From: Colletotrichum lupini | Taxonomy: Eukaryota; Ascomycota; Sordariomycetes; Glomerellales; Glomerellaceae | Direction: 5' to 3' | DNA length: 64,000 nt | NCBI RefSeq assembly: GCF_023278565.1 | Contig: NC_064681.1 | Coordinates: forward strand, 4,712,001-4,776,000 | Shown: piece after piece, positions 1 through 64,000 of the stretch | Layout of the letters: each line of letters starts with the position of its first letter | Numbering within the stretch: position 1 is the first letter of the stretch | Translations under genes and position numbers: made by a program | The notes under the pieces: generated by a model | Told to the model about the DNA's origin: nothing | The model's database searches: none | What the model saw: only the letters and a program-made list of their open reading frames with translations

Positions 1-3000
1 TTTTTTTGACAGCACTCCCAGTCGGGACAATTTGCGCCCACTCCGCAGCGGCATCAGAGATCGTCATTTGGCAGATGCGCCCCGGAAGCCCGAGCAGCCG
101 AAGCGACACCGACGAGTAATTTGACCCCCAACGACCTTTTTTCGGTCGAGGCGAAGCAGTACCGTACCAGTAGTGTACCTGCTGTACGGATACGGATACC
201 TAGGAGTATTATACCTTGCTGGGCTCAAGATCTCCATAGATCTCCGTCGGCTTTCATCTCGGCCGCGGACGACACCGGCCAAACCCAACGCTCCCAGGCC
301 CTGCTGTTGGCTGTTGTACGCTCGACCGGCGCAGACATTGGCACATTGGATTTCAGCCTCCAGAAAGCACGCTGATCGTACGCTATCTACGGATATACTT
401 AGCTAGAGGTGGGCAGGCCGCAGACCAGATACCTATCTCAAAGACGATCGTGAGAGACATCAGGTCTAAGCCGGTCCGGTCCCTGGATCTCACTCTGAGT
501 TTTGAATCAGATGTAAGTCTCATCTCTCTATAGCCAGGTTTGCTGCATCCCTCCATGCGGATCTCCCGATCTCCTCCATTTTTTTTCCCCACACCTGATC
601 TTCCACCGGCTCCCGTGCCTTTCCTTGGTAGGTGTCCATGATGATGGTGCCATGTTAGCAAAATGTGCCCTCTTTCAGCTACGCTATCTGTGGCATGGGC
701 TCACCAACCTTGCTTCATGCACTTCTGAGTTCTCGCACACACACACACACACACTCTCTCTCTCACTGTACGGAGGACTGCCACTCTCATATCTTCTCCT
801 CTCGTCTGGCCCCCCCGTCATTTCCCCCCAAATGCCCCCCCCCCCCCCCCCCCTCTCCCACCTCGCGGGGCCCTCCCCCCCCCACTTTCCCCCCTCTCCC
901 CGCCCCCCCCCCTATTCCCCCCCAAACCCCCCCCCCCCCCCCCTGTTTTCAAAAGGCACGAGCACACAGGGTTTGTATTGGATGACGGGTTGGTTTAGCC
1001 TGGGGTATCCCTCGTGTGTATATTCGCACTTGTACATTGCCTGACAGGTCTTGTGCAAGGTCTCCGGTGGTTGAGGGGGTGCGGACGGACGCATGCAAGG
1101 GCTCAGCCGGTCGGTAGTATCCCAAGCCAGATCCAGTGACACTGGAGCGTGCCGCTTGTATCCCGATTGCACACACTATTACCGCACCCCTCCATGCCGT
1201 TAGATGAGCCCCGGTCCATCCTAACCCTGGCCACATGCCACAGTCGGTCTATAGCCATTCCTCTCGTTCATCCCAACCCTCCCGCTCATTGGGTTTGCTG
1301 CAGCTGCTCACAGGAGCTATGGCCAATCACAGTACGCTAATCCGTGGTTCGCAGACATCAAATCCCATCTACGGTTGATCGACACACGCCTCAAGCCTCT
1401 CTCACACTCTCACTCTCACTCTCTTCTACGATACCCCCCTCCCGCAGTCTGTCTCTCACTCACGCCTTCACGCACTCACTCTCACACACACACACACTCA
1501 CACACACTCTTTTCTTTCTCGCTTCCTCTCTTCTCAGTACCTCTATTGTCCGAACGCAAAAGTCAATCTGAAGCTTCTCCCGCCCTAATAAGCGTGCATC
1601 TTTCCAATATCGCGAGCAACAAGTGACAAGCGGTGATCGCCTCACTGCTTATATGTTTCCCGCCAAGCCTACCAACACCGCAAAACCTCTCTGCGGATAG
1701 AAACACCTGTTCTTGCGAGTCTTTTGGTTGTGCTGTACATCATCTGTACGTAAGGTACCTTACTTACCTAGCAATCCCCTGGTACTGCCTCTCCTGCGCT
1801 GCCGCTCATCACGGTCGATCTTGACGAGTAAGTCCCCTCCATAATTCCTTTTTCCTGTCCTCAATCTCAGTCTTTCTCTCTTTTTCTGCCCTCTTCTTAC
1901 CCATCTATGGATCCAGGCCCCTCGCCCTGAGCTTCCCGATGTTCCCTGTCATTTGTCATTCCCCTTCTTCTTCCTGCAACGGCCGTTTCCTTCTTTCCCT
2001 ATTACGAACGGTCTCTCCCCTTCAGTCTCCCTGCATGAGAGACCTTTCGCTCTTCTTTTGCTTCTCACTTTTGACACTACAGCCCCGTGTCTTGCCTTTG
2101 GGCTACAAGTTGGTTAAGCTACCACGCTACCTATCCACGGTGTCTGGGTAGCAAGAAAAGGGCAGTCCATTCACCAACTTGAGCGACAGCCTTATTCCCT
2201 TGCCACACCCCCAAATTCTCTATGAAGCAAGTCTCTCCTCCCAACTGCATGCCAACTCTTGCCAGCTGAAGCGGTTCCTATACATCATCATCACCATCCA
2301 CGAATACCTACAGCCACTCAAACACGCGCAACACCCTTCCTCAATGAACAACTGACTCCTGCTCCCCACCCTTTTCTCTTCAGATGAATGAGACCTTGTT
2401 GCTCATAAGACAACTGGAACCTCGCATCTCCAACGGTGGTCCCTATCCCTGCCCAGCCTTGCCAGTCCTCTACAAGAATCCATAACCACGTTCAGGTTGC
2501 TTCCTGTACGGATACCTAGGTACCCTTACCATACACACCCCCCTCCCCTCATCCCCACAAATGCCACCCGGTCTTGAGTCCCTCCTTGCCCGCTTCTTCC
2601 TCCTCCGCCAAAAGCTACTCGTGGACCAGATTATCTCCACTGGCTAGGGAAGGACGCAGAGCCCTCTTCCAAAAGAAACGACGAGGGGTACTACTGTAAG
2701 GGAGGGTAGTCGGGATCCCCAAGACGGAGCTATTGGTACGTGAGCTTCCTGTTAGTGCGGCAAGCAGACCAAAAGCAATATCCATCTTCCCAAGGTCCCT
2801 GTTCCCTCCCGTGTGGATCTGTCCGGCCGAACCTCTCTGTCGCCACAGACTCGTCGTCGTCGTCTTCCCTTCAACACTCATAACACACGTACCGTACCTG
2901 GCCTGCAGGGAGACAGACTGGCTTTGCTATCTCTCTCTCTCCATCAGACAGACCTGGGTATGCGAGAAATGCAACACCACTGCCCCGTACCTCGTCAACA

Positions 3001-4622
3001 TTCCTCATCTACCTCCTTCACCCCCGCCACAAAATCAGCGACAGAGTCTGACTTTCTGAGTCCCAGTCTCGTCTCTCCCTCTTACTCCCCATCTCCTACT
3101 CTCTTTCTAGTTTCCCCATTTCTGTCTTCGCCTACCCCGTTCATGCCCGGTGAGTAACCTCACAGCCGATATTCGGGCACTTCTGGCTTGGTGGACCTCG
3201 CTCGCAAATCTACTGCTCTTCTCGCCGAAGAAACGCACGAGTGCTGCAGCATCTTTGAGCTTGTTTCCTTCAAAGGACGCCTGTTTCTAACTCTCTTGTT
3301 CTCACGAACAGGTTCGCCATCAGCCTACAGGACCAACGAACGAAGCACGGTTCAGCTCCACGTCTCTGGCATAGTGAACGGATTCAGTCTGTTTGTCAAC
3401 AACCTCTAGCCCTGATTGGACACAATACTGGCGAACACCCCGGCCTAGACGGTTGAGTACGTGATCCCTTCCTCTGCCTGCAAGCTGTTGCATGGCCACG
3501 AACTCCAGCAAGAAGCCGTCATGCCACTCGCTGCATCTTGCCGTCCCCAGCCAGCAGTTCTTGCGAAGGAGCATCAACGCTCCACCTTGGGAGCATTCAG
3601 GCTGACTTGCGTGCCAATGAACAGTCCCAGCACGGCATCTTTCAGTCGGTTACCAACGCGTTGGAATTCTTGGGTCGTCCCGAAACTTGATCTCAGATTT
3701 CGGTTTGCCAGCGCCACGGCGACCAATGACAGGTGCATCGGTCTGAGTTCACTTCGCGCAACATCTGCCCTCAAAGAGCTGAGCTTGGTTTAAGATTGCC
3801 GCTCCTGGGTATCTTCTCAGCCTTCCCGCTTTCTCCATTTCTCCAACTTGCTTCGCTCTTCTCAACCTGGTATCATCACCCGGCCCGACCTCTACAGCTC
3901 GCTCCTCGATTCCAGTCGCGTCGAACCTCCACAATAATCACAGCAGCCGATCTTCTCAAATTCCTAGCGCCACCAGCCAGCTCGGATACGCCATCCACAT
4001 ATCTGAGTACGGTGTCTCAAACCAATCCTGCCGGGAGAATATCCTGAGACTGACGTTCCTCTACTAGGAATTCTCCCTTCCCTCGCACTTGTCCTTGCCC
4101 TGTTCAACAAAACTCGCCCGGACTCTAATCACAGCAATCTCAAGACATATCTCTCCCTTCCTCCCTTTGTCCCTCGACGGTCCCACAAGGCCATAGTCTC
4201 TTTTCCTGTCGTTGCAACACTGCTCCCGAAACAGTGGTTTGCATTTCCCCGACACCAGATCACGCATCCTTTCCCAAGTGCACCCTCTTCTACAGCTTGA
4301 ATGTCTGCTGCGAAGTTTGAGTGTGCTTCCTACAAGCATTTCGAGGTGAGTCAAAACTTTCAATCTCAACGTGGAGTTGAGCCACCCCCGAGACGTTGTT
4401 GGCCGCATCACTCGACAACGCCTCGTGCTATCTTGAAGAGCGCGGTAAAGCTGACGAGGGGTACCTCACCGAGAACAGCCCGACTTCCACCCGCAAAGGC
4501 CAATAATCATCGGCGAGGAAGGCCTTGACTCGCCAGAAACGGTGACTCTCAAGTACGAAGAGGCAGTCGCAAGGGCCAACGGAGACCTTCGGGGCGACTC
4601 CCCGCCGGGCGGTCTCCTCCCC
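1..4622. other. Gene-free, pyrimidine-rich region upstream of medA-like gene
   Basis: No open frame here has an ATG start, sensible composition and family resemblance. The region holds CA/CT microsatellites near 735-765 and 1391-1510, runs of C (19 nt at 835-853, 17 nt at 927-943) and long CT-rich tracts. An ATG-initiated 75-codon frame at 4301-4528 ends 94 nt before the medA-like start and could be an upstream ORF in its leader. A palindromic AAGGTACCTT lies at 1752-1761. I read the proximal part as promoter and long 5' leader of the next gene. The distal part is unassigned. Confidence 0.6.
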
Positions 4623-6756
4623 ATGTCCCACTACGGGAAGCAACAGCCAGGCCCAATCCACGGTACGTTTTTTTTTCTCTGTAGTCAAGGCGAGCTTGAT
4701 GGACTTTGTGTGATCTTTTCGGTTCCCATGAGCGTTTTGGCGCAATCCACCCAGTTGGAGTGCTATGGCTAACACGAACGTGTGTCTTGCAGGGTATGAT
4801 TCGTCCCGTGGGTATCAGGATGCCGGGTATCAGCAATATGGAGCGCAAGCCTACCCTGCGCAGCACGGCGGTGCAGGCCAGCTCACCGCAGCCCAGATGA
4901 ACCAGGAAGCTTTTGCCGCCAACAGTGCGGTGGGCTCGTACATGTCTGTCAGTGTAGGTCCATCGGTGGTATCATGTCAACCAAGTTCTGGAATGGCGGG
5001 CACCAAAGTGCAGGTCAAGATCAACTCGCCATACGATCTCCTCACCGTGGCGCCTTTCTACTCCCTCGTTTTCGGCGCGAACAAGGTGCAGGCACAACCC
5101 ACCAAAGAATCTCAGGACAGCAACGGCTACATGTTCATTGTCTCGGCCGATGCACCGTCATTTGTGGTCACCAGCTGTGCCAGCGAAAACGTGCCAGTTT
5201 TGGTCCTGATTGAAACAGAGAACGGCGAAGAAGTGTTCAAGGCGGCAGCGGGTCAATTTGTATATCACGAAGCAGGCCCAGGTGCTAGCTCAGACAACAT
5301 CACGAGGAAGATGTCAAAGTCACCTGAACAGCAACATCAGTCCCCCAGGTCAGCAAGCACTCAGCTCGGCAACGAAGCCAGTACAAATACGTACGACTTT
5401 GCAACAGCTCCGCAACAGCCTGCCCAGTCTCCCTATGGAAACTCATTCTCGCAAGACAACAACAATACCAACATGCTCAGTGCTTACCGAACCGACTCCT
5501 TCCCGGAGCAGCATTACGCCCGAGCGGTGCCCCCGCCGTTGCGGCCGCCGATGGCCGGATGGCAGGCATACGGACGAACGCCCGGCCCCCCCATCACGCA
5601 CACGCAGATCTCGCGTCCTAGCTTGACGCCGCTACCGATGCCATCTGCCACGATGCCTCTGCTTGTCAGGACCAGCTCGATCCCAAGCTCTCCGGGAGGC
5701 GGACAGCAGTCTGGTTACAACCACTGGGGATCTTATTCCAACAAGGCTCAACTAAAGATTGTTGGCAAGCTCGATACCATGTCTACCGAATGGTCTCCCG
5801 AGGAGTGGTCCAACCGAAGACGCATCGTCATGTTCAGCAAGAAACAGACAGGACCGACGCTCACGGCAACCTTCCGACCCGTCAATGTCAATGAGAGACC
5901 ACCCAACAGTATTTGCATCAGCTGCATCTGGTGGGCAGAGAAGAACGAGTGTTACGTCACGTCTGTGGACACTATCTACCTCTTGGAACAGCTTGTCGTT
6001 GCTCCAGCCAGGTTCACTGTGGAGGAGAAGAACCGCATCCGCCGCAACCTCGAGGGCTTCAGGCCTTTGACAGTCAGCAAGGCCAAGGCCGACTCGGAGG
6101 AATTCTTCAAGATCATCATGGGATTCCCGAACCCGAAGCCGAGGAACATTGAGAAGGACGTCAAAGTTTTCCCGTGGAAGATTTTGGAATCGGCGCTGAA
6201 GAAGATCATTGGCAAATACAGCGCTAGCCCCTCATCGACTCTTCCAGCCTCGCACCTCTTGACGCCCACACCGGTCAACGCGTATCCCCCGCCGCTCCCG
6301 ACGCCGCCAGCCCCAACTGTTGCATCAGACCATGTCAGTGCCTATGGCGTTCCATCGCAAGTCCACCACCACGAAGGGTTGACCTCACCGCGGTCGATCA
6401 CCGGCAGCACGCATAGCTGGCCTGCGTATTCCACAGGACCACCGCGCAACCTTTCTCCCGCACTCACATCAGTGTCGCCGCGGCAATCTGGACTACGCCT
6501 CGCTGCACCTCTACCAGCTGTCAGCAGCTATGATAGTCGGTCGATGACGAGCCATTCATACGGCGGCGGGCTCCAGACACCGCTGGGAAACCAGCATACA
6601 CCGCCTTCAGCTCCTGGACGGTGGGATCCTACGATACCAGCGATGCATGCACCAACTACCTATGCAGAGCAGTATCAGTCCATGACTGCGCACCACACCC
6701 CAAGTCACCAAGTATACGGTGGTGGCGGATACGGGGACGGGGCGCAACGGGCTTGA
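4623..6756 (+). CDS. medA: Medusa-type developmental transcription regulator (MedA/ACR1/REN1 family)
   Basis: Two exons, 4623-4662 and 4793-6756, give 667 residues, close to Aspergillus MedA. The intron starts GTACGT, has a GCTAAC branch and ends TTGCAG; the join restores a glycine codon. The tiny first exon begins MSHYGKQQPG. Residues about 70-170 resemble an IPT/TIG-like beta domain (my inference). Residues about 333-490 (AQLKIVGKL to KKIIGKYSA, including WSPEEWSNRRRIV and FPWKILESALKKIIGK) are the conserved fungal Medusa domain. The rest is Pro/Ser/Gln-rich and probably disordered. In this family the protein is nuclear and controls timing of conidiophore and conidium formation and, in pathogens, infection structures. 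An ATG at 4765 lies inside the intron and gives a false longer N-terminus. Large gene-free flanks fit a highly regulated developmental gene. Confidence 0.88.
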
Positions 6757-7153
6757 CGCCGCGGAGGCGCCTAGGTGGGAGCGAGGGTGCCTGACAGGCG
6801 GCGGGCCAGGTGAGCGACGACGACCTGGCCGAGGAGGCAAGGTGCTTCGCGTCTGGTGAGGCACAAGCGTGATGTCCCGGAAGCAACACAACAAGTCTGG
6901 TCAAGAATTGATGGAGTGAGTCACTACTTTGGGACCAGGGTCGAGGGGTACGGGAGGGGCTTGGAGACACAGGGCAACCGCGTGAGCGAAACACGGGAAC
7001 AAGAGCAGGGCTGGACAAAGGGAAGGGAAGCATCAAGAGATGTCGTCGGAGAGCAAGTCGTACGTCGTTGACTTGATTGGGGATGGCTAGGCTGCGGCTT
7101 TGGACAGGCTGCACGAGGAAGATGGAGGTGTGGTGTAGGGGTCCACGGGTTTA

Positions 7154-7154
<1 letters not shown>

Positions 7155-7227
<73 letters not shown>
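7155..7227. repeat. 73-nt uninterrupted poly-C (poly-G) homopolymer
   Basis: Positions 7155-7227 are all C. A single G interrupts, then more C-rich sequence follows, with another 12-nt C run at 7274-7285. It produces spurious polyproline and polyglycine frames on the two strands. Such a tract could form G-quadruplexes or i-motifs. It could also be a sequencing or assembly artefact, because homopolymers of this length are hard to read. Confidence 0.95.
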
Positions 7228-7228
<1 letters not shown>

Positions 7229-9721
7229 CCCCCCCTCCGCGGCCCGCGCGCCACGCGGCGGCGCGTCGTGCAGCCCCCCCCCCCCGGTCACACACTTGCA
7301 TCTGTCCGTCGCACTCCTCGTCTTGGTCCCGGGTTGACTGTCACTGGGAGCAGTGCGGTGCTTGAGCATGAGCATGAGCATCTACACTACTACCGAGTAG
7401 GACTTTTGGTGTGGATGGGTGGAGACCCCGGAGGTGCTGTCAGCTGCTGTGGCGCAGACCAATGGAGGCTTCCGGAATCGAATCCACTTTTCCCGATTTA
7501 GATGGAGTCGGCGAATCACCTCTGCCCCGCTCAGCGACCGGCACCGCCAGCTCCACTCCCCGGCATCGTCCTTGGGGATTACGAGCCACTTTTCCTCCGA
7601 CGCACCATCCTCAACCCTCCCTCTCTCTCCCCCCTCCTTCGCCATCTCAGCTGGGAGCCTATCACCCCGTCTCTCTCTCTCAGTCTGCCTCTATGTATGC
7701 TCTGGGAGGCGGGGAAGCTTTCGATGTTTCCCTCTTTTTCGACAGCTTTCAGTATGGATGAACCCCTCTCTAGACCTTCACCGCATTGTCACGACGTGCA
7801 AACAGTGCAGGGGCAAGCGGCGCCTACTTTGCCTCTCTGGTCACACTCTTGTCTATCATCCATGACGGGACGATTCTAGACCACCTATCACCGCCGCGTT
7901 TGTCCGCCTGCACTTGGATAACGGATCCGAGCCTCGACCATCAACGTCGCCAATCAGTAGCTCTTTCCTTGGTGCATGATGGGTTGGGGGTGTATCTGGT
8001 GATCGTCTCTTGGAGGGGTCGCCTGTATCCGTCCGGCCTGCATGACGTACATCATCTGCGTCAAGGAGCTACCGAACGACACCGCGCCTTATCCGCCTGC
8101 TCCAAAATGCCAGACACTACTCTGTCTTCTCCAGACCCGTCTTTCAACCGGCTTGTCTTCGACCACTCGCTTGCCTTCCCGCCGGGCCTCTTCGGTCGTG
8201 CATTGGCGTTCCCGTGTTCCATACATGGGTTTCAAGGGCTCACCCGAGCCATTCACATGGCCTCCAAGTCTAAGCAAGCGCCCCTAAATCAACGACCAAG
8301 AGCGAGCCGGCTCATCTGTCACGAAAAAGACAAGGAAGCATATTCCTGGCCAGGATATCTGTTTCCCGGGCAAAGATCAGTAGCAGCCCCCACCGTCACA
8401 GCATTCATGGCATGCCTTGGCTCTCGACTCGCTTCGCAAACGCGGGTGGCGCGGCTGAGTTTATTTCCACGCAGCCCGTCCGACCCTCCACTGCGCACTT
8501 TCGCTACTGACCCCAAGATCGGCAAAGACGGGGGCGCGGACTGATGCAACTCCGACCGCGACGCTGCTAACGACGCGTACTCTCGCGGCCTGGGGCTGGC
8601 TCACCACCTTGGCGTCGATTTCCCACACCACCAATCTGTCTGCCTCCTTGCCCGAGACACTCTCATACTTGTTTCAGGAAATGACTGCAGTTCGAGCTGC
8701 CCACTGCCCACATAGAAAGGATACAACGGTGTTTGTCTACGGCTCGTTTGGTGATAGACTCGGTTGCATTTCGCTCATCTTTCCCCCATAGAGGACCGCC
8801 CACTACTACCCCACCAACGACTCGGCATTATAACCAATACGACTTTTTCCGCCTCTTCAAACCCCCTCGGTGTCTTGCTAGCAACATTCACGCGGCCCGC
8901 CGGGGCACCTGACGTCGCTTATCTGGACCACGTCTCGGCAATCTCAACCATACACGACAATCACCTCCACATCGCTACAATCACATCACTCGCGCTGCAA
9001 CGACACTCCTTGCTCTGAACCCTCCCTCACAGAACACAACACAACACAACACCCAACATATCCTATACAACGCTTTCATTATCTTTCTCCTTCTCCTTCT
9101 CTCTCTCTACCTCCCATACATCTCATATTATCTATGCATTTATCTTTACTGGCGCGAAGGGGAAAGGGGTTGGGATAGAACGGGGGAGAACTTGGACTGG
9201 GGCCAGTCAAATCATGTAAGACTTTCTAGAAGACGGTCGAAGAGGAGGAGGGAATTGGAACGGACAATGTGCGGACAGGGCGACGGAGAATACACGGGTT
9301 TCACAGGTTTCACAGGTGTCTTTGGTATGGTACAGACCGGGACAGGTCGGTTCTCGGGGAATCAGGTAACGGGGATACAACATTCTGGTGGGCTGCACAT
9401 AGCATTATACCCTTCGCTTTGCTTTTGATGGCTTCGGGATCTGGGTTTTCGGTATTGTCACATATGGGATAGTCTCCTGATAATCATAATCGCTTGACAT
9501 CTTTAAGAAAGTCGGTCCTTACTCCTCGCCGTGTGATGTAGAATGATTCACGGCGCTCGACATGTATGCTGCCCGTCGAGATGTCGCATCTTGACGCGAC
9601 TGCCTTGGGTACAGTCCATCGCCGGGTTGGCTGCGTGGGCTTGCTGATTCACTACTTCCACCGATCAAGACAAGCGCCTTTGGCCGTGATGAACGTAACC
9701 TAACGAGACCACCTCGACTTG

Positions 9722-9728
9722 TATAAAA
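9722..9728 (+). promoter_or_regulatory. TATA box of the small membrane protein gene
   Basis: TATAAAA lies 133 nt before the ATG at 9861. It is followed by a C/A-rich leader ending ACACCAAAA before the ATG, the usual layout of a fungal promoter and 5' UTR. Confidence 0.55.
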
Positions 9729-9860
9729 GAAGGCGACTATCAACTGGCCATGAAAGTCACCATCGAAACATCCACCACTCAACCAGTGCTATCAAGGCCC
9801 TCAGACATTGAAACCAACATCTTCATCAGCATCACAAGCTCCAACAAAACCACACCAAAA

Positions 9861-10142
9861 ATGGCAAGCGACTCGAGCGTAAACGCCCTGGTAGGCATCC
9901 TTACCTTCTACATGGTCGTTGCATTCCTATTCTTCTGCTTCCTCCTGTACATGCGCTTCGTCAAGCGGCGCGTCCTCGTGCCCGTCGATCTGGGACCGCG
10001 CAGAGGACGGAGTACCACCGCCGTACGGGGCAGCGTTGGCGGTGATTCTGCGGCGGGGACGGGGGAGGATAACAGAGATGTTGGGAACGAGTTGGGCCGG
10101 TCTGGCGGTGTGACGACTGAGGGACCGGCGAGGGTGATTTGA
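9861..10142 (+). CDS. Small single-pass membrane protein, unknown function
   Basis: The frame encodes 93 residues. An in-frame upstream ATG at 9750 would add 37 residues. I prefer 9861 because it has a strong context (CCAAAAATGGC) and lies a normal distance below a TATA box. Residues about 8-30 (ALVGILTFYMVVAFLFFCFL) form one hydrophobic helix, followed at once by a basic patch (MRFVKRRV), so the C-terminus should face the cytosol. The remainder is Gly/Arg/Thr-rich and probably disordered. There are no cysteine pairs or family motifs that I recognise. It is likely a real gene because of its promoter, start context and clean helix, but the function is unknown. Confidence 0.55.
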   Translation: MASDSSVNALVGILTFYMVVAFLFFCFLLYMRFVKRRVLVPVDLGPRRGRSTTAVRGSVGGDSAAGTGEDNRDVGNELGRSGGVTTEGPARVI

Positions 10143-10426
10143 GGTCCACCGTACTGATGGGATGGGATCGGGATAGTCAAAGTTTGCAACAAAGGCAAGG
10201 GCCGTCCGTCACCTGGTGATGCACGAGAGGCTTGTCTTGGGAGGGAATTCAATAGATTCAACATGACAGTATCAAATAGTAGCAAAATTGAGAGGACGTC
10301 AGTCTTGGTCGAAAAACAAATACTCCATCGTTAGTCTACCCCCATGCGCGAGGTAACTCATAAAACTCAAGATATCCAAAGTTCCCATGGCACGACGCCT
10401 TGGATTTCGCCCTCTCTTTCCCTTGT

Positions 10427-13400
10427 TCAAATTCCAAACCACATAGCTGCAAATTTACCTTGGCAATAGTAGTACTTCTTGATAGTATCTTCCGTGATGC
10501 CCATATTGGCGAATGCCTCTCGAAGCCACCGAAGCTGTTGGTTTCTCATGTTTGCGTTGGCACCGTGCGGCAAGTGAATCGTGATACTTGCCGCTTCGGG
10601 CTCCCCATTCGCTCCAGCCGGTTCCGGGAACGCGGAATGGGGCGTCCAGCTGAACTTCTCGCGAGATCCCTCCTGGGTCTGGCGGGAAAAGTTGAACGCG
10701 CTAAAGAGCTCAAACACGTTCCTCTTGACGACGGACCCTTCACCGTGGTTCCAAATACTTTCTATGGTCGACCAAACTGACCTGCTTATCGTGACCTTGT
10801 CCGTCTCGTCCCTGTTTTCTGCCTCTTTATCCTCAGGAGTCGACACCACTACGAGCTTGGGTAGACGAGAGTCCCAATGGGAAGGTTCGCAGTGGTTCGG
10901 GGGCGCGACAGTCATAATCTCTCCGCAGATCTTCTTGCAATCGTACCAAGGCCGTTTCAGTTCCAAGTCGACTTTGCCAGGGGGTTCGGCAGCGAGATAT
11001 CGTTGAACACCGGCTGGTCGACAATACCTTGGCGTCGCGGCATTTTTGCTGACTTTGCTCCTCTTACTCCCGTGCCTCACGATACCGCCGCCACCCCTAC
11101 CACCGCCCGCAGGGCTCGTTTTCTTCTTTGACTTCTTGAACTCCTTCGAACCCTTCGACTCCTTCGACTCCTCTGAGTCCTCCCACTCTAACTCTTTGGT
11201 CGACTTTACAAGCCCGTTGCAGAGTTCTTGCCAAAAGCTCTTCACCCACAACTGAGCTAGCAACGAATGCCGGCCGTAGTCTTTGTCTCCATGCGGTTTG
11301 TAGACGACCCCGAGCAACCATTGTGTGTATCTCAGCGTCTCCTCTTGCACAAGATCCTCGAATGGCACGTCGTCAAAACCAATGAGAAAGGGGCCTACTG
11401 GACTTTCACGGCGCCGCGTGCTGCGACCATTGGCATCCAGGAGATCTTGTCCGAATGGATGTACAAGTTGCATGTGATGGCAGAGTAGGCCCGTCAAGTG
11501 TATAGCTTCATAGTCTCTTGTGACTGTCGTCTGAGCCCCGAGTGCTGTGTGTCGCTCATAAAGCTTCGTGCGCAAGGCCCGGATGAGCTTCGGTAAGCCA
11601 ATGGTCCCAATGTTGAAGTTGCTCGCAAGTCCGGTGTGGACATTCTTGATTGACCACCAGGTTGGACTATCCAACATTTCGATATTAGGTTCGTTCATGT
11701 CGTTATTGTCAATGTCCATTGCGTCCCCGTGTGCTGCCGACTCGCGGTTCCTTACAGTGAAGTTTATCTTGGTACCGGCATACTGCTTGGGTAGGTCCCA
11801 ATCATCCTTGACTACTTGCAAATTCGGCCAGCTAGTATCTCGACGAAAGAGATGCCGGGTTGTTTCGCTGGCAAACAAGCCGCCATGGCCGACGACGTGG
11901 TTTATTCGACGCTCCACAAACCAACGTGCATGGAAGCCCAAGTCGACCCAGGCCTCCTTCACTTTAGGTTGATCGTCTGGTATTTCTAGACGCTGGGAAC
12001 CTTCTGAGCACCAAAGGTTAACTCCGCTGGCACGAGCAAGGTTCCACAAGGCATCGATTTTGCTGACCAGGCATTGCCACATTTCGACTTCGTATAGAGC
12101 CCACTGAACGACGCGTCTGATGATGTCATTGATCAGACTCTTCTTTGCGTCAATGTCGCGTGCCAAAAAATGAGGAAGTTCGCCCTGGTATGACACCGCC
12201 ATTGCTGCTTTCTTCGGAACATGGTGGACGGAGGTCTGGGGTTGCTCGGATACGTGTCCGTAGTGCTGCTGAAATTGCTCATCGACGCATTGCTGGAAAT
12301 AGAATGGATCAAGCCAAAGGCTCCTCAAATGATCTTTTGACCATTGTAGTTGCTGTGTAAACTTTGTCTTGAATTCATCAAGCCATTTCCGGTTGAGAGA
12401 GGCTGGTGGCATGTACAGCCCATATTCGACTATTCCCTCATTTTCGAAGTAGAAGATCCTTTCTGAACGGTGTGCTTTTGTCCAGGCATCGACTCGGTCA
12501 TTGTCGACAGTTTCAGCGCCTACTTCTTCCCTTGGTTGGCCGCTTTTGATTGCTATTGCTTTGGTGACACTGTAGAGGATTCGGTAAAGCAGGGCTTGGG
12601 TATGGAGGAGATGGATGCCATCGGCCCAGGCAAAGAGGCGACCACTCTTGCGTAGATGTTCAAACATCCAGTCTTGGTCAGGGTCTCTTTGGTCAGTATG
12701 GCATATCAGAATGAAGTCGTCCACGATAAAAAAGTAGGGGGCGCTTCGTTTTAGTCCCATCTGTTTGCCCATCTGGACATCATCTGGAGTGAGGATCCCA
12801 ATGAATCGATTGTCCACAAATTTGGGCAGGAACAACTTGCTAGCACGACCAAGATGTAGTGCTTCCCAGTCTGCGAATGTAAAGGCACTGGGGTCGCAAT
12901 TCATTCGGTTTATGATGAGATGTGCCAGAAGCTTGGGATTGCTGAGATCGGATTGGTTCATCCAGGATAGTAAGAAGGCCCTGTAGGCCCGTTGCGTGTC
13001 GCTGGTCGGATCGTCTCTGTAGATGACGTTCTTGAACGAGATTTGAGCGCCTCCAACCTCGCATGCACGAGTTTCGATGTCTTTGAAGAGCCTATAGTAT
13101 TCCTCCAAGTCGGCACTGTAATTATGCGGAAGCTCTTCGTGTGTGCCAAATGCATTCAATTCGGGATGACTAGTAAGAGCAGCTTTATACGCCCCATTGA
13201 CAAGTGTTAAGAGCTCGTCGCGAGGCAGGAATGGTTCGTCCTCGAGGAGGTTCGTGATAACTTCCACGTTGACCTTCCCGCGGAGGCGCCTGAATGCTGC
13301 GTATGACTTGGAGAGAGCTCGAATCACCTGAAATTCGAATTCCCGAGCGTCTCCTTGGTTTATCAACTCTGTGGAGACGAACTCATTGGTTGCATCTGAT

Positions 13401-13558
13401 TCCTCAATCGGGCCTCGAAATCCGATGTCTCTTAGTTTTTGTTTGGGTTGTTTTTCTTGAGTGCTCCATGGGCCATCTGGCAGCCAGTTGAGAGACGAGT
13501 AGACCTTGTCCAGATATTGCTCTGATTCGTCATAGACATCCTGCGATAATTCTTGCAT
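10427..13558 (-). CDS. Large uncharacterised protein with possible HicA-like C-terminal domain
   Basis: A single intronless frame of 1043 residues from the ATG at 13558 (context GAATTCTTGCAT on the plus strand). The frame is open further upstream to 13807, but that part is Ser/Leu/Arg-rich leader-like sequence, so I do not include it. The N-terminal 780 residues are a soluble, Trp-rich, alpha-helical-looking fungal protein that I cannot place. Residues about 789-839 are Lys/Ser/Gly low complexity. Residues about 928-1021 read like the small toxin/dsRBD fold of HicA: a helix ending in FNFSRQ, then GSREKFSW, a beta strand ITIHLPHG, and a final helix up to NMGI. HicA has GSH where this has GSR, so the usual catalytic His is missing. 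No signal peptide or membrane segment. The gene is real by length and composition; the function is unknown. Confidence 0.75.
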   Translation of the reverse strand: MQELSQDVYDESEQYLDKVYSSLNWLPDGPWSTQEKQPKQKLRDIGFRGPIEESDATNEFVSTELINQGDAREFEFQVIRALSKSYAAFRRLRGKVNVEVITNLLEDEPFLPRDELLTLVNGAYKAALTSHPELNAFGTHEELPHNYSADLEEYYRLFKDIETRACEVGGAQISFKNVIYRDDPTSDTQRAYRAFLLSWMNQSDLSNPKLLAHLIINRMNCDPSAFTFADWEALHLGRASKLFLPKFVDNRFIGILTPDDVQMGKQMGLKRSAPYFFIVDDFILICHTDQRDPDQDWMFEHLRKSGRLFAWADGIHLLHTQALLYRILYSVTKAIAIKSGQPREEVGAETVDNDRVDAWTKAHRSERIFYFENEGIVEYGLYMPPASLNRKWLDEFKTKFTQQLQWSKDHLRSLWLDPFYFQQCVDEQFQQHYGHVSEQPQTSVHHVPKKAAMAVSYQGELPHFLARDIDAKKSLINDIIRRVVQWALYEVEMWQCLVSKIDALWNLARASGVNLWCSEGSQRLEIPDDQPKVKEAWVDLGFHARWFVERRINHVVGHGGLFASETTRHLFRRDTSWPNLQVVKDDWDLPKQYAGTKINFTVRNRESAAHGDAMDIDNNDMNEPNIEMLDSPTWWSIKNVHTGLASNFNIGTIGLPKLIRALRTKLYERHTALGAQTTVTRDYEAIHLTGLLCHHMQLVHPFGQDLLDANGRSTRRRESPVGPFLIGFDDVPFEDLVQEETLRYTQWLLGVVYKPHGDKDYGRHSLLAQLWVKSFWQELCNGLVKSTKELEWEDSEESKESKGSKEFKKSKKKTSPAGGGRGGGGIVRHGSKRSKVSKNAATPRYCRPAGVQRYLAAEPPGKVDLELKRPWYDCKKICGEIMTVAPPNHCEPSHWDSRLPKLVVVSTPEDKEAENRDETDKVTISRSVWSTIESIWNHGEGSVVKRNVFELFSAFNFSRQTQEGSREKFSWTPHSAFPEPAGANGEPEAASITIHLPHGANANMRNQQLRWLREAFANMGITEDTIKKYYYCQGKFAAMWFGI

Positions 13559-16111
13559 AGCGAATCTAGAAATACGGACAAGACGGGCAAAAGAATCGGA
13601 GTGGATGCGTGCTGAAAGGCTGATAGAAAGGTGCAGAGACAGGCAGCGTCGTACAGAGTGGCTAGTAGTGAGGATTGAGGATGCCAGTAGCAGCGGGATA
13701 CACAGACAATGAAGGGCGAGACATGGCTCAAGTACTCTGTTGATGAGGCAGGTTGAAATAAACGAGTTGCCACGATGGCAGGGCCTAGAGAAAGTTGCTG
13801 AAACCACGAGGACAGGGAAAGGCGCTCAGTTTCAATGACATTGTTGGAGAAAGCATGATGAAAGAGACTTCTCTTGTTGGCCGAAACAACAATCCGATGA
13901 GCTAACAAAGCAACGAAGGGAGAGGGGAGGATGTGTTGGTGAGTGACAAGGTGATTATTTCTGTCATCTTGACAGATTGACGAGAAGGAGAAGCGGTTTC
14001 GAGCTTGATAGAAGTAGGATAATTGTGCTTGGGATCAGTTCCCCTCCACCGGATTCCCGAAAGAATTTTGTAATGGAAGAGCGTCGTAGCTCAGTATTTG
14101 AAGAAAAGGGAAGTTGGAAGGGCGTGGTTTAGCCCAATTGGCATACTGGACGAGCGGGGAGCGTAATTGGAGGGGTAGAAATGTCAAGTTGGGTTGATGA
14201 CTTCAGACATCCATACAGCAGTATGAGATGGGATGAAGTGCGATGGAAAACGACAACGGTGGTGAGGTCGTGGTTGTGGAGGGGTAGGTAGTCGTGGTAG
14301 GTTTTCGGAGAAGTCAAGGCTCGGTTTAGGAAGGCTTGCATCATTGTTCTGATGAAGCATACGATCAGGTACACGCTGCTATGAATCTATGATAGCTACT
14401 GTGTGGTTCCTGAGTTAGCCGTCAATAGCGCGGCTGTTGGTGGGCAGCAAGTTCTGGCAAGTCGCTACCTACATGTGGAGGAAAGGTGAAGGTGTCAATC
14501 GTGACTGTCAAGGAGATTTCCCGTGGCATTTTGCAGGCCGACGGGTGCCGGATCCGGGAAGGCAAGGGAAGACCATGCTTGATTCAGTTAGAGCTACGGG
14601 TCTTCGGATGGACAAGACCCATAGCTGTGTGCACCAACAAGGACTAGCGCCCTGTGTAATGAGTGGCGCTGGGCGCGCAGGAGCCATCTGGCCGGGCCCA
14701 CCGTCCCACGTCGTATTTCCACGAGGGCAGGAACTAAGACCCAAGAAGGTCAGGAACGCCAGGGGACCACTGGGAAGGAGGGTCCTTCCTTTTTTCTTTT
14801 TGTTTTCCTTCCTCGCCTGAGTCCTGACTTTCTTTGTTTCGTTGCCTCCCGTTTTAATGTCAATAAAGTACGGAGTACTTACCTACTTACCTTTCTTGAC
14901 CAAGGTACCAGTAAGGTACTACATACAATGAAAGGTCGGTCGTGATAGGCAACTGCGTGGAAGAAGCAAGAACCCCGAAAACGTTCCGGAAAGAACACGT
15001 CCACAAGGGATGCCACCATGAATATTGTTGAAATGCATGGGATGCCAACTTGCCCGATGAATGACAGTCAGCTATCCGTATAGTCTAGGGTACAGTACAG
15101 ACACAAGTACCTATTCATACGCCGGGCAGTTACACGGCCATGCCCAGAATCCAGGGGCAAGGTCAGCTCTGGACGCGCCATTGGGTGGACGTTTGGCCAA
15201 GACCAATGGACAAAGGCATCGACCCTCAATACTATCAGCAATCGGCCCAGCCCAGCCCGGGCGCCGCAGTAGCTCGACCACCTCAGCTTGGCGGCAGGTG
15301 GGTGGTAATATTGCCTCTTTGCATTCCCTCCACTCCCACCGACGCATCCGCAGCTCCGTCTGCTTGTACATACAGTACAGCCCGGTGAGATAATCCTCTC
15401 CAGATCAAGGTACCTTACTTGGACGAGCTGAAGATGACCCTTATCGCGCAAAGACACCCAAGACACGCTACTGACGTACAGAACGCACCAGTGCCTGCGC
15501 CAGTCCCAACGCCAAACGCCAGCGACAACGCCAAACCAGTAAACGCCAACGCCAACGCCGGCACCGCCAGCATGGGATTTTTCATTCCTGTTTTCTCTTC
15601 TTGTTCTTCTTCTTCCCCCTCCTCCCTCCGAGCTGCCGTCTCTTTAAGACTTTCTCTCTTTTTTCAGCTCCGCCTCCTGCATTTGTTGTCCAGTGCTTAC
15701 CACGTCGTTTCTTTGAGGAGGATTCTTGGTGTTTAAACCATCCATTGTCACTCGTTTTTCCAAGTCTTGCCCGCCGACAGCCCTGCATCCATCACAATCG
15801 GAATATCCCTACCGTAATTCTGCCACTCTCCACGCTCGCTCATTCGGAATACACAGTCCTCGACAAAGACGAAACGCAGGAATCAAGATTGCTCCTATTG
15901 TCCAACTTTGCAAACCAGATCGATACTCGAGTACCGTCGTCAATCCAGGGCCCAGCACACTCGAAATAGCAAACGACACCCCCTGCGATACCCGTCGTCG
16001 CTTTTGCCTCCAAGGGCCACCCAAATCCATTCGACCCGAACCGCCCGGCCCCCAGTCGCTGTTCAACCGGGTCTCACCCACTCGAGAGCCTCAACCTTGA
16101 ACCCGCCCACC
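13559..16111. other. Divergent intergenic region
   Basis: This lies between the minus-strand 1043-residue gene and the plus-strand GH128 gene and should carry both promoters. Frames present (for example 14437-14820) start with GTG and look random. Repeated GTAAGGTAC/AAGGTACCTT motifs occur near 14877-14925 and 15407-15416. A short ACGCCA repeat lies at about 15507-15565, and a CT-rich tract typical of fungal core promoters lies at 15590-15720. Confidence 0.5.
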
Positions 16112-17135
16112 ATGCTCTCCACATTCCTCCTCGCCCTGCTGCCCCTCGTGGCAGCAACATCCTCCTCGAAACGCGGTCTCGTCTTCACTCCGAATTCCAA
16201 TTGGCCTCAGGACAATCAAGTATGGGTTCAATCAGGTTCCGATCTGACATGGTACTACAATTACCAGGAAATCCCAAGCCCGGCCTTCTCGGGCAAGACT
16301 CAGGCTGAGTTCGAGTTTGTCCCCATGATGTGGGGTGTCTCATCCAACCCCCAAGACACGACATTCCTTAAAAGTGTGACGAGCTTGATCAAAGACAAAG
16401 GCATCAACATCACCCACGCCCTAGGCTTCAATGAACCTGATGGTCCCTCATCCTATGGCGGCAGTGATGTTGCCCCTTCTGTCGCCGCCAAGGCCTGGGT
16501 TGCCAACTTCATTCCCCTTCAAGAGCTCGGCGTCAAGGTCGGTCTTCCCGCCTGCACCGGCGCTCCGGGCGGTTTGCCCTGGTTGAAGCAGTTCTTGGGC
16601 AACTGCTCCGCGCTCATTAGCACCGACGGAGAGACCAAGAACTGCACATACGACTTCCTCCCCGTGCATTGGTACGACAACTTCGGAGGCCTGGCGAGTC
16701 ACATTGGCGAACGTGTTGCAGCGTATGTTGTCACTCATTTCTCATGCTGTGCGCTGTCCCTCAGATAACTAACACTTGCCTAGGTTCCCCGACACCAAGA
16801 TCTGGATTACCGAGTATGCCTACGCCAACCAGGAACTCTCCGCGACCCAGGACTTTTACAACATGAGCGCAGAGTACTTTGACCGTATCGACTACATTGA
16901 GCGGTACACGTACTTTGGTGCTTTCCGCTCCAAGACGAGCAACGTTGGCCCCAACGCCTCGTTTCTGAACAACGACGGCAAGTTGACAGACATTGGCTCA
17001 TGGTACCTCGGCAAGAGTGCCACGGGCGTGAAGCCGACGTCCGGTGACAGTAGCGCCGCCGTTCGTGGAGGCGCACCGGTGCTTACTGCGATGGCGGCCA
17101 CTATCCTCGGTGCCGTCTTCATTTTCGCCTCATGA
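16112..17135 (+). CDS. GH128 family secreted glycoside hydrolase (beta-1,3-glucanase type), probably GPI-anchored
   Basis: Exons 16112-16722 and 16784-17135 encode 320 residues. The 61-nt intron (GTATGT, branch ACTAAC, CCTAG) joins within an Ala codon. A signal peptide spans about residues 1-15. The catalytic core follows the Asl1/GH128 pattern: KRGLVFTP and the central YYNY segment, acid/base Glu108 in GFNEPDG and nucleophile Glu214 in WITEYA. The C-terminus is a Ser/Gly-rich stretch followed by a hydrophobic tail (VLTAMAATILGAVFIFAS), which suggests a GPI signal and attachment to the wall or plasma membrane. Family members cut beta-1,3-glucan in cell-wall remodelling. The ATG sits in a strong context (CCCACCATGC). 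An upstream in-frame extension to 15908 lacks an ATG-quality start and is leader. Confidence 0.88.
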
Positions 17136-18202
17136 TTCAAACCGGCAACATGTAGATTTGGTCCTCCCCAACACGAGACGTGAGGGTTCTCATGACGATG
17201 TCATCATGGTCTTATACGATGTGGGGCAGGGATATATACTACCCCCAGGAACATATTCATCGCATAGACGGAGCCAGGATAATACCGCCTAGTCATCTTT
17301 TTTTCCACATATTTATAAGGTTTTTTCTCTCATCAAGTTATAGAACGCAGATTAGAGGGATAAAGAGCGGCGAAATGCTGTCGCCTTGAGCCCAGAAGAC
17401 ATTTTGGACATGTCCATAGAACGAATATATCTGACGACGTTAACAAAATCTGCACTATGTATATTGAACTGGACCAAAGTGAAAGTGGTGTTGTTGATTA
17501 CTATACCTTCCATACCTTACATCGATGGTATCCTCGGGTTAAAGTCGGCATTAGCAGGGTGAGCCGTGGGGTTTGACTTTGATACAGAACATGGTCACGA
17601 ACTCAAAGTCGAACCAAGTGTCATCTGATAAAAAGGCAGTGTTGGTCAGCAAATTCAACGGCAGTAGTTTGTCAGGTCGGTAAGACCGGGGTTCGCTGCG
17701 ATGCGATGGCAGCAAGACGTAGCCGGCGGACGGCATTTCTGAGAGAGAATGACCTCGGCGAAAAGTGTTACTGGGTGTTAGTTAAAATCGCGCAAGAGAA
17801 CGCGGCTGGCTAACAGAAGATATCCTCCGCGCTACTGCACCCCAGACTCCATGGGGACCCCCATCACTCGGGTCCTCAACTCCTACTGGCCGGCTCTGTG
17901 GCCGAGATGCCTCGGTCCAATTGACTCCCCCACAGCCACTGGTCTGGGCTGGAACTCAACGCCTGGGGAAAGACCCGAGCCCCGACACGATTGCCGGCAG
18001 CTAAGCCGTCATGAACCATGTCTACTTGACTACTTGACGCTGCTTGGCCCCCCCCTCCTTTCAATAACTGTCGACCAAACTCTCGAGCTTATTTTCCTCT
18101 TCACTTCACTTCTTCTCTGTCCTCGTTCTTCCATTGCTCCTTGAAGAGAAAAAAAAACAGCCAAGCCGTCGTCGTAATACCTCCACAATATCATCAGACA
18201 TT
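17136..18202. other. Intergenic region
   Basis: This holds the 3' flank of the GH128 gene and the promoter of the thiolase gene. A TC-rich tract at 18050-18130 just before the thiolase start is the only notable element. I see no gene. Confidence 0.5.
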
Positions 18203-19691
18203 ATGGCTCTCGAGAGAATCGGATCCATCGTGAAGCACCTTGCACCAGGTAGCGCCCTCAACCAGATGTACGTACGGTCCTTTTTGCGGACATGTGATTG
18301 CGTGTCTCCGATTCGGAGCATCACCAACCCACAGCGGACGAACCAAATAGCTGACATTGCTTCCCCTCACAGCACCTCCAAGAACCCCGATGATATCGTC
18401 ATTACGTTAGCCGTCCGCACGCCTTTGGCCAAGGCCAAGAAGGGCGGCTTCAAGGACACGACCCTCGAGTACATGGTGTACGCCCTCCTCAAGGAGGTCC
18501 GCGAACGGTCAAATATTGACCCCGCCCTGGTCGAGGATATCTGCATGGGAAATGTGCGTAGCCACACAAACAGTCTCCCCGTTTCCCAAGCAGACAAACC
18601 GCTGACGCTTGTGATCATTACAGGTCTCCGATGGCAAGGCCGCCTACAAGCTCCGCGCCGCCGCCCTGGCAGCAGGCTTCCCCAACACCGCCGGCGCCTC
18701 CTCCGTAAACCGCTTCTGCTCCTCAGGCCTCAAGGCCACCGCCGACATCGCCCACGCCATCAGCAACGGCTCCATCGAGGTCGGCATCGGCATGGGCGCC
18801 GAACAAATGACCATTGGCGGTGATGCCCTCGACCAGCCCTTTGACGAGGCCGTCGTCTCCCAGTCCCAGGAGTCGGCCGACTGCATGCAGCCCATGGGCT
18901 GGACCTCGGAGAACGTCTCGCGCGACTTCAACCTCAGCCGCGAGGAGCTCGACAAGTACGCCGCCGAGAGTTTCCAGAGGGCCGAGAGGGCGCAGAACGC
19001 CGGCTGGTTCGACGACGAGATTGTGCCCATCAAGACAAAGCTTGTCGGCCCCGACGGCGACGTTAAGGAGGTTACTCTTACCCGCGACGAGGGCATCCGC
19101 CCTGGAACAACGGCCGAGAGCCTGGGCAAGATTCGCTCCGCGTTCCCGCAGTGGGGTCCCACCACCACCGGAGGCAACGCCAGCCAGGTCACTGACGGAG
19201 GTGAGTCCACATCTACTGGTGGAAACAATCCATGTTTACAAGCGTGCTAATCCTTTTACTCAGCCGCCGCCGTCCTCCTGATGAAGCGCTCCACGGCCAT
19301 CAAGCTTGGCCAGCCCATCATCGCCAAGTACGTCGGCTCCACCGTCGCCGGCCTGGCCCCGCGCATCATGGGCATCGGCCCGTCCGTCGCCATCCCCAAG
19401 CTGCTCGCCCAGCACAACCTCTCCCTCGCCGACATTGACGTCGTCGAGATCAACGAGGCCTTCTCCAGCATGGCCGTCTACTGCCGCGACAAGCTCGCTC
19501 TCGATTGGGCCAAGATGAACCCCCGCGGAGGCGCCGTCGCCCTCGGCCACCCGCTCGGCGCCACGGGCGCGAGACAGATTGTTACTGGTCTGAGCGAGCT
19601 GCGCAGGACAAAGAAGAAGATTCTGTTGACGAGCATGTGTATTGGTACGGGACAGGGTATGGCTGGTTTGTTTGTCAATGAGGCTGCGTAA
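18203..19691 (+). CDS. Peroxisomal 3-ketoacyl-CoA thiolase
   Basis: Four exons (18203-18267, 18373-18553, 18624-19200, 19264-19691) give 416 residues. All three introns have canonical ends and keep frame. The N-terminus carries a perfect peroxisomal targeting signal 2, R5-I6-x5-H12-L13. Thiolase motifs are complete: acyl-accepting Cys114 in NRFCSSG, NEAF at 338-341, catalytic His370 in GHPLGATGAR and Cys400 in CIGTGQG. It performs the last step of fatty-acid beta-oxidation, cleaving 3-ketoacyl-CoA to acetyl-CoA and a shortened acyl-CoA in the peroxisome matrix after Pex7-dependent import (established for this family). Equivalent to yeast POT1/FOX3. Codon use is strongly GC-ending, unlike the accessory genes further right, as expected for a well expressed gene. 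Confidence 0.95.
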
Positions 19692-20194
19692 AGCAGAATG
19701 CAGCAAGTTCGTTGATAGTTGTTGGAAATAAGCATCAAGAATGTGAATGATTGTACGATCGCTGCGCCCCCGAGTTTATGGGTATTGGTTAATGTCATGG
19801 CACAAGTTTGAAAGATCTTGGTGAGGAGCTGTGGTAAATTTGAATGCAAACAACAGTATGAGGCCCAGTTGAATAGGCCATGTTCAACACGTCAGTGAAA
19901 CATACACATCACTTCAGAATCAGGCTAGAAGAAGTTTGGAAAACAACCACGCCGCTTTTTATATAAAATTTCTATACACGTATCCATAACGTAGTCGTTG
20001 CGTTGCGAATCATTAAGCATAAAGTACGCTTCGTAAGACGAACAGATATCCTGCAAGAACTGAAAGTCGGAACGCCTTTCCTCGCTCCAAAAATGCTGGT
20101 TACCAAAAACGACGCCGCATTCTACCATATGTACAAACCAACCCCGCGCGCACTTGACGACAAGAATTGATTGACTTGCGCCTCTTTTTTTCTC
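19692..20194. other. Convergent intergenic region
   Basis: About 500 nt between the 3' ends of the thiolase (+) and the SulP transporter (-). It contains only the two 3' flanks. No RNA gene or repeat seen. Confidence 0.5.
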
Positions 20195-22738
20195 TCAAGC
20201 ATTCGCGACTTCGCTGATGCTAGTCTCGTACTCGGTCAGCTTCAAGGCTTCCTGGACATCCGTCACGAAGTGAGACTCTCCGCCGACCAGATCTATGATG
20301 CCTGCCTGTCTCAAGAGTCTCCAGATGTGATGGCGCGGGTTGGTAGGGCCGCGGCTGAAGAACACTCTAACACCACGCTCTCTATACCCGCTGACAATCT
20401 CCAGCAACACCTGCGTACCCGATCCGTCTAGTGAGGTGACACCGTGGATATCGAAAATGACATTCTTGTTGTGTTGCTCGCCGCGCAGTCTCGGCAGCGC
20501 AGGGTGCGCCATGCTCGTGCCGTAAAGCTCCAGTCTACGAAGACGTGCCTTGAGCTCTCCAGTGTTGGCAAAAGTCAAAGGTTCGGGAATCTTGACAATC
20601 AGGCAGCCTTCAACAAACTCTAGCCTGTCGGGGTTCAGCTCGGCGTTCTCGAAGCGCTGCGTGCCGGGAATGCGTCCCAGAATCTGAATGCGGGGCCGAG
20701 TCGAGTGCTTGATGACCTGAAGCAGAGACAGACCGACGCCGATAGCCATGCCGAGGGTGAGCGAGTAGAAAATTGTCGACACGAAGATGATGAGCATCAG
20801 TCCCAGTTCAGTCCAGCCTCGAATCTTGAAGAAGAAAGCAATGTCGTGCGGAGCCTCCTCGAGGAGGGACCAGGCTACAACGGTGATCATGGATGACAGG
20901 ACCGGTTTCTGAGAATGTTAGATGATGGACCTACTTGTGGAAAGTGACAACTTACGGGAAGGTAGTAAAAGTACGGCAACAGGAAGAAGACGGCAAGAAG
21001 CGTAATCAAGCTGAGGAAGATGGAGCTCATCGGAGTCTTGCCGCCGGTCTGCTTGTTCAGTTTGCTTCTACCATATCCACCAAAGGCGGGTAAGCTCATG
21101 AAGCAAGCTCCAACAATGTTGGCGGCGCCCAGAGCAACAAGTTCTCTGTTGGGGCTCAGCTGAATCCCGTGAGGGCTATCGGAGCTGCTCAAGCTTTTCG
21201 CGGCAACGGATGATTCGAAGAATCCCAGAAGCGCAATTAGGAAGGATGTGCCCATTGCTTCACGAACATGCTCCATGTGAGAAGTCTGGAAGGGCCATCT
21301 GAATTGGAAAAGATGACCCGAAGCCGCCTTAACCGGCCCAAGGATCTCGACTCCCTTGCTCTCCCAGTCGAAGTGCCAAGAGAGAAGTGCGGCAATGACG
21401 ACAACGAAGAAACGGTCAGGAATGTACGCAACCCCCGGATACTTGGGCACCATGTGTTTCTTGAGCTCTCTCATAGTCATCATGATTACGAAGCTGACTC
21501 CGGCCACAATGAAGGTAAGCTTGTGAACATGGTCGAACGAGCTGAAGATGAACTCTAACTTGTCCATGCTGCTTCCGTGGCCCACGCCCATTTCTGCCGC
21601 ATACTTGGCAAGACCAAGCTCGGGAATAGACTGGTCAACCGCAATAACGAAGCCAATTGCAGAGATGAAACCGCGCAGGAACGGCTTGCTGAGAACGCTG
21701 TCGAGGAATCCCAGGCGGGCCAGACCCGCAAGAAAGACAGTAGCACCAGCCATACCCGCAACAACACCACAGATCTTAGCTTGGACCTCTGCATTGTACT
21801 CATCGCTCTTGTCATGGTCGATGCTGCCTCTGACCACAGACCCGACCAACAAAGAACCAGCAGCTTCCGGACCAACTACCATCTGAGGCGCGCTGCCGAA
21901 AACGGCGTATACGAATGGGTTGAAGACGAAGGCATACAGTCCATTGATAGGAGGGACATGTGCGAGGTTGTCAGCGAGAGACAAAGCCATAGGTAGGTAG
22001 AGGGAGGCGAGCGTCAAAGCTGCAACCAGGTCTCCCTTCAGATACGACCATTGATACTGTGGCAGCCAAGTCAAGAGAGGGATGTAGTACGAAAGATACC
22101 TGGAAAACAAGCAGAGTTAGCAGGCAAAGCAGATTTGAGCGGTGAAAAACTCGGGGCCCAGGTCCTGCTCACATCCAAACGGTATCCTTGAAGCCGGCCT
22201 GCTCTGCCAGAGTTCTCGAGGAGTGCATCTTCCTGCTCTTGATCTTCCTGACAAATCGCTTCCTCCAGTGGTCGTCGCCCGTGATTGCGGTCAACACAGG
22301 GTCCAATATTGGGATCTCGGACGCCGAGGAGGATGCTCTGTCAAACTCGGGATCCATGCTACCAGCAGGGCTGGCGGGTCGCGGCGAGAATGTACCATTT
22401 GGGTAGCTGTTAGCTGGCGGGTGATCGATGAGTACATTCTGCAAGAGGCTCGTCGACTCGCTCGGGGGAAATGTGTTCGGTCGGTTGAGGCTGGAACCGG
22501 CGCGAGGAGGATCGCGAGTTTCGTTGTCGTGAGGAAGAGGGGTTGCTAGCGGAGTGGCATCCTCGCGAGTGCTCAAGTATTCGGACTCGCCGCCGAGAGA
22601 GCTTGGGGATTGGATGGGAGAGCCCATGGTGTAGCTCTGGCGCAAACCGCTGGGATTCGCTGGGCGATGTGTTGTCTGCGTTGTTTGTGTTGTTTGCGAA
22701 GAAGGACTGCGACTCGGTTGTGGTCGGCTACCTGACAT
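20195..22738 (-). CDS. SulP/SLC26-family anion transporter with STAS domain (YPR003C-like)
   Basis: Three exons on the minus strand (22738-22173, 22099-20956, 20908-20195) encode 807 residues. Introns of 73 and 47 nt have GTGAGC/CAG and GTAAGT/CAG ends and keep frame. The first 180 residues are a Ser/Pro/Thr-rich cytosolic tail with a basic end (KRFVRKIKSRK). Then comes the SulP membrane core starting WLPQYQWSYLKGDLVAALTLASLYLPMAL (one continuous segment) with about 10-12 helices, including PQMVVGPEAAGSL and GFFESSVAAKSL. The C-terminal region after QVIKHSTRPR is a STAS domain with FDIHGVTSLDGSG. Family members move sulfate or other anions. The sequence resembles the poorly studied fungal YPR003C-type subgroup more than the high-affinity sulfate permeases, so the substrate is uncertain. 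Confidence 0.88.
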
Positions 22739-24186
22739 TTTTTCGTACCCCCAAACAAGATGACGTTACAGGTTCATGCGGCGAGGGGCGGGAGAGAGGA
22801 AGAGCGCTGGAGAGAGGCTCGGATGAGATTGGCGGGGGTGAGCTTAAGCGAGACTGGATCTTGGGATTTAGATCGATTTGGAGATTCTTCGGGATTATGC
22901 GTATGCGTATACACAGGGCGTAACACTGATCTTGTTGGTGTTGTTGTTTTGATGTGACGAGAGGTTGCAGTCGTCTCGAGTCTAGGTAGGTCACAAATGT
23001 TGCCGGCGGGTAGAGACGGAAGGACGAGATTCGGGACGGAAAAGACGGTGATGGGGATAGAAATGCCGAGTATCAGTTTGTTGGAGCAATGCCAGGCTAC
23101 ACCATGATAGGAAAATTTGTCACAGCAAGGCTGACTCGTTGGTCAAACAATTGCGACGAGAGAGATTGGAGGTGTTGTGGCTCGCGACGTAGAAAGAGGC
23201 GAGCGTACTGTGGTTTGTGGACTGGGAGCTAGGTAACTAGCACCAAAGGGCCCCGAAGGCAAAGGGTCGCCTGGGAACGAGGGAACGAAATGGTCGGTGA
23301 ATGTTTTCTGCAAGGATTAGGATTCCAGTTCCGCAATTGCCCCAAGGTCCAAGGATCGGAGTGACATCAATGCGTTGGGGCTCTTCAAAGTTGTGTGTCA
23401 GCGGAACTCGATTCGACGATACAACCTTTCCCACCTTCCCTACCTAACTGTATCCGTACGCAGTATGGTCTACGGGCAGAACCGACCGGGATGTGTTTGT
23501 CTGCGGTTACGTACTGATTGCCATGTCCATTCCCGGCTTAGGAACGCCAGCGGTCAGTGGCATCCAGTGGCATCCTTCCACCGAGAGGGAATGCCGTAAT
23601 ACGGTGAGGACGGCATACCGGCAAAACCATCCCGCGGCAAACAACACTGCTAGTCCTGATTTGGCATCTACCTGCTCACCGCCCTGGAAAGTGACTGATT
23701 ACGTGAGTAGGTACGGAGTAAGGTGGAAGCCAAGCTCTTGTACCCCGCCAGTCCACTCATTGCCCTCGGCCCCTCCTCCTGCTCCTGCACATCTTCAGTG
23801 CCAATGCGGTGCTTCCCGCCTGTTGTCTCCAGAACTCCAGCCGATCGGCAAAAGAGAAGCTGTGGCTCGTGCGCTACGCTGTACATAAGCCATCTGTGGC
23901 TGGTGCAGCTCTCACCTCATGTGGCTGGACTGAAGCTCCCTCTTATTGTGAAATGCCCAAGGTGACATGAGCAGATCCCCCGCCAAAGGGACGCATCCAT
24001 TGCATCAAATCATCCTATCACATCTCACGCCCTTGAATCTCATGATACTCGTCATGAGCACCACCATCATGACCTGCTTCCCATCGCCTTACTGGCACGG
24101 CCATCACTCACTCATCCTCCACGATCTCAGCTGAGCTTCTCATTCCCACTCCCGAGATTCTTCAACCGTTGATGCACCTTGACACC
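22739..24186. other. Divergent intergenic region
   Basis: This lies between the SulP transporter (-) and the alpha/beta-hydrolase (+) and presumably carries both promoters. Only random short frames. TACGGAGTA and TACCTAACT-type motifs occur at 23441-23450 and 23711-23719. Confidence 0.45.
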
Positions 24187-25319
24187 ATGTCGTTGAACAA
24201 GACCACTCTTGTGTTTTCACAACGCACGATCCCGGTCGAGTGCGATGTGTATTCCTGTGCTGAATATCCACTCATAGCTCCCGTCTTCCTGTACTTCCAC
24301 TCAGGTGGCCTCGTGAGCGGTTCCAGAGAATGTGTTCCGCCTTGGCTTGTACAGGTGAGCCCTTCATCTTCATGAACAACCACCCGTGCTTCCTCATCCG
24401 ACAATGGTAGCTGACCTTACCACACTAGGTCTGCTTCAAGAATCAATGGACTCTCATCAGTGCGAGCTATCGGATGCTTCCCCAGGCCAAAGCTTCAGGT
24501 CTGCTCCATGATGCCACTGACGCTTACTCCTTTGCCCTGCGTTGGGCAATCACAAATGAACTTGCCCCAAATCGAAAAGTGATTGTAGGTGGATCAAGTG
24601 CGGGTAAGAGGCTCATCACCACGTCGCCTGAAGTCTTCATCGAGGCCCTGATGACTTGAGCCCTAGGTTTCTTCATTGCCTCTCTGACGGCCCATCACCT
24701 CCACCCGACTCCCCTTGCTCTGTTATCAATCACCGGTATCACTACTTTCCGTCATCCATTCTTCAGTTCCTCAGTCTTACTTACACCGGAACCCATAACC
24801 GAAGCACAAATGAGCCACCACTTATCCGCACCGGTATCTATAGGAGTGACATCCGCAAATAATCCACAGGTCTTCCATGTTGAGAAGATCCTTCCTGATG
24901 GCGCCAAGAATACCGCATTTGTATTGCCTCCACTCCCCATCTCAGATGATGGCAACTGCGATGAGTTCCCCCGAGGATGTCTCTATGACTACTACCTTTA
25001 CCGCAACGAGTTTCTCAATCTTGTGGGTGAAATTGACCCAGGCTACGAATGGGCCGAAAGTGAGATGGGAGAGAGTAGAGCTGCGGCGTGGCCACCCACG
25101 ACCATCATACAGGGTGACGCTGATGAAGATGTTGACCTCTCTGTGAGCACTCACATGGTTCATTGTCTCGGCGATAGCAAGGTGAAGCTCTTCCTTGCTG
25201 AGGGACAGCCCCACCTCTACGAAGCGACGAGGTTCATTGAAGACGACATGAGTGGAATGGATGCCGTTAGACAGGCAGTATCAAATCTGGAGGCCGACGT
25301 TGCCCGTGCCCTTGCCTGA
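24187..25319 (+). CDS. Alpha/beta-hydrolase (HSL-like esterase/lipase family)
   Basis: Exons 24187-24354, 24429-24603 and 24667-25319 give 331 residues. The introns (74 and 63 nt) have GTGAGC/CTAG and GTAAGA/CTAG ends. Without splicing the frame stops, so both are needed. The oxyanion region reads FHSGG at residues 37-41 where the family has HGGG. The nucleophile elbow is GSSAG with Ser113. The C-terminal part has QGDADEDVD and GQPHLYE, fitting the catalytic Asp and His. No signal peptide, so probably intracellular. The start at 24187 has a perfect CACCATG context; an in-frame ATG at 24172 would add five residues. Substrate unknown; such proteins detoxify esters or act in secondary metabolism, but no synthase gene lies nearby. 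Confidence 0.75.
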
Positions 25320-26491
25320 CCGATACTGTCTCACTGGACTCGGACGAGGTCGAACCAAGTACAAGCTGTGGGAGAGGGGGGTTTGTTTCCAAATTGAGGT
25401 GGCCTGATGGGCAGGTAGCAATCGAGGGTTTCCTCACCGACTGCCTGATCGCGCGATGGCACTTATCATGGATCTGCCCCTGACGAAGGGTCAATAATGT
25501 TTTCCTGTATGCCTACCTCAGCCTCCACTTCGCAACGGAAGAAGAGGTTAGGTCCGAGTCGATACCTCGAAAAAGCCGTCCTTGCGAAGAAATGTGAAAG
25601 TTCGTCTTACTGGTCATAACAAATAGTGTGCAACCCCCAACTGCGAGCAACCATGCGGCCTTCGCCTAGAGAACCCCAAAGTCTCCGACGGCCCCGACCT
25701 GAATCGAGGGCTTTCGAATCAGGGGCCCCGAATCATCACTTTGATTTCATGCACGAATCTAGCTCTCATCACTCTAGCTGGGGACGCTTGCAGATCCTTA
25801 AACCAAACCAACATGACGGTACAGCGTTGTCATTGGCTGGTCCCCACAGGGCACACATGTGCCGCATTAATGTCACGTCCGCCCTGGGCGCTTCCGGTGC
25901 CAATCCCCGCTCTCCCGGGGGCCGTTTCCCGTCACTATCACACTCAGAACCATCACGTAAACTCTTTTGCCCAACAGCATCGCGAGACCGCCCCCGATCA
26001 ACTTCACATATCGAGTTCGCTATGCCCGCAATGCGGTCGCAATGCGGGGCCCTCTCATAAAGCATCGGGGGCCATGGCTTTGTCAAACATCTCAGAGCGA
26101 ATCACTTGGCGTTTTTGGACCCCGCGCTCATCACCGAGCTGATTTCTCGTAAGCTCGACTGAATCAGGCACGGCCATTGGCAGCAATCATCAAGTTGCAG
26201 GGAATGAATCACGCGCAGCGATTCGGCGCAACCCGTCCCTTCACTCCTTTTGCCTTTGTCCACGAGAGCATTTGTTTGCTAGTCATTATGTTAATATAAG
26301 AGAGCCTGCCCATGTTGTTTTCCCTTGTTTCGATCTTCGGAGTACCATCAATCAATTCTCGCTCCTACTCCAATAACCAACTCAAAAAAAGCTCAAATCA
26401 AAGCCAAGACTCAACTGCTCGTTCTTGACGAACGTCTTTTCAACACAGCAACCTCGCGACAGGAAATTTCGACCCATTTAATTACATCACA
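25320..26491. other. Promoter region of the secreted Hce2-like gene
   Basis: About 1.17 kb without a gene. An ATATAAG TATA-like box lies at 26294-26300, followed by a C/A-rich leader up to the ATG at 26492. Frames at 25626-26142 look random. Confidence 0.5.
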
Positions 26492-27088
26492 ATGCACATC
26501 TCAGCCAAGTCCATACTTGGCCTCGTCACCCTTGGCTTGCTCTCAGTAGCAAATGCATCGGTACAGGATTTTGAGCTCATGGTCCCTCGCACATTCACCA
26601 ACGCCGATGGCACTACTTCAACAATACGCATGAACCGCAACATCAAGTTCACCCAGGGATCAGAAGGTACACGGCCAGTTCGCCTATCAAAAAGATTCCC
26701 CTTCTCTTCCGGTAGAGACGAGTGGTGCGGAGAGATGGCCGAGGACCCAGCGACAGATTTCTCAGCTTCCGCTCCGCTGGCAGCAGACTGCCAGGCACTC
26801 GCCAGCTCTCTCAGCAGTCAGAATGGATTTTGGACTTTGCAGCCCGGAGACTTCTCTTCCAACGGATGGGCTACTGTAGTGAGCTCCGGAACTTGCAGCT
26901 TTGCCGTCAGATATGCCGATTCTGGCAGCGCGGCTAGCCCTATGAACGTTGGCACGAACGATATCCGCTTCTACACGACGAGATATGGTGTCATGGCACA
27001 GAATGGAAAGCTCGGGCTGCAAGGGACTGTGCAGTGTTACAACAATCAGAAGATGCTGTTTGTTACTTGGGGTTTAACTCATAGCTGA
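26492..27088 (+). CDS. Small secreted cysteine protein, Hce2/Ecp2-like candidate effector
   Basis: An intronless frame of 198 residues. A signal peptide covers residues 1 to about 22 (SILGLVTLGLLSVANA). A propeptide follows, ending at a Kex2-type site LSKR (65-68). The mature part has four cysteines (79, 100, 135, 182), enough for two disulfides. The segments APLAADCQAL, WATVVSSGTCSFAV and VGTNDIRF match the layout of the Hce2 domain (homologues of Cladosporium Ecp2, described as putative necrosis-inducing secreted factors). The domain call rests on my reading of the motif spacing; the secreted, Kex2-processed nature is plain from the sequence. A TATA-like box lies upstream. It neighbours a BTB gene and an NPP1-type gene, about 4 kb from the transposon block, as effector candidates often do. 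Confidence 0.7.
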   Translation: MHISAKSILGLVTLGLLSVANASVQDFELMVPRTFTNADGTTSTIRMNRNIKFTQGSEGTRPVRLSKRFPFSSGRDEWCGEMAEDPATDFSASAPLAADCQALASSLSSQNGFWTLQPGDFSSNGWATVVSSGTCSFAVRYADSGSAASPMNVGTNDIRFYTTRYGVMAQNGKLGLQGTVQCYNNQKMLFVTWGLTHS

Positions 27089-27351
27089 GTTGAAGTAGCA
27101 AACAAGGTGCCGAAGTAGACAAACTCCTAATGACCATGTGAGGAGGCAAATCGACCATGACGTAGCCACAGGTTGATAGTAGTAATCTCAAATAGTTGAA
27201 AAAAGATGATTTCACTCATTCTGGAGGCAAACTTTCTGTGTCCGGTTATTTCTCATAAAGCACCTTACCTCATTCAGCATCTTCTTGCGCGAGTACTACC
27301 TTTTCTTCCTATGCTACAGTTCAAGGACTTTTATTAATTTTGCTTTGGTGG

Positions 27352-28501
27352 TTAATGAGGAATACAACATGACCTCTGCTTCCCAGATGCACCGTCGCTT
27401 TTCAAACAATCCAGGCAGTTAAACACCCGTCTTTGCTGGATGATCTTGGCTGCCTCCTTTTCAACTTCATACGACAAGTTGCGGTTGGCGTACTTATTCG
27501 AGCGGCAGCCACAAACCCCAACCTCCCGTATGCACGAGAAATCCATCATCGTGATCTTGGGAAGATCAACTGCCGTGTTGAGCAGGTTGCAGAATTTGTG
27601 AGTCGCAAAGTCGATGTCTTTTGGCAGAATGTTAGACTTTCGGAGAGTCTCGATATACGACGCCAGTGCTTTGGCGGATCTCACACAAGGGTTTTGAGAT
27701 ATGTCCCACGTCCAAGTCATGGGGCTAACGAGACCCTTGTAGAATGAGTTGCAGCATTCGTGTCTTTTCGCCTCCAAACATCCTGAATAATCAACGTCAA
27801 GATGATCCTCCACATGAGCCCCGTGAACAAGGTTACTTACGGATGATGTCATGCCTCAGCAGAGGATGATCTGCCAATACCTTGACTTGCTCCGAGCCTC
27901 TCGAAATTGGTCCTTCGTGGTGGAGGAAGATTCTCCACGATAACTCTGAGAATTCGAGGGGGAGGTCTATGACATATGAAAAGACCAAGAGGTGACAAAG
28001 GTCTGCCATTGGCGGCACATTTTCATCGTAGTCTGAGAGCCAATCCCTGATCCATACCATTCCGCAGTACTTAAATGCCCCGGTGCATTCATACTTGTCG
28101 CTCACGAAAGCAAGTCTCGCCAGGCCGATGGGTTTTGGTCTCTCGGTAACATAGGCGTTGTGAAGAATCTGGCTCAGAATAGACATGGACTCGGCATCGT
28201 CATCCGGGAGATCAAGGCTGTACGGAAGTGAGAGTCCGGTGCTCTTGGCCAATTCTGTGCCTTCTTTGAATTTGCCTCCCAGCATTACCTTGAAGACTGG
28301 CGAGTTCAGCATCAGAACCTTCGAAGATACCCTTACTTCCTTGTTCTGTAATTGCTCGTATTCTAGGAGCTTCGCATCGGCGTCTACACCATCTTCGCTA
28401 TCTTCGGCAACATCGGCATCGTCTATGCCCAGCCGGCTGAGCACAAGAATGAGATCTCCATCTTTGTCGATTTCGCGGCGGATGGACATATTGGAGTGCA
28501 T
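27352..28501 (-). CDS. BTB/POZ-domain protein
   Basis: Two exons on the minus strand (28501-27841, 27782-27352) give 363 residues. The 58-nt intron (GTAAGT ... TTCAG) joins within an Arg codon. After an acidic N-terminal stretch come the BTB features at about residues 55-125: RVSSKVLMLNSPVFKVML, GKFKEG, LDLPDDDAESM and ILSQILH, the layout of the many small fungal BTB proteins. The C-terminal half is Cys-rich, with CxxC and CC pairs (FNCLDCLKSD, RSCCIPH) that may bind metal. BTB proteins act by dimerisation or as Cullin-3 adaptors; no partner domain is visible. A second ATG four codons downstream (28489) is an alternative start. This type is very numerous in Pezizomycotina and often lineage-specific. 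Confidence 0.78.
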
Positions 28502-29295
28502 ACGCGGATCTTTGTCTATGCCTGAAGATCACGAAGTAAACCACGCAACGGTTTGCAGCAGGTCATTAATTTTCTCGATGTCATGCCTCAACGTGAAGCC
28601 CCAGAAGGTTTCAGATCTAATCTTTTAACTTTGCTATGTCAGCATAGGTTGCCCACGTGCGTAGCTAGGATCACGGTCCGTGGACGAGTCTGAAACGAGA
28701 AATCTGCCCAGAGCTGGGGCTCAGTCTCCCACCATGCTAGCAAAGCACTTTAATGGTCCCATGAAATTTCCCAAGGCTATCAGGTTCATACAATTGTTCT
28801 CGTCATTAAACATAGTAGTTGGGCACAAACCGAAAGGTGCCAGCTTAAGGATAAGAAGCAAGGATCGGATTACTCACAACAGTATGGTAAGCAGCTAAGA
28901 CACTGGTCAACGGTATGGTCAGATGACACATGTCATCTAGAATGATTTATATATAGAAACCAAGCTTGGAATAAGAGTCACATCACGCTCTTATTTCTGT
29001 AAAATTCAAGTCTCACCGCAAGCGTTGGCACATGCGCGCAATATCGTCAGACACAACGCGTCTTAGACGCATACGGTTAAACAAGCGGAAGAAACGATCA
29101 TTGATTAGAGGTCATTATATATAGGGGCCTTTTTTTGCCACGAGTCACTGCAATAGCGCGAAAAGACACTGAGAGTGACATCAGAGTGTATTGTAAGGTA
29201 TCTGAGCTAGTTCCAAGTGTGAATAGTTCAACGTTCCAAGAGACCGACATCAGCGAGTCCTTCTAATGCCCTAATCTCACGCGACGCCGAGTTGC
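28502..29295. other. Intergenic region between BTB and NPP1-type genes
   Basis: About 800 nt. TATA-like ATATATA elements lie at about 28949-28956 and 29117-29124 with no gene following on the plus strand. The first half is the upstream region of the BTB gene and the second half the 3' flank of the NPP1-type gene. No coding frame supported. Confidence 0.4.
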
Positions 29296-30061
29296 TTAGA
29301 CATAGGCGGCGCGCATGTTTGTTTCAAAGTGGTTGTCGTTGAACGGACAGTTTGCCTTCTTGAAGTCTCCCTTGTTCAGAGCGCTTTGGACGATAGGCTC
29401 CATGGCATCCCAGTCCCAGATCCAGTATGTTCGGCCCACGGTGTTCGTAAACTGCAACTCATGGTCCAAACCACCCTGGGTGTAATATTCGACTTTGACG
29501 TTGTTGCTGCTTCTTTGAGGGTTGCTGGTCAACTTGAACTTGCCATGTCCAGAACAGGCGCCACCCGTGATGGTAGCAGTATTGACTGAAGCAGAATCAA
29601 GCCAGACGACCGAAGTCTCCCAGTCGTGACGGTGGCCGCCTACAACATTCCCATCAGCTGGCTGATCCTTGGGCCAGTACCAAGCATACATGATGCCGAA
29701 TTTTCCATTCAGAGTCATGGAACGGGCGTAGGTCTGCCCTTTGTTGCCGTCCTTACATTCTCCCGAGGTAGTTCCAGTATCCTGCAAACCACCGCTTCCC
29801 TCTCTGTCAGTATGTCTGAAAACACAAAACTTTGGCACAAGCTACGTACCTGATCTGGTTGTTCTTGTTCACAGCGGGATAGGGCTGGCAGCCATGGGCA
29901 ATGTGCAGCAGCGGCTGAAACTTCTTGATAACGTTTCCATTGGGGCCAAGAGTATCGACCACAGGATTGAGAGAGTCGTGGGCGACAGTTCCCGGAGCAG
30001 GCCAGTCACAAAGACCACTGCCAACAAGGGCAAGAAGGGAGACAATGATGTTAGACTGCAT
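29296..30061 (-). CDS. NPP1-type secreted protein (necrosis- and ethylene-inducing-like, NLP)
   Basis: Two exons on the minus strand (30061-29850 and 29803-29296) give about 239 residues, normal for the family. A signal peptide spans the first 19 or so residues. The mature part has the two conserved type-1 cysteines, one before the intron (GCQP) and one after (GECKD), the central WYWPKD motif and the hallmark heptapeptide GHRHDWE. NLPs are secreted; active members damage dicot membranes by binding sphingolipids, while others are only immune elicitors. Activity cannot be judged from sequence alone. Two acceptors compete: 29816 would make an impossible-looking 34-nt intron, so I chose 29804 (46 nt). 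Both keep frame. An ATG six codons upstream (30079) is an alternative start. A TATA box lies about 140 nt upstream. Confidence 0.88.
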
Positions 30062-30196
30062 TTTAAGATACAGGCGCATGCGTTTGCAAGATCAGAGTTG
30101 GTAAGAGTTCAAGTAAGGTTAGTATGTTGGACGAATGAACCGATGAGTGTCTGCACATAGAATGCTGCTGAATGTCAGGCGAGCGACTGGTCTTCT

Positions 30197-30204
30197 TATA
30201 TAGA
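30197..30204 (-). promoter_or_regulatory. TATA box of the NPP1-type gene
   Basis: The minus strand reads TATATAAG about 136-143 nt before the chosen ATG at 30061, a normal distance for a fungal TATA promoter. Confidence 0.5.
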
Positions 30205-31152
30205 CATTGAGATACGCCGGATATCTCCTTTGCCTGTAATTCGACAGCTTCTCACTAAGTCGAAAAGCTTCTCAAATTCGACGAAGTTCCGTGGTCCCGA
30301 CGGACTTTGCTAACATACGAGATAACTCAACATTCTCAACTACTAGTCTGTATCGTACGATGCTATTCTCTAAGAAAATCATATTGTGGACCAGATAAAC
30401 AGACGGCCCGAAATATCTAAGACGCCTTCCTGTCACTATCACGAAAGAAAGTGTTGTCACGAAAAAGATTCCATTCGGCTTTGTTTCGGGTCTACGAAAG
30501 GCTCTCCTGAGGTGGATCCGGGAGGCTTCACCTGAATGATGCTATAATAAGGGGCTTCAATGTCACGATGGAGGTTTCCTACTTATTCAAACTTTCCCAA
30601 CGTCACTGATCGTGCCAAATTGGTAAGCCTGAGTACGATCTCTTATTCTGGGTGGAGGCACGGAATGTGACTCCTTTTTCAGCATGACCCGATGCATGGA
30701 ACTTTTCACCAACCTTTGCTTGACCTTTGCTCTTGCAGGGTTCTGCGAATAAAGCCGTGAGAGGACGTTGGCCCCGTTTTTGAATCTCTTGCTGAGGTTT
30801 CGCTGCCGATGATTCCACAGTTGGTCCAAGGTATATTACGAAGCTTCTTCTGACACCTCCACCCGATTATCTTTAATCCAAGTCCGCATGCGATCTGGGT
30901 CTAGTTGAAGAATCAAGAGTTTGCTCTTCTTGAGTCGACAGAGCTATCGCCGTCTCGGAAGACACCTCGACTTGAGGTGGTCTAGGAATCAGCCGCTAGA
31001 CTGAGTCGTAAATAACGAAAATCGTAACTTGCAACGGGGACCTGTCTAAAATGGTATATGTGTGGGTAATTGCTCAAAAGCTTCTACTAAAGCGTAAATA
31101 AACCATGTTCCAAGTCTCCATTTGTTAAATTTGGATTCAGGGTTGACCTTGG
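30205..31152. other. Non-coding flank left of the transposon block
   Basis: Normal-composition sequence of about 950 nt without a supported gene. A frame at 30587-30829 is too short and unrecognised to call. The last five bases (31148-31152, CTTGG) are the left copy of the outer element's target-site duplication. Confidence 0.5.
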
Positions 31153-31361
31153 TGTCAATAGGTATGTGACACAGGGAAGAAGCTCATAGAGGCTAACTGC
31201 TATTAGGGTCTAAAAAAGGAATTACTAAAATCTACCCTTCCCTCGAGGTATATTATTAGCGCTCTATATATACTTAAACTACTCCTTTATTACTTAGTCC
31301 CCCTCTTTATATCCCCTAAACTATTCCTTAACTAACGAGGCCTAACTAACGAGGCCTAATA
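31153..31361 (-). repeat. Left LTR of outer element (3' LTR in element orientation)
   Basis: 209 nt, equal in length to the right copy and alignable without gaps. All 37 differences are transitions. The first 80 or so bases keep C/G where the right copy has T/A; the remainder shows the opposite. Preceded by CTTGG. Confidence 0.93.
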
Positions 31362-32448
31362 GGGTACTCCCTCCCCTAGGCTTTATTTTAAAGCCTACTT
31401 ATAGTTTATATATATTACGTTAATCCTTTACTTAAAAAGTCTTTAAATATATAATATAAAAGTAAGTATAAGTAGTGCCCGTTAGCCTAAGTATAGACCC
31501 CTTATTTTAAATAATAGCCCTATAATTTTATACTTAGGTCGCTCTTATTTATAAGCCGTTTTTACGACTATTAGTATTTAGGTAGTCGTCGCCCTATTTT
31601 TATTTATTAATATTAACCCTTTTCTAAGCTATTACGATTTTAAATTCCTTTTTTCTTTTTTATTTATAATTATCCTTTTTATATATAGTCTTTTACTTTT
31701 ATTAGTATTTATACTACTCCCTCGTTATATAAATATTATAATTAATAAATATTTCTTAGATCCCTATTTTTATATACTTCCTATGCTTAAGTAAGTCTTT
31801 TATAGAGTCGTTTTATATTTATTATTAACTTATTTTAGTATAAATATAGTTCTTAATTACGGAGTTATTATTATTAATAATAAAACGGTTATTAGTACTA
31901 CGGGTGCGCTTAGTAATAATAATAATAGCGGTCTATTTAAAAAGCTTAATATCCCCTTTACTTACCCTAACCTCGTATATATATTACTACTTATATACTA
32001 CTTATATTAACAATTATAAACTCTTATTAAAAAAAAAAAGCGAACGTTAAGAAAATTAGGGTCGGCTAAGTACGCCCGCTCCTTTACCCCGCTTATATTA
32101 TATATAAAGCGCTTAATTTAAAAGCTAAGTATTATAATTAGCTAGGTTAGTAATTTATAGCCCCTAGTTCGCTCCTTTATTTAATATTTTTTTAAGATTT
32201 AGCATACGTTATATTAAGTATATTGCGTAGAACTATTTTTATAAAAATATAATAAGCGCTTAGCGCGGTTATTATTTTATTATTTCTTTTATATATTATA
32301 TTAATAATATTTTAAGTCCCTAAATCCGCAGAATTTATAGTCTAAACTTTATAGAGTACTACTCTTATTTTAAATAATAACGTTTATAATTTAGAGGTTT
32401 ATTACTTTATTATCGCTTTATTATTACTATTACTCGGGTTATTAATAT
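31362..32448 (-). pseudogene. 3' end of outer element internal region, RIP-degraded
   Basis: AT-rich remnant between the left LTR and the nested insertion. It starts with the polypurine tract next to the LTR. No motif can be read here and stops occur in all frames. Confidence 0.6.
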
Positions 32449-32453
32449 TATTT

Positions 32454-32665
32454 TATTACGAAAGGGAACTCGAGGCAGGTCGGAACGCTGCTATATTGAC
32501 CTAATAGACGTAACTTAATATAAAAAAGGAAAAAGTAGACTAGTAGGCAGAATCTGGGGCGCTGGGCTTTTAGGCCTAGCGGTCTAGTAGTTACGTAACT
32601 TATAAGGGGTCCGTTAGGTACCTAAGGCCTAGGCGCTAAGGGGCCTAGTACCTAGCGCCGTAATA
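32454..32665 (-). repeat. Left LTR of inner element
   Basis: 212 nt. The centre, around AGAATCTGGGGCGCTGGGC, is identical in both copies and keeps normal GC. The outward-facing first 50 or so bases keep C/G where the right copy has T/A. RIP damage is much lighter than in the element body. Confidence 0.92.
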
Positions 32666-33777
32666 TTACCCCCCCCTCCGGTATAAAAAGCGCTATTCGT
32701 AGCGCTTAATTCCCTATTTTAACCCTTTATAATTACCTTTTATAAGCTTATAATAAGGGCGGCTACTACGTTATCGTTAGCCCGTAGTAGGGCCGGGCTA
32801 TTACTAGCCGCTATTTTTATTTATAATATAAAGTTTTTTAGTAGTCCTATAGCCGTTAGGTATTACTTATAAAACGCCTATAAGGCCGCTAGCGTATAAT
32901 AAAAGCTCTTTACGTCGTATTACGTAAGGTCCTTATTATACCCTTTTTAATTAGCTTAGTATTATAACTTACCGTACTATACTCGCAATTTAACTATTTA
33001 TAAAACCTTATACTTAGGCTCGTTAGAGCTATAGAGGATCGGTAGTAAGAGGTCTTAGTATTATTTAAATAAGGGGTCCTTTATAGCCTTTCTTAGCTTA
33101 TTTAAGTAAAAGACTGGGTAGGCTTTACTCTTTATAAGTAGTTTTATAATTTATATACTACCTAGGCTAGTACTAGTAATAGGCTAGGGGCTAGCCTAGG
33201 GCTATTATAGTTTATTAACGTCTTAGGTCTTTTAATAAGATACGTTTATAAATACCCTATTACTAATCTTTAGGTTATTAGGCCGTCGGTAGTAGTTAGC
33301 GTACTTTTAGTATCTTATTTAAGTAACCCCTATATCACTTTTAATAATCTCCTAGGCCTCGTAAATACTTTAGGCTATTTTCTAAGCCTTAGTATAGTTA
33401 AGCTTCTCTTTAGTTAAGTTAAAGCGTCGGGTTCTAGCGGCCTAGTTAAAAGATAGTCGAGGCTAGCGGCCGAATTTAACCTCGTAAAATAATAGTCCCG
33501 TAGTTTTACTAAGTTAGGCTATATAAATAAAGTTTATTATAAGTAGTATATTACTCTAGTTATCTTAGTAATAGTTAATTAGGGGTCGTAGCTGCTAGAG
33601 GATATATTAGTTTAAGATCTCTATTTAACTATCTATTTACGAGTAGTCTATTATTAATAACTATAGCTTAACGCTATAAAGCCTATATAGCTCCCCTTAA
33701 AAGTCTAATATAAACTAAAGACCGCGGTTAGAAATAATAGTCTTAAATAGCCCGAAGATTAGTAGTACTCGTTTATA

Positions 33778-33909
33778 AAACATCCTACTTATATCCCGTG
33801 CAATAGTAGTTTTATAATAAGGTACTAATATAGCTCTTTTACCTAGTCTATTAACTATAACGTATATCGTATCGTAGCCCTTTTAGTTAGGGAGTACCGT
33901 TATAAAATC
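33778..33909 (-). pseudogene. Decayed Gypsy integrase core of inner element
   Basis: Read on the minus strand from 33909, one frame gives DFITVLPN, a stop, then KGYDTIYVIVNRLGKRAILV and PYYKTTIARDISRM. This is the usual Gypsy integrase catalytic region (DFIxxLPxS, VDRxxK). The Asp of VDR is Asn here and the Ser before KGYD is replaced by a stop-containing codon, both explained by G-to-A change. Confidence 0.8.
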
Positions 33910-35189
33910 TATCAAAATATATTACTACGGGTAGTTAGGTATAAGTAGAGGCCTTAGCTCCCCTAGGGGCCTATCGCGGGGTTTTTAAGAGCGACGGTAC
34001 GTATAGTAGTTTTTAATATATTAGTAAATATTTACTATAAGGCTAGGCTAGTAGTACTATTATTTAATTATCTTAACTACTTTATTATGCCCTAGGTACG
34101 TTAGGAGCCCCTGTTTATATACTTCTTAGATAACTATAGTACGCAAATTATCCTCTTTAAGCACGACGAGCTTACTATTTATTATAAATAATCTATTATT
34201 TTAAATTTTCTAACGCTCGTAGCCCTCGGCTATTAGCGCTCGTATTAGAGTAAGCGATATTATTATTAAGTCGTAGTTAAGCTTTAGTACTTTTTTAATT
34301 AATAAGTACTCTTAAAGCTCGTCCTCTAGCGTAAGGGCCCTAATTATAAGCTTAGGCTACTACGCCGCGTTCTCTAATAGTACTTATAGCTCGGTAATAA
34401 TATTTAGTAATAGTAGCTCTAGTAATAATAAGACCTAGGTTCGGTTAGCCTTTTTTAGTACTTATTAAGTCCTAATATCCTCGTTCTTTTTTAATAAAGC
34501 GTCGGTAAGTATATTTTCCCGCCCTAAGTAATACTAGATTTAAAAATTAAAGTCGGCTAGAGCGCTAGCCTAGCGGGCCTATTATAAGTTAAAGAGATGC
34601 TTCGTTATAAAAAATAGGAGCGGCTAGTAGTTTATAATAATATCGAACTTTTAATAATAGCTAACTAGTTCCGCGCGCTACTTCTCTAAATAGATTATTA
34701 TTATTAGTATTTTTTTATTATATATAGTATAATTAAGCTCTATACCGTTTATAGTTTTTAAATAGAACGCTACGGGGTATTATAAGCTATTATCTATTTA
34801 TTATTAGACTAGGGCTTTAGCGTATACTAAGTCTAACGCGTTAGTCTCTAAGTATATAAATAGCTCGGGCCTAAAGTAATAAAGTATAGGCGCCGTTATA
34901 AAAGCTAGTTTTAGTACTTCGAACGTAGTATTATAATCGGTATCGAATTAAAAAGGCACGCTTTTATTAGTTAGCTTTATTAATAATCTAGCTAAGCGCC
35001 CGTAGTCCTTTATAAACCTCTTATAAAAATTATAAAAGCCGAGGAATAATTAAATACCCTTAAGCAATATAGGCGGCTTTTAGTTCTTTACGATAGAGAC
35101 CTTATTTTCGTCAGGTTATATACTATTAGTACTAACGACGAAACCTAAGTACTTCGTAATAATAATACTAAATTCGCACTTCTTAATAT

Positions 35190-35700
35190 CGGCCTATAAT
35201 CTAGCTTTTTATAAGCGATCTAGCACCTTCGTAACGTACTTATAGTACTATAGGGGGTCGTTTAAAAAAATTAGGATATTATTTATATACGTAATATAAA
35301 AATCGTCTAAGTACTCTATTAGCACGTCGTTTATATATTATTAATACGTAGCTAGCTTATTATAAAGGCTGAAGGGTAGTACTTTATATTTATATACCCC
35401 GTAGCGGGTATAAAAGGTCGTAAGGTTTTTTAAAATAAGGTTGAGGTAGATATAATAAAAGGCTTATTTAATATTAAGTTTAGTAAATACCTTAGCTCGG
35501 CTTAGCCACGTTAGCGTCTCGTTAATTAGAAATAGAGGGTACTAATCTTTTTTTATAATCTCGTTTAGCTTCTTAAAGTCGATATAGAATCGTAGGCTAC
35601 TATCGTATTTCTTAATAAATAATATAAGCGATACAAAGGGCACGTTACCGGGCTCGATAAATCCCTTATAAAAGTACTTTAAAAAGTAAGCTCTAATTAC
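35190..35700 (-). pseudogene. Decayed Gypsy reverse transcriptase of inner element
   Basis: The minus strand at 35313-35290 reads EYLDDFYITYI around the polymerase active site (YLDD at 35302-35313), intact at this point. Surrounding sequence in the same frame carries stops. The outer limits are approximate; only the active-site segment was read codon by codon. Confidence 0.7.
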
Positions 35701-38536
35701 CTCTAGCTCGGGTACCGATTACTTATAAAGGGGGTAGTAAATAAGCTTCTCTCGGCCTCCCTTTACGAGCTCTATTTTATAATTATAACTATAGTATAGT
35801 ACTAACGTATCGCTCACTACTTTACTAAAGACGTCGGTCTAAGGCTTTAGTACTTCTAAAAGCTTTATAATAATAAGGTCTCAGGTTTTTTAATTATTAC
35901 TTTTTAGGGGGTCCTCTTATCCTATTTACTTATCCTTAATTATATAGTTTAGCTTATATAATAATATAAAGCTTAGCTCGACGTCCTCGCGCTTTAAGTT
36001 AGTCTTAAACGCTAGGGTACTAATAAAAGCGATATTAAGGGCGGTATTAGCTCCCTTATACTAAGTAGAGGTCTATGCGGGTTTAGTTTTTTTTAGAGGG
36101 GTTAATAGCGTATTAATAAGCGCGCGATTTATTTTCTAAGTATTTTTAGTATCGTTAAACTACTATATATATCGGTCTTATGAGCCCTATAATTAATAAA
36201 ATATCTTAGTAGGTTTAAGTAGTGCCCGCTTTTTTTATAGTTATTCGTCGTACTATACTATATTTATTTCAAATATCTCCTACCGTTACTTAGTATTAAT
36301 TTAGTATTATATATTAATAACCTTAGGGGTATATAGGTCCTCTATATCCTTAATAATAGTAAAGGGGGTATCTTATAGTAGTAGATCCTCGGGCTATATT
36401 AAGTACTTATAGCGCATATTTAAGTTAACTCTATAGTACTCGAACTACTTCCGCCCTAGGATTAGGTCGTAGCGCCCTATATTAAGTTAGAATAGGGGTA
36501 TTTTTAAGAGGACCTAGCGGTTAATATATAAGTTAGTAATTTATACTATACTAGCGTTTTCTAATTACTCATTATTAAATCCGGTAGTAGGGATAGGGCG
36601 TAGTAATTTACTAAATAGGGCTGTGCAGAATTTTTATAATAATAAGGTTCCGTAGTTATTTATAAATCTATACTTATTAACTCCCGTATTAAATAAGGCT
36701 TTTAAATAAATTCTATATTTATTAAATACTATTATAAGCTCGATCTCGAGAGGCTGCCCCCTTATAAAATCCTATAGGTTTATTAAATAAATTACTAATC
36801 TTCTATCTTTATACTTATCCCCTAGCTAGGAGGTTATTTATACTAAGGGGCTTAGTTTTCTAAGTCCGAGACGTATTACTTATTAGTAGCGTCTATAACT
36901 ATTATAATAGTATCTAGCTTCTTAGGATAGTCCCGGGAGACGTAGCTAGGCTTATTATAAACGAAATAGGCACCGCTATCCTTAAGCTTTTAATATAAAG
37001 CCTTAGGGATAGTCTTATAGCTTATAGTTTAGCTATAAGTATTTTACTTAGTAATACTACTACCTCTATTTCTTTTTCTAATAGGGGTAATATAAATAAG
37101 TATAGTACTCTTAGGGGCCCTATTACTAATTAACAGGGGCTATATTATATTAATAAGCTAAGTAACGTACTTAGTATACTTTTAAAAAGTCGCGTCCTTA
37201 TCTAAGTACTTCGAGATAGCCTAGTTCTAAAAATAGATTAGGAGCTTATTATAAAAGCGGCGCTTTTATTAAGACTTAGGGAGCTTATTAATATAAATAA
37301 GCTCTATAAAAATAGAGCGCTTTTAGTAAACGTCCTTAAGGGTAATAAAGAGGGCGTCTAGTTTTTAACTAGCGTCGTTTATTATAATAGGGCTAATATA
37401 AGCCGATTTAAGCTTATATAGTAGCTAGTTTATTATAATAATCTCGTTAGAAGCTAGTATAAAATAAATAAACTCTACCGTAGTACCGCCGACCTTATTA
37501 ATAACGTATTCTAAGTAGTATTTATTAGTACTAAAGTTCGCGTTCTTAAGGCGCTTTATAATACGCTAGAGCTAATAAAGGAACTTTAGCCCCTTATTAT
37601 CGTCGTTACTTATAAAAATAGAGACGTTAAGTATTTTAAATCTATAAGAGGGCTAGTATACCGAGGCTAGTATATTCTCGTAGTTACTTTATACCTCGAG
37701 TTTAGTAAGGCACTACTTTAGTATATAATAAGTATTATCTTTACGCTCGCTATTATTAATACTAGTTATAGAGCCGTTTTTTAGCTACTTAACGCGCTTA
37801 CTAAGCGCGGTATTAATACGAAGGGCGCGGTCTAACTACTTTTTAGTATTCTAAAGCTCTATAATAATAGTACGTATAACCTTAATATTTTCCTTAGTTA
37901 TTTTATAAAGCCGCTCGGTACTATTACTTAGCTAGCTAACTATAAAAATAAGTACTTATTTAAAGTAGTACTAAGTAATGCGCATCTTTAGCTAGCTCTC
38001 GACTTAGGCCTAGAGGGCGACGCCCTTATCCTAATTATATAAGTCCTAAATAAACTTAAAGTTAGTATTATATTACTTAGTATTACTAAAAAAACCCTCG
38101 TTACGAATCTAAATAGGGGACGCGAGCTCGTTATTAATATAATAAAAGTATTCGAGTCGATCGGCCTATATAATAAAAAATAAGAGTTATTTTACGAGCT
38201 AGTTAGAGAGGTCGACCTCGGGGTTAAATATAGGGAGTTCGGTATTTTTATTAGCGCCTATAACGCTCTAGCGCTACTTATATAAGTAGTAACCTTATTA
38301 AAAATTATCGGTATAAAGAGATATTTACCCTCCTCGGCTCTTATCTCGGATTATAGCGTTTAGTAAAGGGGGTATATATTTAAGGGGTATTAATTACTTT
38401 GCGTAATTAATTAGTTAGCTATTACTTAGCGTTGCGCTTTTTTTTAATAAGGGTAGCTATTTGCTATAATAAATTAAATAGGTTAAGATATTATCGTTCT
38501 ATTTTTAGAGAAGGAATTATAGTAAACGTTAAGTAG

Positions 38537-38748
38537 TATTATAAAAGGGAACTTAAGGTAGGTTAGAACGTTATTATATTAACCTAATAGACGTAACTTA
38601 ACGTAAAGAGAGAAAAAGTAGACTAGTAGGTAGAATCTGGGGCGCTGGGCTTTTAGGCCTAGCGGTCTAGTAGTTACGTAACCTATAGGGGGTCCGTTAG
38701 GTGCCTAAGGCCTAGGCGCCAAGGGGCCCAGTGCCCAGCGCCGTAACA
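38537..38748 (-). repeat. Right LTR of inner element (5' LTR in element orientation)
   Basis: 212 nt, same length as the left copy. The last 150 or so bases keep C/G (for example GGTGCC, CCCAGTGCCCAG) where the left copy has T/A. The first 50 show the reverse. Followed by ATTTT. Confidence 0.92.
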
Positions 38749-38753
38749 ATTTT

Positions 38754-41700
38754 ATAACTTTAGTAAACTTATTAAATTACTATTAGTAATACGTAGAGGG
38801 TGCTTAAGTACGCTAATAAAAAGGCCCGCTCGACTCTTATTATTAATAGCGATAATAATAAGGTAGCTATAAGCTCTTTTTACGCTATATTTTTGTTTTA
38901 TAACGACGCTATAATTACGTTATTTTATATTATCCGTAACGAAGTACGCTACTTAAATAATATTTTAGTTAGTATATAATTACCCCGCTTACGCTCCGTA
39001 TTCGTAGCTAATTATTTATAGATTCGTTAATAATAAGGAGATTATTTTTTTCGTAACGACCTTTAGGATAATAACTAGGGCGGCCTTTTTATATATAAGG
39101 GTAGTTTTTTTATAAATAAGGGCGGTCCTCTTGCGCATTATAAGGATTAAAAAAACGGTTCGTAATTAGTACGTTTACGCTACTTAGTTATAGCTATATA
39201 GCCCCCTTTTTTTTTTTATTAATAACTAGTTCGCTATGTTATTAAGCTTATTAAGAGCTAGGGCGCGCTATTTAATTAAAACTCGTTTTTTATATATACT
39301 AATTATCGCTACGTTTTCGATATACTTAGCTAGCTCTTATATATTTTTATTATTACTATATCCCTTTTACTAAATTAAGTATTATTACATCCTCTTTAGC
39401 CCTTTATATTATATAATATTTTTTATTTTATAAAATAGCTCCCTATTTATATTTTTAATAAATAAAGGCTTTTAAAGGGCTTTTTTATAATATTAATACG
39501 GCTTAAGTAAGGATATATAGAATATATTGTATATTTTATATTACGTTAGTATATTTAGTTAGTAAGCGACCCCTATTATTCTAATTATTAATTTAACTTT
39601 AAATAGGCCTAGATACTTATTAACTAATTTCTAACTAGGACGCTACTTATTAATATTCTTTTTTAATAATAATACTTAGTTACTTACTTTATATAATATA
39701 TTTATCCTAGCTTTATTAGTTTATTATTTATATATCTTATATACCTTTTATATAAGGGGTTATAGAGCTTTTTAATTAGCTTATAATCGGGCCGTACGCT
39801 CCTTAGCTAAAATATTTTATATACTATCTCGAGCCCTTATTAAGATCGATATAGGGTACGTAAATAAGAACCTAAGTAGGGCCTTAATAAGCACTTTATA
39901 AATTACTAAGTACTAAGCGTTATTATATATAAACTTAGCTAAGTAAAGATATTATACCTAATTTAATTAATCTTAAGTATAGAAATAATAAAAGTACTAT
40001 TCTAAGTATTAGTTTTATTATTTTATTTAACCGTTCGTTTATAAATAGAATGCAGTACTAAGACGCCTTTTTATTACTAAGAAGTAGTAGAGATAAGTTT
40101 AAAACTTATTTATAAATAACGACCCTTTATTAAAAACGATCCCTCTAAGTATTTTAAACTTAGTAAAGATTTTTATAAATAGGAGGTCTACGAATCCCTA
40201 GGCTATAAGGGTCGTCCTCGTAGTAATATAAACGTTATATTTCGTAAATCGGTCTATTATAATAAGTACTACGTCGCAGGGGCGCTTTTTAATTAGCGTA
40301 GTTAATATAAATAAGCCCGTAATAAAGTTTAGTAATATTTTTTACTATAGCCTAACCGGGGTAGGTAGGGGGTATAATAAGCTATATAGCTTATAATAAC
40401 GAGGCTTCGTTTATTAGTATATTATATAAGTATTAACATAATTTTTTATATTCTTACTTACTCTATTTTAATAATAGTAGCGTTTTAGTAGCGCTATTAT
40501 TTATTTTATATTATAATATCTTATTATAAGTATATCGTAATATATTTTAATAACCTCCCTCCTTAGCCCCTTATATAGTAGTATATAAGCATAGTTATTA
40601 TAATATAATAGCCCTTTTAAGTCGTATACCTAGCTCTATTATTACTTTTTCTTAACTAAATAAGGCCGTTAGTTTTTTTTAGTTTATTACTTATTTTTTA
40701 TAAAAGCGTCTTTTTATTAAGCGGCCCATAGTTAACTTATTATTAATAACCCCTCTTTATTAACTACTATTTTAAGTACTCTTATTATATCGGAGTCCTA
40801 TAGAACGAGTAGCTCGCGATTTATAGTTTTAATAATAGGCTTAAGTAGCTCTTTAAGTACTATATTATAACTTTAATACCCTAGGCTCGTAGCCCCGTTA
40901 TACCTCTCGAAATACTCCTTAGAGTTCTTTTAAACTAGAGCTCTTAATCTCTTTTATTTATTTTTTTATATTATTACTAGTTCTATTTTTAAAATACTTA
41001 TTATCCCTTTTACTTAGGAGCCGCTCCTATAGCTCGTTTTTATATACTTAATTACTATAACTTTAAGGGGCTCTTATATATTTTTAGTATTATAAAAGTC
41101 TTCTCTTATTTTTGATAATAGCTCCTCCGCTCCGCTATTATTATTATTTTTATTATAATTAGGTTTTTATAATAGTTTATTTATTAAGTTCTTTATATTT
41201 AGCTTAAACTTAATTTTAATATTAAACGTTACGAGTTTATTTAGTTAGTATAACTATTTCCCGTTTAGTCTTTTTTTTATATTTAAGAACTATAAGTTAA
41301 AATAATCTATAAATATTACGACTTAATCTTAATTATAAGTAAGGTAGTATTATTAGTTCTTTAGTAAGTTTACGATAACTAGTAGCTTTATATTTTTTAT
41401 ACTATAGCGGCTCTCCGTATTTATTAATTTCCTTAACCTATAAGTAATTAGGTACTAATTATTTTTAAATAATTACGTAATTATTAAGCCGATAGCTCGA
41501 GCCGAAGCGTTTATTTATAACTATATAAATAGGGTAAGGTCGAAATATTATAATATTAGCGCGTTAGTAAATACTATTAGTAGCCTTTTAAATAACTCTA
41601 TAATAAGTATTAATAGCTCTAACTATCCCGGTTTTATTTTCCTTAGTAAGTTTATTAAAAGTATTATTATTTTAGCGTAGTTACTAATAAATCTATAATA

Positions 41701-44589
41701 GAACGCTATAAATTTAAGGAACGTTTATATATTTTTAACGCTTTTGGGAAGTAGCTAATTTGTTATAGTTTTAATACGCGCGGGTTTTATTTTTACGCTT
41801 TTATTAAATACGATATACCCTAGGAATCCTATACGTAATATATAGAACTCGTATTTATTATTATTTAGATATAGGTTCTATTATTATAGTCTTTATAATA
41901 CGCTGCGTACGTGCTTTTTATATATTACGTAGTTATTATTATATATTAGGATATTATTTAGGTATACGATATAGACGGTATTAACTAGGCCGCTTAGAAC
42001 GTTATTAATATATACTTAAAAAGTCGTAGGTGCGTTAGTTAGCCCAAAAGGTATAACTAAGTACTCGAACTACCCGTATTTAGTATAAAAAGCCGTTTTT
42101 TACTTATTGCCCTTAGTTATACGTATACGGTAGTACGCGTTTTTAAGGTCTAGTTTTATAAAAATAGAGGTATTAAATAGTTTATTTAGTATTTCTTTAA
42201 TTAGCGGTAGCGGCGTTCTATTTTTTTATATAATCTTATTAATTACTCTATAATTAACATAAAGTCGTAACTCTCTTCTTTTTTTAAGTATAAAAAGGAT
42301 AAGTACTTTTACTAGGCTTATAAAGGGGCATATTTAGTCCCTAGCCTCTGCTTTTATTAAATAGTCGCGCAGAATCTTAAGCTTATAGTTTAATAATAAG
42401 TAAATAGGTCCTTAGGAAATAGGCGCCGCGTCGTTTAGCTTAATATAATAATCGTATAGTACTCTATTTAATAGCGAAATAGCTTTTTTTTTTAAAAATA
42501 AGTTATTAAAATCTTAGTAACGTAGCTTTTAGTCCTCGGCTATACTTATTAATATTACGTTACTATTTATAACTAAGTTAATTACGATATACGTAAGTAT
42601 TACTAAAACTAAGTTATTTAGTAGCCCCTTTTTTAAGGTATCTAAGTAGATATATCGTTTATAAATTAGATATTATTACTTTTTTTATTTTTAACTAATT
42701 AGCGGGTCGATATTTTCTAGCTAAGGGAAACTAAGGATAAGTATAAGCGCTATAATATTAGTTATTATAAAGCGATATAACTATATTTCCGTTACGTAGT
42801 TATTATTAGTAATTTAAAGCTATAAGTAGTAGCTTCTTAGCGTCTCTATTTATTTATTTTTTATGTTTACTAGCTATAGTAATAAGTAAATTTATAAATT
42901 AGCGTTAAAGCTATTAAATAAACCGATACTAACTACGTTCTTTTTTATTCCTAAATTAATAAGGGCGCTTAGCTTTTTTTATATATAGTTTAAGTATATA
43001 TAAGTCGGGACGTTTAAGCGCCGCCCTTATTAATCGCTAGCTACTCTTTTTATTAAAATAGTATTTAAGCTCGTTATTAATCTACGCTACTTAGTTAGGG
43101 CGAGGTTTTATTAATAGCTAGCGGCCTTATACCCCTTTTAATTATATTTATAATATATAACGCTCGGGTAGCTATTAGTAAAGTACCTAGTTTTACCGTA
43201 GTTATAGTACTATTAATACTACTCTTACGGTTATAAATAATCCCTTATAATATAGCTAGTCTTTTTATAATTATAATACGTAGTATTCTTATTAAGCGAG
43301 TTATAGCATATTCCTTATATATTTAACTTATTAGCGCCCCGGTATTTTCTTACTAGCTCGTTCGAGTTTAAGTTAGAATATTACTTAGGGGACGTTTATA
43401 GGCTCCTTATTAATAATAAGGATTATTTAATACGTTTTACTAGCGATATTAGTTATAAATAAGTCTATAAAAGTTTTATTTATAATATTATTATAAAGTA
43501 TAGTTCGGGCTATAGCGTATTTATTAGTATAGAGATCTTCTATTTTTTTATTAAGATATATTTTAGTTCTATCTCGAGCTTATTAATATAGCTAACGAAC
43601 TCGTTAACTTTCTCTTTTTAACTTTATAAGGCGCTATTTAGTTATATACTTATTATTATTTTTTAACTAGCGGGATTAAATAGGTTATTTTATAAAAAAG
43701 TCTTTAGTTTTTTTTATATAACCTAGTTTATTATAAACCTAGGGGTCCTTTAGTAATTAAAAATATAGTATATTTAAGAAGTTTTTATATTACTACTTAA
43801 GTAACTAACTATATATACTACTTTATTACGGTCTATTTTTATTTATTAAGCTTATAGGTCAAAGCAATAGTAATAGTTAAAGAGGAAGCTCTATAAATCC
43901 TATATTAATTTATTAATATATAATAAGTTAAGGAGGGATAGCGGCTTAAATATAAACGTTCTATTTATAGCGCTTATTTAAGTTAAGAAGGAGCTAGTAA
44001 ATAGGGGCTTAAGTAGTACGAACTCGTCGCTTTATTATTACTTAAGCAGCGCTTTAAGTACGGCTTTATTTATTAAACTATTTTTAATTTAGGGGTTTAT
44101 ATTTTTATTTATATTAAAGTTAACGTCCGAGGTTATTATAACTAAGACCGTAGCCCTTAGCGCGGGGGCCGGGCTATTTAAAAAGCTCTATAAACGTTTT
44201 AAATCTACTCGTTTTCTATATAAGCGCTTTTTATACGTTATAATAAGGATTTTTTTTTTTAATTATCGTTTTTATTCTTATAATTTCATTAGCTTATTAT
44301 TTATCGTTCGGTTCAAGTATTAGTAAGTAAGGGTAAGAGGTTCGCTATTTTATTTAAAATTCGTTAATATTCTTAGTAATATAGTCTTTTTATATTATTA
44401 TTATATTATTTATTTTATTACGCTTCGTTCTTATATTATTTACTAAGGAGGAGGCGACTTTAGGGGGTTTAATAAAAAAAAGTTATTTTTTTATTATTAT
44501 AGCGCTAACTACGCTCTTTTATTACGTCTCGTTCTTATTAATATTTTAAGCTTCTAACCTAGTCCCTTTTATAAATAAAGATTTTAAAT
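38754..44589 (-). pseudogene. Main internal region of outer Gypsy element: decayed gag and pol
   Basis: Read on the minus strand, the order is gag zinc knuckles then reverse transcriptase. Two CCHC knuckles at about 43240-43280 and 43183-43209 now read YYNYKKTSYIIRDY and YYNYGKTRY, with Cys changed to Tyr by G-to-A. The reverse transcriptase active site is YLNN at 41953-41964 instead of YLDD, followed by ILIY, then KKHVRSVL and a further stretch with KYEFYILRIGFLGYIV, the typical Gypsy order. Integrase should lie in 39-40.8 kb but I did not read it reliably. Stops are frequent throughout. Confidence 0.8.
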
Positions 44590-44798
44590 TATTAATAAGT
44601 ATATAATATAAAGAAAAAGCTTATAAAAGCTAATTATTATTAAGGTCTAAAAAAGGAATTATTAAAATCTGCCCTTCCCTCGAGGTATACTACTAGCGCT
44701 CTATATATACTTAAGCTGCTCCTTTGTTACTTAGTCCCCCTCTTTATGCCCCCTGAGCTATCCCTTAACCGACGAGGCCTGACCGGCGAGGCCTGACA
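44590..44798 (-). repeat. Right LTR of outer element (5' LTR in element orientation)
   Basis: 209 nt. The last 130 or so bases keep GC-rich sequence including a tandem GACGAGGCCTGAC/GGCGAGGCCTGAC motif, while the inward part is heavily AT-shifted. Followed by CTTGG. Confidence 0.93.
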
Positions 44799-44803
44799 CT
44801 TGG

Positions 44804-46350
44804 CTTATCTACATGTTCCAGTCATGCTGTATTAACAATGATGAACCTGTTTTGGTAATCGACGGTCGGATGAAGCGGATTATCCTAATTTGCACCCTGA
44901 TGTATTGTTAGTGTGCTCGGAGAGAATGCGCTCGGAAATCTGTAGGAGCCGGAGGATGCACACTTCTTCTTTTGCGGCATATTAGACTTTGCTGTCTAAT
45001 ATGGAAAAGGCCCGATCAGGTTGGATCAAAGTACGATATCGGCCTTCGGATCCGCAACTCGCCGTAAATGCCTCCACAGACAAGAAATGGCCTCAGCTAC
45101 AAGTTCGTGATGTGAGATGCATGCACTACCTTAGTATCGGGTCATAGATGACCGCGAGCTAGCTGTCATCGCACGAACATTCGCCGCGGATGCAGACCTA
45201 GTCAGCCCCATACGTCAGCGTGAAAGATTGCGATGGCGCGATAGCGTATTGATCATGGAGGTGAAGTCTCAAGGGCTGCACCGCTGGTGGAAACAGTACT
45301 TCGTCAGTTTCCCGCGGATAATGGATGTTTATCGAGTCGATATCGCGTGGGACAGCTCGACCGAGATCATTCAGGCTAGCATCTATGACGTTGGTCCCCT
45401 CTATAGTGTGTATGTAGGCCTTGGATTCCATGTGTGCGATTTGAAAGTAAACAACAACATACGCTGAGGGGGAAAACGCTCGAAAATCTTCCAAAGTTTG
45501 ATTGCTGCGCTGGACCTCCCAGTCGCAATGCTTTCATGCATCTAGACTCTGTCGGGAAACTCCTCACTTGGAATCCTACATGCACAAATCACCTTGAACG
45601 TTCTTAAGCATCAATGTCGAATGTAGGGGTTGGAAACTCAGCTAAAACGGACGGCCAATTACTCTCGAGGATAACTACTCTCTCCAGGTCAATGCAAGAA
45701 GGTTCCTAGACAACTCTAATCCTTAGAACCAAGGTTTCTTCTTCTTCTTTTTTTTCTTTTCCTTTTTCTTAAAAGTTTCCCTACCTAGGCAAATAGGGTC
45801 CATCAATTCGCGATGCTTTTTGCTGTCGTCACAAATACTACCGAACGGGACCAATATCCCGACGTATGGAATCAGGATGTGCGCGATATGCGGGGTTTCG
45901 GGGAAGCGATCAGCAGTAGGGCAGGTTGGCTAGCCGGGCAGTCTTGGTGACGGAGGGTTGCAGGCCCTGGACGGAAGGAATCCTTACCTGTTGTCAAGTG
46001 CGTGACTGGATTGGTGCATATTTGAAGAAATTGGCCGAGTTATGCAGTCTTCGCTCGATTTTGGCAAACTTCCAATGTAAATCCCCAAGATCTATTGACG
46101 AGCTGGGAGATGATTGAAGTGCCGTCTTCGTGATCTCGGGGTAACAAATGGACTTCGGCGTATCATCGATGGCGAGAGCAGGCGCTAGCAGGAGCAACTA
46201 AGTGCATCGCAGCTGCAGATGATGAGGGATGAATCGTGGATGAAGCGATACTGACCAGACTTGAAGTGATATAAATTGCAGTCGACTTTTGGTTAATGCC
46301 GCTGAATTATACAGTAGCCACATGAACTCGATGCTCGAGATCACCATATC
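44804..46350. other. Non-coding flank right of the transposon block
   Basis: Composition returns to normal immediately after the target duplication. No supported gene. A minus-strand frame at 45198-45494 begins with TTG and is unrecognised. A pyrimidine-rich tract lies at 45736-45771. A TATA box at 46270-46275 belongs to the exo-polygalacturonase gene. Confidence 0.5.
46270..46275 (+). promoter_or_regulatory. TATA box of the exo-polygalacturonase gene
   Basis: TATAAA lies 81 nt upstream of the ATG at 46351. Confidence 0.5.
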
Positions 46351-47875
46351 ATGGCTTCATTCGCTCCAACGACTTTCAAGCTGCTCTTCATCCTACTTTT
46401 TGGATTCATCAATGTCACCAAAGCCGCCGGAATTGCAGTTACCGATGTTCTAGGACGACCTCAATGTACTGTGTTTGCCAATGGCGACCAAGTCAGCGAC
46501 GTGGACAATATCTTGGAAGCATTCAATATCTGCGGGACATCTGGAACCATCATCTTTCCTGAGGATGAGAACTACTGGATTGATCGAAAGCTTAACCCCA
46601 TCGTCCATGACGTGAACATCCAATGGCGGGGAGAATGGACTGTAAAAAGATAACGCCCAAGCCCGAGTTCATCACTTCCGTCCAAAGCTGACCTTGATAG
46701 TTTTCGGACAACATTGATTTCTGGAGATCCGATGGGTATTTTATTTTCTTTCAAAATCACCGCGCTGGCTTCGTGTTGTCAGGGGATGGCATCCATATCA
46801 ATGGTCATGGAACTGGCGGTATCCACGGAAACGGAGACGCATGGTATACCGCTGAAAAGGGTACAACAGTTGAAGGCCGTCCTATGGTATTGATTCCAAA
46901 TTTACCACGGTAATCACTGAATAAGGTACTGAGCTAATGTTTCTTGTTAGCCATTCGTGCTCTGGAACGTCAGCGATGTGACAGTCAAGAATTTCTACAT
47001 CAGGCAGCCCCAGTTCTGGGCCTACAACATCATGAACGGAACGGACATGTATTTCGAGAATATATCTGTCAATGCTACTTCTACAAAGGCACCCTCGAGA
47101 TATAATTGGGTTCAAAATACGGATGGCTTTGGTAGGTGGCGATTATGCTGAGATGATCTATGTGAAGTACTGACGAGAATTATGCAGACACCATGGATGT
47201 AAAGAATGTTCGTGTCAAGGGCTTCAACTACACCGGCGGAGATGACTGCGTTGCCATCAAACCCCGCTCGTACAACGTAACCTTGGAAGGCGTTACCTGC
47301 AATGGTGGTAACGGCATTGCGATTGGAAGCTTGGGTCAGTATCTCGAGGACTCAAGCGTGGAGGACATTGCCATGGACGACTTAACGGTGGGCACGACAT
47401 GTCCATAGCCCTTTCAAACTCCATGACTAAAATAAAGCCTCAGCTCAAACGGGGACCGGTGGATCTGCGCTACGGAATTTATCTCAAAACATGGATCGGC
47501 GAACTTGTGCCTCAAGATGACTATGAAAGCGCAGGAGAATCCCGTGGCGGTGGCTGGGGTCGAATTCACAACGTAATCTTCTCGAACGTTCAGTATGAGA
47601 GGGTTAATAATGCCCCTTCATTTTACCAAAACAATGGTGATAACGGCTCATTCGCTGGGACCAGTAACATGGAAATATCCAATGTCGTCTTCGCTAACAT
47701 CACCGGGACGCTCTCTGGAGCGACCAACCGGGTCAGCCTGACTTGTAGCCAGAGGTTTCCTTGTCACGATATCAGTTTTCGGAATGTTGATCTGATCGCT
47801 GGCAATGGCACAACTACTAGCTGTACAGGCCGGTGGACATTGGCCGATACCGTGTCCGGACTGCCGGGGTGTTGA
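46351..47875 (+). CDS. GH28 exo-polygalacturonase, secreted
   Basis: Five exons (46351-46641, 46701-46886, 46951-47131, 47188-47387, 47444-47875) give 429 residues. The introns are 56-64 nt; the last uses a GTGGGC donor, a TGACTAA branch and CAG. All joins keep frame. A signal peptide spans residues 1 to about 25. GH28 motifs are present: NTD at 215-217 and GGDDC with Asp238/Asp239. The third motif is GGNGIAIGSLG with Asn261 where endo-polygalacturonases have the catalytic-site His. The last motif is YLKTWIG instead of RIK. Both differences fit my memory of the fungal exo-polygalacturonase subgroup. Many N-glycosylation sites. The enzyme would release galacturonic acid from pectin ends in plant wall breakdown. 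It is the first gene right of the transposon block. Confidence 0.87.
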
Positions 47876-48165
47876 GAGATGACTGCCGGCCATGTTGTCT
47901 CGCGCGACATCAATATCATACTGTACGCAGCTTAGGTATGTTCTGAAGCTCCTTTGATCATGTCATATCGTACAATCTCAAAGCCCTCTTTGCCAAATTG
48001 ACTTAATGAGGCTGACTCCATATTCCTTGTCGAAGCCCCATGACCTTTGTGATAACATCGCTTTCTTTATCGAACAAACCATAATCCAACCCTATTTAAT
48101 TCATGCCTGCTGAGTGTCTGAGAGTATTTAAAAAGCTCGCATCGCAATCCGTTATCCACGGCTGA

Positions 48166-48498
48166 TCAGTGCGTACTTTTCCTCCTAGTTCCATCGGCTA
48201 GAGATTCCTCGGGAGTGTCATCTAGTGATTTCCTCCTGAATACATCTCGTACGCTATGGACGAGACTTAACCCTTTGTGTGACGAGTCTGACGACGAAGT
48301 ACTCCAAACACTACTTCGTCGCCGCACTCCTACAGATGGCTCCTCTTCAACTAGTCTGGCATCTGCGTAATGACCTGGGGAGGTGCATGTCAGCGAAGGG
48401 TAATAGTCATCACGAACCAGGAGAAGCTCACGTATGTTACCAGCTCCACCTCTTCCAAATGACACTCGTCGGCCACTCTTGATGTTCAACTCATTCAT
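48166..48498 (-). CDS. Small GRGGAGNI-motif protein (DUF3602/Par32-like)
   Basis: The minus strand reads SFGRGGAGNI near the N-terminus, the signature of DUF3602 proteins (yeast Par32 group, linked to TORC1 and ammonium-transporter control). I splice a 57-nt intron (48431-48375; GTGAGC donor, GCTGACA branch, CCCCAG), giving 91 residues. The intron length is a multiple of three without a stop, so an unspliced 110-residue form is also open. The rest is charged and Ser-rich (RRRSSVWSTSSSDSS), phosphorylation-prone and probably disordered. Only one GRGGAGN motif remains, whereas Par32-type proteins have several, so this is a short relative or truncated member. Function unproven. Confidence 0.6.
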   Translation of the reverse strand: MNELNIKSGRRVSFGRGGAGNIRELLLVRDDYYPSLTCTSPGHYADARLVEEEPSVGVRRRSSVWSTSSSDSSHKGLSLVHSVRDVFRRKSLDDTPEESLADGTRRKSTH

Positions 48499-51191
48499 TG
48501 CAGGTGGTTTTGATGTGATAGGTAATTATTGGGAGTTCGGATTCGGCATCGCACCGTTTCAAGAGAGCTGCGGGGCCTGCCTCTACTTATCCCCCAGATT
48601 CCCCAGATCATCCTCACCTTCGAAAAGCTGAAGCCATTTCGGCGATCCATCCAGATAAGCAACAAACCCCCAATTGGCTTCCCCAAGTTCCAAACCCCCA
48701 CAATCGGATCTGAATGCCGCTTTCTGTAATGCGGCTGGTGTGGGATCTCCGCAAAGCTTGGTCCTTTAGCGCCATGATCTACACCTTCAAGATAGTAAAT
48801 CGCGATGTGACTGGCGGCCGCTGGCACCATTGAACCAGGGACGGAAAGGAAGTCTCACACGTTCTGTTGATGATGTCATGAATGGCTGATGCAGAAAATA
48901 ATAGACCGACCTGGGCTTAGTGTCTTTAGACTAGCCCGTTCGACGACGGGCGTTTCACTTGTGGCTCTGTCCGTGGAACGGGAGCATTAGTAGGGTTAGG
49001 GAATATGGAATTCGTGCGTGCAAGTTGCGGGCCGTATCCTCCGTCTTCCCATAATACCGCGTGGTTGCTATGGTTCTAACGGCTTGACCTGCTCTATTAC
49101 ATTTAGGAAGAAGCATGCTCGTGAGTGAAGCGCAAATGAGCCCCTACCGGAAGTGATCTTTCAATAGAACGCCGCCTGATCTCGATTTCGATCTATTGAT
49201 CTACCTCTTAACGACCGAAAGACGAGAATTGTCACTATGACTTCACTGAGTGTGCCAAAGGTATTGGCTTGGAGGATCAACGGCAGTAAGGTTCTGGACC
49301 TTGGAGAGGAAACCCGGCGAATACCATGGTAGCAATGCTGGAGCGGGTGTGTTTCGTCGCCTTCATTTGTCGGTCGATAGACATATCTTCCAGCGCCATA
49401 CCCCCTGTGATCCGCCGCGGTCTTCAAGGATCACACGTGCAACCGAATTCTATTACACACTGACCATGTCCGAAGGAATGTCGGGTAGATGGAGGATTAC
49501 CTTAGTTGGAGGATCCGGCGGCTTTAAGACCCGCACAAACAAACTAGACTGAGTCGAGACTGAACGAATCCAGTTCCTTGACATTGATAATGGGACACCA
49601 GAGAAGTTTGAAATACTACCTAGCAAAGCGGAATTGTGTATGTAACTGAGGTAGGTGATGAACCACTCCGGTGGAGGTCACATTTGAAAGACCCGACTTC
49701 AGACATTTCATCTGCATAGGCATTGCAGAAATATTTTGCTGTCTCTTGGATACCGGTTTGCATTCCTGCCGCTTCCGCTTACCTGGAGACAACGAGAAAA
49801 CTCCAGGATTGCTGTAACTGAATTATGCGATGGTGCCACGAGAAGAGAGAAATAACTCATGATCAGCACTCATTGGGCATTCTACCTTGCTTCCACACGT
49901 AGATTCAGAGTTCCATGGGGAGGAGGTAATAGCATCGTTCCTCGTGAATGGTTGCAATACGAGGTGGGGGCGCCCAGTTTTTACATCCATTCCTCTCATA
50001 GTTTTCCTCGTGAAAAGCCTGGGCCTCGTGGGGCGTACTCAGTGCATCCTGCAGGTAGTAAGCGTTCAACTGCATCATTGCATCAATTTTAGTTTAGGGG
50101 CATATTGTATAGACGTCGAAACGTCCATACATTATTCTTGAGACCAATCATCCGATCCTCGCATAAGTCATGGTGCCTTTGCATGTGAACTTTGAGCTGC
50201 CTGTGGCCTCACCATCCACAGTGTCTTGATTTGCTTGACAGTTTGTTCGGCTGAACACGTGGGTACCAGGAGAGACTGTTCCAGGGCAACACAACAATAG
50301 ACTAAAAGCAAGCACGCGAGCGGCAGCTCCGGATCTTGTTGCGAGAATTAGCCCAAAGATATAGGGCTTACGAAACAACTCTAGTGAAGGACGGTCCTCT
50401 TGGAAGACCCTCTTGGGGCCATGGGAGACTTCAACTCGTGACTCGCAGCATTGATAGCAAAACGGCTCCTATTCGGCATGACACCCCACATCTACCCGGA
50501 TCCGGCATCCGTGTACTGCCCATCCCTCGGAAGCTGACCCCACCACGTCGGGCTCGATGACCTGACCGGTGTAAAACGTAGCCTATCGTATGACCTCGAA
50601 GCCGCGGACTCGGTAACGGAATGGTAGCGTGCGTTACCGGGACCAAAGGCCTGGGCCGTTCCACGAGAGAATCAGACGATTTCGACCCTGCCGCTGTGAC
50701 TGGACGTTTTTGGCTTGCACAAAAAGAAAGTTGACAAGCGAGGGACTCAGGAAAGAAATTTTGCATTTGAACGGTCACTAGATCAAAACGACTTCTAGCT
50801 CAGCCTCAAATGGGGGGAGTCCACCAACGCCATGAAATGGGAGCGAGCTTTAGGCCGTTCGGGAACTTTTGTACCATTAGCGTCTGAGAAGTGATAGGGG
50901 CTTGGCTAGAGTTCTAGACTCCAGCCAGTCACTTGAACCAGCATGCCAAACCTGGCAATGTTTTGGTGTGGTCTTCGTGATGGTTGCAGATATTCGGCGT
51001 CGTTCAACTAGCTGCATGTGAGCGAGAGTGAGATGCTGAGAACAACTTTCTGAGCTTAAACTTGTAAATTAATTTTGTATTATTCGTACAGACGAAACCT
51101 TTACAGTCGTCACAAGAGAGTAACAGATTGAGTGAAAATATTTCAACATGATAGTAACGCCGGCTCTTAGAAAAGACAGTCGAGAAAGATC
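48499..51191. other. Gene-poor interval
   Basis: About 2.7 kb with only short random frames. A single GGGTTAGGG occurs at about 48992-49000, too short to be a telomeric relic. No repeat, RNA gene or decayed coding sequence recognised. Base composition is ordinary, unlike the RIP block. Confidence 0.45.
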
Positions 51192-53414
51192 TCATGAGAA
51201 TCCTAATGTTCCCGTCACCTCGTAGTAGCACGAGTATACGGGCGTCAGGTCCTGCGTCACCTCCGGCTTGCGTACGATTTCAACACAAGACTTTTGACGA
51301 CGGAGGGCCTTGACCTTGTCTGCACTCGTATCCCTTCGTGGAAGTTTCGTAGCCATGCTCTCGACGTACTCCTTCAGCTGGTCAGCCAACAGTACTGCCC
51401 TAGCCTTGCGCTCATACACGGTGACATCGTCGAAATCATTAGCCTCCTCTTCGTCGAGCTCCCCCAAGCCACGCCTGTGTGTCGCGAACCGTAGTGGTGT
51501 CTTGACTGCTTTCACTTTACGCACAAAGTCGCGACGGCGAAGGTGATATCTGGACGACCTGGCGCTCCAGAAGTCTTTCGACATCTGTCCCAGCTCCTCG
51601 GCACGAGCAGACGCCAGGCCTGCGGGCGTGACGTTCACGTTGCATTTCCAAGACCCCGGCGCTAGCTTCTTGTCGGAAGAGACCATGGACTTGACGAGGT
51701 TCCGCATGCGGGTTTCGAGGAGCGCCCCATTGCCGGGAATAGTGTGGTCGACCAAGCCCATCCTCCGAGCTTCAGCTGGTGATAGCGGTGTCATGTCACG
51801 CAGCAGCTTGGTCGCTCCGGCTGAGCCACAACGTCCGGTGTAGGACAGGGAATGATATTCCGAACCGTGCAGGCCGATCGCACGGTAGGCTGGGTTGAGA
51901 ACGACCTCGGAGCCAGCAAGCACAATGTCGCATGCGGCAGCCATGGCAACGCCGCCCGCTGCACAATTGCCTCTGATGCCAGCGACGGTAAGAATGTTCC
52001 GTGATGGGAATTCGTGAAGGAGGTAGTGCACAACGTCATCAATGCGGTTGATGTTGAGCCAGGACTCAAGCGCCGGGTCCGCAGCAGCCTCGATAACGTT
52101 TAATGCAATACCGTTGCTAAAGTATCCGTCACCCCCCATGAGCACAAGGGCGCTGAGTGGTCGTTCCACGACATGAGTGGATGCGATAAAGTCAAGGGCG
52201 TCAATCATGCGAGAGCACTGATCTGTACTCATGGCGCCGTTGTAGAAGTTGAAGTAGAGGAAAGCGACCCGCTTAGCATTGGTGAATGTCTGGAAGTCAA
52301 CTGATATGTCCTGCTGGGTATCGTGTGAAGCTCGGGACCAATCGATCGTCGCCCTGGATATGCGATTTTCTGTGATGGCGTCGCTGTCGAGGATGCCCAA
52401 CTCTCTCAGGCCTGAGACAGCAGGTACCTTTGGCCATAGCATCGTGTCGGTTTTCTTCTTCACACGACGAATGTGAGTGATCCAGATGGCCTTCTTGTCG
52501 CAAGTCGCAACGCAAACGGCGTCATCCCGGCAAGCTACAACTTTGCCAGGTGGAGTGTGGGCAGTGAGATCATTGCCTTTTTCGATGTTGCCGCCATAAA
52601 CATAGAGGCCCGGGCCAAATAACTTGGTAAGACAGCCTGGCTGAGAGTCCGAGCATCGAATCCTCCGGGATATTTCCCGAGCCGTGTGTGACTGAATGTT
52701 GAAGTCGCGTTGGGCCGCCTTGAGAAGTGGCCGATGACGTGTTACTCCGCCGAGGAAAGCTTTCTGCAGTGTGACAGAGGCGTCGCGGTAGGCAGGGTTT
52801 GCTCGGAGTAGCGGAGTGACATGATGCGGGGCGAACTTCTCAAATCCGGGCGACGGGGGTGGAGTGTATGGCGAAGCAGCTTGGACAGATGCCGTTTGTA
52901 TTCTTTCAATGGCTGCAAGCGTGGCTGTAAGTGCAGCTCGTGTAACGGGACCACGGTAAAGGCTCGACTTCGTGACAGCTGGCGAGTCAATCTGCAAAGG
53001 GAACTGCTCAAAGGCCCAAACTGGCCCGGCATCGAACTCTTCCACAGCTTGAAGGACAGTGACACCCCAGTATGGTCGGCCAGACTCGCTCCAGGAGCCT
53101 TTTTGGAGGAGAGTATCGGGATCGGCCTCTGTCCCATCATCACCCATGAGCACCCAGTCCAAGGCACTTGGACCGGCGTCTCCAGGGGGACCGGGGTGAA
53201 CGATTATGGTGAGGTAGTTTTCGTAGATTTCTTTTGGAACACGGGCTGTGAGGAAAGGGCAGATAATGAGATGAGGCTTGGCAAGCCTGGCCGCCTCGAT
53301 CATGACATCGTCTGAGAGGGCATATTCGATGGTGATTGTATGGGACTTTGACAGCGCCACATATAGACGCTGCGAAAGCGAATTGTGCGCGGTACAAAAG
53401 AAGAGAATATGCAT
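51192..53414 (-). CDS. HypX/HoxX-like protein: formyltransferase-like domain fused to enoyl-CoA hydratase-like domain
   Basis: A single intronless frame of 740 residues from the ATG at 53414, where homology begins (MHILFFCTAHNSLSQR). In-frame sequence up to 53525 is probably leader. Residues 1-175 form the formyltransferase-like domain: SDDVMIEAARLAKPHLIICPF, VHPG with His73, GPSALDW, WGVTVLQAVEEFDAG with Asp128, and KSSLYRGPVT. Residues about 195-325 match the second formyltransferase-type domain. Residues about 380-600 are the crotonase part: MGGDGYFSNGIALNVIEAAADP, SWLNINRIDDVV, GNCAAGGVAMAAACD, LNPAYRAIGLHGSEY. Residues about 610-650 follow the usual HoxX end. The last 90 or so residues are an extra charged tail. 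Bacterial HypX makes CO from formyl-CoA for the [NiFe]-hydrogenase ligand. Fungi lack that enzyme, so the role here is unknown. Cytosolic: no targeting signal seen. Confidence 0.88.
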   Translation of the reverse strand: MHILFFCTAHNSLSQRLYVALSKSHTITIEYALSDDVMIEAARLAKPHLIICPFLTARVPKEIYENYLTIIVHPGPPGDAGPSALDWVLMGDDGTEADPDTLLQKGSWSESGRPYWGVTVLQAVEEFDAGPVWAFEQFPLQIDSPAVTKSSLYRGPVTRAALTATLAAIERIQTASVQAASPYTPPPSPGFEKFAPHHVTPLLRANPAYRDASVTLQKAFLGGVTRHRPLLKAAQRDFNIQSHTAREISRRIRCSDSQPGCLTKLFGPGLYVYGGNIEKGNDLTAHTPPGKVVACRDDAVCVATCDKKAIWITHIRRVKKKTDTMLWPKVPAVSGLRELGILDSDAITENRISRATIDWSRASHDTQQDISVDFQTFTNAKRVAFLYFNFYNGAMSTDQCSRMIDALDFIASTHVVERPLSALVLMGGDGYFSNGIALNVIEAAADPALESWLNINRIDDVVHYLLHEFPSRNILTVAGIRGNCAAGGVAMAAACDIVLAGSEVVLNPAYRAIGLHGSEYHSLSYTGRCGSAGATKLLRDMTPLSPAEARRMGLVDHTIPGNGALLETRMRNLVKSMVSSDKKLAPGSWKCNVNVTPAGLASARAEELGQMSKDFWSARSSRYHLRRRDFVRKVKAVKTPLRFATHRRGLGELDEEEANDFDDVTVYERKARAVLLADQLKEYVESMATKLPRRDTSADKVKALRRQKSCVEIVRKPEVTQDLTPVYSCYYEVTGTLGFS

Positions 53415-54690
53415 CGTGACGGCGTTGGACTGAGACAATAGCAGCACAGCAACTTGGAGAAGAGAAGTAACAGAGAGTGTGGGTTCCTTATTTACTTGCG
53501 AGGACGTGCGATCAAGTCGCATCATATATGCTGTTCATGATGGGGTGCGAGGGGTCTTCAGGAGGAGGGGTTCCTCCATCGGAGACTTCAGCTTGTGAGA
53601 TGCACAAGTGGCTTCTGCCCACCACCCGTTCCTGACCGGCCATGTGCGACATGAAAGTTTAACGGTCGTCTCCTGGCGCTTGCCATAAAAAACCATGCCA
53701 TGTTCAATGCACCCCGCTTGTCTTGCTGAGTGGTGGTCTTTGACTCCGATCCGCCTACCTCGAGTCCCGCGAAAGTGACCGTGGTATTGTTGTTGTTGTC
53801 ATCCTAGCTTCGACTTGGACCCACGCCTTCACGCCAGACCGGACGAACCGGGCTCGGACCCAGGCGTGGTTTGGACGAACCATCCCAAGTGGCTGCTTTA
53901 TCGGACGAGATGCTTCCTCTTGACTCAGGGGCGCGCGCTGAATTGGGCGATGACTGGTAGGCGCTAAGCTGAAGAGCAAAGGCTTTGCCTGACTAGCGCG
54001 TCCAGTCACCATCTCTAGTCAGCGACGCTCAACTGAACAAAGCTATGCAGTACAGTAAACGATCTGTTTCGACGCCATCGCAGAGCTTGGGGATCAGCAC
54101 ATCCGAATCGAGTAACTCTTAGTCCACGGGGTCCGAGCATCTCTCGTGGTGTGGCTTTCACGGCATCCAGTCAATAAGGGGATGTGATCTTCTCCATACA
54201 GCCGAGCACGGCCCTCCTGGGGGTAATGTGAAGCTTGTGGTCCACGTTTCTCGGCCGAATTTCTATAATCGAAGAAAGTTTGGAGACGATTCCTAATCAG
54301 TCCGATGGTCTCTAAAGGGTCCTGCAAATCAGATCGCGGCGACGTGATGCATGACTCTCCACATTCTCGATCGTGTGTGGGCCGCTTCAGTCTCTAGGAA
54401 CAGAGTAGAACGGCATTAGTTTGATGTGACAGCGACGGCCAATGTGATGATACATTTGCTGATTGCCTTCGTACTAAACGAAGCCGAGTACGATGTTAGG
54501 GCGCCCTTGGCATACCTGCATTCGTTGTCGTTGAGAAGCGAGCCCAGGGTCCTGGCATCCGGATACTGCGAGTTCCAAAATGACCGATGCCACTTGGGGT
54601 AGGTGAACTACCTTATTAAGGTAAAGTATCTACGGATAACAAGCCGTCTAGAAATGTGATTGCGCCTTTGGACGGAGAGGTACTTGCTGT
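53415..54690. other. Intergenic region
   Basis: About 1.3 kb between the HypX-like start (promoter side) and the Rad26 3' end. Only short random frames. No repeats or RNA genes recognised. Confidence 0.45.
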
Positions 54691-57209
54691 TCAGACCCCA
54701 AACGAAATGGCGATACTATCGCCCTCGTCAGGGGTCACGGCAATCTCCAATAACTCATGAGCTCGATCAACAGTATCCGCGTCTATCGCGTTCTCATAGA
54801 CCAAATCCTCTTCTGCAAAGTTAAGTCGTGACAAGGAAAGGATGTACCGTTGAGAGCCGCCATGGGACATGGAGAGCTTTGAGAGGATGTTTGCGACGTT
54901 GGCCGTCTGCGGATCTGTTACCATGGTATGGAGAAGCAGAATGATCTGAGATACCAACAAGGAGACGCCACTTCGGCCGTCGTCCAAGTCGTTTACACCA
55001 TCGCGGCGATCGTCCGGGGTAGTACCCACGGCCAAGTTCATGTGTGAAGGGGAGAGACCGCCACTGGAGGTATCCACTACGGGGTCCGAAAGGTCGTACA
55101 AAACATCGACAAGCTCGCCCAGAGCTGTGACTAACCGGGGTATGACACTGACGTGGCCCGCGACCTGTCGTGCTCCATACGGGGTACGGGTAAAGGCCAT
55201 GAGTGTTCGTAAGACTGCGAATCTTACTGCGTGCTTCTGGCTTACAGACGACACTGCTCTAGGTAAGTCGACTAGGTTGAGAGAAACCTTGTCGATGATC
55301 ATTCTAGCAGCTAGGTCGGCGTCTTTGCCTAGGATGATGGGGCCAAGGGAATCTGGGAGGGTAGAAGTGCACAGCATATCAAGCATGCCGATGATGTCGT
55401 CCAGCTGTTGTTTGGGGGTGAGAAGGATGAGAACTAGATCAAGAGTGATCAGCTGCCAAAATTCGGCTTGTCTCGTCTGCGCACCGCCGTCTGCTTCGAG
55501 CATTGTCGTAGCGCAGGCTGCGGCAGAGGCGTTCAGCAAAGACAGGATGTACGTAGTATCGACGTGCTGCTGCAGGGTTTCTGTGGCTGCCCCTGCTGAC
55601 ACATCGCCATCCTGGCTCTTGAATCGAGCTTCTGCAACTAAATAAATAGACTGTTGCAGCGTAGGAACCAAGTCACTGACGATCTGCGGGACCACTGATA
55701 TGGTCTGGAGCTGCAGAGTAAAGGAGAGGAGTGAGGCTAGGTCCCAAATTGGCCGCAAGAAATTCTCTCTCAAACACTGGCTCCACATCTGAATTACAAG
55801 ACGGGCGAAGTCTACCAGAAGTTGGACCGGATTCAGCGGCGTGCCCATGAGAGGCAAATGCTGGAAAATGAAGGATGCAAAAGACGTGGTCGGATCGGAC
55901 GGGTATGCGTATCGTGATAATATGTCAAAAGTCGGTGGTTCCCCATGCAAGGAGCCATGGTCTAATATGACTTGGAGAAACTACGACGCTGTTAGCCACA
56001 GATCCTTTGATGATGATACGTGATGTGGAGGAACATTACCTCGAAAGGGAGAGTAGTAGGTGCAGGGCCTGGATACTGGACTGGAATGGCGGTGGTCCCT
56101 GTGTCATCAACCATGATTACGTCTTGAGCGTCTGTCTCCAGAGCCATGACGGGACTATCGACTGGTGGCCGTTTCCGTTTGCCTTTGGTGGGCGTCCTCT
56201 CCGACAATGGAATAGCAACAGGTCCGGGGTCCCGAGTTTTGCCTCTGTTCTTGGTTGGACTTGGAGCGATGTCCATATCGTCAAATCCGTCCGCAACGCC
56301 CCAGGTTTTGGCAGCCTTCTTAGGTGTGGTGGTTCCTGGCGCGGCGGACACGGGCGCATTCTCTCTTCGGCGAGGGCGGGTCGAAGCATCCTTCATGTCC
56401 CTTTGGAGGAATTGTAACTCCGTGGTGGCTTGCCTTTCAGCCGCAATGGCGGCTTCCACAGCCCTCTCTTGCCTGGCAGCTTGTTCGGCATTCTGTTTTT
56501 TGAGGCGGGAAACCTCGGCTGCGTGATCCTGTTCCGCCTTGGTTGAATTTGTTCGTATGATGGAGGCCTCGCCTCGTGCAGAGTTTAGCTCAGATTCGAG
56601 GGCCCTGAGCCGTTGCTGGAGCGCTGCAATGACATCGTTACCAGGTGCCGCGTGCAACTGCGACTGGGATTGCGGGGGATTGAAGCGAGCGGACGAAGGA
56701 GGTGCTGGTCGGACGAATTGGCTTGGTGGAGGTCGATACGGAGCTGCAGGGTGGGCAGGCTGGAAACGCTGTGAGGCTACAGAGGCGTTGTAGGTTGGCA
56801 CGGGGGGAGGGTATCGCGGCCGCGAGGAGAGGGTCGGAGGGTTTGCATGGGCTGGTGGAGGATTCCATCTCTGTTGAGGTGGTAGAGGCGGGTGCCTGGC
56901 TGCAAGCGGCTGGGGCGGATGCTGGTGTTGATGTTGCTGTTGCTGTTGTTGGGAGATGGTCTTGTCTACGGAGGGGCGAGTAACGGGAGGTAGAAGTTCG
57001 TTGGTGACTTCGGCATCGTCGAGGTCGTCATCTTCGAACTCTAAGTCATCGTAGTTCTCGACTTGGGAAGGGTCATGGTGCGGAGGTAGAGTTTGAGACT
57101 GGGAGTCCTGTTTTCTTTGTGCTTGTGTGAATTGAATGGCGTTGTTCTCAAGCTCCTGGAGAGTGGTGTCGTTCAAATCATCAAAGTCGTCATCGTTGAA
57201 TTCGTCCAT
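54691..57209 (-). CDS. DNA-damage checkpoint protein Rad26/UvsD (ATRIP homologue)
   Basis: Two exons on the minus strand (57209-56040 and 55980-54691) give 819 residues. The 59-nt intron (GTAATG, branch GGCTAAC, CGTAG) joins PFE to FLQVIL, the conserved segment of fungal ATRIP proteins. The start MDEFNDDDFDDLNDTTLQELE is the acidic N-terminal region of this family. Residues 87-170 are low complexity with a Gln/His run and many Pro. Residues about 193-275 form a heptad coiled coil for oligomerisation. The alpha-helical C-terminal half carries the part that holds the ATR-type kinase. ATRIP brings ATR (UvsB/Mec1/Rad3) to RPA-coated single-stranded DNA and starts the checkpoint. A nearer-looking acceptor at 55971 breaks the frame, so 55981 is preferred. 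Confidence 0.85.
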
Positions 57210-59258
57210 GGTCGCTTTGGAACGTCAAATTGCTCATCATCATGGGCCCATTGACGGCCGAACCTTACAGAGAGGTTGAGGTGGAAGATTATGGAGTTGG
57301 GAATAGTGGCAGCCCACCATCAGGCACCGTGGGCACCTCAGACAGGTGGTTTCCTTATCTTATCAGTGTTTGGAGGACTGTGAGACTCAACGCGTTGGAA
57401 GACGCGACCTCCAGGTTGAGGGAGGCGCGCTCAGCCACACCTGGGCACTTGCAGGAACAGAGTATTTCCGGATCACTAGCCACACAACCATCTCAAGTCC
57501 AATCATGTGACTGCGGCTGGTGAGCTCGGACGAATGCAGTGTCAAGCAGAAGATGGACGAACTTCGAAGCTCGCGCCTCACCCCCCAAAGCACCTACATA
57601 GTAAACCAAAGCTGTTGGCCAGACTTGGCCAGGTCGTTGGCTGCCACAGGATGGCCTGTGATGACATCAGATTGCGTCCACCCATTGATAGCTATCTCGG
57701 CTTGACCGGAGACGGCATAAGCTATACCGGCGGACTTTGTTGCCCAATCTCAAGCTCCACGTCAGCCACGAGCCTCGAAAAAAGCATTCAAAGATACTGT
57801 GCTTATCCGTCCGTAGCATAAGGTGCATTGAGAGGAAGGCCCTTGGCTGACCAACTCAGCAACTTTGGTGGGTTGGTAAGGTAGGATATGCTCCTCCTTT
57901 CAGCGGAGCCCTGCAAAACATACGCGTAAGGAACTAAAGGAACCTTTCACCCGTTGCGTCTTGTGTGCATGGGGCTCCTTGGAGCTTGTGCTTTCGGAGG
58001 CGAAAGGTTCTTTCATGCATGGGGCCTTACACCTATCCGTGCCTGGCTTGAGGTAAAATAAAGCACGACTGTTCTGTTTCCGAAGAAACTAGCAGATAGA
58101 TTTATTGGGGAAGAAAGAAATGCAGAGATCAACGGAGATGACTTGCAGTCCGGAGACCGAACCGACAGTGCAAAAAAGTGGTTTGGCCAATGAGCCATCC
58201 GGACTATCAGCATTTCAGCATTGGTGGGAGGTGCGGTGTTGCCGACCGGCTGGATTACCTAATCTCCGCTCGGGGGGGAACAATGGGGGCAACCTGGAAT
58301 GGTGGCAATGAGGGCAGGCAATGCGAGCGGACTCCAATTCCCATCTCCAGGGCTGCCCCCCCCCCCGCCAAGAATGCGAGCCTGACGTAGCTCTTTACGC
58401 TAATTTACACCGTCATCATTCGCCCAGACCAGCTGCCCTGGCACCGTAGCGTCTGTACGGATAATCTGTAACGTAGACTGTAGGTAGGTATCTAGATAGA
58501 GCATCTGGGGAACTGGGATAACAATTACGAGGGAAAATAACAACAGAAAATCTTTTGAGAATAGGAATCGTGAAAGTACAGGTACAAGTGAGACAAATAA
58601 TAGAATAAAAGTACTTAGGTACCTTAATTGGAGGAAGGAGCAACGCAGCGTAAGGTACCTACCTACCTACCTAACAGCCCGAGTCCCGTGGACGTGGACA
58701 CAGCCGAAGCAGCCCTCTTCAGGCGTGGGAAGGAGGTGGGTCCACTCGGGGATTCTGCGCCAGCTGTGCCTTCCCGCTTTCCGCCCTTCCCTTCTGCTCT
58801 GCTCAGCCTTTGGCCCTTTGCGTTCCCTCCCAGGTCTACGCTACCTTACCTTGCTCCGTACGGGTTCAACAAAAAATCCATCCACGCCGACAACTCCCAT
58901 CCGCTTCTCCAACACGTCACACACGACCGCCTGCGATTCCGAGCTCAACCCTGCGCATTCACGCCTTGGGACTCGACTAGAATTTGCTCTTCCGACGTGT
59001 CTCGACAACTCGACGATAATCCGTTCCATCGCCTGTTCTTGCGATCCAACGGTCTAATTTGCGCCGACCCTCCGCTTCCACTCTTCCCATCGCCGCATCC
59101 GAACCACCCGCTTTTGCTTCGCGACGACTAATCACGACCTTTGACCTTTCTCCCACCAACTGGGCTTGACCAACCTCACCTAGTATCGCAGTTATCTACG
59201 AGGCCGACTCGTCGAAACCTCTTATCCTTTCGAGTATTGCGGAACCGTAAATAGAGAC
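57210..59258. other. Divergent intergenic region
   Basis: This lies between Rad26 (-) and CDP-diacylglycerol synthase (+). It contains AGGTACCTTAA (58618-58626) and a TACC-repeat AAGGTACCTACCTACCTACC (58652-58671), an 11-nt C run (58356-58366) and a CT-rich leader-like stretch at about 58780-59250. A frame at 58628-59131 has no homology or coding character. No gene called. Confidence 0.5.
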
Positions 59259-60966
59259 ATGATGGCCCGCACACGGAGGGGCGTCAAGTTCCCTCACAAG
59301 GCCAATGGTCACGGCGAGGGGCGCCGCTCCAGCTTCAGCGATGTCAGTGAAGATGGTTCGCCCACCAAGCAAAGGTCTGGCGCAGCCCTGGAAAACATTG
59401 TAGAGGTAAGCTCTAGATTTACAGTATGCATCTGCACGGCCTCAGTGCGACTGCCAGCGCCATCATCATCATCATCATGGTCATGACCATGACCGCGACC
59501 CCGTTCACATGGTATGGACATAGCTAACCTTTTGCGCCTGCAACAGCAACCCCAATCACCCGAGGAGGAAAAGCGAGCCGCATACGAGAAGAAGAAGGCC
59601 AACTTCCTGACCCGTACCTTCTGGACCTTTGTCATGTTCGCTGGCTTCTTCACTGCTCTCTTCATGGGCCACATCTACATCATCTGCATCATGACTGCTA
59701 TCCAGATCATCTCCTTCAAGGAGGTTATCGCCATCGCCAGCGTACCCAGCCGCGCCCGCCAGCTACGCTCCTCTAAGAGCCTCAACTGGTACTGGCTGGC
59801 AACCACCATGTACTTCCTCTACGGCGAGAGCGTCATCTACTATTTCAAGCACATCGTCTTGGTCGACAAGGTTCTGCTGCCTTTGGCAACCCACCACCGC
59901 TTCATTAGCTTCATACTGTACATCTTTGGTACGTCCTTTCTCGAAACACTCCAGAATATACCCTTTCTTTCGAGCACGCGCTGACTTTTGACCTCGCTAG
60001 GCTTCGTCTTCTTCGTCACCTCTCTCCAGAATGGTCACTACAAGTTTCAATTCACCCAGTTCGCATGGACTCACATGGCTCTGTACCTCATTGTCGTCCA
60101 GGCTCACTTCATCATGAACAATGTTTTCGAGGGCATGATCTGGTTTTTCCTCCCAGCTGCCATGGTTATCACCAACGATATCTGGGCCTACCTTTGCGGC
60201 ATCACCTTTGGCCGCACGCAACTCATCGCCCTCTCCCCCAAGAAGACTGTCGAGGGGTTTGTCGGCGCTTGGGCCTTCACCATCTTGTTTGGCATGCTTC
60301 TGACCAACGTCTTGATGCGCTCCGACTTCTTCTTGTGCCCGGTCAACGTGAGTAACCTACGCTACTCTTAGATAAACGCTGTTAATATTCTAACAACAAT
60401 CTAGGATCTCGGCGCGAACATCTTTACTGGTCTTGAGTGTACTCGGAACCCCGTCTTCATCCCCAAGACGTACAGCCTGCCTCCTCTGTTCTTCCTGCCA
60501 CCCAACATGCACCAGACCTTCTCCTTCACTGTGGCTCCAATGCAGCTGCACACTTTGGTATTGGCCACCTTTGCCTCTCTCATCGCACCTTTTGGCGGGT
60601 TCTTCGCTTCTGGGCTCAAGCGCACTTTCAAGATCAAGGACTTTGGTGACTCCATTCCGGGACACGGCGGCATGACGGATCGCATGGATTGCCAGTTCAT
60701 CATGGGCTTCTTCACCTACATGTATTACCATTCCTTTATTGCTCTCCACAAGGTCAATCTCGGCAGCGTCATGGAGATGGCCGTCACTGGCTTGACTGTC
60801 GAGGAGCAGCTCGAATTGGTGAGAGGCATGGGTCGCTATCTTAGCAACCAAGGTGTTTGGGGAGATGAGGTATGTCCTATTGAATGCTGCTTGACCACGT
60901 ATCGCGTGTGCTGACTCTCATCAGATTATCCAGTGTCTGGACAAGGCGTTGCAGGCCAAGCGGTAG
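59259..60966 (+). CDS. CDS1: CDP-diacylglycerol synthase (phosphatidate cytidylyltransferase)
   Basis: Five exons (59259-59405, 59547-59928, 60001-60347, 60405-60869, 60925-60966) give 460 residues, the usual size. All introns have canonical ends and keep frame. Intron 1 is the longest (141 nt) and holds a CAT trinucleotide repeat. The N-terminal 65 residues are polar and basic. About eight transmembrane helices follow. The C-terminal signature SGLKRTFKIKDFGDSIPGHG plus GMTDRMDC is the complete PROSITE-type CDP-DAG synthase pattern, including the metal-binding Asp residues. It makes CDP-diacylglycerol from phosphatidate and CTP in the ER membrane, the branch point to phosphatidylinositol, phosphatidylserine and cardiolipin. 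Essential in yeast. Two adjacent ATGs (59259, 59262) are possible starts. Confidence 0.93.
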
Positions 60967-61865
60967 ATGTATCGACGTGGCATATCGACAACTGCTGAAT
61001 ACGAGCAAAATACTGCTATTTAATGACGAACTAATGCGACATCCGGCACATGTGCTAAGCAGAGCAAGGAATAACCTCCCGCTCCATTCTCCAGGAAAGC
61101 AAAGGAGACGGGCTCGGAGCCGGACGGTCGAGAGCTGCGCGCGGGTAAATAAAAGCATTTGCGTAACGACGACGACAACGACGGTCGCTGTACAAGAGAG
61201 TTTTTTTGGTTTATGACGGGCGGATGGAATTTGCATGGACTAGTTGTAACATACCCTGTCGCGACGTTTTTCTTCCAACATACCACGTCTCACTCTTCAA
61301 CCTCTGAGCCAAGCTTGACCAGGCGTGAATCCCGAAGCCGCGATGCCATGAATGAGTGACAGCCTGGCCCGAACTCGCAGTGCCCGTGGAGATGCCTCTC
61401 TCTTATCGGCGATTGAGCCGCCCGTTGCGGAGGCGGGGCCCCTTCCCAACCCCAGTATTCCTTGTCCGGCCATCCGAAGTTTGGACCGGGCCGGTCGGGT
61501 TTCCCGGTTTCCGGTATCCGGTCCTAACTTTGTGTGAGCGATCCCGGTCATGCCTTATCAAGACCCGCAACCCCGCTCCGGCCAAACACTGGGTAACATC
61601 TTCCGATGGACATTTCTGTCTTCCATTCGTAGGTGGCGTATTGCCTATCAATCGGCGGCCATCATTATTGCAGAACTTCCCCAGATCAACTTTATCTGGA
61701 TTACACCTGAACTCACAAATCCTCATTGAACCTAGCTTTCGCTTCTTCCATCTCGAAACAGATACGTTCAGAAACCACGGCCGGAGAGACGCTGTGCTCA
61801 CTTTTCGCATTGAGACCGTTACCCTTCAGACTCCGTAAACCGGCGCACCGATCACAAGACCCACC
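60967..61865. other. Intergenic region
   Basis: About 900 nt, holding the 3' flank of the CDP-diacylglycerol synthase gene and the promoter of the class II aldolase-like gene. No gene or repeat seen. Confidence 0.5.
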
Positions 61866-62786
61866 ATGGCTCCGTCTGCCGTTGTCAGCGATACCGAGTC
61901 CATCGAGGCCCGCGCCGCCGCCATCGTCCCCAAGGAGGTATCGCACACCAAGCACGGCCATGAGCTCGCCAACAAGACGCCTTTGCAGGCCATGTCCCAC
62001 GGCGATGTCGCTCTCGCCGGTATCCCCAAGTTCCCCGACTTCGCCTCCCAGCGCCAATGGCAACTCGAACACATGGCCGCCGCTTTCCGCCACTGGTACC
62101 GTGAAGACTACATCGAAGGCATGAGCGGCCACATCTCCGTCAGAGACCCCGAGCACCACGACGCCTTCTGGACGAACCCTCTCGGCAAGCACTTTGGTCT
62201 GCTCAAGGCCAGCGACATGATCCTCGTCAACCTCGACGGCGAGGTTATCGGCGGCAACCGCAGCAAGCCCCCCAACACGGCTGGCTTTTTGATTCACGCT
62301 GCCGTGCACAAGGCTCGCCCCGACGTTCACGCCGTGTGCCACAACCACAGCATCCACGGCAAGGCCTGGTCGGTCTTTGGACGTAGGCTGGAGATGCTGA
62401 CCCAGGACTCCTGCAAGTTCCTTGGCGAAGCTCACAGCGTCTACAACAGCTACGGCGGTGTCGTTCTGGGTCCTGAGGAGGGTGAGCTGATCGCGCAGGC
62501 ATTGGGCCCCAAGGGCAAGGGCTGCATTCTGAGAAACCACGGTCTGCTGACGGTTGGACGTACCGTTGATGAGGCTGCCTTTTTGTACACCTCCATGGAG
62601 CGAAGCTGTCGCGTGCAGCTCCTGGCCGAGGCTGCCGGCGCCAACGGGTTGGCAAAGGTCCCCATCACGGACGAGGAGGCACAATTCAACTTTGACGTTG
62701 AGAGTGACCCGGAGATTTGCTACTGCGAATTTCAAGTCTACTACGACCTGGAGGATGAGTTGACAAACGGCGCCTTCAAGAACTAA
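61866..62786 (+). CDS. Class II aldolase/adducin-domain protein
   Basis: An intronless 306-residue frame with a strong start context (CCCACCATGG). The domain covers about residues 65-260. The zinc-site histidines are visible as His159 and His161 in CHNHSIHG and His225 in RNHGLL. The motif EGMSGHISVRD at about 84-94 is the usual N-terminal glycine loop of the fold, and NTAGFLIHAAVHKARPDV precedes the metal site. Class II aldolases split sugar phosphates such as fuculose-1-phosphate; many fungal members are uncharacterised and the substrate here is unknown. No targeting signal. Codon use is GC-ending, as in a conserved, well expressed gene. Confidence 0.88.
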   Translation: MAPSAVVSDTESIEARAAAIVPKEVSHTKHGHELANKTPLQAMSHGDVALAGIPKFPDFASQRQWQLEHMAAAFRHWYREDYIEGMSGHISVRDPEHHDAFWTNPLGKHFGLLKASDMILVNLDGEVIGGNRSKPPNTAGFLIHAAVHKARPDVHAVCHNHSIHGKAWSVFGRRLEMLTQDSCKFLGEAHSVYNSYGGVVLGPEEGELIAQALGPKGKGCILRNHGLLTVGRTVDEAAFLYTSMERSCRVQLLAEAAGANGLAKVPITDEEAQFNFDVESDPEICYCEFQVYYDLEDELTNGAFKN

Positions 62787-63167
62787 GGCTGCCATATTGA
62801 CTGCAATCAACACATTCTTCTTCCTTCCCTCTATAGATTCCCTCATCATACACCAGCGTTTCAATTGAATCAATGTCAAAACTCTTGTTCACCATTCAGC
62901 TGCTTGTGAAAGTTCATGATACAAGGAGCGATGTCGGGAGTCACTCGGCATGGCCCAGCAAAGACGCAAGTCTTATGTTGCGAGCTGTACGAAACTCGCT
63001 GAGATCGATATTTTCCATCAGAATCGAATCATTTCATTGATACCAGGCGCAAATCTTCAGTGATACAATCTATTAATCTATTACACCTCGCTATGCAGGA
63101 GGTCTACTATCCATAACAAGTCCTCTAAACATTGACAAGAGATTGGCCATGACCAACTGCCACCCTA
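62787..63167. other. Convergent intergenic region
   Basis: 381 nt between the 3' ends of the class II aldolase-like gene (+) and the ABC transporter (-). It contains only 3' flanks. Confidence 0.5.
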
Positions 63168-64000
63168 TTACTTCTTCTTCTTCATCATAAGCTTTTTAAA
63201 AGGGTTCTTTCCCTTGAACCTGAGCCAAGTCCCGACATAGACTACGGCGTAATTAAAGACGATAAACCCGCAGAAGATGCCAAAGTCACGCCAGATATTG
63301 CTGTAGTAAACGCTGAAGCCTGCGCCGAACTCATCACCCGTCGCATACTGGCAGAACTCGCAGATGCCCCCATCTCCAGTCCGAACGTATCCACCAGCCT
63401 GCTGGATATAAGGCGCGGTGTAGTCTTCGCACGACTGGTTGGGAGGAGGCTGATATCTTGCAAACTCGCCAGACTCGCACTGAACAGGTTGATCATGGAT
63501 GGCGACTCCGAGGAATGCTTCCAATAGGTAGTGGAAAGGGGTGAGCCAGTACATCCAAGTCCTCCAAAACGTAGGAAGTTGAGCGGCTGGTACAACCACA
63601 CCGCAGAAACTGACGACGAAGAGGAAGAAGATGGGAACCAAGAGAGATGCGAGAAGCTCGTTGGGAGCGAATGCGGCTATGCCCTGGCCAAAGCTCACGT
63701 AGTATAGCTCGAAGAGAATGACCAAGAGGAATGCAAAGCCGGAGTTAAAGGCGGGAAGACGCCATCCAAACACACCCCACCACCAACAGTTGAAGTAGAT
63801 GCCTCCGGCGACAATAGCATAGGGAATCTCGACGAGAACTGCCGCTGTCGTCCAAGCAAACCAACTGTAAATCTTCGCGTTGTTCTCGCGCGACTGGAAT
63901 ATTTGGCGGGACTGCAGAAAGACTGGCTGCAATTGCTGGATGAGCGGCGGACTGATTGTCAGAGTCATGAAGATTGAGAATAGCCGATTCTGGTAGTCGA
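63168..64000 (-). CDS. PDR-type (ABCG) ABC transporter, C-terminal part, cut by window edge
   Basis: The minus-strand frame is open from the window edge, so the 5' part lies beyond 64000. About 276 residues are visible. They begin DYQNRLFSIFMTLTISPPLI and continue QQLQPVFLQSRQIFQSREN, the conserved start of the second ABC2 membrane domain of PDR/CDR pumps. About five transmembrane helices follow, then a large Cys-containing extracellular loop (VQCESGEF, NQSCEDY, GICEFCQYATG) and the last helix with the VYVGTWLRFKG end. The tail is a run of lysines. PDR pumps export drugs, plant defence compounds or lipids from the plasma membrane. The ATG at 63968 is internal, not the start. Which subfamily it belongs to needs the missing nucleotide-binding domains. 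Confidence 0.92.
   Translation of the reverse strand, partial: DYQNRLFSIFMTLTISPPLIQQLQPVFLQSRQIFQSRENNAKIYSWFAWTTAAVLVEIPYAIVAGGIYFNCWWWGVFGWRLPAFNSGFAFLLVILFELYYVSFGQGIAAFAPNELLASLLVPIFFLFVVSFCGVVVPAAQLPTFWRTWMYWLTPFHYLLEAFLGVAIHDQPVQCESGEFARYQPPPNQSCEDYTAPYIQQAGGYVRTGDGGICEFCQYATGDEFGAGFSVYYSNIWRDFGIFCGFIVFNYAVVYVGTWLRFKGKNPFKKLMMKKKK

Follow-up and report, generated by a model that had tools for sequence, protein, structure and literature searches.

A gene on the minus strand of Colletotrichum lupini (51192..53414) encodes a full-length homologue of HypX, the bacterial maturation factor, and we consider it fairly probable that its product makes CO for a use other than the [NiFe] cofactor. 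Positions refer to the window, the whole 64 kb stretch of DNA that was analyzed. The argument rests on the identity of the protein as HypX, on the conservation of its catalytic and CoA-contact residues, and on a genome that lacks matches to the three hydrogenase partners searched.

The sequence-only reading had assigned the protein the full HypX architecture, and this assignment held. A formyltransferase half is fused to a crotonase half over the full length of the molecule, and the motifs VHPG, FDAG, GNCAAGGVAMA and LHGSEY are all four present. The best PDB sequence match was Aquifex HypX (E 2.9e-98, 333 bits), which also covered the N-terminal half, and the best match outside HypX was an enoyl-CoA hydratase (E 9.5e-9, 37 bits). 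An AlphaFold model computed from a 55-row alignment (mean pLDDT 88, pTM 0.86) retrieved HypX chains as the top 8 Foldseek matches, with TM scores (target, HypX length) of 0.89-0.92 and 639-666 aligned columns; with Aquifex HypX the TM score was 0.92. The match ranked after these eight chains had an E of 2.5e-11. The hydrolase domain of 10-formyl-THF dehydrogenase and methionyl-tRNA formyltransferase are alike in N-terminal fold, but cover only that half and reach a Foldseek E of 5e-11 against 5e-53 for HypX. Membership of another formyltransferase/crotonase family, an outcome that the sequence-only reading had itself raised, was rejected, since HypX ranked far ahead in both the Foldseek and the PDB sequence searches. 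The protein shares with HypX/HoxX of Aquifex aeolicus (6J0P) and Cupriavidus necator both domains, their order and the predicted fold, together with the catalytic triad, the Y416/E426 pair and the CoA tether residues. It differs from bacterial HypX, to which it is 34-40% identical (15 bacterial rows), in carrying inserts and a 92-aa C-terminal tail, and from the HypX of [NiFe] maturation in its eukaryotic host, in its separate clade on a long stem, and in a genome without a match to the large subunit, HypD or the HypF finger.

The coding sequence (740 aa, stop included in the coordinates) has no intron, as had been read from the sequence, and lies in a 777-codon open frame (ORF 51192-53525, minus strand) whose in-frame upstream extension of 37 codons (53415..53525, minus strand) is probably a non-coding 5' leader. 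Translation likely starts at 53414 (M38 of the ORF) and not at 53525, because the M38 equivalent is the first residue in 152 of 204 homologues, their start lying at exactly the distance from an NSLSQ-type N-terminal motif that is counted from M38. The 204 homologues of the motif counts pool two homologue lists (the best 120 of each), and the NSLSQ-type motif was absent near the start in 8 of them. Judged by eye, the 37 residues upstream resemble those of the nearest homologue (P0001) less closely than the protein does overall (95%). The N-terminal formyltransferase (10-formyl-THF) domain (residues 1-180; 52875..53414) is followed by a Formyl_trans_C domain (residues 242-322; 52449..52691; PF02911, E 1.3e-9) and a crotonase (ECH) domain (residues 418-580; 51675..52163; PF00378, ECH_1, E 8e-16), all on the minus strand. 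The N-terminal formyltransferase domain model had no match in the Pfam search of the protein, and the identity of this half therefore rests on the alignment with residues 1-152 of Aquifex HypX and on the predicted model.

The gene occurs once in the 63.4 Mb, 12-contig genome, as the sole match of a genome search, and lies about 51 kb from the end of a 4.8 Mb contig. Going upstream, the first ORF with a match (54694-55950) is Rad26-like and 1.2 kb away, with a CTP-transferase-family ORF and then a PDR transporter beyond it; a GH28 exon lies downstream. No PKS, NRPS or terpene-synthase domain was found in 30 selected ORFs from the window start to the contig end, and among these ORFs hypX lies outside any evident biosynthetic cluster. 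A decayed copy or repeat-induced mutation was rejected, since the frame is open and the RIP indices calculated for the ORF (0.57 and 1.23) contrast with those of an AT-rich block elsewhere in the window. This block (30500-45500; 26-41% GC) bears a strong RIP signature, with TpA/ApT of 1.65-1.99 and CpA+TpG over ApC+GpT of 0.06-0.11 between 32 and 44 kb, and contains two pairs of diverged repeats, about 200 nt in length. Just outside this block lie matches to NPP1, a necrosis-inducing protein (ORF 29299-29838, minus strand), and to Hce2, a putative effector (ORF 26492-27085, plus strand). Pieces of a PDR-type ABC transporter gene are found near the contig end (window 63171-63998 with L073:1020-4217, both on the minus strand), and beyond them come genes for an Oxidored_FMN protein and a Zn2Cys6 regulator.

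The tail (residues 649-740; 51195..51470, minus strand) comprises the 92 aa past the end of bacterial homology, and supports the fungal addition of some 90 residues that had been surmised. It has an acidic LDEEE..DFD segment, and in the AlphaFold model a helix (664-689) is followed by disorder from residue 700, with CYY in the disordered end. Past the last shared motif, 23-215 residues were counted in the best 120 homologues and 0-21 in 56 of 58 bacterial rows, the two exceptional rows having 140 and 144. CYY falls within the last 45 residues in 164 of the 204 proteins, and was absent from 6 of 10 ends inspected (one Fusarium, Dactylellina, Orbilia, Zymoseptoria, Fulvia and Cladosporium).

For Aquifex HypX, the part of PMC6802093 drawn on here proposes that His74, Asp80 and Asp109 act in the transfer of the formyl group to CoA and that Tyr416 and Glu426 act in decarbonylation, and says that direct results are still lacking; it also cites mutants of R. 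eutropha at the Y416 and E426 equivalents as HypX-negative, and describes R9, Q15, R131 and R542 as not crucial for CoA binding. The generation of CO by R. eutropha HypX is called confirmed in a portion of a review (PMC12134894). The fungal protein retains the triad as H73 (Aquifex His74; 53196..53198), D79 (Asp80; 53178..53180) and D128 (Asp109; 53031..53033), and the proposed decarbonylation bases as Y510 (Tyr416; 51885..51887) and E519 (Glu426; 51858..51860), all on the minus strand. Each of the five was conserved in 120/120 homologues, which are the best 120 of about 3900 matches and, where named, all fungal. The corresponding counts among 58 bacterial rows were 57, 57, 58, 51 and 58, a single row (L055) being the exception at both H74 and D80. 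A stricter motif count over the 204 homologues recovered HPGxxGD in 198, DAGP (D109) in 203, LNPxY (Y416) in 201 and GSE (E426) in 204. The CoA contacts Q15, R131, S194, Q195 and N306 were identical in 40/40 fungal-side rows, the window protein included, and the same rows all carry Ala for R9 and Lys for R542. The comparison with the Aquifex active site that had been suggested from the sequence thus finds all five catalytic residues and these five CoA contacts in place. The proposal that the protein could make CO is backed by residues and predicted structure, and reaches as far as these do; the conservation would also fit formyl-CoA chemistry with another product, and the crotonase fold is versatile.

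Threonine occupies the Tyr416 position in 7 of the 58 bacterial rows, all of them Bacteroidota (L015, L018, L024, L031, L034, L038 and L062), and may render an essential role of Y416 doubtful. HypD was present in 7/7 of these genomes, beside hypX in six, and HypE adjoins hypX in the seventh. Threonine at this position, with hyp genes adjoining hypX, bears on the proposed decarbonylation mechanism.

The sequence-only reading had noted that the window has no hydrogenase or Hyp gene and that fungi are not known to have that system; the lack of a match now extends genome-wide for the three partners that were searched. Six-frame searches of the genome gave no match to the NiFe large subunit (PF00374; 5 of 14 controls positive), to HypD (PF01924; 4 of 14) or to the HypF finger (PF07503, zf-HYPF; 4 of 14). 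Since none of the three was matched, CO would serve something other than the [NiFe] cofactor. The same six-frame method recovered an MHYT exon and a heme oxygenase match in this genome. The latter was weak (E 7.6e-4), and through it the fungus may have an alternative source of CO.

By analogy with bacterial HypX, CO would most likely arise from 10-formyl-THF through enzyme-bound formyl-CoA. CoA would be a resident cofactor, the N-terminal half would transfer the formyl group from 10-formyl-THF to CoA, and the resulting formyl-CoA would be decarbonylated to CO. The same reaction would proceed in the fungal cytosol; a protein that begins at the likely start has no space for a targeting peptide. 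More speculatively, CO could be a signal read by an MHYT-type membrane receptor.

Several alternatives to CO formation deserve consideration. The protein could instead salvage formyl-CoA derived from the breakdown of oxalate or 2-hydroxyacyl-CoA, its N-terminal half running in reverse to hand the formyl group on to THF, while CO release would be minor or lost. Formyl transfer should be reversible and the N-terminal triad is intact, which fits such a role, as does an oxalyl-CoA decarboxylase route to formyl-CoA proposed in C. necator (in the part of PMC7486775 cited here). However, Y416 and E426 would be needless for salvage alone and are as strict as the triad (120/120), and the 30 selected ORFs around hypX gave no oxalate-metabolism domain, so that we regard salvage as unlikely. 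An acyl-CoA reaction of another kind, in which the formyltransferase and crotonase pair would have been recruited to alter a metabolite, perhaps in secondary metabolism, seems similarly improbable: the paralogues of Mariannaea sp. PMI_226 (four HypX in two subclades) and the genes for ACP, acyl-CoA dehydrogenase and amino acid-ACP ligase near Mycetohabitans hypX are suggestive of it, but the proposed catalytic and CoA-tethering residues are unchanged in the fungal protein and the 30 selected ORFs hold no PKS, NRPS or terpene-synthase domain. Retention of the HypX fold for protein binding through the tail, in a non-catalytic or moonlighting role, would make sense of the tail as a fungal trait, with its two conserved motifs and its helix leading into disorder; given the strict conservation of five catalytic and five tether residues, we hold it to be very unlikely. 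Contamination of the assembly by bacterial DNA, which an intronless gene of a bacterial family might bring to mind, is refuted by the 4.8 Mb contig of the fungal genome with its Rad26-like gene 1.2 kb away and by homologues at 77-83% identity in ten named Colletotrichum species.

The formation of CO for a purpose other than the [NiFe] cofactor, the reading that we prefer, invites comparison with bacteria. HypX is sparse there: among 369 sampled genomes of Gammaproteobacteria 21 carry it, and among 398 of Bacilli 5 do, with the centre genome counted in both surveys. HypD was present in 81 of 91 distinct HypX genomes (45/50, 20/21 with one repeat, and 16/21). Three HypD-less genomes (L060, L066 and L067) are nevertheless hydrogenase-linked and probably incomplete, because HypE or hydrogenase genes adjoin hypX. 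In seven of the 91, HypD is missing and hypX has no other hydrogenase gene next to it, and in 4 of these 7 the neighbor of hypX is an MHYT gene. An MHYT-PAS-GGDEF-EAL gene lies downstream of hypX in Peribacillus huizhouensis (L013, 10001-14159) and Bacillus aerolatus (L022, 1107-5326), whereas an MHYT-only protein is encoded upstream of hypX in an Alteromonadaceae MAG (L039, 8707-11701), in which the absence of HypD may reflect incompleteness of the MAG. The fourth (L102, Bacilli) has MHYT pieces downstream of hypX, with both frames broken. L013 and L022 are sisters in the tree and L039 is distant, and there were therefore at least two separate hypX-MHYT pairings. Scanning 95 loci for the motif (two loci were repeats, many had short flanks, and two close motifs were required) revealed no further MHYT pair. 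These pairs look as if a CO-producing enzyme were encoded next to a CO sensor.

MHYT is not beside hypX in the other three of the seven genomes (G479, Apibacter L052 and Paenibacillus alvei L063). The hypX frame is interrupted in L052 (Apibacter mensalis) and in L063, both without a HypD match, possibly through decay after loss of the hydrogenase. In G479, a chemotaxis receptor gene lies ahead of hypX. This arrangement, with a gene for a membrane methyl-accepting chemotaxis receptor directly before hypX, was seen at two loci in Bacilli (L106:368-3642 and L043:8406-11671); the genome of L106 is without HypD, and that of L043 has HypD elsewhere. No hyp genes or MHYT were found within 8 kb of the plasmid hypX of Mycetohabitans (L108) and Nocardia (L109 and L110). 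L108 is pBRH01 of the endofungal bacterium Mycetohabitans rhizoxinica, with hypX on a megaplasmid; nine Mycetohabitans plasmid records hold hypX, and the neighborhood data come from one.

An MHYT protein as candidate CO receptor has a precedent in CoxC of Afipia carboxidovorans, which senses CO via its MHYT domain and copper (in the part of PMC11347149 used here). Fungal MHYT proteins are known, with no CO link in the parts of PMC4007546 and PMC3576715 that were consulted. The C. lupini genome likewise encodes an MHYT protein, in which CO binding is putative; compared with CoxC, its homologue P0121 has a long remainder with no other Pfam domain instead of LytTR. The match (G000:C1:3476398-3476739) lies, as do all MHYT matches of the genome, on a contig other than that of hypX; none is beside hypX or in the window ORFs scanned. 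The best named homologue of the protein is from C. fioriniae (95%), and among 77 long homologues three MHYT motifs were found in 61, two in 14 and none in 2. The fungus thus has in common with L013, L022, L039 and L102 a HypX without a HypD match, but MHYT adjoins hypX in those bacteria and sits on another contig in the fungus. Among the best 120 matches of each search, several Colletotrichum species appear with HypX as well as MHYT, as do Verticillium albo-atrum, Sodiomyces alkalinus F11, S. alcalophilus JCM 7366, Pseudomassariella vexata and Xylariales sp. PMI_506; MHYT also appears for genera not seen with HypX. A search for HypX together with MHYT found no paper in the literature collection used. 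Tentatively, and with more doubt than confidence, we suggest that on several occasions HypX parted from hydrogenase and turned into a stand-alone synthase of a CO signal, that filamentous fungi inherited it and would draw CO from the folate pool, and that a separately coded MHYT copper receptor would read the CO. CO signaling in fungi is offered here as a testable hypothesis.

The gene is not peculiar to C. lupini, as the sequence-only reading might have led one to expect; its homologues are widespread across filamentous ascomycetes, judging from sequence matches. Those listed include ten named Colletotrichum species (77-83% identity, the best named being C. incanum at 83%) and, among the best 120 of about 3900 matches per search, Fusarium, Verticillium, Cryphonectria, Zymoseptoria, Cercospora, Fulvia, Venturia, Orbilia and Arthrobotrys, genera that we take to fall in Sordariomycetes, Dothideomycetes and Orbiliomycetes. 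Several fungal entries already carry the database label 'hydrogenase maturation factor HoxX'. Mariannaea sp. PMI_226 has four HypX proteins (P0018, P0019, P0086 and P0113) in two separate fungal subclades. Our literature search listed no work on fungal HypX or on a HypX-MHYT pair; among the papers listed, the one joining hoxX, fungal and Fusarium, on Magnaporthe NLPs, has hoxX in its reference list only.

In a 93-row tree, a single branch (SH-aLRT 100, stem length 1.48) separated the 36 fungal-side rows from all others. In a 55-row tree, the fungal rows grouped with four actinomycete HypX, from Nonomuraea, Embleya and two from Nocardia (ultrafast bootstrap 98, SH-aLRT 93). No hyp or hydrogenase genes lay within 8 kb of hypX in the four actinomycete loci, and the ORFs around two of them gave no clue. 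HypD lies 2.4 Mb from HypX in Embleya NBC_00888; for Nonomuraea, each HypD listing covered 60 of 122 records. A transfer of HypX from bacteria to fungi is plausible, because there is a single fungal clade on a long stem and the nearest sampled bacteria are actinomycetes. The bacterial origin put forward earlier thus gains in plausibility from phylogeny, in a 55-row tree that is unrooted and has a long fungal stem.

CO in eukaryotes is usually ascribed to haem breakdown. This origin has been described in a fungus in the part of PMC9659044 cited here. If our reading is true, many filamentous fungi would have, in a folate-fed CO synthase, a second route to CO beside haem breakdown, and the misleading label 'hydrogenase maturation factor' would be corrected in a fungus without a hydrogenase match. 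The MHYT domain, whose response to CO is known in one bacterial protein from the portion of the literature covered, would gain a possible ligand source. If the signaling hypothesis is also true, fungi would possess a haem-independent gas-signaling pathway, paralleled by the hypX-MHYT pairs of bacteria.
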